This document shows, one piece after another, positions 1 to 64,000 of a stretch of 64,000 nucleotides of DNA. Below the pieces are notes generated by a model. That model saw nothing but the letters and a program-made list of their open reading frames with translations. It was not told the origin of the DNA and made no database searches. Where the stretch lies: positions 11,861,072 to 11,925,071 of the forward strand of contig JAJEKV010000040.1 in assembly GCA_021234155.1 (NCBI GenBank). The letters run 5' to 3'. A program made the translations under genes and the position numbers. Source of the DNA: Isoetes taiwanensis (taxonomy: Eukaryota > Streptophyta > Lycopodiopsida > Isoetales > Isoetaceae). The number at the start of each line of letters is the position of its first letter. Position 1 is the stretch's first letter.

Positions 1-3000
1 AGTGGAGATCTCTGCTGTCTATCTAGGAAACAATAAATTTCTACAATTACAACTTGACACTGATGGTATTAACCACGGGATACATAGACCATACCACATG
101 AACAGCATTTTTAAAGGTGCTCAAAGGTTTCAAAGCAAGAGTTCAGTGTCCCAACAAGAGCCACATTCTTTTGCCTCCAATCTTGTCCATGCAAAACTTT
201 GTAGGTAACTATATATCTGAACAGATCAAATAATAGTTTTAGAGCAATACACCACAACAAACACATACCAGACAAGCCTTCTGCCAAAAGTGCATTCCTG
301 TGCAAGCCACCCTTTGCGTTGTCGACAGTATTGCCAACATTACTCAAGTTTGCACAGTTCTCCATAAGTGATTTCTTAGGTGGTTTTTGATAAAAGACAA
401 ATGTGTTTTCTCTGCCTTCAACATCCAAAGTGGAAATTCCATCTTGCAATGCCTCCTTACTATGACAAGTGCTCTGTTGTAGCTCAGAAAAATCCTCGTT
501 AACAAATATGGTACTTCTACAAAGCGACGAAGTTCCAGAAGTACATTTTTTCAAGCTAACAGTAGATCGAATCTTAGAACTATCCTTTCTCAGTCCGGCG
601 GAATCTGAAGAGCAATGTACCTGTACTTCAGATGTACAGCCATCATTACCTGTAATTTCCCTGAATTCTATCTGCTTATTTCTGACCAAATTATTGTCGA
701 ACTCATCATTATCTGCGTACTGCTCCAGCACCCTGTCTTCATCAACCATCTTGCATTTTCTACATTCTTTTTCATCTGCTTCTTGTTCATTTATTGCTTT
801 GTGATAAATTCTATCTGCAAAACCTTCGACATCACGTCCCTTTGTTACTAGTGGTAATTCACCATAATGACTTGCTCGAGCTTTAGTGTCCTCAATGCAA
901 AGCACTTTTGTAGGCAAGCAGCCTGGCATAATAGTATCCTGCCTAGACGGCCGTCTTGCCCGCTTCATTCTCATCAGATCACGAAGAGATGGTCCTTTCT
1001 CAGGTAATGCGTGTTCTTCCTGTATATTATCACGTACAAACACATCCATCTGATTACCCCAGAGCTTTTTTGAAACATGGTCGTCCTCATCACCAGCACC
1101 ATCATACTGAGGTATCTGCTGTACCTCTTGAGGTCTGTCCATAATGCTAGGCTCTTGATGATGAGGTTGATGCTCCTCAGTCACCTCATCAACACAATCA
1201 AGGATATCTTGGCATTCCAGCTGAGAGAGCATCTCATGCTCTGTTGCCGACTTCCTAATTGCTTCAGCTACATTACCATGCTCCAGGTGGCAAAATCCTG
1301 CTTCCATGTTTATTTCATCCATCTCCCCATCCTCAGGCCCTACATTTTGTTGAGAACCTGCCATCCACTTAAGCAGTTCCATGGCTTCATCATCCAAATC
1401 CTGGTATAAAAGTTTCATTGCCATGATTGGCGAGTCAAAGCAAAGCATCAAAATTATAAAAATGCCAACTTAGGTACTTTTCAAATCCAAAATTCAATTA
1501 GCTACTTTATACTTGAAGCTACTCTGGATGCTTGCCTAATGTATATGTACTTGGCAAAAATGGATTTCATGACAGTAAAGACCTTCACACATCACAAATA
1601 GAGGGTATGAATTCAAATATGTTGACAAAAAGAATATCTATAAATCCATACCTTTGATTCTACACTCTGTATTAGCTGCGACTTCACCCGTTCTTCATCA
1701 ACCTGGCTTCCATCTGTTATGGAAATATGATCAATTTTGACAAGATGATATGATATTGCATTTGGGGACAACGAGCAAGGATTATCACATAAAATGTAAT
1801 AAACTCTGCTCTTATATCCTAATGGATAGCACAGCTACACATTCTCGGGTCAAACTAGTCACATGCCCACATTACACTTATTGTAGTAACATATATACGT
1901 TTCACTCACCTAAAACGCTGGCAACTTCAGGGGAGCATGCTGAAGGTTCCGATTTATCTTTAGGCTGAGCTTCACAAGAATCCTTTGCGTTTGCCAGTTG
2001 TGAACATTCTAATAGATGACACTGATCCTGCAGTATTTTAGCATCTTCTTCTAGAATCCTTGCCAATGCTCTGTTAAGTCTCTCTTCACAAACAGATTGC
2101 ACGTCTGATGGACCGTGTATTTCTGCTTCCTTTCCAGAAGCATCTTCAATGCCCCATAACTTCCTTTCCTGCAGTTAATAGAAAAGGAAAGACTCTTCCA
2201 TCAAAACATCCAGGTACGAAAAGAAACATTGAATATGTCATGCAGTAAAATGTTTCGAATAAAACATACATTCTTATTTTCTAGGTAATCTAAGTAAGAA
2301 GAAGTTAAAAGCGATTGTTTATTTTATCCACCATATGTCTTTGAAGAAAAAAGTGAGTTTAGTCAACGGATTCATTGCTATCTATTCTCTTCCTTTCCCT
2401 GTGCTCTTACCTCCCAAATAGAAGTCAATGACTGGACCAGTTTTATTTCTGGCCCTGCCCGAGATAAAGGTACAGAAAGAAGCTCATCTCTGTTTAAGAT
2501 GTCTGCAACAGACAGCAGCAATTAAGGTTAAGAGTTTAAACTAGCAAAAATAAGCAATTGAGTAACAGAACCTTCTACTTTTGCATCTGCTTCTAGCTCA
2601 CAGGTACTCATTTTTGAGTTGATGTTCCTTGTCTGGTCAGATGCATCAGAGTCTGAGAAAGAAGTCAAAAGCCACTCCGAAGGAATAGATCCAGTCAACC
2701 ATAATCCTTCTTTGTTACCTGCAAGATATCATGTACTCATGATTACATAGCTGCCATTGTCTAAGTCAACCGTAACATCTCTTCCTCTATACCAGCATCA
2801 TCTAAACATCCTAAACCCATCAACCCATTGGAAGCATTCTCAACAGCTACAACATGGTTCAGAAGGTTTTCTCTGCTTCTTGGATAGTCTGGAGTGGGGC
2901 AACGAAATCTTAATTTCGAGAGATGCAAATGACCCATTCCAGAGAGATTATTATCAACCTGCAATCATCAAAACATTCGTCATCTTCCATTAGAACTAAA

Positions 3001-5833
3001 GAACTTGCAACCATTACAGAAAACAATAACACACACCAGAAATTGCAGCAGATATGGGATATGGGACTCATAAGGCTGAAATTTACGATTCATGATTCCT
3101 CCACCCTATAATGGCAACAAGTCATGCATCAACAAACTAAAAAGCTACAAAAATGCAGAATTCAAGATATCTCATTAGTATATTAAAAGTTAAATAACAA
3201 TACATACCAGAAGCACTGCACTCATTCGAGAAACATCTTGAGGATGGTATCTTTCTTTACTTAAGGTATTGGCTATAAAAAAATTGTTTAACATAAATAA
3301 CAAGTCATAAAGCCAAGGCAGAAAATAGTGGGGATGGACAGGAAAATGACTATTCCACAGACATACATTAATTAAACCTAGGCAGGTCAATGTGATGTTT
3401 GGATACAATACAATTTTGATAAAGATGTCCTCTGACAAGTGGAAGCCGTAGAACTTCTTTGCACGAACAAGACTACAGCTATGCACATGTTGTCTTTTAG
3501 AACCAATATTACTTGTTAACTGCAGAAACACATTAAAAATGATGTAAGAAAGATGAACAGATAGAAGATGCTCATTAACCTGCTTTCCAGAACATATTTC
3601 CATCAATCATTGTCACATATTTTAACTTAATGTTAAATATCATTTCCAATAAACTTCATACTCGGAGATCCCCTGGCTATGTACCTTCATGGCTTTCTCT
3701 AGCGCGAAGCCTAGTGCATGTATGTAAGCCTGTGCTGCAAATACAAGTTTATCATTTGACCTACATAAGTACATACTCAATGCAAATGGCCTATAACCAT
3801 TATGACAATCTCTAACTTCAGGACAATCTCTCGACATGAGCGAGAACCCTACTGCTATGCAATACATAGAAGAACGTCCACTATTCAGCCGTTTCAGATT
3901 CAGCTAATAAGTTGTTCAAACTCACTTAACTAAACCTGAATGTAATGTACTATAATGCCTCTTGTCAGTATATATTAAGCATTGCTGCAATCCAAGAAAG
4001 AAAGAGTTTATTATTGTCTATGAGAGACCCAAGGGTCTATGGGACTAAATAAATACAGCAAATCTTCAACATCCAGGAGCATTCTCCCAGTTGAAAGTGC
4101 TGCTTAAATCTAGCAAGAAAATAAAACTAAAACTTAATGATAAAGCTTATCATTTTGATTCTCCTTATAGGGTCTGAAAAAATATGTGATGCTTTGTACG
4201 TGCCTACCCTTTCCTTTCCTTTCCTTTCCTTTCCTTTCCTAGCCTTTTTAACCATTTTCTGAGCGCCCCCAGCGGATACTTTCAACTTCCTTTTCCTATT
4301 GCTGTTTAGGGTGCCAGAATAATAGATTCAACACCAGAGATTGACTTGCTTTTACACTCCATTGATCCATCCATGCACATCAGGGATTGAACCCAAACTC
4401 GGCAATTTTTATTATGTCATGTTCTATTATGTTGCAAAAATGTGTAAGAAGTAAAGACAATAACTAGCAGAAATATTTATTGCATTCAAAAGCAAGAGGG
4501 CAGGTACGCAATATGCTCAGGTGGCATGTTGGAGGAAGTCAGCCTGAAAAAGGAAGGACCATACTCACTTACATCTATATGTCATTACATCATTCCCAGT
4601 CATGCACTTCTAAGCATGGGCCAACTATGAAAATTTAGCAACTGAACGATTCTAGTGCAAATATTCAAACATGTGTTGCTTTATGCACCACTTTCTAAAG
4701 CCATAAGGGATTTAATAGAAAGAAGAGTTAACACTAACCTTCTTCCAACTGTTTGGGCAAGTCATCATGGTAGGGAATATAGAAGTATGGAAATGCCTGC
4801 TAGTGCAACAGAACATGAGAAACAAATTGATACGTTAGACACAGGATAACAAAAATAATACTATAAGATCAATAAAGAAGCACAATGAGAAGAAGAGAAT
4901 ATTAACAAAAGAGCCAGAACCATGTGAATTTTATGACAAAGTCACCAAATTCATAAATATGATGCTAAGTACAGCCATACTATTCTCTTCAGAATGATGT
5001 AGAACTAGTACTTATTTAGTGGCATAGATTCAAGATAGCAGATTCTATGAATATGTGCAACTCATGGATCAAAGGAATTAGATCACATTATTATCTTTTA
5101 GAAATGATAGCCCCTAGTGTCCAGTGCCAAGCTAACTTGCAGAAATGTAACATCCTCTCATATTTTGGCATCTACATATAATATGCATAATACAGGATCT
5201 ATTTCATACCTCGTTTGTGATGCGCAAATGTTGCGGATCAACGAATATAAACTAAAGCTGTCTAGAAAACGATCGAGAAATAAACGACACTGAAAGGAGA
5301 AGCACTAGACCTTGTGAAGGTGCAAGCATGTCTTTTGTCCTAGTATTGTGGGTCCATAAACTCTAATAACAGGAACTTCAAGTACGCCACAACCTGGAAA
5401 AAAAAACCATGAACACTCTAAAATTGCATAGAAATTCAAAACTAAAACAACCAAGAAAGAATTGAGAATGTGAAGTTTAGTCGGTGTTGCTTTCTAGTTG
5501 CTTCGTTCCATGTTTTTATTGGTTCCAATCTTTAAGGGAATATATTCCACCGAACTTTAAACGCCTGATAGCTCTGGTAAACTAAAATTATCATTCTATG
5601 GCAAAAGAAAAAGATGAAAATAAGCTAGACCATGTCCAACTTCGGTTGCCACTGCATTATTCAGATGTATTTATAAGTAAGACAAGATCCATTAAAAGCA
5701 ATGTATTTTGACCTTGGAATTCAGAATAGCAGACATCGAAACCAGGCAGCGGGCGAGACATGTAGAAGTCCAGATTTATGATGCGCATGTTAAAAGTGCG
5801 AGGTTGTTGGGTGTTCTCCTCCGAACCCGCCAT
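1..5833 (-). CDS. REV3: DNA polymerase zeta catalytic subunit, N-terminal half (partial, off left edge)
   Basis: REV3 is the B-family translesion polymerase acting with REV7 in DNA-damage tolerance in the nucleus. Thirteen exons join in frame with GT-AG introns: 5713-5833, 5311-5393, 4739-4796, 3685-3734, 3407-3519, 3208-3250, 3037-3105, 2793-2958, 2572-2718, 2411-2502, 1910-2168, 1652-1713 and 269-1400 (about 798 aa). A fourteenth may begin at 22. Recognisable plant REV3 blocks, in order: NLDFYMSRPLPGFDVCYSEF, VPVIRVYGPTILGQKTCLHL, SKRQHVHSCSLVRAKKFYGF, QPYESHIPYLLQFL, GMGHLHLSKLRFRCP, ECQDILD and SLRDLMR. The polymerase motifs lie beyond the window. I chose the ATG at 5833 because it matches the short N-terminus of known plant REV3 as I remember it; in-frame ATGs at 5836 and 5884 would lengthen it. 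The gene appears intact as far as it is visible. Confidence 0.93.
3993..4058 (-). repeat. SINE/LINE 3'-tail fragment in a REV3 intron
   Basis: Read on the minus strand this matches the end of the repeat at 29231-29400: a 'gggtcy...gtctc' core, then 'gacaataataaac', then a short CTTT-type tail. Only the last ~65 bp are present. It lies in the 0.9-1.0 kb intron between REV3 exons 3 and 4. Confidence 0.5.
4206..4240. repeat. (TTTCC)n microsatellite
   Basis: About seven pentamer units in the REV3 intron, within 150 bp of the repeat tail at 3993-4058. It may be a remnant of another retroposon tail, but nothing upstream supports that. Confidence 0.8.
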
Positions 5834-5836
5834 CAT

Positions 5837-6475
5837 GACTGAGCATTCATTCATCTGTGTCACGCACACTCTACGCCCAGTCATTTTTGCTTTCCTTTCT
5901 TTTCTTAAAACAAAACAAATAAGCAATTTGAAAGTTTTGACTTAATGCAATGACTTTGTGCATGGCACTGAAATTTTTCGGTAGATTTTCCAAGTATATT
6001 TGTACTATCTACCTATCTATCTATCTAGGATATACAAATTTCCTATCTATCTATTTATCTGGGATATACAAATTTCCACTTGGAATATTAGGCTATTCAG
6101 AGGAACATTAAGAGATTTCTCGATAGGGCTAAAACGTTTTCTAGACCATCATAACGTGCTCAGGTCCATCATGACCAAGTTGATGCCACATCCATACATA
6201 GCTTATTTGCCATCCCCAATAGCAGCATGAACCCGTGTACTACGTTGGAAGTTACCCCAATATAAGAAACACGTTCATTATTATGTAGGATCAAGAAACT
6301 CATGGCCCAGAATATTTTCAAGTGAAAAACTTGAACCAACTGAAACAAATCAATGTATTCGCCCGGGGTGTAATTGTACATGTTGCTCAAGCAGTTTAGA
6401 ATGCAGGATCTTAGGACAGGCACCTGAGGTGTCTATTGAAGCATATGTAGGGTGGCAGATAAAATATAATTTCCT
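5837..6475. other. REV3 upstream region with (TATC)n duplication
   Basis: This is the 5' flank of REV3. It holds a purine/pyrimidine-biased stretch just upstream of the start. At 6003-6078 a TATC microsatellite is followed by a ~17-bp sequence (ggatatacaaatttcc), and both are present twice. No clear TATA box or gene was recognised. Confidence 0.5.
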
Positions 6476-6580
6476 TGAAAACCTTTTGAGGAAGGGGTTT
6501 TTTAATCCTAGTAGTAATGGTTGTAGTAGGCCATTCTATGGGTCCCATGGCCTCCTGGTGTATTCTTTGGTAATGTAAAT
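6470..6580 (+). repeat. SINE-like repeat, copy A
   Basis: The sequence runs from 'ccttgaaaacctt' through a ggggttttttaatcc block to 'gggtcccatgg'. It matches the repeats at 27716-27870 (+) and 29231-29400 (-). Copy A shares its apparent 5' start with the 27.7-kb copy but lacks the simple-repeat tail. Confidence 0.65.
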
Positions 6581-7204
6581 GCTAGGCAAATTTAAAGTGT
6601 ATGACATTCATTTTCTAAAGCTCCCAATTGATAACACTGACAGGTATATATTCTCTTGGCTTGTTCACCCATCTATTTGTCTCATTTGCTCCTTGTAAAG
6701 CATTTTTTTTTTTGGGCGGGGTTGCCCCTAGGGTGGCAAGCCCTCGTCCACGTGGGTTTATAGCACATTCCAAGTATATGCCAATATATGCCAAGAATAT
6801 GCCAATGACTGCTCCAAACTTGCTATCAGGTGTAAACTGGCTGTTGTTGGGCAACCACTTTGAAAACCGACTAATTGGTGTTCTTTGCTCGAGCATTTTT
6901 GCATCGGCACTAGATTTTAGGGCATGTTTTGCTGAGAGATGATTGATGTAATCCATGATGTGATCTCCAAGATTTTGCCTCCTCGATGTCTCCTATGCTT
7001 TCTTGCTTTGCAAATTCTTGCAAAAACCTTCACGTCTCCAATTTCCACTAAGCTCTCCAAAAACTTTCTTGCTTATATGCTCTCCATGCTGCATGCATAT
7101 TCCATCTTCCATGCATGTTCTATCTTGCATGCATGTCAAGCATGCATATATGCACATGAGTACGTATACTGGCCCATCAAGTGGCCAGGATCGTTACACA
7201 CGAT

Positions 7205-7765
7205 ATTCTAGAACATTCTTACTTTGGATTGAGATATTTTTTCATGCTAGTTGACCAAGCAAAGGTCATTAGCTCACCCCCACAACATTCTAGAGAACAT
7301 ATAGCAAGAAGTTACTATTTTTGGAATTTTTTTAAACGTTACTATATTTAGCAACTTGTATTTTAGGTTGAGATGCTTATTCATGCTGATTGATCAGTCA
7401 ATGCTCAATAGCTTACTTCCATAACATTCTGAAAGGTCTAGTTAAAACTACTATAAACTTATTATTTCTAGATACTTCTATTTTAGGTTCCGATACCTAT
7501 CCATGCTACTTGACCAATCAAAGAATATTCTCTAGAATTTTATAGAACATTCTAGAACAATCAATGTATATTACTCAACTTCTATTTCAAATTTTTAGCA
7601 ATGTTTTTAAAAATTACTACAAATTACTATTTGTAGATACTTTCAAGGTCATTAGCTGAACACGACATTCCAAAATATCCACAAAAGATAACTATTTTTA
7701 GCAACTTTCTATTTTAGCTTGAGGTGCTTGTCCATGCCACGATATTCTTGAACATCACCTAACTT
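7205..7765. repeat. Degenerate AT-rich tandem repeat region
   Basis: Recurring phrases ('tattttaggttgagatgctt', 'catgctrrttgaccaatca', 'gaacattctagaa') appear at about 7210, 7365, 7485 and 7710. They indicate decayed repeat units of roughly 120-170 bp. No coding content is recognisable. Similar arrays occur in old LTR-element flanks. Confidence 0.45.
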
Positions 7766-7924
7766 ATATGATCTAGGCATCCTCAAAGTTTATTAGATGA
7801 CCTAGTGAGTCTAGAGTTTAAAGTTTGAATTCTCAAATTTGAAGGGCATTCGAATTCTCTCCATTAAGGTTGAGATTGCCAAAGGAGAGTTCAATCCTTC
7901 TTGATCTATTTATGAAAAGGGAGT

Positions 7925-8285
7925 GTTAGAATATAGGTTATGATGATCATATGGATCAAGGATTGATGACATGGTGCGAGCCATGTGGCCACGCTGAGGT
8001 GGCAATCCCAATAATATGAGGAGTCGTGTCCTTAGGTGTATCATTGTGTCTATATATGTTTTGTATGCCACGTTTGGCTCATTCATAATATTCAATCTCA
8101 TCTACCTATTCTTCACTATTCTGGAACTTTACAATTCTATGTGGGCAATTGTCTTATCTCTTGGAAGAGCAAAAATCAACCCATCGGTGGGAAAAGCATT
8201 GAAGCTGAGTATGTTACTACTTCTGCAGCACAAGAAGTCACTAGTAAACGTATGCCCGGGCGTTGCTGGGCATAAGTACAACGTG
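7925..8285 (+). mobile_element. Ty1/copia fossil (LTR-like start and RNase H piece)
   Basis: A purine tract and TGTTAG...-type LTR start lie near 7925. At 8135-8240 there is a short match to copia RNase H around 'SWKSKNQP' and 'EAEYVTTSAAQEV'. This is an old, broken fragment. Confidence 0.55.
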
Positions 8286-8933
8286 TGTTCATATGGGGTT
8301 TCTCTATATGATTCGTCCTATTGAGTTACCCTTTATGACTCATTTCAGGATTATGACCTTGTAATTTGAAGTTTATTTGCAACATTTTAGAGGTTGATTT
8401 GAAACATGCATTGGCTAAATGCAAAAGCCATTTTATAGGTGATGCCAGACATTAGTAGTTAGGCATGTTGATGGAATGAGAAGTTTGTTGTCTGTTATAT
8501 GTAAAAGTATCAATAAATTTAATAGCATTGAAAGGAAATGCTATGCAATATTCATCAACAAATTTGGTGGCTAGCCAGACATAAATTTCCAACGATGTCG
8601 ACTATATTTTTTAAATAAGCAGATATATACGTTGGAAGCATGTATTTTTCTTAATAATCTAAAGACTGTCGCCTTTGCCAACATATGCTGGTGCCCTGGA
8701 CAAAAAGAATGGTTGCTTCTATAACTGTAACATCCAATGTGTCAAGTGGGTAGCATGGATACAATAAAATCAGTATATAGGCATTGTGATCATGGTCTGC
8801 AAGTGCAGGAAATAGGTTCAAATCATCACTGCAATTTAAAGTATTTGTCTGGCTTCATTTTGCCAATCCAGTGACCATCAAAGCTTTTATATGATAGCCA
8901 CAACAGCCAAAATGATACGTTAATACTTACGAA

Positions 8934-9910
8934 TCACACAGTTGAAGCTCCTTCCTTCAAACTCCAATCATCTGGAGCAACGAAATTTAAGAAAGCCCTA
9001 ACTTCTAGTCCACCATAACCAGTCAAATGATCCAGACCCATTAAGAGGAATGAATCCCTAGGAAAAAAAATAGCATTAATCATTTATGGATACACTTATA
9101 GAATAAACTCTTGCAGACTGGCCTAGTATTGCGTAGTATCCTGCAATTCATCAGCTCAACATTAGGAAATGGTCCTTTCAAGTTCCAAACAAAATACATC
9201 AATGCAAAACACTTAATATCATGTTCTTTTCCTGCATGAAAACCATCCATTAATACAATGTTGTTTTGGATAGCTGAGATATCTAACTCTACATACGACC
9301 TGTCTGAATTCTACAAACTTGAGAAAGCAAGCAAGTCTCTTCAATAGTACATACTATAAGTTCTAAGCTAAAACCAAACATGGGACTACTATTGTAATAA
9401 AATACAAAAAGAAAAAGAAAAAGAAAAATGTATATCAGTATGCAACAATATACTGATGAATGGTCCAATCTAATCTATACTTCTATGATTGAACTCATGT
9501 GGCGGGGCGCTTCTGGTGCAAAATATCAAAGCTGGCATCCATCCTTCAAAGCTGACACCTTAGATGCATCTACACTTTTGAAAATAATAGAACATCAATT
9601 TGAATATTTTAACAATCAATGCATAAATATCACATGCCAAAAAGAGTTAAACACAATACACGCAGAGATATACCTCTCTTGTCTGCTAGAGCTAAGGATC
9701 TAAATCCATTTTGATGCGAAATCTCCAAACACTGTTAGATCTGCAGTACACACATCACAAAAAACACCATATATAACCTCGTCTTGTTATCTGGACTAGG
9801 ATCTGGACCCCCAAGATAATTCGGGAGGCGAGATGCTACAATTCCTCATATCTTGACGTCTTTTCGTTTCCTCATAGGATGTTTTAGATGTAGGTAAGGA
9901 ATAGGAGAGA
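8934..9910 (-). other. Exon-like blocks of an unrecognised gene
   Basis: Three minus-strand blocks look like exons. The first, 9778-9880, encodes 'ASRLPNYLGGPDPSPDNKTR'. The second is 9674-9731, flanked by AG and GT. The third is ~8937-9060, preceded by a pyrimidine tract and AG, open for 41 codons (includes 'LDHLTGYGGLEVRAFLNF') and ending in TGA. I could not join them in one consistent frame, so this may be a decayed gene or gene fragment. The family is not recognised. Confidence 0.25.
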
Positions 9911-10177
9911 GCCGCATCCAAGAGAGTAATAGTACTGCAAGAAGAGAACTAGACGAGTATTTACAGAAATTCAATCAGGAGAACGTTACGAGAATAAACG
10001 GGAGACTTTGAAAATAATAAATAAATAAATAAATTCAAAATTTGGAGCTGTTGAACAGGCTCGTAATAGAACACCAATATGAGATAAATATACGAATGCT
10101 ACATCGTAGGAGGTATGGACAAAAAAAATATGGATGCTATGTGCTTTTAGAAAATACGTATTATTAGAACAGACAAT

Positions 10178-10228
10178 GTGTTGGGCATAGATACGTGTTA
10201 GGCATAAATATGTGTTAGGCATAGATAC
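10178..10228. repeat. 17-bp tandem repeat, three units
   Basis: Three head-to-tail copies of a 17-bp unit (gtgttaggcatagatac and variants). The surrounding 9.9-11.0 kb has no recognisable gene. Confidence 0.85.
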
Positions 10229-11079
10229 GCGGCAGGAAATAGAACACGTAAGCAATGGGCGAACGAGAACACATGGAGCACAAATGGAATATTCCAGAAG
10301 GAGGGGAAGCATGAAAGATAAGTAATATATGGATGTCTAATCAAAGATATCCCGTACAGAAGGAGAGCTTAAGACCGGAGCGTCGATAATTGAAACCGCA
10401 GACAGATATAATTAAGGCCAGTTAGGAGAAAGATAGGCTATAGCTTGAGACATGACACGTGGAGGGATAAGATAAGGCATACATATGAAATCAACGGCCG
10501 CATATGCTAAGAGTAATATCTCCCTATAAAGGTAGATCTCTCTTAATCAATTATTCATACAAAGAAGGGATTGCGGGAAATAAATAGAAAACCCTAAATA
10601 AACATAAAGAGCCACACAAACAGATAAGTGATAAGTTTATGAGGAGCGCCCAGTTCGGCACAACGGCAAGGCCGACCGAAGGAGGACAAGGGCAAGAGAA
10701 TTGTAGAAGCAGTAACAGGTGAGGGTGGAATGTCAAGGAAGAAGAAAACAGCTAGGGTACCAGGTAACCTAACGGTCCCTTTCAATACGGGTGGGCGCCA
10801 CATTCATGTCGTTTAATGATGCATGCCGTCCTCCACCAAGCCATCGCACTAACACTGTAACCATTTGAAATACCCTAAATCGAAAGAGGAAAATTACTCC
10901 TGCTAGAAGGTAAAGGGGAAGATAGTCGGAAAGGTGTCTGGCCGAGAAACCTATTTTTTGTTCTAAATGTAACACCTGGCGAGGAAACATATTTTTTCTT
11001 CTAAATGTAACAACCAAGAAAGGGCACATCGGCGTTACCGAGAATCCCCTAAAACGTTATAAGTAAGTAAATAGGATTA

Positions 11080-11537
11080 AGATAATTACTAAAGGATATC
11101 ATGCTTCCGCAAGAAATACCTACCATTCTCTATTGTGATAATAAGAGTATTGTGAAGTTAGCCTATTCTTCCAAGTATGAGACACCAAATATCACTTCAC
11201 TTTATTTGAGAGCAAGTTAACTTGCTCTTCTATCGAACACAAGACATGATAGCAGATTTGCTGACAAAGTAACTCACTCCAGATAAGTCAGCCACCGTAA
11301 GCAAGATATATCCAGAAGACAGACGTCAACTAGAGTCTGAATGGATGATGGGGGAGTGTTTTACAGTTAGTCAGCCTCTCTCTGCTGTCGTGTCCAAGAG
11401 ACACGATGCTAGTTACGGGCCTCTATAATGCATTTTGTCCAATGCATATTGCAGTCTTTGTAACCTTTTTGTTACATCATTCAATACAAAAACCATCTAT
11501 TTATTTCCAGCACTCTGTTGTGCACTCTGTTTTTACA
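11080..11537 (+). mobile_element. Ty1/copia fossil: end of RNase H plus 3' LTR
   Basis: The RNase H C-terminal signature is visible ('ILYCDNKSIVKLAYSSKYE', then a 'TRHD...FADK' block). A polypurine tract at ~11348-11355 follows, then a short LTR-like segment of about 180 bp beginning TGTTTTACAG and ending near CTGTTTTTACA (11537). No partner LTR was found. It is an old and broken element. Confidence 0.7.
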
Positions 11538-11686
11538 TAATATTTACTAGGTTCGCTAACCACTTTCCACTAAGAAACTCTTATTGAAATCTCCTTCACG
11601 TCAACTTTACTTTTCGCTTTTTCTTTTTCCAAATTCACTCGTCATGTAGGAGACAAAGATGTGGAGTACTGATTATTAGTAATATT

Positions 11687-11693
11687 CTTTATT
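11687..11693 (-). terminator. Candidate poly(A) signal of the DHAR gene
   Basis: AATAAAG on the minus strand, about 65 nt past the DHAR stop codon, in an AT-rich setting. Confidence 0.5.
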
Positions 11694-11756
11694 CCTGCAA
11701 ATGAACTGCAGCCCATTCGCCAAAACATTATCTCAACGTAGAAGTCGCCTAAAATT

Positions 11757-13233
<1,477 letters not shown>

Positions 13234-16200
13234 TTTCTACGGCTTCTCCTCTACCTAGCTATTGTTGTTGTATTGTATTGTTCATAAAATAACATTAGTC
13301 GGAGTGGGATAGATATGACTTGTATTGTTCATAATGGCCCAATTTTGGCCACGTTTTGGATGCCTTTTGCTCAGCTAATACGCTATTATCAAGGCGGTAG
13401 AGTTGTCAATTCGTTGACATGTATGATGAGTTCAAGGTTTTTGAGAAGGCATTCTGGCGTGGATCGGTGGGGTCCTGCGACCGGCGTTAGCCTGGAACGG
13501 GTCACCGACCACTCCAAAATGCCTTCAAAAAATCTTTGAACGCACAATATAGTACTTGTGGAGCCAATTTTTTCTACAGAATGGCGCATGTTGCTCGAGC
13601 TTCCTCTAGAAATGGTGGTCCCTGCATCGTCTGTTGCTCGAGCTTCCTCTGGCAATGACGGTCTCTGCATGCCGGTTCAATGAACCACAGTTGGTGCTGA
13701 AGGTAATTTGGAACCAAAAGCCATTTCCCCCTTCTTCATTTTCTCTTTTACTTTTTTTTTTTTCTTCTGTCCGCCTTCCTCTGCAACAAGCTTCTTCTGT
13801 AGCAGCCAAATCTTTGTGTATTTCCTTTTCGGCTTTTTGTTTTGTTTAGAGTCATCTAAATCTTGTATTTGCTTGTGTTTGCAGGGACGTCTGCCGGGAA
13901 CTTGGGTCACCAGATTTCAAACTATGGTAAATCTTGCTATGTTATGGCAGTACTTCCCTGTTTTGCAAGTTGTACTTCTTTGCTTTCAGGGTAAATTTTA
14001 CGGGTCTTAAATGTTTTCCTATTCAAATTAAGGTTGGGTAAACCTATTGAAAATAAAAGTTCATAGATTTTTATTTAGGCAAAATTTGATAAAATAAAAT
14101 CGTTTAGTTATCTTCCCACTTGGCGAAAATGTATATGATATGAAATTCTTGTATTGGCGAATTTTTCTTGGTTGATGGCTAAGTTCTGAGCACTCATTAG
14201 CACATGAATGACAAGTGATTCAATGCTTCCATTACAAAACAATAACAAAGATTCATAAGGAGCAAACAATATCATTTGAGGGAACACACATATTTATGTT
14301 GGGGTCAAATACATCCAAATCGCTAACTTGGTGCATAGAGCCTTTAAGGTCAACAATTGCAAGAATAAAACACTATTACTTAGAGCTTAAAACGCTACCT
14401 ACATAACAGTCTTCATAACTTTAACCTAAACAACTTATAGATTCAAATTCAATACCATCAACGCATGATTGATGTAGATAATGCAATTCCTAAATTAAAG
14501 AAGTCCCGGGATATATTCAACATGGCTATTTGAATTGATTAGGATGCCCCTAATCAGCTTCAAAGAAGGCGATTTAGCATGCCATGATGCAGCCATCCTG
14601 GTTAAACTCTCGGTATCCAAAATTTTCCCTTTTTGGAATGGTTAAATTATTTTTTTCTTCAAACTCATTGTTGCCACTGTCATGGAGGTGCTTCACATGC
14701 CAGCAGATCCATCAATGCGGTGTTTGGCTTGCATCGTTGTGCCTCAGCTGCACGACTTGGTGCATTGGGACATTCATTTGGTGGTTGTAGACAACACCCC
14801 ACTGTCTAAGAGTCTGTGAAGGGTTGTTGATGAGGCATCATAGGCAAGGAAGAAGAATTTCAAATACTATAATCTGCTAGTTCGACGAGAAAATACAATT
14901 TAGATAAGAGACGAGCAAAGCAAGCAAAGAAACCTTCCAAATATGCTAGGAAGACAACCATCCAGACATGTTGGGAATTCATAAAATTTAAGTTCTATGC
15001 AAAGCTTTGATGTTCCATGTTTTCAGCTAAGGAGATTGCTAGCCTTAGAACCTTCTACTGGAACATGAAGTTGTCGGATCAGATTACCTTTGTCTACAAC
15101 ATGTTTGACCTATGTGTTGTAGATGGTCAGGTTGGCACAACGATGCTTAATAACAAGGAGGTCAGCCAGCAAGCATGGCAGCATGGCAGATGGCATATGA
15201 CATAGCTTTGTCGAGCTTTTACAGATGGAGGATAAATTTTATGGAGGGCCACAGGGTTGTAAGCATGGAAACCCAGGTTCAATGAAGCCGAGGTCTCACA
15301 CTCTTGCAGCAGATAGTATAGGGGGATTACCTATTTCAAGAAGCTTTTTGGCCATTTTAGTGATGGTAGTTGTCTATTGACAGTAGTATATAATATTGAA
15401 TGATGGCGACTCCAAGGACAATTTGATTCATTAATTATTGTAGCCTTTTTTGTGCTACCAACATTCTTGTGAGATTCTTGTAGACATTCTTGTGAACAAC
15501 ATAATTCTTGTGAATACATTCATGAACCGAAGGATGTTAAAGAGACCATCCTTTTTTGAGAGAGATATTTTGTTTAAGATCTTTTTCTGTGAAATAGAAA
15601 AATGACCGCAATACCAATTCATAAAACATTGATTTAGGACAAGTGATTAAGGCCAATAGGAAATAGTGGCATAAACCAATATAGTTCAAAGAATTTGGAG
15701 TGATAAGATCTTAAATCAGCTTTTAATGGAAGAGCGAAAAATGAATAAGAAAGAATTGGCAATGAATTAATCAAATATTTACTATGAACAATAGATATGA
15801 TGCAGAACAACTGATAGGAGTATACAACTTAACCACCTATCCGGATCCACAGGGCTTTGGCAAATCTATAATCATTGGCTTTGGCTTAGAAATTAAGGAA
15901 TGATCTCCAAGTAGTCTCCGACTTACGGTGGCTTATGAAACTAGGAACAAATGATGATTATGGACCAGGTTCCGTGGAGGAATCATCTTGCAGATCTCAA
16001 AAGCTTAGGAAAAAATAGCATCGACAAGGAGAATCATTGAATCAGGGTTTTGACAGAGGTTCTGCATGCACTGTGGTCGGATTGAAAAAGAATTGCTGTC
16101 GTCGATGTACAAAACTGGCAAACCATCGTAATTTATAGCCGAGGTCTGCCTATTGGAAAAAAAAAAAGGTAACAAAAAGGTCTTTTGTTGGTTCAAATAA

Positions 16201-16768
16201 TAATATCGCTCTTGCTTTGACGTGTTATCCTCGATCCCGCCCCTTTTCCTTTGAATGGTACCTTTGTTTTAAAATAGACCACGTATTATATATATGGACT
16301 ACTGCAATGTCAAAGCCTTATGTGCCATCCAAGACCATGAATGGCCCATTTAATAATGGGACATCCATGAAGGTCTTACGGATAGATGTTCCTCTTGCAA
16401 TTGGACAATGCATTTGAATGAAACAGAAATATGTATGTGATTTCATATCTTTTACATTTTTCAATAAGCATATGCACTACCTCATTGTTAAGGTTCTATA
16501 CTGGAAGGAAATCATGTGGATACATCCCTGATAGTGATGAAAGGTGCCTTTTGTTGTTTAGCACACCCCGATGATATCTTATATATGCCCTACTTGGATA
16601 GGGAATGCTATTGAGGAGCTTCAGATGGACAATAAGATTCTGATCACTTGGTGGGAGCCAGTCCTCATGAGGAACCAACTATATCCTTTTAGTTCTGTTA
16701 ATTGTTGGAAGAAGAGATGGAGGCCAACAACGGCTAGTAATCACATTGAGATAGAGACTATTGATTAT
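13234..16768. other. Intergenic region without recognised genes
   Basis: AT-rich sequence between DHAR and a CACTA terminus. A ~35-bp phrase (ttgctcgagcttcctct...ctctgcat) occurs twice at about 13589 and 13633. A 100-200 bp stretch near 15015-15205 is open on the plus strand but matches no family I know. Otherwise nothing is supported. Confidence 0.5.
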
Positions 16769-17560
16769 CACTACAAGAGAAATGTACCAATAACGTCTAG
16801 TATAACGTCAAAATTTTTGACACAAATCAATCTCCTTAGACTCAGTGTCACATTTTTGACACTATAGCTGACGTGATCATTTGCCACAAAGTTGACGCTC
16901 AAGATTGGGGCACATTCAGTTGCCGCAATTCCTGACACAGAGGAACAAAAAAATGATCGAACCATTCCACAAAGCAGTTTGTTAATAGTGTCAACCATTA
17001 TAACTCTTTTGAAATTGTGTTATAATTTGTGTAATAGCACGATCACATTTCCTTATTGCGGTGCATTGTGACAAGATACACGAGATTGAGACTAAATACA
17101 CCAGAAAGTTGAATATTCTTATTCATAGCAGTAAAATTTCTACAAATGAGATGCTCATATGCAAAAGATCAAATACTCAAAAAACATGAATAATACTCCA
17201 AGACAATCTGATCTTATTCATTGGCCAAATTATCTCCATCTTGTGGATCACCAGAGGTGCCTTCAGAACCGTCATTTTTCTCTCCACTGCATTCTCCCTG
17301 TTAATCACATTCACAAATGTATATCAGTGTTGGTGAAATTAATTCAATGTTGAAATCTAGCGCATTATTATACAAAACTAATCTACCAACAAATATGACA
17401 TTAATTGGCACATTTAATATTTTAATGAGAAGATGGCCAACAATGTTAAACAGTAATTTTCAGCAAATAGTTTTATGCAGTGTGATATTAAGTAGAAAAA
17501 CAAAATATTTGCCATTTCCTTGTCCGAATCGCTGTCAATATAGCATACTTCCTGCATATT
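16769..17560 (-). mobile_element. CACTA (En/Spm) element 1, 3' terminus with terminal exons
   Basis: The segment starts CACTACAAGA, the canonical CACTA terminal motif. The next ~260 bp carry the subterminal repeat GTGTCAAAA/TTTTGACAC in both orientations, which in En/Spm is the TNPA-binding array. Two minus-strand exon-like blocks end inside it: 17516-17555 (EVCYIDSDSDKEMA) and 17213-17300, an acidic C-terminus (GEKNDGSEGTSGDPQDGDN) ending in TAA. The opposite end was not found, so how far the element extends rightwards is uncertain. Confidence 0.7.
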
Positions 17561-17749
17561 ACAAAACTAGAGATAAGAAAGGTAATCAAAATAAAAAGTA
17601 CCCATTATTTATATAGAAACAATACGAAATTATGCTGTACAACAGAGAATACACAGCAATAAATCTGACTAGTTCAGACTTCCTCCAGCTTGCAAAAGGA
17701 GATCTAAATACTCCATGATATTTTACAGTCTTCAAAAGCTTCCTACACT

Positions 17750-18440
17750 GCACCTCTAGTTTGTTAGATTTATCAGGCTATGATATACCATCCATCATTA
17801 GAGTATTAGGTAATGTCTATCCCTACACCATCTTGAAGGCCCCGAAGGGGCCAAAAAATTTTTTAGTTAACACAAACCATTAACACACAACTAACATTAT
17901 TAACACAAACCATTGCATTTGACACATTTAAATTAAAATCCCCCTTAAACCCCCTTTGGTTTGGGTGCATATTCACACGGGGGGTTACTTCGGGCAGCGA
18001 GAGCTGTCGGATGGGCATATTTGCCCTTTATTCCAAGATCTGGACCGTACATAGAGATCCTCGTTTGTGGGGTATGCATGTACAAGTTTTTGTAAACTGT
18101 ATATTAAAGTTTATAAAATACTATAAGATTTGAGAGAATGTACTTAATGGTGTCAATTTTGTACATGTATTGTAAATTTTTTTAGGCTCTCGCTGCCCTA
18201 CGTAACCCCCCGTGTGAATATGCACCCAAACCAAAGGGGGTTTAAGGGGGATTTTAATTTAAATGTGTCAAATGCAATGGTTTGTGTTAATAATGTTAGT
18301 TGTGTGTTAATGGTTTGTGTTAACTAAAAAATTTTTTGGCCCCTTCGGGGCCTTCAAGATGGTGTAGGGATAGACATTACCTAATACTCTAATGATGGAT
18401 GGTATATCATAGCCTGATAAATCTAACAAACTAGAGGTGC
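17750..18440. mobile_element. Foldback MITE, copy 1
   Basis: Two 255-bp inverted arms (17750-18004 and 18186-18440) pair almost perfectly around a 181-bp loop. Each arm contains a GGCCCC-GAA-GGGGCC mini-hairpin, an aaaaatttttt stretch, 'ttaaaccccctttggtttgggtgcatattcacac' and 'gcagcgagagc'. It has no coding capacity. Copies 2 and 3 share the arms and the loop core; the loop here lies in the opposite orientation. The near-perfect arms suggest a recent insertion. Confidence 0.93.
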
Positions 18441-18997
18441 TCAAATTATGGAAACGAAAACATTGCATAGAATTAGACATATGTAATATTATACCAATAC
18501 CAATATTAATACATGAGGTAGCCACTCAGGAACCAAGCATGGTTCAGTTCTTCCCATTTCCACAACAACAGACCATGATATGTGTACAAGGCACCCACTT
18601 AGCGCTGCCTTCGCTTGCAAGATAACTCAAAAGATGAAGGAAGCGGTTGTCAATTAACCATAAGAATTGGAAATCCTAAGGCATCTTCACCCCCTTCCTG
18701 TTCACCCCATTACTTGGCATGCAAGCCATTGCCCATGCTACAGTTAGAGAAGCTTGAAACAAAAGGGGAAACCCAAAGATGCTGGAGCCTTCCAAGCCCA
18801 AAACCCATGAGCCAGCAGAAAAGATGGATGGCAATCACCAAAAACTTCCTAAGATGAGAGAACTGGAGCCATGCCTCCAAGTCTATAGAAGCATGACCAA
18901 TCTGTGCTTCAGCAGCATCTGTCTGTGGATAGTTCTCTGTACCAAATAGACCCCACCTGATGATAAAACAATGACACAGCTTTTCAAAACAATGTTT

Positions 18998-19129
18998 TTC
19001 ATCAACAATGACATGGCTTACACCACTCAAGGTTGGATCTCCTAAAAGCCGCCTCAACAAAATCCCCATCATAGAGAAAAGCAAATCTGTATTTCTTCCT
19101 TTCATTCCTTCTAAACGCATTTTGATAAC
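18998..19129 (-). pseudogene. Lone exon of a DEAH/DExH-box RNA helicase
   Basis: After an AG acceptor the block reads [30 protein letters not shown] and [10 protein letters not shown]. This is the region around helicase motifs Ib and II (DExH; families usually read VRLEG, TTGILLRRL, VIVDEIHER). Homology stops at the DE of motif II: the following residues (KHCFEK) do not match, and there is no GT donor there. No other helicase exon lies within 5 kb on this strand. It is best read as a captured or orphaned gene fragment, perhaps carried by CACTA element 1. Present DExH3/5-type plant helicases are the closest remembered match. Confidence 0.75.
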
Positions 19130-19659
19130 CTATCGCAAGTAATCAATCTTAGACGTAACAAAAAAGATGTTTATGAACATAAAAAACTCTACAGAATCTC
19201 CTATAGCTTCCCCTCTTTTCAGCCTACCTTTTCAAAACGAAATGACCGATATGCGCTGGCCGTGTATGATTATTAATCATCGAGAAATGTGTGGCTCTTA
19301 TCTTCGTGAATCAATCAATATAGGAGAGCTCTCATCAAGCAACAAGCTGGTATGGCAAATTGCATGCAAAGAAGAAATAATCTCTTCGTTTATCAATGAT
19401 AAGAATGACAAGTAAATGGAAATATGGCTGCCCTCCGGCCGTAAAAGCCGAAGAGGCTAAACGATTCTTTTGAATTACGTGGGCATTTCGTAACACCTAT
19501 AAGCGGCCGCTTTTGTTGTGAATGGAGCAATAAATTAATTAACTGTTTCAATGGGGTTGTTAGCTTTGGGCCCGAAATCGCCGGAATAACGACCGACCGC
19601 TTTAGAAACTCGGTACGCCTCAAGAGAACTCCGCCCACCAAGGCAGACCAACAATCTAG

Positions 19660-20270
19660 CTAGCTTGATCGATCGATCGAGAAACAAGTAGATTCTTTAT
19701 CCAGAGCAAAAAGCCAAACAAGAAATGGCCAAATCAGGAGTCTAAGGCCTGCAAGAGCAATCGTTAAAACACCACCAATTTGAGCCACGGAAAGCATAAT
19801 TCTTTGCCAGATTTTGATATAGGTAACCAGATCACAGTAGCGGGGGTTGCAAGCCTCCAAATAACTGGTATAATTCGCAGTCATAGAGATCTAAGACTAA
19901 ATGCTTGGCATTTGATAATAGTTTTTCACCAAGTCGTGACCAAAGGGTCGAATCAGGTAGAGATATGACGAAAAGTTTGGAAAATGAAATTTGGTCAAAA
20001 GGGAAACTAAAAAGGATTAAGAAGCTAAAAAGGAAGGGGTTACCTTGAACGAGGGAAATAAGCATCTCCAGAAATATTGCCGGAACCACAAGATGCTGAG
20101 ACAGAGATTTGGGGGTTCTCTCTCCAAAACAGTATTGCATGCTGGCTTTGCAAGCATGGACCGAGTTTGCATCCCAAATGTGTTGCGAAATGAATCCATC
20201 ACATCCTCATTTATCAGAACCGAGATTTGCTTCCCCGAATCTGTCCTGCTCAGCATATAAAATGAGATAT
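19660..20270 (-). other. Unrecognised gene fragment with a hydrophobic C-terminal ORF
   Basis: Two minus-strand blocks look like exons. One at about 20042-20255 ends at a good GT donor and includes 'INEDVMDSFRNTFGMQTRSM'. The other is an ORF at 19660-19884 with a 25-30 residue hydrophobic stretch (LTIALAGLRLLIWPFLVWLF). I do not recognise either and cannot prove they belong together. The block upstream on this strand (20340-20670) is a dispersed repeat also found at 25160-25425. Confidence 0.25.
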
Positions 20271-20339
20271 GATTTGATAAAACCAGAGCAATTGCTAGCA
20301 CTAAAAATGCTAAGAAAGAAGGATAGAACAAACGAAAAC

Positions 20340-20670
20340 GAAGATCTCGAATTCAGAGAAAGAAAAATGGACTGTAGAACCCTAAAGCATGCCCTCTTTT
20401 CCACAAACCCTAAAATGAGAGAGCTCGATGCTTGCATGTGTTTTCTGGGGACTAAAAAATAGATGGTTTTTTCATGGAGAAATATTCAAAGCTAAACCAT
20501 TGCAAAATCATAGATAATATGGCATTCGAATATGAGAATACAGTGTGCGCTCTAGATATACTGATTAGTATGCCTCGCACAATACACCCATCAAATCATA
20601 TGAAAACCATAGCAAAAACTGTATAAAAATACAAAAACAAACCCCCTGTTATAATGCTACATATTGGATG
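20340..20670. repeat. Dispersed repeat family R1, copy 1
   Basis: Shared phrases with copy 2 (25160-25425): 'ctcgatgcttgcatg', 'ctctagatatactgattagtatgcctcgc', 'caaatcatatgaaaacca' and 'ccccctgttataatgctacatatt'. The latter part also recurs at 37358-37485. Confidence 0.8.
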
Positions 20671-21231
20671 TTTGGAATCTGATATGGGAATTCCAGAAAG
20701 GGAAGTTTATAGATTCAATGAAAGGGGCAAAAACATTAGTACAGTATCAGTCAGAATGCTTAAATAACGAAGAACTTATCTCCAGTTATGAATTGCAAAT
20801 GGAAACCAACCATTGTAAGATCATGAAATGACATATGATCCAATGGGTATGGTCAAGTGCTGCTATAGAAATGGCTTTTATTACCATTTCCCATGAGTTC
20901 CAATAAAACAAAGTCTACATTTAAGCTTCAAGTATATAAATCGCTCCAAAGAATGATGGTAGGCCTGATCTTGCTTGGTTCCTGGCTTAAACAATACCAT
21001 GTACATGCATAGAGTACCAAAGTTATAAAGATTATTTACCAGGCATATATAAAGATGATGCTAGAAAAGTTTATTCTAGGGAGATCAAGCAGCGTTCATG
21101 CATATGCTGGCCCTGGAATATTTCCCCCCAATTCTTCAAGCCCATTAAAATAGCAAACAAGAGACTGTTGCTATAATTTACTGAAATAATTGTGCCTACA
21201 TAAAGCATCAAGCATAAAGGATGACACTTAC

Positions 21232-22510
21232 CGCCTCAACTTCCTTGCCCTTTTTCGATTTCACCTTAAAAATTATGCTCGGACTTGTTCCTTTAATATA
21301 ATCCATGGCCTTAAACTATAATTAAGACACAAAAATTAAAAAGATGAAAGGTTTGAATTTTAGCAAAATAAGAACTGAAGCAAACATTAAATCAACAAAC
21401 ATAGACTAACCTTTTTTGGCACAAATCCTTTTGCTATCATTCTCTTTTTAAAGGCAGCATATCCACCTTTCTCCAAGATTTCTTGAAGCATATCATCTGT
21501 GGGCATTGAGCCCCAATCTTGAAACTGCAATTATCAATTTAGAAAAGAACAAAGACAAATAATCAAAAGCAATTTAGAAATCAATACTTACAAACTTAGT
21601 TTTGATTGACATAAGTCCACTGGAACCAGTTCGCTGTCTTGTTTTCCGTTTGGCAGCATCGTCCTTTTGACATTGATAAATGTTGTCACAAGAATCCACA
21701 AACCTTTTCCATGACTCTTCATCGACTTGCATTGGCCTTGTTGTATTGCCAGCACGGACATTCCTTCGCAGGTTATCCCTAGTTAAATTTTACATAGGAA
21801 AAAGTAAGTTTATTTCATGTAAATAACAAGAAAAGTGAGATGTAATTCTTAACCTCCAATGTCGCCATCTCTTAATTTATTCTATTCTATTCTATTCTTC
21901 AAGAACCTAATAATGTCTATCTCGCTCAATCCATCACCAAACTGCTTGCGAACATATTTCAATGTCTTTTGGAGATGGCGTGGCTTTATCTCTTTAAAAT
22001 GCTTATCTAGTTCCCTGCAATACAGTTTCAAAGCATCTGCTGCTTTTTCCTCAAACTCGCGGCCAGCTTCATCTCTTAATAGCTCTCCTTTAAAAAAGCA
22101 AACCTGAAATTCAGAAGTAATTAGCAATAGTACTTGAAGTATTAACAAAAGTAATTAGAAGTAATTACCTCAATAAATCATAGTACAAACTCACTCTAAT
22201 TTTTGAACTACCTAATAAATGAAATGAACTCCAAAACATACCTCTGAATTTGATAATCTTCTGAATTGTACATTGTACAAGAGATCAACTTCAAACTTTT
22301 CTTTATCAGGATTGTCTTTATCAAGATCTGTGTCAGGGGAAAAGGAATTTTCATTATCGAATCCATTATCTTATGAAGAAGACGAAGAAGCACTTAGAAC
22401 AACGTGCTTGTTTAAGACGATGGATTTCCTTTTAGCTCCTTCTTTGGATGTCTCAGCGTCTGGAACATTGCATGAATTGCTTGAGCGTCGTGGATGCTTC
22501 ACACTAGAAA
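21232..22510 (-). CDS. Multi-exon gene of transposon type, possibly Transposase_24-like
   Basis: A chain of minus-strand exons with GT-AG borders. In order: ~22376-22510 (Ser-rich, AETSKEGAKRKSIVLNKH); ~22243-22370 (DNENSFSPDTDLDKDNPDKE); ~21882-22104 (KGELLRDEAGREFEEKAADA...IKPRHLQKTLKYVRKQFGD); ~21603-21780 (RPMQVDEESWKRFVDSCDN, then a basic KRKTRQRTGSSG); ~21415-21526 (FQDWGSMPTDDMLQEILEKG); 21232-21308 (PSIIFKVKSKKGKEVEA) with a donor after it. The W..FV...Y....K...KRKTRQR..GSSG layout loosely resembles Transposase_24 of CACTA elements; this is inference. A (TTCTA)n run interrupts it at ~21878-21900. Neither terminus is defined. Confidence 0.4.
21878..21902. repeat. (ATTCT)n microsatellite
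   Basis: Four to five units following 'taattt'. This is the same tail type as the SINE-like insertion at 27716-27870, so it may be an almost fully truncated copy. Confidence 0.6.
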
Positions 22511-22754
22511 AGAAAGTAGGCATGTTAATGAAAACATCGCACACTAAGTTAAAACATGTAAATAACAGTACACAAACCTTGCTGTACATTAACTAAGTAG
22601 CATCATGATGCAAATAACAATACACAAACCTTGCTGTACAGAACTCACTGTCTAATACAAGATACTCTTTATATAGCATATTTGTGCAGAAAAGTCAGCC
22701 GGTTTCTAAAGCTGGATGCAAGTTATATAACAGCCAACACATAACTACCAACAC

Positions 22755-23211
22755 ATAACTACCAACACATAACTATCATTAACATTAATTAAACAAACCA
22801 TTGCATTTCACACTTAAAAATAAAATTCCCCCTTAAACCCCCTTTGGTTTGGATGCATATTCACACGGGGGGTGACGTAGGGCGGCGAGAGCCCCTAAAA
22901 TCATGCTATACATGTACACAATCAACACCATATAGTACATTGTCTCAAATCTTATAGTATTTTGCAAACTGTGTTATACAGTATACCAAAATTTGTACAG
23001 GCATACCCCACAAACGAGGATCTTTATGTACGGTCCAGATCGAGGAATAAAAGGCATATATGCTCATCCAACAGCTCTCGATGCCCGGAGTCACCCCCCG
23101 TGTGAATATGCATCCAAACCAAAGGGGGTTTAAGGGGGAATTTTATTTTTAAGTGTGAAATGCAATGGTTTGTTTAATTAATGTTAATGATAGTTATGTG
23201 TTGGTAGTTAT
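22755..23211. mobile_element. Foldback MITE, copy 2
   Basis: Inverted arms of ~155 bp with the family signatures 'ttaaaccccctttggtttggatgcatattcacac' and 'ggcgagagccc'. The loop contains 'gcataccccacaaacgagga' and 'tttatgtacggtccagat', as in copies 1 and 3. Right of the arm is the family's 'aaaaaaattttggcccttcgggccc' end, which has no counterpart on the left, where 'accaacacataact' is locally repeated. Confidence 0.9.
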
Positions 23212-24910
23212 ACTAAAAAAAATTTTGGCCCTTCGGGCCCTAACAAAAAAGAAAAAGGTTTAGGGCCTATAGAATATAAAAATCATAAAAACAATGCAAA
23301 TGAAAACATGTACACAAACTAGCATAAGGGGTTTCGATAGGATCAAAGAGATCTCAAAAATAAGACTTCAAGCATTTGTTACAAGAACTTTTAAGTACTC
23401 CAATATCTAGATACTAACCCCTGTGCACAATATAATCTTTTACATTACCTATGGATATGTTTCTAATCCATTGAACAGTTGTGAAAGGTTCATCAAGCAA
23501 GCATCTACATATTCCACCATAATATCCATGGAATTTGTTTCTATATGCTTTTGAATGGCATTTGCCTATATAGGACGCACTTTAGGAATATAAAGCTTCC
23601 GCTGAAAGAAAGGCCAATGTCTCAATGGCTATTTTTATTCTGAATATGAAGCTCCGACAGAAAAGATATGTCCGTGTGCATCAATGGTTTTTTCCCAATC
23701 ATTCCTGCAATCTTGCTTCCATTAAAAATCATGTTTAGAAAATCATGTTTAGAAAACCTATAACATAAATCCAAGCACAATACAATGTACCATGAAATTA
23801 AAAGCCAATTACCTGCAAATCACACTGACTTCTAAATCATCACACTGACTTCTGTGTGACTTCTCCCAATAAATCTTGCCAGTAGATCCTGTGTATGACC
23901 AATAGGCCCTTTCGATGAAAAAAATAGATGCCTTTGTAAGGATGAGAGCGTAGAATAAATATGCCGCATTGGCCAGATTTCTCCGTTTAGGCTCACCATT
24001 AAAATTGACAGTGAAAACTAAAAGAAAAAGAGAAATGTCCAATAGGGTCTCTGAGACCAAAGACATACAGAATTATTGATCTGGAAGGAAGTGATCTGCA
24101 AGGAAGACAACTTCAATAGAGTGATTTAGCAAAAGTGTTTTATACATAGAGCTGCTCCAAATCATGATGTATAAGTTAAAGCACCTGTTGCCCAGTCAGT
24201 TTGGAGAAGGTACCATATACGGATTACATAACTAGATGCATCTTTGTCACCTGACATCAGTCTGCAATGTTATGTAAAATCCTGCACTAAGAAACTTAGG
24301 ATGGCAATCAGAATTGATCATTAAGCATAACATAGTGCCGCTGAATATACAAAGTCTCTTATGCAACTTATAACATGTTACCCAGTTTAAACCATCATTT
24401 TCAGTGGAGGCAAAATGTTTCTTACTACTCACAATCCATTCACATCTCTCTCTGGCAAAACGTTAGGACTGTACACTTTTGATGGTCAGTCTCAAGTTAG
24501 GGCCATAGGCATGCCAGATTTGGCCATCTACGGGCTATTGGGGATTTGCCTAAATTCAATATGGTGGAGAGTTTGCCAAATTACGAGCTCTGTAGATGGC
24601 AGGGCTATTGGAAATTAGTCTGAATTCAACATGGTGGAGGTTTGACGAGCTCCTGCATTTTGGAACATGATCACAGGCATCCTTATCCTACTCATGGTGC
24701 AGATGGCATGTAGACCATTGAGATTGTCAGGAAAAACCTTAGGTGGCTCAATACTTTATGGTTATAGTAAATTCAAGCAATCTCTTGACCTCTGCCGAAT
24801 TAGTCTGAACAAAGACAAGCCAATACTGACCAAAGCAGACAGAACCTCTAACACGTGAAGCATAATATTGGTTGTATTCTGCACGAAAAAACTTTGGCAA
24901 AAGGAACTAC

Positions 24911-26240
24911 CTGAACAGAGGCTGGCGACCATTTCCGACCGTAACACAGCTCCTCATCCTCTTTATCATGCTCGTCCTGCTTCGTTGAATGACGGGTTTC
25001 ATCATCGGAATAATCCTTTTTCTTTCTGTACCAAAGTTGTATTTGTGATCAGATTCGTGTTTGGCCTTCAGAAGGCTCGATTTGGCCAACAGAAGGGACG
25101 CACAACTCAGAGCACTGAAGCACCTCGAACCTGCAGCACATGCATACCTGAGACAGAGAATGCTTCAACTAACCCTAAGATAACCCTAAAGTGAAACATC
25201 TCGATGCTTGCATGTATGGCTTATTAAAAAAAAATAAAGGAATAAAAATAAAAGGGGGTAAACCATTGGGGATATGGAATTTAGACAATCAAAATGCGGA
25301 GTGCACTCTAGATATACTGATTAGTATGCCTCGCGCAATACGCCCATGAAATCATATGAAAACCATGCCAAAAAGCGTATAAAATCACAAAAAAAACCCC
25401 CTGTTATAATGCTACATATTGAAAACATAAGCACATTAACAGCATATAGAGGAACTGCATCGCCAACCCTGTTATTGCTGCAAATCTTTTTGAATCAATG
25501 CTGCCCTGCTCTCAACATTTCATTTTATGAGGGCATGTCAAAATGGCAGTGGATGCATTAGGCTTTAAAAAATTCAATACAAATTTTACAACCATTAAGT
25601 GGCCATTGTCACTAAAAATTCAAGGTACATAGCCTGCCAAGACAATTGATATTAAAGAAGATGAAATATGATATTTCTATGGAGGAGATACTAGATGCTA
25701 GAAGCCAGAAGTGCAAAATGGAGTTTTTATTAGAGCTACAGCAAATTAAAAGTAAACAGCAGAAAGCCCACTAGATGATGCAAAATAGAAAGCAAAAAGT
25801 TCTTGAATTTACATCAAAGAAACCCCACTTTATATCCTAAACAAAGAAAGTAGTGTTTTCTTGTAAACGTAATGAAAATTGAATAGGCTTACCTTTCTTT
25901 TCCTTTCTTTATGATTTCAAGGCGTTTATTCTTTCCTCCTAAATCATCTTTGTGCTTCTCAAATGGCCTAGATGAGTTGTTTGAATCATCACTTGCAGAA
26001 TTTCTTCGAATACGTTTCTCCAACTCGCTCATTTAGAGCAGCCAGAACATCTTCAGGCACATTAGCAAGGTAATTTTGAAGCCTTCCTCCATTGGACTCA
26101 TCCGCTGAACCGTCCTTGGCCTTGCCAGATCCATCATCAGGAGACACTGAAGAAAAACAAAGAGCAATAAATGTCACCGACTCAGAAACCCTAAATTAGA
26201 AACTTGTTCTTTCTACTTCTGAATACTTACTGCTGGGCAT
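24911..26240 (-). CDS. 5' exons of an unrecognised gene (candidate)
   Basis: A possible start ATG at 26240 opens a 10-nt exon with a strong donor (GTAAGT). Exon 2 (25893-26146) reads SPDDGSGKAKDGSADESNGG and LQNYLANVPEDVLAALNE. That frame meets a TGA, while an overlapping frame (SELEKRIRRNSASDDSNNSS to KKGKER) runs on to the GTAAGC donor, so a single-base shift or a sequence error is likely. A further block at ~24911-25030 (KKKDYSDDETRHSTKQDEHD, ending CYGRKWSPASVQ before GTAG) may belong to it. The protein would be charged and disordered. The family is not recognised. Confidence 0.35.
25160..25425. repeat. Dispersed repeat family R1, copy 2
   Basis: Matches 20340-20670 over its length with indels. 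Its right part, including 'ccccctgttataatgctacatatt', is the best conserved. It lies directly upstream (minus strand) of the exon at 24911-25030. Confidence 0.8.
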
Positions 26241-26465
26241 TCTGGCGATGGTGAACGAAGCTAGGAATAGCAAGCCGTGGACTTAGTGCAATCGAGAACG
26301 GAGAATCCATCTTTAAGGTGAGCACTCATGCCATTTTGCTGTTAAGAAAATCTTGTATATTTCGTCTGTTTTCATCTGTTACTATTATTTCTCCCTCCCT
26401 CCCTTTTTTTCCCCCTTCCGCTTTGTTCTTGCCCCTTAACGTCCTTGGCCTTAGCATTTAGCTGT

Positions 26466-26955
26466 AGGGTTTAATCTCAGCCGTTGATCTCTAGATGTTA
26501 TGTCCAGTAACATTATGTGGCCCAATCGGTTATGACCATAACAAAGATGTTATGGCTGCCACTGGTGATTTTCTTTCTTTTGGGTCCTCCGCCATAGCCA
26601 AGCAAAAATGCCAGCAACAAATCCGTCGCCATAGCCAAGCAAAAATGGCAGACAACAAATCCGTCGCCATAGCCGGGCAGCAGTTCTAACAAATCCGGGA
26701 AACAAATCCGGGCGCCATAGTCCGTCGCCAGTTCTGCAGTTCTAATAGTCGCATGCAACCACCGCAGCATCCGTCTACAGTTCTACAGTCGCATACAACC
26801 ACGTCCTCCCCTCGGCGTTATGGGCCAGAAAAATGGCCTCGTGGCCATATGGCCAGAAAATTCCTCGGCCTACTACCGTACGACCTCAGAATTTCCTGGC
26901 CACATGGCCACTCGGCCATTTCCTGGCCTATAACGCCTCGGGAGAGGACGTTATC
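26466..26955. repeat. Repeat family R2 copy 1 with a foldback end
   Basis: It opens with 'atctcagccgttgatctc...agtaacatt...tggccca', shared with 58970-59560. At 26802-26953 an inverted repeat of ~32 bp arms (gtcctcccctcggcgttat / ataacgcctcgggagaggac) encloses a GGCCAT-rich centre. It is non-coding and probably a non-autonomous DNA element. Confidence 0.6.
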
Positions 26956-27639
26956 TAGCCCTTCTTTTTAATTCTAATCGTAGATGGATTTCACCCCTTT
27001 TCTTCTTCTTTTTTTCAATAATAAAAGCTCATGTTGCCCCTTTTTTTTATTCACCTTTCGTTTGACCCATCGTAAAAAGCAATCGTAAAGGCTCATGTTG
27101 CCCATTTTTTTTTGCTTAAAGGAGGAGTTATTAAACATTTTGAAAGTTACTTTGAACATTTATAGTCTCACGTAAACTTTATTGGAAAAGAGATATGACC
27201 ATATAAAGTTTTTGCATGCATTTAAAATTAGCTTTATGCCTCAACATGTTTGACATTTAGGTAATAAGTTTTTTTTAACCAAATAGTACATTGTCTTAAC
27301 AATTTGCATGGTCTAAGAATCTACATTGGCATTAAAATAGGGAGATTAAGTCAAAATAATCTGGCTAGATTGCATATGATATTTGTGTATTTAATTGCAC
27401 ATTGGATCTAAGTCTAATTTGACACATTGGTTTAGTAGGTTAAAAACTAAATACTTGATGTACATGAAATTTTCTCCTTTTTTTTGTTTTCCTTTCTTTT
27501 GGTTTGTTGGAATATATGCATTTTGGGTATTATCTTTTTACTTTGCATGATATTTTTTATTTAAGGTAGAAAGATAGTTGTCCATTGAAGTTATTGTTTG
27601 TTTTCATTTACACCTGTGAATTATTGAACAGGTTCAACA

Positions 27640-27975
27640 TGTCGAGCTCGGAAAGTAGTGGCAATGCCAGGGATAGTTGCTTGCCACGTCGCATCTTGAC
27701 AAAATCATCTTCTTCCTGAAAACCTTTCGAGGCAGGGGTTTTTTAATCCTAGTAGTAATGATTGCACTAGCCCATTGTATGGGTCCCATGACCTATTGGT
27801 CTCCGTGGACGTTAAAAAATTTATTCTATTCTATTCTATTCTATTCTATTCTATTCTATTCCTCATCACTTGAAAAGCCAACATCTTCAACATCTTCATC
27901 ATTTGGCGAACCAAATAGGAAACGAGCTAGAAGAGACCCAAACAAAGCGTTTTATCTCCATCGGGGCCGTTGTTG
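27640..27975 (+). pseudogene. N-terminal exon split by a SINE-like insertion
   Basis: From the ATG at 27640 the frame reads MSSSESSGNARDSC and PRRILTKSSSS. A ~150-bp repeat then intervenes, and coding resumes with SSLEKPTSSTSSSFG and EPNRKRARRDPNKAFYLHRG, ending at a GTAAGG donor. The two Ser-rich halves abut exactly at the insertion. The basic NRKRARR stretch looks like a nuclear localisation signal. The family is not recognised and no downstream exon was identified. Confidence 0.55.
27716..27872 (+). mobile_element. SINE-like retroposon, copy B
   Basis: About 105 bp of body (starting 'tgaaaacctttcgagg', with ggggttttttaatcc and 'ggtctccgtggacg'), then 'ttaaaaaattt' and an (ATTCT)n tail. 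It shares its body with 6470-6580 and 29231-29400. No pol III boxes were recognised with confidence. Its insertion into a Ser-rich coding exon is clear from the flanks. Confidence 0.75.
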
Positions 27976-28469
27976 GTAAGGTGGTGAAATAGAGCTATAT
28001 GATTAGCTATTTTTTGAACATGTGATATTATAGCAATGTCGATAGTTAACATGACAAATTTTTTGTAACATCTACCATCATTTTTTACTATGTCAAATGC
28101 TATATTTTGAGCTATAATTTGCATGTCATGGTAATACAATGAATCTAGTGCTACAATTTGCTAGAAACTGAAAGGTCCTTCCATCATGAAAAATCCGAGC
28201 AATTGATTTAGTACCTAACCTTATACAAACTTACTTGTTTTAGTTAGAGCTCTGTTTGAAGTGGGAGATTGAATGATACTGGAGATCTCTTGCATTTTTT
28301 TGCATCTTCTTATCTATCTTTGACAAGAGAAGTCTTTCACAAACTATATGTTGCTATAATAAGAGGATATGACATCAATCCTGAGGGTAACATGACTATA
28401 CAATTATTTGAGGACATGCAACAACAGACATAAAGCCAAATTCTATTAAATTCAAATATCTCCTAGTCA

Positions 28470-28625
28470 TGGGGGCTTGCTTTTTGCATTGAGCATTCAA
28501 GATGGTTGCTTTAGCGCTCTTCAAGTTGTTGTTCTAGTAGATGACATTTTAATTGCAGATTTCGACGAAGAGGCCTTCCAAACCCAATTGCACATTATCT
28601 TTGCCCTGCCTTGCTAATGTTTTGG
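28470..28625 (+). mobile_element. Ty1/copia reverse-transcriptase fossil fragment
   Basis: The short stretch 'VVLVDDILIADFDEEAF' matches the copia RT active-site region (YVDD box and the following D-E block). Only about 150 bp is recognisable. It is an old, broken fragment. Confidence 0.65.
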
Positions 28626-28845
28626 TAAGAATTTCCTATATACACAAGACAGGAAAATGGTCACATGTCAGTTTAGAGCTGAATACCTGAAACATGCAAC
28701 CCTAAACCATTAGAATTCAGGGAGTACAGAATGTTTGTCATCCAAAAGCTAGCAACTTTCTCTGAGTCTTCAATAGATACTTTGAAATTTTCAAATATGA
28801 CTTGGGACATAACTGAAAATGCACATGCATAACTTCACTTCCCCC

Positions 28846-29230
28846 TTGTTACTAAATGACGTCCCTAGTACGTTTCTCTGTCTCTTACTTCTGGTCACAA
28901 ATTAAGCTCAAAATTAACTGTTCAAAATGCAGCTACAATGAACAACAACCCAGAGTATTTTGGATACTATATATGACCCATAGTATTTCAAAACTTTCGC
29001 AAAGAACAATCCAGACTATTCAGAAAACTAAGCATGATCTTACATTACATACGTTGTTGTCGCACATGCTTCAAGATTTTGATCACTTTTCAAAGAAGCA
29101 AGCGCAGATGTAGGAGATGGTTTAATTCATTATCAGATGCTTGTCTTGTGCTGGACCAACAAGTTTAGGAAGAACTTATGTTTTCAACATACATGAGGGC
29201 ATTTATGACCCTTATATTTCAACAAAGTAA
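28846..29230. repeat. Diverged repeat R3, left of LINE 1
   Basis: Shares ordered phrases with 35140-35345 in the same orientation ('cccc-ttgttac-aaatgac', 'aatgcagctacaat', 'agagtatt', 'catacatg.gagcat'). Identity is roughly 70% by eye. LINE 1 lies between the two copies. Confidence 0.5.
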
Positions 29231-29400
29231 TACAAAGAAGGAAGGAAGGAAGGAATGTATTTTTATCGTCCACGGAGACCAATCGGTCTATGGGACCCAA
29301 TACAAAAGCGCAGCAAGCGGATTACTACCCGGATTAAAAAACCCCCGCCCCGAAGGGTTTTCGAGGGAAAAACCGTGGCAGCAATCAGCCTACTGACAAA
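29231..29400 (-). repeat. SINE-like body at the 3' end of LINE 1, copy C
   Basis: On the minus strand it runs from 'ccctcgaaaacccttcggggc' through ggttttttaatcc and 'ggtctccgtggacgataaaaatac' to a (TTCC)n tail ending at ~29231. It is continuous with the LINE 3' region and carries the same tail type as the free copies. It is either the LINE's own 3' UTR or a SINE beside it. Confidence 0.65.
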
Positions 29401-29599
29401 CTGTTCCAATATACAAAATGCAAAAACACACAAATATATACACTCATGCACCGCACCCGTAGTGCCTGATCAGCGGGCAGCCAGGCGGGGGCAAAGGTGA
29501 GCTCGCAGATCCAAGATCGAATGTAATGACTCCGTGAGCATACGACCCGACATGTCTTGGCGTGTTCATCAGCAAATGTAGGGGCAAGTCCGGCCGTAC

Positions 29600-32500
29600 T
29601 AAGGGAGCGATTCGCCCGGATCTAAGGGAGCGTGATTCGGACCGAATGTCGGGCAGCTCCGGAAAGTGTGAGACTCATCCTCAATGGCACCCGCTTGACA
29701 AAGACTGACAGAGCCTGCCCCGGGGGGCTCCCCAATCCACCCGCCCGCCTCGATGCGAAGATGGTGGGCACCGCGTGAATGGAGGCAATGAGTTCGCGCT
29801 TTTTCAGGGCAGCTGGGAATGCAGGTAGAGCCAAGGCCCTGGGCTAACACGGGGTTTATATGCTCCTTGTAATGGGCCGCTTTTGACTTGCTCTAGAGCG
29901 CCGGTCCCCAGAGCTTGCCAAGGAAGCAAGCTGCCTAGGTACTCCCCGCAGTCGCCACGACGGCCTCGCGGTCCACTCCGCGACGCACTGTCCTCGCAGA
30001 CGCTCCATCCGGGCGAACCACCGATCTCTCTTACCCTCCAACAGACTCGAGCCGCCGGGCCCATTGCCACAGCCAGAAGCCAAAAAGGGAGCCGAGCATC
30101 ACTCATATTAACCACTTTCTGAAAAATAGACGATGTGTCTATCATATCCGCTCACTGGCGGAAGAATCCAGCTCGCAGCTAGAATTTGGTAGGGGATCAA
30201 GGTTTCACCCCAAGTGCTCCGTGGCAAAAATGCCTTCTCGCGACCTGCTCCAAGTCATTCCTGTGTCGCCAAAGAGACAACCGGCCCCAAACCTCGACTC
30301 AGCATTGTATGACAGCTCAACCAAGTGCCCGAAACAGATGTGACCGATGGCCCCAATCATAGAGCTCTGCCTGGTGATGTTGTTCTCGCATGGCATAAAG
30401 CGCTTTCACCATTGTCACCCCAGAAGCGGATGGACGCCTCCCAACAGAGCGAGGAGGGGAACTCCACCCCTAGGTACTTGTAGGTGGGCGTGACCTCCAC
30501 AGGCTGTCCCCGATATGTGAGTGCAGTGAGGTGGGGTGGCGTGGGAAGAGGATATGAGAACCACCCTAGTCTTGGCCGATTCACGCAAGCATGTCTCAGA
30601 GCCCCACGTATCGTGTCTAGGGCATCCGTGATGAGATCGTGATAGCTTCGGGTGTGGGGCCGAAGGTCAACATCATTCGCATAGATGAGCTGGCGGATGA
30701 CCGGGTGCAAAAGTTGTATGCCATCCTCCCCATGCTCAGGAAGCCAGGGCTCTAACTGATCAATGTAGAGGCCAAAAAGTGTTGGTGAGAGGGGGCAGCC
30801 CTGTCGGACCCCGATACTACTGGTGAATGCTTGGCCCGTCGGCTACATCCTGCCAAAACAACTCTCGCATAGATCAGATATGGCATTCTCGCACGCAGCG
30901 GCAGCCCTGATTGATGCGTCTAGCTCATAGCTTTTTCCGGGGGACCAGATCAAAAGCCTTCGCGAAGTCCACAAAGCAAAGAATACAAGTCCCGCCGATG
31001 GTTCCAAACTGTCTTCAATCGGTGCCGCGATGTAAAGATATGGTCAATCGTTGAGTGGCGGGGTCTAAAACTTGCTTGTGTGAGGGCTTGCACATCTGCT
31101 GCCTCCGCCCAACGGGTCAACTGCTGCTCGAGAATGCCAGCCAACAGTTTGGCAAACACTGAACTGACCATGATCGTCCGGTAATTGGCCGGACAGTGTG
31201 GGTCACCCGCCTTGTGAATGGGGACAACCCCGCTTGTGGTCCATTGTCGGGAGAAACCTTCCCCGCAATGCTCGTTGGCGGGGTAGTGAGGATCGGCACC
31301 GGCCGGGTACGCTCCCGCCCATTTGAGTAACTCTACCTCAGATACCATCGAGGTCACCGCCTTCCCATTAGCCAGCCGTTGCAGGCCCTCCACAACATCA
31401 TCCTCCGCGAGAACCAATGGGGGGCCATCCTGTGGGGATATGGGCGTACGCGTCCTTGGTGGGTCATAGAACTGGCCGCAGTATCGTTCCCACTACCCGT
31501 GTGATGTCCCTCAGAGGCCGGGCTGGCCTTGAAGCACTCAAGGCCAAAAGGTTCGAGGATGAGTGTCCAAGCAGCCGAACATCTCCCCGATGCCCGGCAA
31601 GGTACCGCGCCTTTGTCTCCTTCGGATGGGTGCAGATGCGTGGTGGTGGCACGCAAGGGTACTGGATCCGGGATGTGACCGGGCTGGCACTTTACACTCG
31701 CATCAAACCACGGTTACACGAAAATGTTAGCGTCCCCCGAGCGGCGGCGTGTGTGGGGGGGGGGGTCGCCACAAAGCACCTCGCCCCCCGCATCCCGTAA
31801 TAGCGAAGTCAACTGACTGGCTCGCTGCTCTAGTGTGGGGGTCCGCGAGAATTGCTAGCGAGGGCGGCCCATGAGCATCTTCGGCGTAGTCCCTCGCTGC
31901 TCATAATCTAGTCGCGCCCGAGGATGGCGGGGTTGGCATAGTGGGGGTTTCCGGGCGCTTGCCAAACCATGTCCAAATAAAGTGGGAGGTGATCCGAGTC
32001 GACCTCCTCCTCATCTCATTTTGTCGGTGCCACCCTAAACGACCGATGAGATGCATATCTTCTTAGCGACTCACGAGCACATAGTCCACCACACTAGACC
32101 CTCCCCCGATTGTCCCGTGCGCAGTGCACTTTGCAGAAGCGGGCCACCGTGGCGAGCCATTGCAAATTATCAAGTCAAAAATACCACATAGCAGAGCAAC
32201 GGTCGCCAAAGCGAGTGACTGGGCGCCATCCGGAGCCTCGTGGCGTGGTTGCGTCATGGACGAAGCCGCAGGACATCGTCCGCCGAGGGGTCAAGTCTCA
32301 TGGGCTGCTCCACTCTCGTCCTGCATTGAAATCCCCAAGAAGGACGACCCTACCCAACTGCTTGTGCTGCTGTATGTCATCATATAGATCGACATAAGGG
32401 TCCATCCTATCCGCATCGGAGTGGCTGCGATAGAAGGTGCTCTCTGCGTGAGGGAAATAACAGCGCCGTAAAAAGAGGGTTGCCACCGGTATTATGCACA

Positions 32501-33170
32501 CGCAACCCACAAGTACCGGGTTGGTGTCCGCCTATCTTACGGAGGGTAACCGAATGTGCCAAGGTTGTCCGGTAGTAGCAAGCAACCCCACCATGACCCC
32601 TCGGTCTCCGCATGTGTATTGAAGACCGAGAAATGTTGGTATATAACCCTACAGATCGTAGCCTATGCCCAAAGATGCTCCCATGTCTCCATGAGAAAGA
32701 TGAGATCCATATCGGCCGCCACTGAGTTGAGAATGCCCCCTTCCGCCAAGGGAAGCCCTCGACAATTCCATGAGACCACCCGAGGCACAATTCCTATTTG
32801 TCGCCACTGCGGTATGCGCAAAATGAGTGCTGAGGGAGGACTCGGACGCAGAGGTCGAAAGGGAGAAGTAGATGGAGCGGAGGCAAAGATGTGGTTGAGA
32901 GGGCGGGTCGCGGAGGGGGAGCGTGAGTAGGAGCAGGAGAAGGGGGCCGTGGGTAGGAGAAGCGTAAGGTGGCAACGCTCGGGGGCGTGGGGCCGCAGTG
33001 GTTCCGCAGCAGCAGGTCGGGCGGAAAAATGTGCATCCCCGCCTCGAACCAATCCTTCCGCAGCACCCCTTGGTGGCGGATGCCTCCGGACCCTGACAAG
33101 CTCCCTCGCTCGCCGCCTCCCTGTTGTGCAGGTGTGAGGTCCCGGCCCACGCACAGGATCGCCCCTTCAA
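29600..33170 (-). CDS. LINE 1 ORF2: endonuclease, reverse transcriptase, Cys/His C-terminus (frames interrupted)
   Basis: This is the LINE enzyme that nicks the target and primes reverse transcription there. The AP-endonuclease signatures are VSWNCRGLPLAEG, MDLIFLMETWEH, HGGVACYYRTTL, LLGDFNA, SSVVDYVLV and (copy 2) DSDHLPL. The RT region has NYRTIMVSSVFAKLLAGILE, QASFRPRHSTIDHIFTS and GVRQGCPLSPTLFGLYIDQL, with an active site reading IYANDVDL in place of the usual YADD. After RT, QPVEVTPTYKYLGVEF marks the thumb side. The C-terminal motif is LCQAGAIEDESHTFRSCP (C-x..-H-x4-C type). Small indels shift the frame repeatedly, so no full-length protein is encoded as given. Confidence 0.85.
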
Positions 33171-33189
33171 AGATCTTGCCCCGACGCTA

Positions 33190-34436
33190 ATATGGCATCA
33201 TGCACCTCATGCATCCGCTAAATCGCCCTAATATGACAATACGGTCCACGACCGGGCCCCGAGCCCCATGGGGCTGCCGGGAAATGTGAACTCGCCTGTG
33301 GAATGTCATCCGTCGAGAATGTGTGTTCTGGATGTTGTGGGCGGTGACTCTCCCCCTCCTCTTTCTCGCATGCCTCGGACTACCCAGATTGTGGCCTCTC
33401 CGTCTAGCAGCTCTTGGAGTTCGACCTGACCGGGTCAAAGGTGGGTGAGGGTAGGGCCTGGCGGGGGTGGTGGCGGTGGTGGTGGCCGGGATGGCGTGGG
33501 GTGGCTTGAGTGCGGGGCAGCAAAGGCGCGGGTCCTCGGCCGCCGGCATGCGTGGCCGTGCATACCGGGGTTGGGGGGGTAGCTGCCCCCAGCCGCCCCG
33601 CCCCGGTGAAGTCGGGAGCACAGCTCTTGCGGTGGCCCGGGCCGCTTCTTGGCCATCTCCCCGTCAGACCGCCGCGCCGGGACTATGAACCCGGTGGGGA
33701 GACCCCGCCCCGCCTATGGATTGCTGCAACCTCTCGGAGCTCCCGGCTCGAGTAGCGGCGTGCTCGAGCTCCGGCCTGCGCGTCCATAGGGAGGCTTTCC
33801 TCGATGGTACTCGAAGAACCCGAAGGCGTATGCGGCCATGCGCAGGCGGCGGCTGTGCTCCCCGATGCCATGGTGGTGGCTTTCTCAAACCTCGACTGAA
33901 GCCGAGGGCCGTGACCATCGCCTCGTGCATTGCCCAGCTCCCTCTCCTGTGTCATGGTGTCCAGAGTGATGAACACAGAGTCCAGACGGGCCCGCATGTT
34001 AGCGAGCTCCTGCCTGGCCTGTTGCCATTCGAAGTGTGCCAGGCCATCTTCTACATGCTGTGTGTGGGTCTCCAGGCCTGTGATGCGGTTCTTCTCGACC
34101 CCCAGTTGCCTTCTGAGCACATGGGGTGCCGAGGACTCCATCTCCACTGTCATGCGGCCCAGGCGGCACCTTTGTTAGCCTCAATCACGGGACTTTGTTA
34201 GCCTCCACCGCCGCTTTGACGTGGCTCCAATTCTCTGCCGAGGCAGGAGTTCCTGTGTGGTCTGAGCAATCAATCCCTTCCGGCCGGGCTGGCCGCGCTG
34301 AGGGGGCCTTAGCCTTAGCCCGAGCCTCCTTCTTCATGAAGGATGACTCTCCCCTGTCCATGATGGCCGATCGGGACCTTTTGTGTGGCGGCCCCTCGCC
34401 TTGGTTTTCCCAGGCTGGCCCATCTTCTGTGGCCAT
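33190..34436 (-). CDS. LINE 1 ORF1: coiled-coil, putative RNA-binding protein (frames interrupted)
   Basis: The ATG at 34436 begins MATEDGPAWENQ. A Lys/Arg/Ala-rich segment follows (KKEARAKAKAPSARPARPEG), then a heptad-like region with LRRQLGVEKNRITGLETH and ARQELANMRARLDSVF, as expected for the trimerising coiled coil of LINE ORF1. The C-terminal half is Pro/Arg-rich. No CCHC knuckle is visible. The equivalent ORF1 in the second copy starts near 62571. Confidence 0.6.
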
Positions 34437-34439
34437 GAC

Positions 34440-34756
34440 TTCCAAAGTTTGAGGGGTCTCTGGCTGCGAAAAGGGTGCTCAGAATCCAATTTGGGGACTC
34501 GAAATCGCAATCAGAGCATCTTTTGGGGGTTTGGGGGTTTTGGGGGTTCCAAAGTTTGAGGGGTCTCGGCTGCTAAAAGGGTGTTCAGAATCCAATTTGG
34601 GGACTCAAAATCGTGGTCGAGCACCTTTTGGGGTTTGGAGGTTTTGGGGGTTCCAAAGTTTGAGGGGTCTTTGGTTGCGAAAAGAGTGCTCAGAATCCAA
34701 TTTGGGGACTCAAAATCGCGGTCAGAGCACCTTTTGGGGGTTTGGGGGTTTTGGGG
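34440..34756 (-). repeat. LINE 5' UTR monomers, three tandem units
   Basis: Units 34440-34546, 34547-34650 and 34651-34756 (107, 104 and ~106 bp) each begin 'ttccaaagtttgaggggtct' and end in a G/T-rich 'gggggtttgggggttttggggg'. They sit just upstream of ORF1, like the promoter monomers of mouse L1. Confidence 0.92.
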
Positions 34757-34910
34757 CTAGAGAGAGATTGTAAACCCTAGAGAGAGAAAGCCAGAAAGGG
34801 GCAAATCAAGGGGGCTCTATGCAAGGGCAGTGAGGGCGCTAGAGAGAGAGTGAGGGCGCTAGAGAGAGAGAGTGAGGAGGGCACTGGGCGCTGGGAGGGG
34901 ATAAAAGCTA
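34757..34910. repeat. GA-rich leader upstream of the monomers
   Basis: Repeated 'ctagagagagag' and 'agtgagggcgct' phrases. It is present in both duplicates (here and ~62898-63045) and probably forms the outer LINE 5' UTR. Confidence 0.6.
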
Positions 34911-35139
34911 AGGAAGTCTTAAAATGATTGGAGTATGGGGACTAGCAATGAGGTTGAAGGAGATGAGGTTGAAAGAGAAATGTAGAAAACACTAGTTATA
35001 ATTTCAACATTAACACTAGAAACAGTGTATCATTACCATCATGGACTAAACTTAAATATCTATTGCTATACTACAACAAAAATTAAAATTGAGCGGCATG
35101 CTCTGTACCTACAAATAAGGCTACGAGTAATAAGACTAC

Positions 35140-35345
35140 TTCCCCCTCGTTACCAAAATGACTGATAATCTCCCTCTCTTAATTGTAATCGCAGATGAAG
35201 CTCAGAATCAAATGTTGAAATGCAGCTACAATAAAGAACTACCTAGAGTATTTAAGTTTGGAAGGAACAAATCTTTTTAGCATACATGGGAGCATCTGCT
35301 ACGCTTATATCTCAAAAACTTTTGGTGTAATTAGGAGCAAATTTT
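35140..35345. repeat. Diverged repeat R3, right of LINE 1
   Basis: Counterpart of 28846-29230. A separate internal duplication is also visible: 34978-35073 and 35365-35460 both read 'aatgtagaaaaca...catcatggac...taaa'. Confidence 0.5.
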
Positions 35346-35888
35346 GTCAAATTAATACGAAGAGTAATGTAGAAAACAATGGCTATGATTTCACCTTTAA
35401 CAATAGAAAACACGTATCCTTGCCATCATGGACCAGATTTAAATCTCCATTTCTATATTAAGCACAGTTCCATTATCTTTGGGCAATACCTGAATTTGTG
35501 GACTTTTTCTAGAAATCTTGCTTCAATAAGTTTTCATATACTAACCAACATCCCCAACGAGTGTCGCATATACTTCGGTAACAAGCACAGGAACCTTGGC
35601 AGTATTGGATAGCTTCTTCTTATTGGAAGGAGCCCAAACATACTACAAGAGGATGGGGGTATAGTGTCAACAATTGTGTCAAGAGGTAAATGTAGTGACA
35701 ATTTTGTGTCAAATGCTACTATCTTGACACAAAGTGCTCATGTTGTATCAAGAATGCGTCAAATCAGTAGTGTCAAATATTTCATCAAGGCAATGGCCGT
35801 GTTTTTGTCAAATTTACGTTGCAGTTTAATGTCAAAATTTTCATCTAAACAATGATATTTTTTTGTCAAATTTACAATGCATATTCAC

Positions 35889-36471
35889 ACACAAACCATT
35901 AACGTCCAACATATAAAAATTAAATCTCCCAACACATAACAACCATTGACATTAACAACCAACACATAACTACCATTGACATTAATTAACACAACCATTG
36001 CGTCCAACACATTTAAATTAAAATCCCCCTTAAACCCCCTTTGGTTTGGGTGCATATTCACACAGGGGGTGACGTAGGGCAGCGAGAGCCCTCATAATTG
36101 TATTTTGCACGTACAAAATCAACACCATATAGTATTCCGCTTGAAATCTTATAGTATTTTGCGAATCTTGTTATACAGTATAGCAAATTTTGTATTTGCA
36201 TACCCCACAAACGAGGAACTTTATGTACGGTGTAGATTAAGGAATAAGGGGTGAATATGCCTATCCAACAGCTCTCGTTGCCCGGAGTCACCCCCCGTGT
36301 GAATATGCACCCAAACCAAAGGGGGTTTAAGGGGGATTTTAATTTAAATGTGTTGGACGCAATGGTTGTGTTAATTAATGTCAATGGTAGTTATGTGTTG
36401 GTTGTTAATGTCAATGGTTGTTATGTGTTGGGAGATTTAATTTTTATATGTTGGACGTTAATGGTTTGTGT
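35889..36471. mobile_element. Foldback MITE, copy 3
   Basis: Arms of ~220 bp ('acacaaaccattaacgtccaac' / its complement) carry the family block 'ttaaaccccctttggtttgggtgcatattcacac'. The loop contains 'gcataccccacaaacgagga'. Its right side is followed by 'ttttttggccccttcggggcc'. It lies next to the subterminal repeats of CACTA element 2. The arms contain a repeated 'caacacataac.accattgacatta' phrase. Confidence 0.92.
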
Positions 36472-37150
36472 TGCAAAAAAAATTTTTTGGCCCCTTCGGG
36501 GCCTTAGGGACGCCCCCCGGTGTGACAAAAATTTTAGAATTCAAACCAGAAAAAAACTAGAATTCATTTGAGACTTTCATCACCTGTAGCTTTTGAATTT
36601 CATCACAATAAAACAAATAGAACATAAGTAAAAGTTACCATAAAGATAGAGCGGATTGATCCCATTATTCTGAAAGTCATAAAGTTTGCAACACCCATAC
36701 ACAAACATTATTCAACTGGAATTTAACAGCGGCCTTTGCATGGATTCTTGTGGTGAGAAACCAAAGTGGGAAACTTTTCTGCTTGTTAGCACAAGGATCT
36801 AGAAGCCTTGGAATTTGCTTAATAACTGCCTCAAAATCTAAAAATGCATGGAAATTTTTTGCAACCTTCATTCGGAATGAGCCATAAAACAATATCCAAT
36901 AGCGCAATCATGTATTAATCAGCTGGTAGGATGTGAAAGCCTACCAAACCCGGCCGAAAAATTGCTGTTTTAGCATAGATAACTTAACCAAACATATCCA
37001 TATCATAGACTACCAAAAAGATCTCAGAGAGAGCTTTCCAACGCAATAAAAATCATCTCAAACAGAGCTCTGGATCAAAAGTTATGATAAGAAATGTGTT
37101 GCCGGCGGAGAAACTGCACTACATGCGCCCTTCAAGCCCATTATGTGCCC

Positions 37151-37325
37151 ATTATGCACCACACACACAAAAAGAGGGCTTTTGTTGTGAGCCATCGGTT
37201 GTTGACCATTATGCACCACACGCACAAAAAGAGGGCTTTTGTTGTGAGCCATTGGTTGTTGACAATTATGCACCACACGCACAAAAAAAGGGCTTTTGTT
37301 GTGAGCCATTGGTTGTTGACCATTG
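37151..37325. repeat. 57-bp tandem repeat, three units
   Basis: Units start at 37151, 37208 and 37265 ('attatgcaccacac...'). The period is exactly 57 bp, so all frames stay in register; one plus frame would read HYAPHTQKEGFCCEP VVD three times. No start context or flanking exon supports translation. Confidence 0.9.
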
Positions 37326-37357
37326 GAAAAAAAAAGGCTAAAATCAATGGCTTAGAA

Positions 37358-37485
37358 ATGGTGCACTCTAGATGTACGCATTAGTACATCCATTTGAATA
37401 CATCACGAAATCATAGGAAAACCTTAGTGAAAAGCGTACAAAAACACAAAGAAAACCCCCTGTTATTATGCTACATATTTAGGCA
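37358..37485. repeat. Dispersed repeat family R1, copy 3 (partial)
   Basis: 'gcactctagatgtacgcattagta', 'aaatcataggaaaacc' and 'ccccctgttattatgctacatatt' match copies at 20340 and 25160. Here it lies inside CACTA element 2, just past its transposase stop codon. Confidence 0.75.
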
Positions 37486-37737
37486 CATTATTACTACAAC
37501 TTTTAAGCAATGTTATAATTAAGTTGTATTAACCTTTTCTCAAGACTTATGAAAAAATGTCATCAAATTTTGTATCTAGTATTTCAATGAAATTGTGTGG
37601 ATTGCTAAAATAGAGGTTCTAAAAGTGGAAATGACAATATAATTGTATCCATGCTAAAGAGATAACATTCAATACTAACACATAATTATCAATTAATATT
37701 TATCATAGCAGTAATAGTAATAGAATTAACATGTTAA

Positions 37738-40700
37738 TTAATCGTATGTAGACACATCAATTTGCTCCTTTAGATCATCCTCAATATCATCTATCTCATC
37801 ATCGTCTAGATATAAATGAAGAGCCAAACCTCTAATTGCTTCTGAATGGCCATGTGCATGTTCTGCGACTTCTTCATCTTCAATATAATCCTCATCATGA
37901 GTGCAGAGATGAATTGGCGAACTAAATGGAGATCGAAGCGCACAATTTGCTTCCATATCAACTTCATCTCTCATTGGAAGTGTCGTTGGTGATGCTAGAA
38001 GAACATGTTCATTAGCATCATCCTCAACAGGAATAAATCCACCTTCAAGATGACCTTCTATTGATTAAGTACCAACATCCTCTATGTTTAAAGAGCTTTC
38101 TGAAATTTCTCTTTCTTCAAATCTAAAAGCATCTTCTATATCATCTAGACTTGGCTCATCAACATCATCAGCAGTATCCGCAACACCTCCACCATCATTT
38201 ACATCATCATCACTGGAGAGCTCTTCCATATTATTTTCAATTACAGAAAGATCGATCACACTCCGAGCCCTTGATTGACAATGTATGACAATCCACCACT
38301 TTGTGTCATTAGGGTTCTCATGGATAAACATTTGCGCAACCTGACTTGGAAAAACAAAAGGTTCTTTCATCTCAGCCAATACCTTTGAGGAATCTACTTC
38401 TGGAAATTCTGATGGATGACTCCTAACTGTTCTGCCACGACCTCTATATACAACTTTGAACCATCGTGCCTTCAAGACATTTACATGAAAGCTACGATAA
38501 TCCAATTCAATGATATCTGTTAGGATGCCCATGTAATCAAGGTTACTTTCCAAAAGGTTGCGGTCCCTATTGCTAGACTGACTTTTCTGTTCAAATTGTG
38601 AGCTGATTCCTGAATCAAATGTGACCCTATGTTTATCAACCGTGTTGATGCAAAAATGTTGGCCATAAGCCCACATTGAAGTGTAGAATCGCGCCTAGAA
38701 CAAAATAACGATAATTAGGAATAATATTCTACAAAAGGAATGAAACTTAGCATCAAATATTTACCTTCCTACTACAACCAAGGGCAATCTCATAATCCTC
38801 ATCTCGAATGAACTTGGCCATGATCTCTGGCTTCATCCATATGAACCAACAACCATGTGCCATCCATAACATTTGGCAAAATAGATCGTCTTGACCTTCT
38901 CTGTGGATCTTCCTTAGCACTTTCAAACAAGTCCCTCCATGGTTGTAAACTCGCAGTATTATTAATCACAAATGTGCTTACAACAAGAAGCATTTCATCA
39001 CTCAGACTTCGTTCTACTCCATTACCCTGTAATACCTCTGATGTGATCTCTTCAGGTTCTTCTTTCTCCCATAATTTAGGGCCAACAGGATGACATGAGG
39101 TAGTGACATCATTTAGGTGGAACAATGTTTCCTGTACAAGATGCCCTTCTGCCATGCATCCCTCTGGTTTTACCATTTGACGGACAAAGCCCTTGAGCAC
39201 CTTCATATAGCGCTCTAGAAAAAACATCCATCTACTAGGAGCAGGTCCAGCCAACCTTATCTCATTGGGGATATGCAATAGCAGATGCACCTGTGAGTGT
39301 AACTGTAACGATCCTAGGCCCTAAGACTCCAGCATTGGTACTGCACATAAAGCATATATCTAATAGATTGGGATATATGTTGGGATATATGCATGGCATA
39401 TATCCAATATCCACATAAGCAAATCCACATAAGCAAAACTATAAAAAGGAAAATTTTAGAAGAGGGCTTTTGTGGTACGTGGGAATTTTTGCAAGAGAGG
39501 AGCACCAAATAAAATTTGAGTTGCAGAGGAGCCGGAGGAGGCTATCTGGAGGCAAGAGCTAGAATAGACGGCATCAAATCGTTCTTCCTTTTGAGGTGGG
39601 GTTTTAGAATTCAATTGAGGCTTACATAGGCTGCTAAGAATCAAATTGTGTATGATTTTGTAAGAGTTGTGATTGAGGGGTTTTCCATCAGAGTAAGCAG
39701 GAGGTGTCTTTGGATATGAGAAGTATTAGGATATGGCTTAAAGGAGGCCTGAGTTAATCCTAGCTGGAAGACTATGGGCTGCAGCAAAGGTTTTATTCTG
39801 CAACAGAATCGTCAAAGGTGGAACTGGATCTTCTTGAGACTCTTGGAAATGACCTGGAACACATCAATTTGGCCTGCTCAAGGGCCGAAATTGGAGAAGC
39901 AGTAGTTGTTTGGCTGAAAACAGTAACTACATCATTAACAATATTTTTCATTGCTAAGAATATACATGATTACATAATATTTTCTTAATAGTTACCTGTA
40001 GATCAAAATAGCTAGTGGGAAGTTCTTTTTCAATATCGCAAAGCAGCATAACCACTTCCTCCTCCATATTTGATATCTCAGACACTTCGATTTCTTTGGA
40101 AGAGACCCACCTTGCAAATTTACCCAATCGATATATAATGCTTCTTACTTGTGGAGTCAAAAAGTCTCCTATAACACATGGCAATATATGCTGAAAAGGA
40201 AAAAAACAAAGTATAACTACATATGTTGAAATATCAAATTTTCATAAAAAATAAGGTATAGGAATTAAAGTATACCTGAAGAAACTTGTGCCAATCATGG
40301 GACTTTAATCCAATAAGACTGCCTTTTTTTAGTGAATGCTTTACGCAAAGAGGCTCCATATCCAGTTGGTGTGCGTACCTTTGATATTCTTTTGTTCACT
40401 TCAACAACTTGTTTTTTCGCTAAAACCCATGCACCTTGTTTCCATGTGAGGGATTTCTTACATTTCTTCTCGATGGGCCAATATTTCTTTTTGATTTTTT
40501 GCTCTTTCAGATCCATCCTAGCAGCCAATGTTTCCTGTTCTCCTGTTATATGCTGCCAAAGAGAATGCGCGACATTTTTGAAGATGTGCATGGGATCAAG
40601 TAAATGCACCAACTCCAAGTAGTCCAATACTCCAACCTATAGAATATAGATAACCACTTCATTCCTGGCAGAAGATTTGCATTTGAATCTCCATAACTAG

Positions 40701-43700
40701 TCAAGTAATCCACATTGGGATTCATCTCCTTCCAAGCATCTAACCAATCCTTAGGTGTCCATCTCTTTGGCTTCGGGGTCTCATCAGATCCACGTGTAGG
40801 ATGACCCTCTGTCAAGTACTTTTTATGTCCAATATATATCTGTTTTTTCAGATGTCTTGACCTATATGATGTTAAGCTAGTCCCACAAGAAGGACATCCA
40901 GATGCACCACTTGTTTGCAGACCTACAATAAAACAAAAGATTAATTCAAATAATACCTATGGTTTATTATGATTTTGCACTACATAGTACATCATACCAG
41001 AAGCTTCCGTAAAACCTGGATAATCATGAAGAGTAAAGCATAACATCCCATGGAACGTAAAGTCATGTGAAGTTTTAGAAATGTCATACATATGCACTCC
41101 CTTCCACAAAACCTCAAGTTCATCCACCAAAGGTTCTAAGTAGACGTCCATATTTTTTACTTTATATTTCCCTGTAATATCCAATTCCATACTTAATATA
41201 AGCAATAGAAATTAAGTTTTATATACACATGCATACCTAGAATAATCAAAGTCAACATGATCATCCATGATGGGATGTTATAATTTATAACTGCAACAAG
41301 CCACACAGTATGAGAGGATGACCTAGATCCCCATGGACAAAGACCATCAATCCCCAGACCAAGTCTAATGTTGCGTGGCTCCAAGGCAAACATGGGCCAC
41401 TTTTTTTTTTTTTTTTGATGAACGTGGACCTTTATTACTCAAAAGAATACAAAGAGTACATGGGGGACTCAAAACCCAGTGGAGAAGATATCCACTAGAG
41501 CAACACTACCCACCACATACATAACATAGAAAAGCAACCATCATTCAATTAAATTGGGATTATGTCTGGTCCAAAATCGCGCCGAATAGGCTTATTATAG
41601 GCCATTTTAGCTATATAACCATGTGTTGAATTTGATGAAACTTGTAAAATATGATGGAATTTAACCTAAAAATTTTATGTTTTGGCAACATAAAAACCTA
41701 AAAAATTGCATATTTTAAACACAATTATCCGCAACCGCGAAATTTGTAGAGTAAAATAACAAGTATATTTGAATAACTAACTGCAAGAAAGTCCTTATTT
41801 TCGAAATGAAAATCGCGCCTGGCGCGATTTTGTGGACATAAACATACTACATTTATGCAGATTCAACTCAAATATTTATACAAACAATAAAATTTATGTC
41901 CTACAAAATGGTCAAAACAGACGATTTTACAAACGTGAAGAGTCTTTATAATGCTCCTGATGCGATTTTATCCTGCCCAAAATACTTAAAATGTCCTACA
42001 AAATAGTTAAAAAAAACCAGCTTTTAGAGAAAAATAATAACAAAAACATCCTACAAAAGCAGTTAAAAGAACAACTTTTATGGAAAAAGTAAATACAAAA
42101 TCGCTACCGGGCGCGATTTAACAAGGACAATCACTCTCAAATGTCCTTAAAATGTCCAAAATGACAAAAAATAAGGAATAGGCTAACCTCAAATCGCGCC
42201 CAAAGCATTTTCACTTTTTTTTTTTTTTTTTTTTTTTTTTCAGTCTGGCACTCACCTCAAATCGCGCGCCGGTAGCGATTTCAACTATGGGCTCTTCACA
42301 AAACCCTGCAACATCACGAAATTGAGCAAATTTTAATCCTGCAACATCACGAAATTGAGCAAATTTCCTGCTTTGATCTTGAAATTAGCAGCTGTAACAC
42401 TTCAAAGTAGGTCGGATTTGACAGTTAGATCATGCCCAACCCCAAAGCCCCTTCAATAATTGTGATTTTGAGCATTTTTGGGCTGATTCAACATCAGAAT
42501 TTGTATTGCAGCAAGCAACTGTGAATCAAGTCAAAATTACAAGGGCTTCTCTCCAGCAATCTGGACTATTACCATCCTGCCGAGTCTACCTAGCAATAAC
42601 AGAGTAATATCTAGAAGAGATAACAGATGAGATATTGGTAGTATACCTAGCAGTATCCAGAAGAGATAACAGAGTATTGTATTGTTGCGTCTGGGCTGTG
42701 CTCCAAGTGCTTCATCCACCAGTGTTCCATCCGCCAGTGCTCCAAGCGCTCCAAGCGCTCCATCGATGTGGAAAAGCTCGATGGAAAACCCTGTGGAAAA
42801 GCTCGACGTGGAAAGCCTGTGGAAAACCTACCCGATATGGTAAAAGAGGCGTGGACCTCTTTGTTGAGAAACGAAGAAACACAAAATAAAAAACTGAAGG
42901 CGGAGCAACTAAAAGCGAAGAGGGAGTAAAAGCAAAGGGACGGGCGGGAATTTAGAGGAGGGAAAAAAATAAGGAGAGGGAGCAAAAGAATAGGAGACGA
43001 AAAAAAGGGGGGAAAACGGACGGGCGGGAATCTGAAAATTGAAAATTGAAAACGAAAACAAGAAAGGCGGATGGAGAGAAAAAACAAAAAAATGGCGGAC
43101 GGGGAATAAAAAACAAAAAAAACGCGGACGGAAAAAAAGTACCAAAATTAAGACATATTCTCAATTTTTTTGAATGATGGTTAAGCAGAGAATACAGATC
43201 ACCATGAGCACAACTGTTTGCTATGAGTAGGTGTGAATCTGAAGATATTGCTCCCAAATGACACTTTTGATGTCATCCTTCAAGGAAGAACATTTGTACG
43301 CCTTCACAATGCGACTACAGGCATCGCTAAAGCCCCATCTGCAGGGGTTCTCATCTTTCCATCCCTACTACGATGTCGCGCATGATAATCCATAAAATCT
43401 GATAGCGTTGGCGATCGAAAAATATGCCGAAGCCGAGGGATTATAGGCATATGACGTAATACCTTTCTTGCCACTTTTGTCTTTCTGCCTTCCTCATAGC
43501 GTGCTTCCTTACACTTTGGACATGATTGATCATTTGCATAGTCTTTGTGAAATAGAACACAATCATTAACACATGCATGCACGATGTTATACTCTAGTCC
43601 AAATGAACACAATAACTCCCTAGCCTCCCTCCTAGATTTTGGGAGACAATGCCCATCTGGCAATATTTTATCAAGTAAACTACAAAAAAAAAGAAATTAT

Positions 43701-44618
43701 TAAGCATAAATACATTAGACTTTAACATTCCAATGAGTTGCACTTACATACCTGAAAAGTTCAGAGACACTGTTGTTGCTCCAACCAACTTTATGTTGGA
43801 GATTTAGAATAAGTATACAAGTGGCAAGGCGAGAAACACGAGCATTTGGGAATAATGGCGTGCTTGCCTCATCCTGGAGATATGTTGCCTTTTCCCTATA
43901 CGAGTTCTCATCTACATCGCTAGCATGTGCACCACCATTATTTTCGCTATCATTTGCTTGTTCATTTATTGGAAAGAAATTTTTGATGGTATCATGAATC
44001 ACATCCTCACCAATGAATGCGTCATGTGAGCCAGATGCTTCATCTGGGGACTACATGGACCAAATAGAATAGAATAAAAGAAAAGAAAAGAAATGGGGTC
44101 TACTTTAAAAAAAAAATAAAAAATAAAATTGTTGAAGGACGCCAGACTTTATTCAATCAAAGAGTCAAATACAAGTATAAATGCAGAGACAGGAATAAAA
44201 TCTCAGCGGATAAGCGGAGACCCACCGAGTGAAGCAACCTGCCTAAGCATAAGAGTGCACATCCAAAAACTCCTCAAAAATCAATCGCCTCTGGCGAGGG
44301 GCAAGTGAAGAACAATGATACGACTTTACAATGTAACCTTGAGCTTCTTGGAGAACACGATTATCTGCCACATCCAGACCTTTGAAGATTACCAATCTTC
44401 GTCTTTTCCAAATAGTCCAAAGCAACCATCCTGCTGCTAGGTGAAAAGCCTGGTCTACTTTATTCTTATTTTATGCTAGAAATAATGATTTTAGGAACAA
44501 ACTTACATCATTTTCATCATGTTGGGGATCATATCCTTCATCAGGTTGACTTGGCTGGCTCTGCCAGAGGCCAAACCTTACTTCATGTTCTTGACGAATG
44601 CGATACGAACGAGTAGTC
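37738..44618 (-). CDS. CACTA TNP2-type transposase (multi-exon)
   Basis: The transposase of an En/Spm element. Exon blocks in order: 44511-44618 (IRQEHEVRFGLWQSQPSQPD); ~43715-44044 (KVGWSNNSVSELFR); ~43304-43680 (LPKSRREARELLCSFGLEYN, HACVNDCVLFHKDY, CPKCKEARYEEG, IPRLRHIFRSP); ~41193-41400 (PRNIRLGLGIDGLCPWG, YNIPSWMIM); ~40957-41190 (MDVYLEPLVDELEVLWKGV); ~40640-40920; ~40270-40627 (LLDPMHIFKNVAHSLW, LIGLKSHDWHKFLQ); ~39997-40190 (CDIEKELPTSYFDLQ); ~38770-39295, DUF4218-like (VHLLLHIPNEI, MKVLKGFVRQMVKPEG); 37738-38694, DUF4216-like with an acidic C-terminus. In the last block TAA at 38065-38067 interrupts a frame that continues to 37738. Long gaps at 39.30-39.99 and 41.40-43.30 kb hold insertions or introns. 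Confidence 0.88.
41401..41545 (-). mobile_element. L1-type retroposon 3' end with poly(A)
   Basis: On the minus strand: 'gagtaataaaggtccacgttcatc' followed by ~17 A (41401-41417), i.e. a poly(A) signal and tail. It directly abuts the CACTA exon that begins WPMFALEP. Its 5' limit is unclear. Confidence 0.65.
41574..42275. repeat. GC palindrome cluster in the CACTA gene gap
   Basis: Short palindromes of the AAATCGCGCCWGGCGCGATTT type: a perfect 21-bp one at 41810-41830 and variants at about 42104 and 42250 (with an inserted 'ta' or 'gt'), plus half-sites at 41574 and 42190. The background is AT-rich and non-coding. Confidence 0.85.
42214..42240. repeat. Poly(T) run
   Basis: About 26 consecutive T between two palindrome half-sites. 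It could be a minus-strand retroposon tail. Confidence 0.8.
42300..43300. other. Low-complexity stretch within CACTA element 2
   Basis: Contains short duplications ('cctgcaacatcacgaaattgagcaaatttt' twice at ~42303-42370; 'ccagtgctcc' / 'ccaagcgctcc' around 42720) and a purine-rich block (42890-43140) whose complement gives long Phe/Pro/Ser-rich frames with no family match. No gene is supported. Confidence 0.5.
44100..44480 (-). mobile_element. L1-type LINE 3' fragment
   Basis: The minus ORF 44243-44425 ends an RT-associated domain: LWTIWKRRRLVIFKG is the typical C-terminal 'LW.IWK.RN..IF' block of plant L1. It is followed by AATAAAG and a T/A-rich end near 44104. It is inserted in the intron between the first two visible CACTA transposase exons. 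Confidence 0.7.
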
Positions 44619-44619
44619 T

Positions 44620-46630
44620 TATTTCCTATTTAATTATTCAAATTTTTTTGGTCAATTCTTATTTCCTATTTAATTATTCAAATGTTTTTCTTTTTCCTTC
44701 CAATCTTGTTCTCAAATCACCTGTCTATAAGTCCATCAGTCCCACTGTGTTGTTTATAAATCATAAGCTCTGGTGTGCATCGTCGCTAGTTGGCAATTCA
44801 TTTTTTCTCAACAAAATATCTTTAACTTAACATAAAACCTTAATTGGTAGTGTGAAACACGCATAATTAATGCTAATCTAACTTAGCCCTCTAACCGCTA
44901 GTGTGAATCACCAACTAAAGTTTTAATTTAGTTTTTCAAATCTAACTGAATGGACATGATGGAAATTTAAAATTTATGTCTCGAGAAGTTAGTCCTATGG
45001 GAAACCATAATTTTCTTTTTGTTAGGTTAACCGAATAGTTAAGCTAACTGAACCTAATGGCGAGTGAGAAACGGTCCAAAGGCTATGAACTCCCCTCTCT
45101 CTCCCTCCCTCCCTCCCTCCCCCCTCTCTCTCTCTCTCTCTCTCTTTGTGCTTTTTTTTTCCATTTGATCTAATTTTTCCCAAATAGGGTAAATTATAAC
45201 GAAGGCATTATTATCTGTGCTAAACCAGAATGCCGCAGAGACTTGGCTATGACAGCAGAGAATAGAGCTCACTAGAATACCCCATCTCCTCCCCCCCTCC
45301 CATTTTTTATTTTTTAATTTCCCCTACAATCTATATTTTTCCGAATGACGCAGGAATCTCTACAAATATTTGAAAAGGATCTTGCCTATCTACACATATG
45401 TAAGTTAGTTTGCTTGATTCTCTCTATCTTTCTTACGTGTCGCCACAAAAAGAGTTGTTTCGAAAAATAAATGGTTTTTTTCTCTCTCTCTTTCCCAAAA
45501 AAAAACTAGTGGTGTAGCTATGCGGTCTGCATCTGGTCCAGAACCTTCAAGCAGAGGGAATGTCACCTGCTCTTCTCAGTGTCAAAATGTTCCATGGATC
45601 GTTATTTCCCCGCTGCTTCATTTCCTATAGAAGCATAGATCAAACACCTCCCATGCATGTTTCCAAGCGTGCTACTGGTGATCTGTCGTCAATGGAGAAT
45701 GATGCAAAGAAATGCAATGTTGGTATTGACAAATCAAGGAAATCGCCTAGTTGCACAATGGCTGATAATGGGTGGCCGTATATAACACCAAAAAAGGCCG
45801 AATATACCACATCTCGGGCTCTAAAACAGATATGATTTATAGATTGTCTAGTCTACGGAATATAATGTACGTAATACTTCATTGGAAATTTATCTCTCAT
45901 TCCTAGTTTGCATAATAAGTTAGCTTATTGCTTTTAAAAGCTTGTTGGGTATCTAGGACTTGTTTTGCAATGCAAAAAAAGAGGGGATGGGGATCCAGAA
46001 TGCATCTAAATAATAAATTCAAGCACAGACACAGAGAGCGCTTTACAGTATCTCAGCAATCAGAGCCATCCACTGAGACAAAGGAACTTTTGTTTAAATC
46101 TGGATTGCTCGTGACAGTGCTGCTGGGCAATAATTAGCTTAGAAATGGACCATCCCATATCTATTGTTTTTTCACCTAAATCCACCTCCATAGGAGCAAC
46201 TGTGTCAAGCCCAATTTGCAGTGGTATGAAGATGTTTAAAACATAAGTATTCGTGTAATGAGGTCCTTGCTTGCTATAGTGACACAAAGTAAGTATTCGT
46301 GCAATGGGGTCCGCTTTTTAGGTAATATTTTTATGGTTTTGTGTATTTAATTCCTTTTTTTTTTTTTTGAGGGTAGGAGTGTAACCATCATTCAATTAAA
46401 TTGGGATTATGTCTTAATTTTGGGATAAATTTTATATTGCACTTTTTTAGTAACTTTGTTAAATTCACTTTTTTAGTAACTTTGTTGCCCTTAGACTAGA
46501 ATAGACGTTAACATATAATCACACACGGGAATATAAATTCACACCTTAACTTCAAATTACAAAATCATATATCATGGAACTCAAGTAGTACACAACTTTT
46601 ATTAACTGTAGAAAAGATACATAGTAACTG
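44620..46630. other. Region between CACTA 2 and the DUF7869 gene
   Basis: AT-rich. Holds a CT microsatellite (45095-45145) and an unrecognised plus ORF at 45560-45835 (91 aa) without family match. A ~28-bp phrase at 46385 (ccatcattcaattaaattgggattatgtct) also occurs at ~41537, so a small dispersed element is possible. The missing 5' CACTA terminus should lie here, but I could not see it. Confidence 0.4.
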
Positions 46631-46634
46631 TTTT

Positions 46635-49525
46635 TCATTTTTCCACTAGCATCCCCAAGGATATGAGAACCTTATTCCTTACATCCTGAGGTATTGTAAC
46701 TCTCATTTGTTTTACTAGGAATAGTTTTGGAGTCCACGAGTACAATACGGTTTCAATGTCTAGCCAAAGATCGGGATCACTTGGATTTCTCCTCCACCTC
46801 TTTGTCCAACAATCTGAATATCTTTCTTTATCGGTGACATTACTCAACCGATGTAATTGGACACCACCATTCCCGCCGCACCTTATTGAAGTTAACATCA
46901 CTTTCTTCTTTGCAAATATCCGAGATAGTGTATCCCAACCCACCTTTGGATAGGTCTCTAGATCTCTTTGGTTTTACTACTACAAATTGGTGGCACTCCA
47001 CGTCAGTAGAAGGTTCATAACAATCCATGCCTAAATATTTTGGCCTATCCTTCTTAGGACCAACATAGTGTTTATCAGATTGAGGAGGAGCATATGCCTT
47101 CACAATGCTACTAATGGTACCATCATCTTCATTCAAGACCGACTAATGTTTTCCACTTACTTTTAGGGAACCACCCTTCTAGCAGCTCTTCTGAGGATGT
47201 GTCTACCTCATCCAACAAGTTGATCACCTTCTTCCAATAATCTATCAATGCACGATTAGTGTCATCTGAATTAGTTTGCCAATGCTTGATGTAGTCATTG
47301 ATGCCATCCTTAGTCAAGCCCAATTGCTTGACTTCTTGATTGGTTTTAGAGCTTTTGGTTAACCAGAGGTATCATAGGCTTGCCATTTGCATCCCGCGCC
47401 AAATTTCTGCCCCACCTCTCCACATCTCCTCTGAAGGTCTCATTTTCCATTGCATGATTGGAATCCCTTCTCTCACCCAAAAAGTGAATTGAAGAGGTCT
47501 AGAATGACCTTCCATGTCGAGAGCATAACCATCCACAAAACTCTTCCAATCAGGCACTTCTTCTATGATAGATCCTATAGAAGATGGATTTGTACATCCA
47601 TGAAATATTTCCAATAGCCTTGGGAAAGTTGGTAATCTGTCTTTGTCTCAATACATGACTATATTTTCCAAACAATGCATCCACATCCTCATGAGTATGT
47701 CCGGGCATTAGGAACCCCAAATTCACTCTTTCAAAAATACCCACAATTTGTTAAGTAGGATAGGAAAGAAAACATCCACTGTTCTTATTTTGACCAGCAC
47801 AATTATCTAGTTGCAAGAGGAGCTTTTAGGGGCAGATCTCGAGGTTTAGCACGAGATGTTGAAGCTCCAACATGTTCATTAGGTCCATTCCTCCTAAATC
47901 TTGCCTTGCTAAACTTTTCAATACTATTAGGGGTTCCATCCAACAATGCACTATGTAGTGCATGGCTAGTCAGAGGATCCTGAGGGTGACCATTGTAACC
48001 CTTCTCATAGTTTCTTAAACACCTCATGATACTCCCAATGTGAAAATCTGGACCATCACTCCACAACTCTAAAACTGAAATGGCCATAATAGGTCTGAGA
48101 CTGCCCATGCAATATTGCCCCAGTCATTGAAATCTGCAAAGGGTATGATCTTCCACATGACTTAGGAATGTACTTGAATTGTGGAAGACAAGTCTTCTGT
48201 TGGTCCATTTTATCATGTATAATACATAGATAGTTATTAGGTTCCATTGCAGATAAGGTCCTCCACATCCAATAAGTTGATCTACATGATAGTTGATCCG
48301 TCATATGGTCCTTCATATGTTCCCTTATCTTTGCCCTTAGACTTGGTTGCACGGTCTTATCTAGTGTCTCCTTCAGCTTAGCACATAAATTGCACTTGGC
48401 AAAGTTGTTTGAAGTTGCTATGGTCACATGCTTGAAATGCTTATTCCATAGCCTACTAAAACTGGGCTGGGATATAGAGGCCACTCCAAGTTCCCGAAGC
48501 AATGCATTTATTTCCTCTAATATGCTCTTTTGGGTACAATGGGATGGCAATCTCTTTTCAACAATAACTCTACCCCTGTTCATCCTTCTTACTCTTATGT
48601 GGCATGTTTTTTGCATTGAAATCCACATATCTTTTAAATATTTCCTTTGCGGCTATAGTTCTTGAGGTAGGCCTTACCGGGCCGGTGTTCCCATGCAATG
48701 CAATTTTACTACCATTTCATGTGTCTCTTTTTGCCGGTTGTGCCAAGAAGAGGTTGGAATTCCATGTATAGCCATCCATGCTTTTGAACATATCCACTTT
48801 CCATTCAATGGGAATCTTTTCTTCTTTGATCTTTCATCCCGAATTGCATAGCCAAATATGGTGTACATGAAATTCCTCCTGCTATCACACTTATGTTCCC
48901 GATATGTAGCTCTTTGCTGCCACCATCTCCTCTATTGTGAACATTCTAATCTGGGAGGCCCAACAACATTCACTTCCTCTAACCTTCATCAAGGCTTGAG
49001 GAGAACAATCATAATCGACTTGCATCTTTTGGTGGGATAATGTTTGAAAGTTGGAAGTGGCCTCTTGCTACACTGTGTGAACATTATTGACAATGGTTCT
49101 ACATCTATAGGAAACGTGTAGTTCCCCTCCAGTTGAATGTTGTCCCTAGGCCATGCAACAATAGTTGGAACCTCTAGTTGCTTCACACAAGCAAGGCATT
49201 CTTGTTTGCCTGAACCCTTTTCCTTCCAATTGTCATATAATTTTGAGATTGCCACACCTAACCTGTCCTCCCCTAATCTTTCATCATTCACTGCATTGAT
49301 AGGATCTGCTAGAACAATAATCCCTTCTCCTACTGCCTCTCTGTTGCATGCATGCAGGATCTTGACCTTTTTGTTTTTCCAATCGACCCGAGTATAAAGT
49401 ACAATTTCCTTTCCTTTGGCATCATCCTTTTCATTTGAGGTCTTTTCCTTTCCTTTGCCATCATCTTTGTCATCCTTGCCTTGATCACCATCATTGGGGG
49501 CCTTGGGGGATTTAGCATTTTGCAT
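46635..49525 (-). CDS. DUF7869-type transposon protein (frames interrupted)
   Basis: A long minus-strand coding region read in several blocks. First a Lys/Asp-rich N-terminus (DKDDGKGKEKTSNEKDD, 49525-48989). Then a middle region with ILEEINALLRELGVASISQP, a CNLCAKLKETL zinc-like motif and HDKMDQQKT (~48200). Then LDNCAGQNKN (~47785-47815) and PGHTHEDVDALFGKYS (~47662-47708). A C-terminal region follows (VECHQFVVVKPKRSRDL, WLDIETVLYSWTP) and stops at 46635. LDN...NKN and GHTHEDVD are hallmarks of DUF7869 proteins, found widely in eukaryotic repeats. The D (HDK), D (LDN) and E/D (HEDVD) would fit an RNase H-fold transposase triad; that is inference. There are few but clear frame breaks, so the gene is probably decayed. 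Confidence 0.7.
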
Positions 49526-49559
49526 GCCATTGACCTAAAATGCATAAAAACCTATAGTA

Positions 49560-51130
49560 AGTTAGCATATCCAAATAACATCTCCCTAACATGTTCTTAA
49601 ATGAAAGTTAACCTTAATAATAACCTTAATAACCTATAATAACTTAATCTATAATAGTAATAAGTTAACCTATAATATATTAACTTATAATAACCTTAAA
49701 TGTTGTAACCTTAGAAACAACTTTAAAGCTTATTATAGGTTAGCACTTTTAAGGTTAGAAGTTTTAAGGTTAAAACTTCTAACCTTCAATAAATATAACC
49801 TTAAAACTTCTAAAACTTAAAACTTCTAAATTCAAATTCATAAACTTTTAAACTTATAACCTTATTTATGAACTTAAAAATATTAACCTTAACTAATAAC
49901 CTTAACTTATAAACCTTAAAACTATTAACTTTAACTTATTAACCTTAACTTATAACATTATAACTTATCACCTTAAAACTATTAACCTTAACTTATAACC
50001 TTAAAACTATTAACCTTAAATCTTATAACTTATAACCCTTGCAATAAATTTTCGCGGCAGTTATTATGGCGCGGTACGAATTTTTTAAAGCAGTTATTAT
50101 TTCCAGTTTACAATCCCTTTCGAACTTTTCCAGCTTTTCTGTCTCTCTTTCGAACTTCTCTTCTGGTGCGCTTTCGATCTTCTCTTTCGATCTTCTCTTC
50201 TGCTGCGCTTTCGAACTGCGCTTTCGAACTGTGCTTTTCGAACTGCGCTTTCGACCTATCTGCTTTCGAGCTTTTTGGCTATCTGCTTTCGAGCTTTTCT
50301 GGCTATCTATCTGCTTCAATCTAGGCGCTTCAATCTAGGCGCTTCAATCTGCTTCAATCTGCTTCAATCCCGAATTCTATCTGCTTCTCGGCTTCTATCT
50401 GTATTGTGTTCTTATTTTCGGCTTCTATCTGCTTTAAACTCGGCTTCTATATGCTTTAAACTCGGCTTTTCGAGCTTTTCGGCTTCTACAATCATCTGCT
50501 TTAGGGTTTTCGGCTCAAAGGTGTTTTCGGCTCAAAGGTTTGTAGGCTTTTTTGGCTTTTTTGGTTTTTCGGCTCTCTACAATCTCTCTGACTTTGAATA
50601 ACTTTGGTTTTTTGTGTTAAAGCTTCTCGGCTTCTCGGCTTCTCGGTTTCTTAAGGCTCAAATCATCTCCTATTGGCTTCTCGAATCAAATCAACTTTGG
50701 TTTTCGATCTTTTGGTTTCGGCTCGAAGGCAAAGGCTCAATTCTCGGGTACAGAACACAAATAGGTTAGTATTTCCTGTTATTTACATAAAGTAGTTATT
50801 TTACATAAAGCATGTTATTTACTTTTACATGCATCAGTCCTAAACTGCCCTACCACCTTCATATATAGATCCTGCTCTATGATCTTGTTATGTGATCTTG
50901 CCTATATGATCTGCTCTTATTCCATTTCACTAGCTCTTCCTCTATCTGTTCTAATTAATGATCTAAAATAATGAAGTAAATAATGATCTATGATCTATCT
51001 GCTCTATGATCTTGCTCTATGATCTATGATCTATGATCTATCTGCTCTATGATCTATGATCTATCTGCTGTATGATCTATCTGCTCTATGATCTTGCTTA
51101 TATGATTCTGATGTTTCTGCTCTTATTTCT
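49560..51130. repeat. Low-complexity block: three degenerate tandem arrays
   Basis: 49560-50035: units like 'ttataaccttaaaactattaacc'. 50100-50760: 'cttttcggcttctcgg' and 'ctttcgaactgcg' motifs. 50870-51120: 'ctatgatctatctg' units. It separates the divergent DUF7869 gene and the 51.5-kb locus. Open frames here are repeat artefacts. Confidence 0.75.
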
Positions 51131-51291
51131 TCCTCTATCTGCTCTAAATAATGAACTAAAACAATGAACTAAATATTGAACTAAACAAGGAGTATTATTA
51201 TTATATATCTGTTCTAACTGGCTTCATATTTTGAATTCTGCATTCTGCATTCTGCATTATGCATTCTGTTAGAATAATATGTAGAATGGGA

Positions 51292-51468
51292 GAAATCGCG
51301 CTTGGCGCATTTCTATTTTTGGGTTACGTTTTTCCACTAGGTTAATCAAAGCGCGCCAGGCGCGTTATTAGTTTGGCTTTTCTATTCCATACGGCTCTAT
51401 ACAAATCGCGCCAGGCGCGTGTGAAATAGATCTGTGAAAAAAACAAAGCAAACGCGCCTGGCGCGTTT
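51292..51468. repeat. GC palindrome cluster upstream of ORF 51551
   Basis: Four palindromes in 177 bp: 51292-51310 (cgcgcttggcgca), 51350-51366, 51402-51420 and 51451-51468. All have core GCGCCWGGCGC or a one-base variant, spaced ~50 bp apart in AT-rich DNA just before the first ORF. Confidence 0.9.
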
Positions 51469-51550
51469 TGAATTATGTATGTTCAGAATCGTTTTATGGG
51501 GAGAGTAATATATCATTTGCTAATTACTTAATTTCTCTCGTTCTAGTGCC

Positions 51551-51970
51551 ATGGATTTTCCTTATGCATGGACACTGGCTGATCGTAGTTCCAATACACT
51601 GGCTGGTTCTAGTTCAAATACACTTCCCCTGGACGACCATCAACTCTGGACCCTGTACAAGATATTACTTGATTGTGCAGTTCAAAACGTTCAAAGAGAG
51701 TTGGAGAATCCATTAGACAGTCTGTATCAGGGGCCATGGGAACACTTCCATCGCATCTCTGGACATATGCGGCTCCTCATGCTCTTAGTAAGGCTCATGC
51801 CAACAAATAAGTACGAGGATTTGATTTATAGTATCAAGGATCGATACAACACTCTGGTTTGGAGACTCGACATTCGCAGGGAAGATGAGGATGCTGTCAT
51901 ATCAGGGTGGTTCAGGTGGGACTTTTTGCGGTATTGGGCCGATGAAGTGGGCCTGTGTGACATATTGTAG
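51551..51970 (+). CDS. Unrecognised 139-aa ORF, first ORF of the palindrome locus
   Basis: From ATG (MDFPYAWTLADRSSN) to TAG, ending WADEVGLCDIL. It is helix-rich with many Trp, Leu and Arg, and has no signal peptide or membrane segment. It has no family match that I know. GC palindromes lie directly before it (51292-51468) and after its stop (51981, 52048). It may be a small gene of its own or the first exon of the larger locus to the right. Confidence 0.45.
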   Translation: MDFPYAWTLADRSSNTLAGSSSNTLPLDDHQLWTLYKILLDCAVQNVQRELENPLDSLYQGPWEHFHRISGHMRLLMLLVRLMPTNKYEDLIYSIKDRYNTLVWRLDIRREDEDAVISGWFRWDFLRYWADEVGLCDIL

Positions 51971-52091
51971 AGATAGAAAGAATTCGCGCCTGGCGCATTT
52001 TTGCAGAAGAAGAAATGTACATATACTTTTTTGGAATGTGAATACAAACTCGGCGCTGGCGCAATTTGTCACTATACTTTTACATCATTAG

Positions 52092-53082
52092 TTTATTATG
52101 TTTTTTTTATATGCAATGTCGAAAACATTGAATCCTGTGATGCCCTCCAGCCAGTATGACCAACCCCAAGAAACTACATATTTTCATTAATGTGTAGTTT
52201 CATGGGGTTGATAAGGAGCTAAAAGAACATCAAAGAATTCAAAATTCACAACATCACTTTGAGATGTTATGATATATTCATTTTTTTTTTGAATATCCAA
52301 ATATACATACCTTTTTCGGGACGTTCTTTTGGCCATGCTACAAATGTGCCCACGCTTTCACCAAGCTGTATACGCCCAGGGATGTCTTCTTGGAAGAGCC
52401 TCATCTTCATAATTGCGGTTTATAATAGAAATCTTCTGTAAACTGTTTCCAAGAGGAACACCATGACACATAGAACTTGGATTCGGATCTTGATTTTACA
52501 CAATCCTACTCGGCGCTTCAAGTTTCTTTGTTAAAAGATAGCATTCTTCTCATTAAGCGATAAAGAACCAGAATGCATTGTAAAAAATAGAGGACGAAAA
52601 ATAGAGAACAAGAGAATGCATTCAGAATGGAATCACACTCACCATAGTTCAGCAGACATCGAATGGGAATTGAAGGCGGCTCGATCGAATGGATTGAAGG
52701 CGGCTCGATCGATCGAATGGGATTGAACGAATCTTGATCGATCGAGCGGATCTTGGCGCTCGATAGTCGATTGTTCTTGGCGCTCGATAGTAGGAATGAT
52801 CTTGGGCGCCTCGATAGTACGTGGCCGATTAGGTGGTAGTAGATTGCCACATATGCGTTTCTTGAAATTAATAATTAATTGTTATCTTGAAATTGCACTA
52901 AAAAGAAAAACACAATTTAAATTTGTAAATGAGCGGGACGGGCGGTTAATTAAGGCGGTATAAATTTAAAAGGACGCGAATTTGAATTCACGATTTGTAA
53001 ATCGGCGGCCTAGATTATGAACGATACATATAAGTTCAAACCAAAACCCTGGGGATCTCATACTATCCGCACTTGCAGTTCT
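52092..53082. other. Spacer in the palindrome locus
   Basis: AT-rich. The section 52670-52815 has repeated 'ggcgctcgata' and 'gatcgatcga' phrases. It has no supported gene. An RGG-type exon starts at its right end. Confidence 0.5.
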
Positions 53083-56000
53083 ATGGCGTCTAGAGGATCT
53101 GGCCGCGGCCGAGGCGCTGGTAGAGGTGGGCGACAGCCCAAAGCACAAATCCCAAGCCTGGAGGCTGCTGAACAAGCAGAAAGCACAAATCCAACAAGCG
53201 TCTCAGGTAATTGATCTGTTTTTCTTTTGTAATTGATTTCTGTGTCCCTTTTTTTGTTAGGTTTTTAGGATGTTTTTAGGATGTATTTTCTGTGTATGCG
53301 TGTCTCTGTGTATTTTCTACCTTTTATATTGTTTCTGTGTCATTTCTACTGCTTTTACTACCTTGTTTTGTGTGTTTTTTGTTATAATCTTGCAGACTTG
53401 TTTGTTTATACTTTTGTTCTGTATTCTCCAGTTCTTTTGACAACTCTTTTTTGTAGCCTAGTATGTCTCTTATAAAAGAGAAGTGTCTGTAGGGCCCCTC
53501 TTAAAAACGCGCTCGGCGCGATTTATAATGTAGAGATGATTGTTTTTGGTTGTCTCTGCTACTTTTCCTGTGTACAATTTATGTTTTTTAAAGTAAGGCG
53601 TCTATCAAAACGCGCTTGGCGCGATTTCATTACTCACATGATTGTAACTTTCAGGATCTTCTAAAATTGTGAAAAGAAAAGCAAAGCTGCTTGAGGTCCG
53701 AGGACATCTGCCACAAGTAAAAACCAAGAACGGATGAAGATGTATCAGTTGCAGATTTGGCACACGTTGTGACCATTGACGATACGACCGGAATAATGAA
53801 GGCTCAGGTAGAGCCTCCATGTCCAGAAGAAGATCTACCAGAGGGCTCTGAATGGTATGTGGAGATCTTCAAGACTAGCGGAAAGACAGATCTGATTTTC
53901 ATGTCTAGAGTTAAGGAAACAGATCAAATGAAGAAACAAGGTATTCTCGATCACATGCGAAGAACGGGGACGATTCTTTACCGTTCCGTATTACTTGAAG
54001 CGGGTCGAAAAAAAAAAAAAAGTATTGAAGAAGTTAAATTCTTTGCAGTGCGGTTCCTTTAAAGAGGCGCCCTAAGAATGGATGAGGCCGCAGATAACCT
54101 CTTCAAATTTATTGGTCGGTGGTGATCTATTGACACCAAAACAATATGTGAAGGTCTCTCACCGTGAGGAGAGCAATCAAGTACAAGGCCGTCGGCTAGT
54201 GCGTACCTACAAGCTTTAAAAAGAGAAGGAAGATGCAAGTTCTAGAGCCAGGAAAAAACACCGGGCGTTCTAGGCATTACGGATATGACTAGTGATGATG
54301 ACAAGGCGAGACAGTTAGAGGCCATGAGCAAACTCAAGAAATATGCTGACAAGTATCCACTGGGCCTTAACTTCACACATCCTATCCATGTCGACAGGCT
54401 TTTCAGGTCCACGAAGGCTATGTTTGTCAGCAGAAGATACGACAAGCAGCACGCAATGGAAATAGTCAACAACATGATAGAAAACCCAGGACAGGTGCCA
54501 ATGCCGGCAGATGTGGTGCCTTTTGATATGAAGACGAAGAAGGTGTTGATATGGAATAAACTTGAAGATTTAATTGGCAACCTCGATATTCACTTCATGA
54601 TAATAGATGGCCAAATTGATTGGAGGCGTTGAAGGTTTTGATCAGATCAAGCACAAAAAACTGGAAATCAGTTATTCTATAGACTGTATTCAGTCAGAAA
54701 TTGCCGGTTCCTCAGTGGCTCAACAACAGCAGCAGAATTAGCCGAAATCAGCGCGCTACTGAATGACATGGGAAAGACATTCCTATACAAAAGGTATTTT
54801 ATTTTCCTACACATAGCGTTCCAAATCGGCGCCCGGGCAGCGTTTTTCGCTAATCGCGTATTTACAAAATGCGCTGGGCGATTTCTTCATATCGCATACA
54901 TGAAGAGATGTCAGCGCCCGGCGGCGTTTTTAAAATCGTGATTAGCGAAACGCGGGCGCTGGCTTTTATGTTGTTATTTGTGTGACGGATTTACAAGAAA
55001 CGCGCCTGGCGCGAATTCTTCATCGTGAAGAAATCGCGCCAGGCGCGTTTCTTGTAAATCCGTGGTTAGCAGTAGAGATTTTTTTACCCTGTCTATTTTT
55101 TTTTTATCTAACGGCCCATATTTTGCAGTCCGTATGTGGAGGCGATTCGCGACGCATTTCAGAACCAATGGATCGAATATGGAAAACCAATGCCGAGCCG
55201 GACAAAGGGCAATCTAAGAGTGCGAATTCAAATTACTAGAAAGGACACCGTGCCAAACCATAATGAGGACAAGACCAAGGGCACTAGATCAAAGAAGAAA
55301 AAGGGGATGCACAAGCCTGGCAACGAGAAGAGCAAAAGCGGTGCCAAAGGATGCCCTGTAAGATTGTTTTTCTTCTGACCAGGTATGGGAAAAGTGGAAC
55401 GAATTTTGGGACGCCTATTCGGAAAAGAAGTTGCCAGATTCGTATGGCAGGTTTCCTCCGCAAGATACGTCTATTTTTGATATACATATCACAGAAATGA
55501 GAAAGGCACAAGGATTGGATGATGCAGAATTAATCTCTGTTCTAGATAGTTGCATCAGAAAGGAAGTTATCTACAAGAAAACGTCTGCAGCAAAGCACTT
55601 GACATCTTTCGAAGATGCATGCGAATCGATAAAAAATATGAAAGTCCTGAAAAAAGCTGTTGGCGAAGAACTGCAAAGGCTCTCAGGAGACATGATGTTA
55701 TCAGAGATAGGCTTAATGCAAAAGTACAACGTATCTAATGATGACATTAAGAAATATGTATTTTGGTCAAAAGATTTTGTGAAGCAGCAAAAGGCGAAGA
55801 ATGTGGCAACTCTTAAGGGGATTCACACGAAAGTTCGTCGACCTAAAAAGAAAAGTTGCTTTGGTGAAGAAGGCGGTGATGAGAGGACTCGCCTTTTTCT
55901 ATAAGGTGTCCACTGGTTATAAGTGTGTTGTTGTGCGGAGGTGGGTGAAGGGCCAACCGACATCACTCTATTTGTTCTTGATAGCCGCGGGTAACGAGAT

Positions 56001-56947
56001 GGACAGGATGATTACAGCACCTTCTTCAACACATGCAGTGGTTTGACGACTGAGATGCATTATACTATCGTGACAGTTTGCCACTCCGACATGTCCTACG
56101 CATATGCACTAGCTGCTGCAAATGATGTCGAATGCATTAAAGTGATGAGGCAAGCAGTAATGATAGATGAGAACAAAGATAGTGAGTTTAGTACCGAAAG
56201 TAAGATCTCACATGTGCTAGTCCTTATGATAGCCATTATGGATGATAAAGAATATGAAAGACTCAAGGGGAAACCAGAAGGTGAGAAGATTGCTTGGCAG
56301 TGCTATCGGCTAGATGAACCCCTATTGAAAAATATTTTTTATGTCGAATCCAATGCTGAAGACAAAGGGAAGGAGACTGCAGATGTGGATGTGGACTTTG
56401 AAGAGGACGAAGAGGAAGAGGAAGAAAAGCTGGGTCGACCACGTCCTTAATTCACCAATCAAGTATGAGACTCTCTTGTGGCATATAAGGGAGAAATTTG
56501 AATAAGTCACGGGTTTTCTTTGGCCCTTCGAAGTTTTCTCGATTGAAGCCTTACGCCCTTTAGAGTCTACGTGTTGGGAGTTTCATGTTGGAGGTTATGT
56601 CGGGCGGGAAGCTCATGAAGCTAGCTAGGAAATGCCAAAGTGTGGTCTCTGATGGTCAAGCCAAGGACTTCCTTGATATTTTTTTCGAGAAAGTGCTAGA
56701 GGTGGCACCTAGGGGTCCGCTAGGTAGTGCAAAAACTAAAGCTTCCAGCTCTAAGTCCGAATTACCTCCAGATCTGGCTGCAGAGCGGGAAGAAATGAGA
56801 AAGCATCTAGAGGGCATAAAGAAGAATATCGACAAGCAGCAGCTTAACTATGCGGCCGAGAGTGTGCCTATCATTCCAATCACATTGGAAAATCCGATTG
56901 AAGTGGATGTAGGTAGCATAAGCGAAAGAAGACAAAATCCTAGATGA
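53083..56947 (+). CDS. Unrecognised multi-exon locus, coding blocks A-F (frames interrupted)
   Basis: Block A (53083-53206) starts MASRGSGRGRGAGRGG and ends at a GTAATT donor. Block B opens after an AG at 53655 and continues to ~54060 (includes PPCPEEDLPEGSEWYVEIFK). Block C, 54285-54632, reads KYADKYPLGLNFTHPIHVDR, RRYDKQHAMEIVNNMIENPG and HFMIIDGQ. Block D, 55126-55360, follows an AG and is Lys-rich. Block E, 55395-55904, is helical (KWNEFWDAYSEKK, WSKDFVKQQKAK). Block F, 56043-56450, includes YTIVTVCHSDMSYAYALAAA and a Glu/Asp tail; 56585-56947 (EVMSGGKLMKLARKC) may follow. The frame is broken at several points. Block C resembles ParB-like N-terminal folds (RR...I...P...IIDGQ). The whole is not a family I recognise. 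Confidence 0.45.
53507..53629. repeat. Two GC palindromes in the intron between blocks A and B
   Basis: 53507-53527 (acgcgctcggcgcgat) and 53609-53629 (acgcgcttggcgcgat), both inside the GT-AG interval 53207-53654. Confidence 0.85.
54802..55125. repeat. Intron packed with GC palindromes
   Basis: Donor AAAAG|GTATTT and acceptor TTTTGCAG|TCC bound an interval with at least six palindrome copies. Those at 54825-54960 are degenerate (tcggcgcccgggcagcg and relatives). The pair at 54995-55050 sits within a 79-nt inverted repeat (54985-55063; 38-nt arms, 3-nt loop, one or two mismatches). Confidence 0.85.
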
Positions 56948-57105
56948 TCAAAGTGGATTCGAAAGCTCGAGTCGGGTTAGCATAAAGAGTAATGAAGTAT
57001 CAACCATAGTTCAAACACTAAGTGATGTGGGTGACACTTACGGCGTAATCAAGAGGCAGTAGAGTAAGCTCATCATTGCGGATGTTGAGCGGGGAACTAG
57101 AAAGG

Positions 57106-57267
57106 TATGTTAATCAAACAGAAATGAAAATCGCGCCAGGTGCGATTTCAATTCTTCAAACAGAATTGAAAATCGCGCCAGGCGCGATTTCAATTCTTCA
57201 ATCGCGCCCGGTAGCGATTTCAATTTTTCTTTTCCTTGTCTCACAAGTGTGTGCTTTATTATTACAG
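57106..57267. repeat. Candidate intron with three GC palindromes
   Basis: The interval runs from GAAAG|GTATGT to TTATTACAG|ACC. It holds 'aaatcgcgccaggygcgattt' twice and a 'cgcgcccggtagcgat' variant, each followed by 'caattctt'. The 'gaaatgaaaatcgcgcc' / 'gaattgaaaatcgcgcc' units look like a local tandem copy. Confidence 0.85.
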
Positions 57268-58400
57268 ACCTAATCCGGTTTCCTCCAAAATTCGGTGTTC
57301 GATTTGAATGGAGTGCTCGCAAAAGCGTTACCTAAAGCACAATTCCCTTTATCATGGTATGCCGCGAGAAACCATTTGAGACATATCTGAAATGGGTATA
57401 TCGGCCAGTATATCGAAGGAGATGTTAGACCAAGCTTTTACTTTATTTCGTTGTGCAATTTGGTCGTCGATGGAGAATAGAAATATGAGGAAGTTTTGAG
57501 AGTAGTTCCCGAAGTTACATAGAGATTGGGCATCTGTTTGGGATCGAGCAAATGTAAGTCATTCAATAACCCGAAGGATCCTACAGTAAAAAAATATTTG
57601 TGAAATGCTTGGCGACATGATGGATGACTTGGGCGTTGAGGAGAAGGAAGACATCATTATAGTTGATGATGGCGCCTTGAAGTGTTGCTTCAATCAGTCC
57701 ACGATCACTAAATCCACCATCCTATCATCCACGAAGATTTTGACAAAGATGACTTCACGCCCGTTTTGTCGATTATCTTGCACGAAAAAGCTTCACAGGA
57801 AAAGCGGTCGAAGAGATACAAACACTATACACGCAACTTAATCGGACGGTTAAATTGGCGGGGACCTAGAGAAGATCGTTCTAGAAAGGGAACTTTTTTG
57901 ATATATATATATGTATCTGAGGAAATACACTTTCCAAAAAGTTTTGAATATGAAATATACTTTACACCAACCTCTTTCGAATATATATTGTGTTCTTATA
58001 TCAGCATTATTGGTTTACGTATGCGTATTGTTCTTTTATATTATGTGTATGGTTTGCTATACTTGCAATAATTTGTATGTATATACGAGTCAATAATTTA
58101 GGTGTCTATAAAACGCATTATGCATGAAATTGGCAAACCATCGACTTGGCTTCCATATACGCTTGTTATTATGGCACATTCTATTACGCGGATGAACCAT
58201 GCGGACCTCTGCAGTGCCTTGAGCTAGAAATAGAACCGGGACTGGCTTGATGTCGTTGCTATGAATCCGCCCGCTTCTATCCGATCCCTTTGATGTTGTA
58301 ATCCATCTTATATGGAATCCAGAGCATGGTTTGTTCATGATCGACAGGATCTCAGCACCGCCTGCAGCGCCTGTCGACGATGATTCGGATTAGTTTTTAA
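57268..58400 (+). pseudogene. Decayed 3' part of the palindrome locus
   Basis: Short coding-like stretches remain, such as IRFPPKFGVRFEWSARKS after the 57267 acceptor, MLGDMMDDLGVEEKEDIIIV (57605) and DDFTPVLSIILHEKASQEK in another frame (57740-57790). They fit a decayed continuation of the upstream blocks, but no stop codon or end can be assigned. Confidence 0.3.
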
Positions 58401-58439
58401 AGTTTATGTTCCACTATAATACGTTATTTATGCGAATAA

Positions 58440-58752
58440 AATCGCGCCACGCGCGATTTGACCCTTGAAAATCTCTGTTTTGTAGCAACTTGCTTGCTGT
58501 TATTTATTCGTAAAACACTACAATTTCAATGTTTAGATTTCGTTGTCGTCGGTGATTGTACGAATTAATAAGCAATTTCCTACTTTTTATATTGCCAACA
58601 TTCTTTCATAATATGGGTCATTTGCACCGAATATTTGGATGCCTTTGCATTTCAACATAAAATGCATCTTCCTAGCCCGAAAATGAACTCAATGCAAAAG
58701 TGTGGTTAATTCAATATAATGGTCAATAAAAGGCTTATATGGCGCGATTTTG
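58440..58752. repeat. Rightmost GC palindromes
   Basis: 58440-58462 (aaatcgcgccacgcgcgattt) and a half-site at 58739-58752. No further copy is seen to the right edge. Confidence 0.8.
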
Positions 58753-58969
58753 GAATAGACATAATCCCTGGTTGTGTGTTTTTTTTTGTTATTAATAATA
58801 ATAATATAGATACAGAGAGTCCCCACAATGGGACAAATAGGAAGCATTAGCGCTAGTATCCGGGATCTCTATGCATCAATGATGTGTGTGCTTAGGGAAG
58901 TCCTATTTCCACAACAACATAATAGAATCCCATGAAGGACCCTTAACATACTGGTTCTCGTGTTTATAG

Positions 58970-59560
58970 GCTGAGATCAGATCTCAGCCGTTGATTCCAC
59001 TGTTGTTAATACTTAGTAACATTCCACTGGCCCAAAATTTCTACTCTCATTCACTCTGTTTCTTGTAACATCCTAGGGTGTTACAGCAATTCCTTATAAC
59101 ATCCTTGGGTGTTATCGCAGATCGATGGTTTTCAAGAGCTTTTGGAGTAGGAAGCTTGATGTTCGAGCTAGCTATGGCAGTTCCATTCAAAGCTGAGCTA
59201 TGGCAGCAACCAGAAGAGGCTTCCGGCCCTGCTTCTGGTGCCCCTGCATTTGCTGCATACATCCGTTGCCACAGCCCATGATTCTTGCCACATCCCCTGC
59301 TTCCGACCCTAAGATGCCATCGCAGAAGAGTCTTCACAGATTCTGGCCCCTACTTCATTCCGGCGCTTTTAGACTGCTGCAGAATCTTCATAAATGCTAT
59401 CATATTCAGCGTCCCATTCCGGTACTTCGGCTTCCGGCGCTCCGGCTTCCGACGCCAAGCTCCTCGAACAAACCCTCTGAATAGCAAACCCTCGAACCAG
59501 AGCGTTAAGGGCGATAAGTAATAACGCCCTGGCCCTCGGGCAGCCAGGGCGTTATCTACA
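58970..59560. repeat. Repeat family R2, copy 2
   Basis: Shares 'gatctcagccgttgat', 'agtaacatt' and 'ctggccca' with 26466-26955. It ends in an inverted repeat at 59521-59556 (taacgccctggc / gccagggcgtta). 'gtaacatcctagggtgtta' and 'ataacatccttgggtgtta' at ~59065-59115 form a local duplication. The interior shows no supported gene. Confidence 0.6.
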
Positions 59561-59741
59561 CCATAATATTGTACTAAAATACAATAGTTCATTCAGTGCT
59601 CAAAATTTTTTGCAATGCACCAAAGTCCACTATGGTGTATTAGTGGGCAATAAATTATGGGTTGGCTAGAAAATTTATTTGTACGCCACCTGAAGGAAAT
59701 ATTGTTAAAACGGATATTGTTGAGTTAGTAGTGTGTCAGGG

Positions 59742-62700
59742 TGAGCAGGCCGAACATCTCCCCCTGATGTCTGGCAAGGTACCGCGCCTTTGTCTCGCCG
59801 GATGGGCGTGATGCGTGGTGGTAACCTGCAAGCGGTACACGGATCGGGATGTGGCGGAAGCCGGCGCTTGCGTTCTTTACACTCGCATCAAACCACGGTT
59901 CTGCGAAAATGTTTGCCGTCCCTGGCGGCGTGTGGGGGGAGGGGGTCCGACAAAGCACCTGTCCCCTGCATCCCGTAATAGCGAAGTCAACTGATCTGTC
60001 TGCTGCTCTAGTGTGGGGGTCCGCAGAATTGCTAGCAGGGCGTCCATGAGCATCTCGGCGTAGTCCTCTGCCTGCTCATAATCTAGTCGCAACTGAGGAT
60101 GGCGAGGGGTTGGCATAGTGGGGGTTCTGGCGGCTTGCCAAACCATGTCCAAATAAAGTGGGAGGTGATCTGAGTCGACCTCCTCATCTCGACTGTCGGT
60201 GCCCACCCGGAAATGACTGATGAGATGCATATCTTGCGCAGCTACGAGCACATAGTCCACCACACTAGACCCTCCCCCCTGATTGTCCTGTCTGCAGGTG
60301 CACTTGCGAGAAGCGGGCCACTGTGACAGGCCATTGCAAATTATCAAGTCAAAAATACCACATAGCAGGAGCAACTGGCTGCCAAAGCGAGTGACCTGGC
60401 TGTCATCCGAGCCTCGTGGCCAGGTTGCGTCTGCGGGACGTAGCTGCAAGACATGGTCAGCGAGGGGGTCAAGTCTCATGGGCTGCTCCACTCCTGTCCG
60501 TGCATTGAAATCCCCAAGAAGGACGACCCTACCCAACTACTTGTGTTGCTGTATGTCATCATATAGATCGACATAAGGGTCCATCCTATCCGCATCGGAG
60601 TGGCTGCGATAGAAGGTGCTCTCTGCGTGAGGGAAATAACAGGCGGCCAGAAAAAGAGAGTTGCCACTGGTATTATGCACACGAACCCACAAGTACCGGT
60701 TGTGTCTGTCTGTCTTTTGGAGGGTAACCGAATGTGCCAAGGTTGTCCGGTAGTAGCAAGCAACCCCACCATGACCCCTCTGTCCTGTACATGTATTGAA
60801 GACCGAGAAATGTTGGTATATAACCCGGCAGATCAGGTAGCCTATGCCCAGCATGCTCCCATGTCTCCATGAGAAAGATGAGATCCATATCGGTTGCCAC
60901 GGAGTTGAGACTGCTCCCCTTCTGCCAAGGGAAGCCTCGACAATTCCATGAGACCACCCGGAGGCACAATTCCTATTTGTCGCCAGTGGTAGGCGCGTAT
61001 GCGAAGTCAGTGCGGAGGGAGGACCGGACGCAGAGGCCGAAGGGAGAAGTAGATGGAGCGGAGGCAAAGCATGTGGCCGAGAGGGCGTGGGTCGGAGGGA
61101 GTAGGAGTAGGAGCAGGAGAAGGGGGGGGTAGGAGGGGCTGCGGGGTGGTCCGGCAGCGAGCAGTGGCGGAAAATGTGCATCCTGCCCCGAACCAATCCT
61201 GCGGCACCCCCTTGGTGGCGGATGCCTCTGACCACCGACAAGCTCCGCCTGCGCATGCCTCTGTTGTGCGGGTGTGAGGTCCCGGTCCCGCGTCTGGGGG
61301 CGTCCCCTTCGGCATCTTGCCTGGCGCAATATGGCATCAGCACTGCGCATCCAAGCGGCGGCGAATATGACAATACGGTCCGCGACGGTGCTGAGCCCCA
61401 TGCATGGCTGCTTTCGGGGAAATGTGAACTGCCCGGGGAATGTCATCCGTCGAGAATGTGTGTTCGGATGTTGTGGGGCGAACTCTCCCCTCCTCTTCTG
61501 GCATGCCTCGGACTACCAGATTGTGGCCTCTCCGTCTGCGCTCTTGGAGTTCTGCGACCTGCGGGTCAAAGGTGGGCGAGGGCCGGGGCCTGCGCTGGGG
61601 TGGTGGCGGTGGTGGCTGGGATGGCGTGGGGTGGCTTGAGTGCGGGGCAGCAGTGCGTGGTCCTGGCTGTCGGCATGCGGTGCGTGTGCATCTTGGGGGT
61701 TATGGAGGGTGCCGGTCGACCAGCGTCCTCGGCCTTGTGAAGTCGGGAGCACAACTCTTGCAGGGCCCGCTGCTTCTTGGCCATCTCCTATTATGCGCGA
61801 CTTGCTGCGGTGACTATGAACCTCGGTAGGGAGACCCTGGCCCTGTCTATGGATGGCTGCCTGCAACCTCTGGAGCTCCTGGCTCTGAGTAGCGAGGGCG
61901 TGCTCGAGCTCCAGCACACGGGCGTCCATAGCCGGGCTTGCTGCTCCGATGGTACTCTGAAGAACCCGAAGCTATATGCATGCGCAAAGGCGGCTGTGCT
62001 CCCCGTGCCATGGTGGTGGCTTCCTCAACCTCGGTGATCATTTGAGACCGCGTGACCATCGTCCTGATGCATTGCCGCTCCCTCTCTGTGTCATGGTGTC
62101 CATAGTGATGAACCTGAGAGTCGAGACGGGCCCGCATGTCGGCGAGCTCTGCTGGCCCATTCTTGCGTTCGAAGTGTGCGAGGCCATCTTCTCGTCTTTG
62201 TGTGTGGGTCTCGGGCACTGTGATGCGGTTCTTTCGACCCCCAGTTGCCTTCTGAGCACATGGGGTGCCGAGGACTCCATCTCCACTGTCATGCCAGCCA
62301 GGCGGGCACTGTTAGCCTCAATACGGACACTGTTAGCCTCCACCGCCGCTTTGACGTGGCTCCAATTCTCTGCCGAGGCAGGAGTTCCTGTGTGGTCTGA
62401 GCAATCAATCCCTTCCAGCCGGGCTGGCCGCGCTGAGGGGGCCTTAGCCTTAGCCCGAGCCTCCTTCTTCATGGAGGATGACTCTCCCCTGTCCATGATG
62501 GCCGATTGGGACCTTTTGCGTGGCGGCCCCTCGCTTTGGTTTTCCCAGGCTGGCCCATCTTCTATGGCCATGACTTCCAAAGTTTGAGGGGTCTCTGGCT
62601 GCGAAAAGGGTGCTCAGAATACAATTTGGGGACTCAAAATCGCAATCAGAGCATCTTTTGGGGGTTTGGGGGTTTTGGGGGTTCCAAAGTTTGAGGGGTC

Positions 62701-62897
62701 TCGGCTGCGAAAAGGGTGTTCAGAATCCAATTTGGGGACTCAAAATCGCGGTCAGAGCACCTTTTGGGGGTTTGGGGGTTTTGGGGGTTCCAAAGTTTGA
62801 GGGGTCTCTGGTTGTGAAAAGAGTGCTTTCGAGAATCCAATTTGGGGACTCAAAATCGTGGTCGAGCACCTTTTGGGGGTTTGGGGGTTTTTGGGCT
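59742..62897 (-). mobile_element. LINE 2: 5' part only (ORF1, endonuclease, 5' UTR)
   Basis: Collinear with LINE 1 from its 5' UTR through the end of the endonuclease (LLGDFNART, SSVVDYVLVAAQD, DSDHLPLYLDMVWQ at 59950-60540; CYYRTTLAHSVTL and RMDPYVDLYDDI at 60540-60760). The RT and 3' end are absent: homology stops at 59742, which is probably the edge of the segmental duplication. ORF1 begins near 62571 (MAIEDGPAWENQ). Frames are again broken by small indels. Confidence 0.88.
62575..62895 (-). repeat. LINE 2 5' UTR monomers, three tandem units
   Basis: Units begin at 62575, 62682 and 62788 (107, 106 and ~107 bp) and match those at 34440-34756 one for one. Confidence 0.92.
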
Positions 62898-63772
62898 AGA
62901 GAGATATTGTAAACCCTAGAGAGAGAAAGCGAGAAAGGGGGCAAATCAAGGGGCTCTATGCAAGGGTGAGGAGGGCTAGAGAGAGAGTGAGGGCGCTAGA
63001 GAGAGAGAGTGAGGAGGGCACTGGGCGCTGGGAGGGGATAAAAACTAAAGAAGTCTTAAAATGATTGGAGTATGGGGACTAGCAATGAGGTTGAAGGAGA
63101 TGAGGTTGAAAGAGAAATGTAGAAAACACTAGTTATAATTTCAACATTAACACTAGAAACAGTGTATCATTACCATCATGTACTAAACTTAAATATCTAT
63201 TGCTATACTACAACAAAAATTAAAATTGAGCGGCATGCTCTGTACCTACAAATAAGGCTACCAGTAATAAGACTACTTCCCCCTCGTTACCAAAATGACT
63301 GATGATCTCCCTCTCTTAATTGTAATCGCAGATCAAGCTCAGAATCAAATGTTGAAATACAGCTACAATAAAGAACTACCTAGAGTATTTAAGTTTGGAA
63401 GGAACAAATCTTTTTAGCATACATGGGAGCATCTGCTATGCTTATATCTCAAAAACTTTTGGTGTAATTAGGAGCAAATTTTGTCAAATTAATACGAAGA
63501 GTAATGTAGAAAACAATGGCTATGATTTCACCTTTAACAATAGAAAACACGTATCCTTGCCATCATGGACCAGATTTAAATCTCCATTTCTATATTAAGC
63601 ACAGTTCCATTATCTTTGGGCAATACCTGAATTTGTGGACTTTTTCTAGAAATCTTGCTTCAATAAGTTTTCATATACTAACCAACATCCCCAACGAGTG
63701 TCGCATATACTTCGGTAACAAGCACAGGAACCTTGGCAGTATTGGATAGCTTCTTCTTATTGGAAGGAGCCC

Positions 63773-64000
63773 AAGCATACTACAAGAGGATGGGGGTATA
63801 GTGTCAACAATTGTGTCAAGAGGTAAATGTAGTGACAATTTTGTGTCAAATGCTACTATCTTGACACAAAGTGCTCATGTTGTATCAAGAATGCGTCAAA
63901 TCAGTAGTGTCAAATATTTCATCAAGGCAATGGCCGTGTTTTTGTCAAATTTACGTTGCAGTTTAATGTCAAAATTTTCATCTAAACAATGATTTTTTTT
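63773..64000. mobile_element. CACTA terminus, duplicate of the 35.6-kb end
   Basis: 'actacaagaggatgggggta' followed by the GTGTCAA-type subterminal array, nearly identical to 35636-35876. Any element body would lie past the right edge. Confidence 0.75.

Follow-up and report, generated by a model that had tools for sequence, protein, structure and literature searches.

The palindrome-rich region of the Isoetes taiwanensis genome described here belongs to a two-gene DNA transposon, of which it forms the right half and which has terminal inverted repeats, target-site duplications and many genomic copies. It occupies positions 51292-58752 of the window, the 64,000-nt stretch that was analysed (GCA_021234155.1, JAJEKV010000040.1:11,861,072-11,925,071, forward strand), and all coordinates below refer to the window. 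We consider it rather probable, though far from certain, that the 21-bp palindromes of this half are subfamily-specific sites for a dimeric protein, most likely encoded by gene 2 of a Sola-like two-gene transposon, and that they serve self-recognition or anti-silencing.

Ends, size and copy number of the transposon

A preliminary description of this DNA had taken 51292-58752 as the whole locus, but the element continues to the left as far as 46383. Judged by its left end and its homology to three other copies (A, B and C), the window copy spans 46383..58768 (about 12.4 kb) and has a shortened right terminal repeat. The left terminal inverted repeat, AACCATCATTCAATTAAATTGGGATTATGTC (46383..46413, plus strand), matches, in exact inversion, the right ends of copies A, B and C, and the comparison with these copies gives perfect terminal inverted repeats of 31 bp; at the right end of the window copy a remnant is left (58758..58768, minus strand), from which the outer 20 bp are gone. 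The 23-bp core of the repeat has 943 forward and 967 reverse matches in the genome, against 0 for the control. Ten sampled complete copies of 12.1-12.5 kb were all flanked by perfect 4-bp target duplications of varying sequence. Mutator-like elements duplicate 9-11 bp of the target and piggyBac elements duplicate TTAA; the former are ruled out by the length of 4 bp in all ten copies, and the latter by the varied sequences, none of which was TTAA. A scan of the window against Rfam at gathering scores gave no match.

The window contains a second member of the family (41536..43182, minus strand; 1647 bp), identified by its terminal repeats and palindromes, in which no gene was recognised. The target duplication AAGC is present on both sides, and 36 full-length matches, its own included, were found among the 40 scored of 862 candidates.

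Genes of the element

The transposase gene in the left half and gene 2 in the right half are divergently transcribed, and a tandem-repeat-rich segment (49600..51290) lies between them. In the window copy the transposase gene is fragmented into open pieces (46638..49534, minus strand). One of these (47375-47647) matched DUF7869, a DDE-like transposase match, below the cut-off of the profile search (E = 1.3e-4), and the open frames of two other copies matched it with E = 4.6e-40 and 1.8e-40. A PDB sequence search with a transposase piece gave no match, and a literature search for DUF7869 found no paper.

Gene 2 (plus strand) has four exons. The start codon at 53083 and the donor site of exon 1 (53083..53206) are aligned in four copies, and exons 2 (53655..54795), 3 (55130..57104) and 4 (57270..58394) are broken in the window copy; in other copies exon 3 is open for more than 600 codons. 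The GT/AG borders of the three introns (53207..53654, 54796..55129 and 57105..57269) are mostly common to three other copies, the exceptions being an altered acceptor 1 (copy A) and an altered acceptor 3 (copy B). Gene 2 is under purifying selection: dN/dS was 0.06-0.10 for exon 2 (three comparisons with unsaturated dS) and 0.06-0.09 for exon 3 between sub-lineages (dS about 2), and 0.26-0.60 for exon 3 among recent copies.

Exon 4 encodes a NIF/FCP1 phosphatase-like domain, which was recognised in the homologue L083 (PF03031 at L083:6126-6833; E = 9.4e-16, 58.3 bits against a curated cut-off of 21.8), and the NIF exon of L083 matches window positions 57617-57739 at the nucleotide level. A PDB sequence search with exon 4 gave weak matches to CTD phosphatases (E = 0.021 and 0.34). 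The catalytic motif of NIF/FCP1 proteins is DxDx(T/V). Both L083 and L082 read DLNGV there, with the first Asp kept and the second replaced by Asn, and it is uncertain from these sequences whether the domain would act as a phosphatase. Near the end of exon 2, homologues have a DGQHR-like motif. Pfam DndB matched 9 of 16 exon-2 homologues at E up to 1, the best (5.7e-4) being below the cut-off; the first exon-2 family member scored 17.4 bits against a cut-off of 29.1, and TIGR03187 matched one of the 16 (E = 0.082). Profile scans of exons 2 and 3 found no DNA-binding domain above a cut-off, those of exon 3 found no family at all above a cut-off, and PDB sequence searches with both exons gave nothing useful. 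Structure predictions of exon 2 (A3) and exon 3 (A2) were unusable (pLDDT 38 and 32).

A small ORF of 139 amino acids (51551..51970, plus strand) precedes gene 2. Its frame is unbroken in 15 of the 22 sequences aligned, among which one copy appears twice, and dN/dS is 0.88, which is weak evidence for a gene. It matched nothing in a family search and had no match in the 7.9-kb stretches of copies D, E and F. We set it aside as a candidate binder of the palindromes because its coding signal is weak and it is unmatched in those stretches. The preliminary description had assigned the coding blocks to no family; this holds for exon 3 and the small ORF, but not for the transposase gene with its DUF7869 match or for the NIF/FCP1-like last exon.

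Number and placement of the palindromes

The exact core GCGCCWGGCGC occurs eight times in the window, seven of them inside 51292-58752, and never in 100 shuffles; the genome has 2601 occurrences, against 73 for the control. When the window was scanned with the consensus AAATCGCGCCNGGCGCGATTT at a threshold of at least 14/20, 19 sites were found (13 in the main element, five in the gene-less member at 41820-42271 and one at 61322), and the reversed window gave one site at the same score. The earlier count of about 18 copies in the region is a fair one, given the 13 scored sites and the visibly degenerate ones, and the positions assigned to them were borne out. Four palindromes lie upstream of the small ORF (51293..51469; centres 51303, 51358, 51413 and 51459) and two downstream of it (51981..52067; centres 51991 and 52057). 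From the site scan and, for the first two introns, the copy alignment, each intron of gene 2 holds two: intron 1 at 53514 and 53617, intron 2 at 55007 and 55041, with several degenerate ones visible between 54820 and 54950, and intron 3 at 57138 and 57180, with a degenerate one near 57210. A single palindrome (58439..58459; centre 58449) lies downstream of gene 2. Tandem spacings of 32, 34 and 42 bp were seen between palindromes. Of the five sites of the gene-less member, the one at 41820 is a perfect 21-bp palindrome and the other four are degenerate.

That palindromes avoid coding blocks, as had been noted for this region, was confirmed in 42 sequences: at a threshold of at least 16/20, all 224 mapped sites were non-coding, with none in 80,335 coding bases; another 33 sites could not be mapped. 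The 24,474 bases to the left of 51292, which include the repeat-rich non-coding segment, had no palindromes. CpG was kept at 413 of 432 positions inside palindromes against 284 of 305 outside, which is no clear advantage, and the core was variant in 10 of 56 palindromes.

An equal density throughout the genome, regardless of the gene family, had been named as the result that would speak against a link with this locus. The check did not refute the link: 41 of the 50 first-listed genome sites lay inward of an exact terminal repeat of this transposon and at most 14 kb from it, where about 1.6% were expected. These 41 sites, together with the altered palindromes found at the same introns of related subfamilies (below), disfavour the earlier suggestion of a mobile palindrome tolerated in introns. 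The other earlier suggestion, that the sites are bound by a protein encoded at the locus, is in our view the best reading, the binding itself being a prediction.

Change of the palindromes between subfamilies

We followed the palindrome sequence against the subfamilies of gene 2, not those of the transposase. In related subfamilies the same introns contain palindromes whose arms differ (CGCGCCWGGCGCG; CGCGCSTGGCGTG; CACGCCWGGCGTG) and whose core is kept, although the intron DNA itself cannot be aligned between subfamilies. At half-site position -5, G makes up 87% in subfamily 1 (61 sites), G 53% and A 39% in subfamily 2 (18 sites), and A 83% in subfamily 3 (23 sites). Agreement between half-sites supports symmetry in subfamily 1, where none of 500 shuffles reached the observed value; in subfamilies 2 and 3 it was no better than shuffled (411 and 492 of 500).

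In the genome, CACGCCWGGCGTG was counted 1771 times against 1 for the control, and AATTCGCGCSTGGCGTGTATT 148 times against 0. Among 100 listed AATTCGCGCSTGGCGTGTATT sites, 56 had a listed NIF exon at most 8 kb downstream, and for 52 of these 56 the distance was 2.05-2.71 kb, which is that of intron 2. This intron also holds the palindrome arrays of copies F, G and H and of subfamily 2 in the genome. Among the three subfamily-2 copies, however, only F has the intron-2 array; D and E have four and two core sites, respectively, none of them in intron 2. Of the listed subfamily-3 sites, only 24 of 50 lay inward of an exact terminal repeat.

Possible roles of the palindromes

In CACTA elements, subterminal repeats serve the transposase in cutting and joining the ends. 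The palindromes might be such sites for the element's own transposase, as would suit their location within a transposon, the distance of one site from the right end (about 340 bp) and the sites of the gene-less member, which lie no more than about 740 bp from one of its ends. We think this unlikely, however, since the right end is 1.6-7.5 kb away from the other 12 of the 13 sites of the window copy, and the transposase halves of four copies yielded no site, which leaves the left end without palindromes. A host DNA-binding protein, whose sites the element exploits or which silences the element, could use a palindrome as a simple dimer site, and no DNA-binding domain scored above a cut-off in exons 2 and 3 of gene 2; but a single host protein poorly explains why related elements have three altered palindromes in matching introns, and we give this possibility a similarly low probability.

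The palindromes could also be neutral, as a short repeat spread by tandem duplication or micro-insertion that survives outside coding sequence. The tandem spacings and the few sites of copies D and E fit this, but the same introns are occupied even after synonymous saturation and loss of intron alignment, the core persists as the arms change, and the repeat-rich non-coding DNA to the left of 51292 has none, so that neutrality seems quite improbable. Hairpins in the RNA of the element, acting in splicing, export or small-RNA production, would be compatible with sites in introns and flanks, and any such palindrome can fold; this is very improbable indeed, as there are also sites ahead of the first ORF and in the gene-less member.

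According to the explanation that we favour, recognition by a gene-2 protein, the palindromes are candidate sites of a sequence-specific dimer, most likely formed by the gene-2 product. They would be retained outside coding sequence, which cannot accommodate them, and would multiply in the introns and flanks by tandem duplication. The protein may recognise members of its own subfamily through these labels, both in cis and in trans, gene-less ones included, and keep the labelled copies transcribable; we infer from the patterns above that DNA is bound, which protein binds it, and that the effect is anti-silencing or activation. The NIF/FCP1-type domain suggests a possible action on RNA polymerase II phosphorylation. 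A more specific version, which we regard as rather doubtful, is that a fusion of a DGQHR (ParB/DndB-like) part with an FCP1-type CTD phosphatase binds parS-like intron palindromes and maintains RNA polymerase II activity on copies of its own element and on gene-less relatives, escaping silencing, and that it evolved independently of VANDAL. ParB recognises palindromic sites. The likeness of gene 2 to ParB-parS and DndB, a putative homology, consists of the sub-threshold DGQHR-like match in exon 2 and the palindromic sites, and gene 2 differs in showing neither an HTH nor a CTPase domain.

Comparison with known transposon systems

VANDALs are Mutator-type elements. In the published extracts, the VANDAL/VANC system of Arabidopsis is an anti-silencing system of a multi-gene DNA transposon, with family-specific short motifs in non-coding DNA, introns included, that grow by tandem repeats (PMC5735166, PMC10398659). 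As far as these extracts go, the Isoetes element resembles it in having several genes, motifs in non-coding DNA including introns, tandem growth and one motif per family; a family-specific motif concentrated in the non-coding parts of its own element family is a VANC feature also seen here. VANC proteins are described as carrying DUF1985/DUF287 (PMC5735166); both are absent from the Pfam scan results for gene-2 pieces and homologues, and the terminal domain of gene 2 is NIF/FCP1-like. The VANC21 motif as written in the extracts, YAGTATTAY, is not a palindrome, unlike the sites of the Isoetes element. VANC is known to bind its motif and remove DNA methylation, two activities that the gene-2 product may share.

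Spm of maize is a CACTA element, and its TnpA sites are subterminal, not intronic. The sites of the Isoetes element, in contrast, are intronic or flanking. TnpA is reported to be element-encoded and to activate its own element, an effect that correlates with demethylation (PMC10398659), and a protein encoded by an element and acting on it is what we propose for gene 2.

Sola elements, as excerpted, have 4-bp target duplications (PMC10741241), terminal repeats and a DDD-type transposase, are present in moss and Capsicum, and are not common in flowering plants (PMC10741241, PMC9033089, PMC3627910); the same excerpts give sizes of mostly 2-9 kb, some above 15 kb, and terminal repeats of 11-1124 bp. 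The 4-bp duplication, the size of 12.1-12.5 kb and the 31-bp terminal repeat of the Isoetes element are in keeping with Sola, compared by these published descriptions only. The excerpted descriptions make no mention of a NIF/FCP1 second gene or of palindrome arrays, and neither a literature search on CTD phosphatases encoded by transposons nor one on palindromes in Sola brought up anything relevant among the matches listed.

Few examples are known of transposon-encoded, sequence-specific escape from silencing; VANC, Spm TnpA and MURA are those named in the excerpt from PMC10398659. If our explanation is true, the Isoetes element would add a further anti-silencing system in another transposon superfamily, and if that system includes the FCP1-like domain, RNA polymerase II is suggested as the route by which it acts. 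Protein subfamilies and palindromes differing together in one genome would then allow direct tests of how such self-labels evolve.

Structure of the transposon

The multi-exon locus of the preliminary description belongs to a DNA transposon, of which it forms the right half. The window copy (46383-58768) was compared with three large copies from the same genome, A (loci L045 and L046), B (L047 and L048) and C (L050 and L049, reversed). The left end of the window element, at 46383, carries AACCATCATTCAATTAAATTGGGATTATGTC, whose exact inverse terminates all three copies on the right; B and C are damaged at their left ends, and the window copy breaks off at 58768 within its right terminal repeat, 20 bases of which are missing. 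The 1.66-Gb assembly, to which all genome-wide counts refer, has 49 AUX/IAA-domain matches (none in 14 control genomes), on which basis it was assigned to a land plant. In this assembly the 23-base core of the terminal repeat occurs 943 times in forward and 967 times in reverse orientation (control, 0), and all ten fetched pairs of ends 12.1-12.5 kb apart showed a perfect 4-bp target duplication (ATGA, GATT, AGTT, CAAA, TATA, CCTC, AACT, CATT, GATT and ATAA). This length differs from that of Mutator elements. By the criteria for target duplication, size and terminal repeats in a published account (PMC10741241), the element fits Sola, of which it is a candidate member. The terminal repeat of another element directly adjoins copy A, head to tail (L046, after 4666).

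The left half contains a transposase gene on the minus strand, fragmented in the window copy, whose open frames in two other copies matched Pfam DUF7869 (E = 4.6e-40 and 1.8e-40). Its motifs HDKMD, LQLDNCAGQNKN and GHTHEDVDALF look like a DDE/DDD catalytic core. The domain is very numerous in the genome, with matches in all 150 scored of 9902 candidates and in none of 14 control genomes; the dN/dS of the gene is 0.28-0.51 among recent copies.

A small ORF of 139 aa lies in the right half together with gene 2, whose four exons span about 53083-53206, 53655-54795, 55130-57104 and 57270-58394. The splice borders of gene 2 are mostly common to the four copies, with a changed acceptor 1 in A and a changed acceptor 3 in B. 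The window copy of the gene is broken; elsewhere long open stretches reach 708 codons from stop to stop around exon 3, and the exon-3 protein was matched in all 150 scored of 4163 candidates. The dN/dS of exon 3 is 0.06-0.09 between sub-lineages (dS near 2) and 0.26-0.60 among recent copies. Exon 4 of the more distant copy L083, which aligns with window 57617-57739, matched the NIF/FCP1 phosphatase domain (PF03031, E = 9.4e-16), and a DGQHR-like motif in exon 2 gave Pfam DndB matches in 9 of the 16 members (E = 5.7e-4 at best, under the curated cut-off), which we regard as a mere lead. The window copy resembles copies A-C at 71-75% in exons 2-3 (53716-57200), mostly at 86-92% over long stretches farther left, and at 82-86% towards the right end (74% for C at 57200-57619); the family thus looks mosaic, as though lineages had exchanged gene 2.

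Distribution of the palindromes

At a threshold of at least 14 of 20 matches, the window element and copies A, B and C have 13, 12, 14 and 18 palindromes, respectively, all confined to the right half. We then surveyed 42 sequences at a threshold of at least 16 of 20, namely 38 shorter loci in addition to the window and copies A-C (L011, L012 and L023 duplicate parts of C, A and B, respectively). The earlier observation that no palindrome falls in a coding block was borne out, as all 224 mapped sites were non-coding, with none in 80,335 coding bases (33 further sites were unmappable), and no site was found in 24,474 bases to the left of 51292 in the same survey. One weak core match, with one mismatch and unmatched arms, lies within the exon-2 frame of L083. 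The exact palindrome 11-mer occurs 2601 times in the genome (control, 73); of the first 50 sites listed, 41 were no more than 14 kb from an exact terminal repeat, on its inward side, where about 1.6% would be expected, and nine were not.

The more distant copies can be aligned to the window through exons only. Exon 3 of D, E and F (L081-L083; subfamily 2) matches the window protein at 57-59%, and the NIF exons of G and H (L084 and L085; subfamily 3) match that of L083 at 62%. Palindrome arrays follow the exon-2 donor in F, G and H, which also have sites just 5' of the NIF exon; D and E likewise have sites 5' of the NIF exon, with none in intron 2 (core sites: D, 4; E, 2; F, 12; G, 11; H, 12). 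The core CGCCWGGCG is constant across subfamilies and the arms vary; position -5 is G in 87% of 61 sites in subfamily 1 (window-like copies), G in 53% and A in 39% of 18 sites in subfamily 2, and A in 83% of 23 sites in subfamily 3. The subfamily-3 palindrome CACGCCWGGCGTG occurs 1771 times in the genome (control, 1), most commonly spaced at 32 bp, and 24 of 50 sites among the matches listed lay inward of an exact terminal repeat. The subfamily-2 palindrome AATTCGCGCSTGGCGTGTATT occurs 148 times (control, 0). When 100 listed places were compared with the NIF-exon matches listed, less 16, 56 were at most 8 kb upstream of a listed NIF exon (52 of them at 2.05-2.71 kb, the distance of intron 2), one was downstream and 43 had no listed NIF exon nearby.

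Possible function of the palindromes

The palindromes are confined to non-coding parts of one element family, occur in the same introns despite intron turnover and differ between gene-2 subfamilies; the best explanation is that they are recognition sites of an element-encoded protein. Such a protein would read them as dimer sites, and the NIF/FCP1-like domain of gene 2 suggests that it might act on RNA polymerase II. Against this reading, no DNA-binding domain was demonstrated in gene 2, for which structure models were unusable, a CpG retention test on the palindromes gave no clear result, and half-sites in subfamilies 2 and 3 agreed no better than shuffled ones. According to PMC5735166, VANC of VANDAL elements works in the manner proposed here, as an element-encoded protein recognising the sites of its own family, and the VANDAL motifs are non-coding, grow in tandem and differ by family. 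Judged by domain content, gene 2 is not a VANC, since neither DUF1985 nor DUF287 was found in Pfam scans of gene-2 pieces and homologues.

A gene-less family member at window 41536-43182 (1647 bases), with terminal repeats and the target duplication AAGC, has one perfect and four degenerate palindromes; 36 full-length matches, its own locus included, were found among 40 scored of 862 candidates. Gene-less members depend on service in trans, which fits binding sites, although their palindromes may instead have been inherited from a parent element. The resemblance of the window member to the large copies extends over about 70 bases, at the gene-2 end only.

A variant core with GTAGC/GCTAC was found in 10 of 56 arm-bounded sites (window 42109, 42271 and about 57210; L046 near 572 and 924; and L026, L027, L030, L031, L036 and L040), two of them in the gene-less element and others within the third intron of several large copies. 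When the gene-less element was compared across three copies (window 42098-42282, L086 and L087), 28 of 74 columns were variable in three degenerate palindromes versus 18 of 608 outside, and none of 23 in the perfect palindrome. The variant core and this variability may reflect systematic base-calling or assembly error at possibly methylated palindromes, or true instability, and our site counts may be too low. The intron-3 variant may be common to the large copies by descent.

Other features of the window

The minus strand encodes a Glutathione S-transferase N-terminal domain at 12309-12797 and, at 38065-39290, matches to DUF4216 (under the cut-off) and DUF4218, domains which occur in CACTA elements. 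A unit of 105-106 bp, repeated about three times each at 34440-34756 and 62575-62895, 28 kb apart, suggests a second large repeated element.
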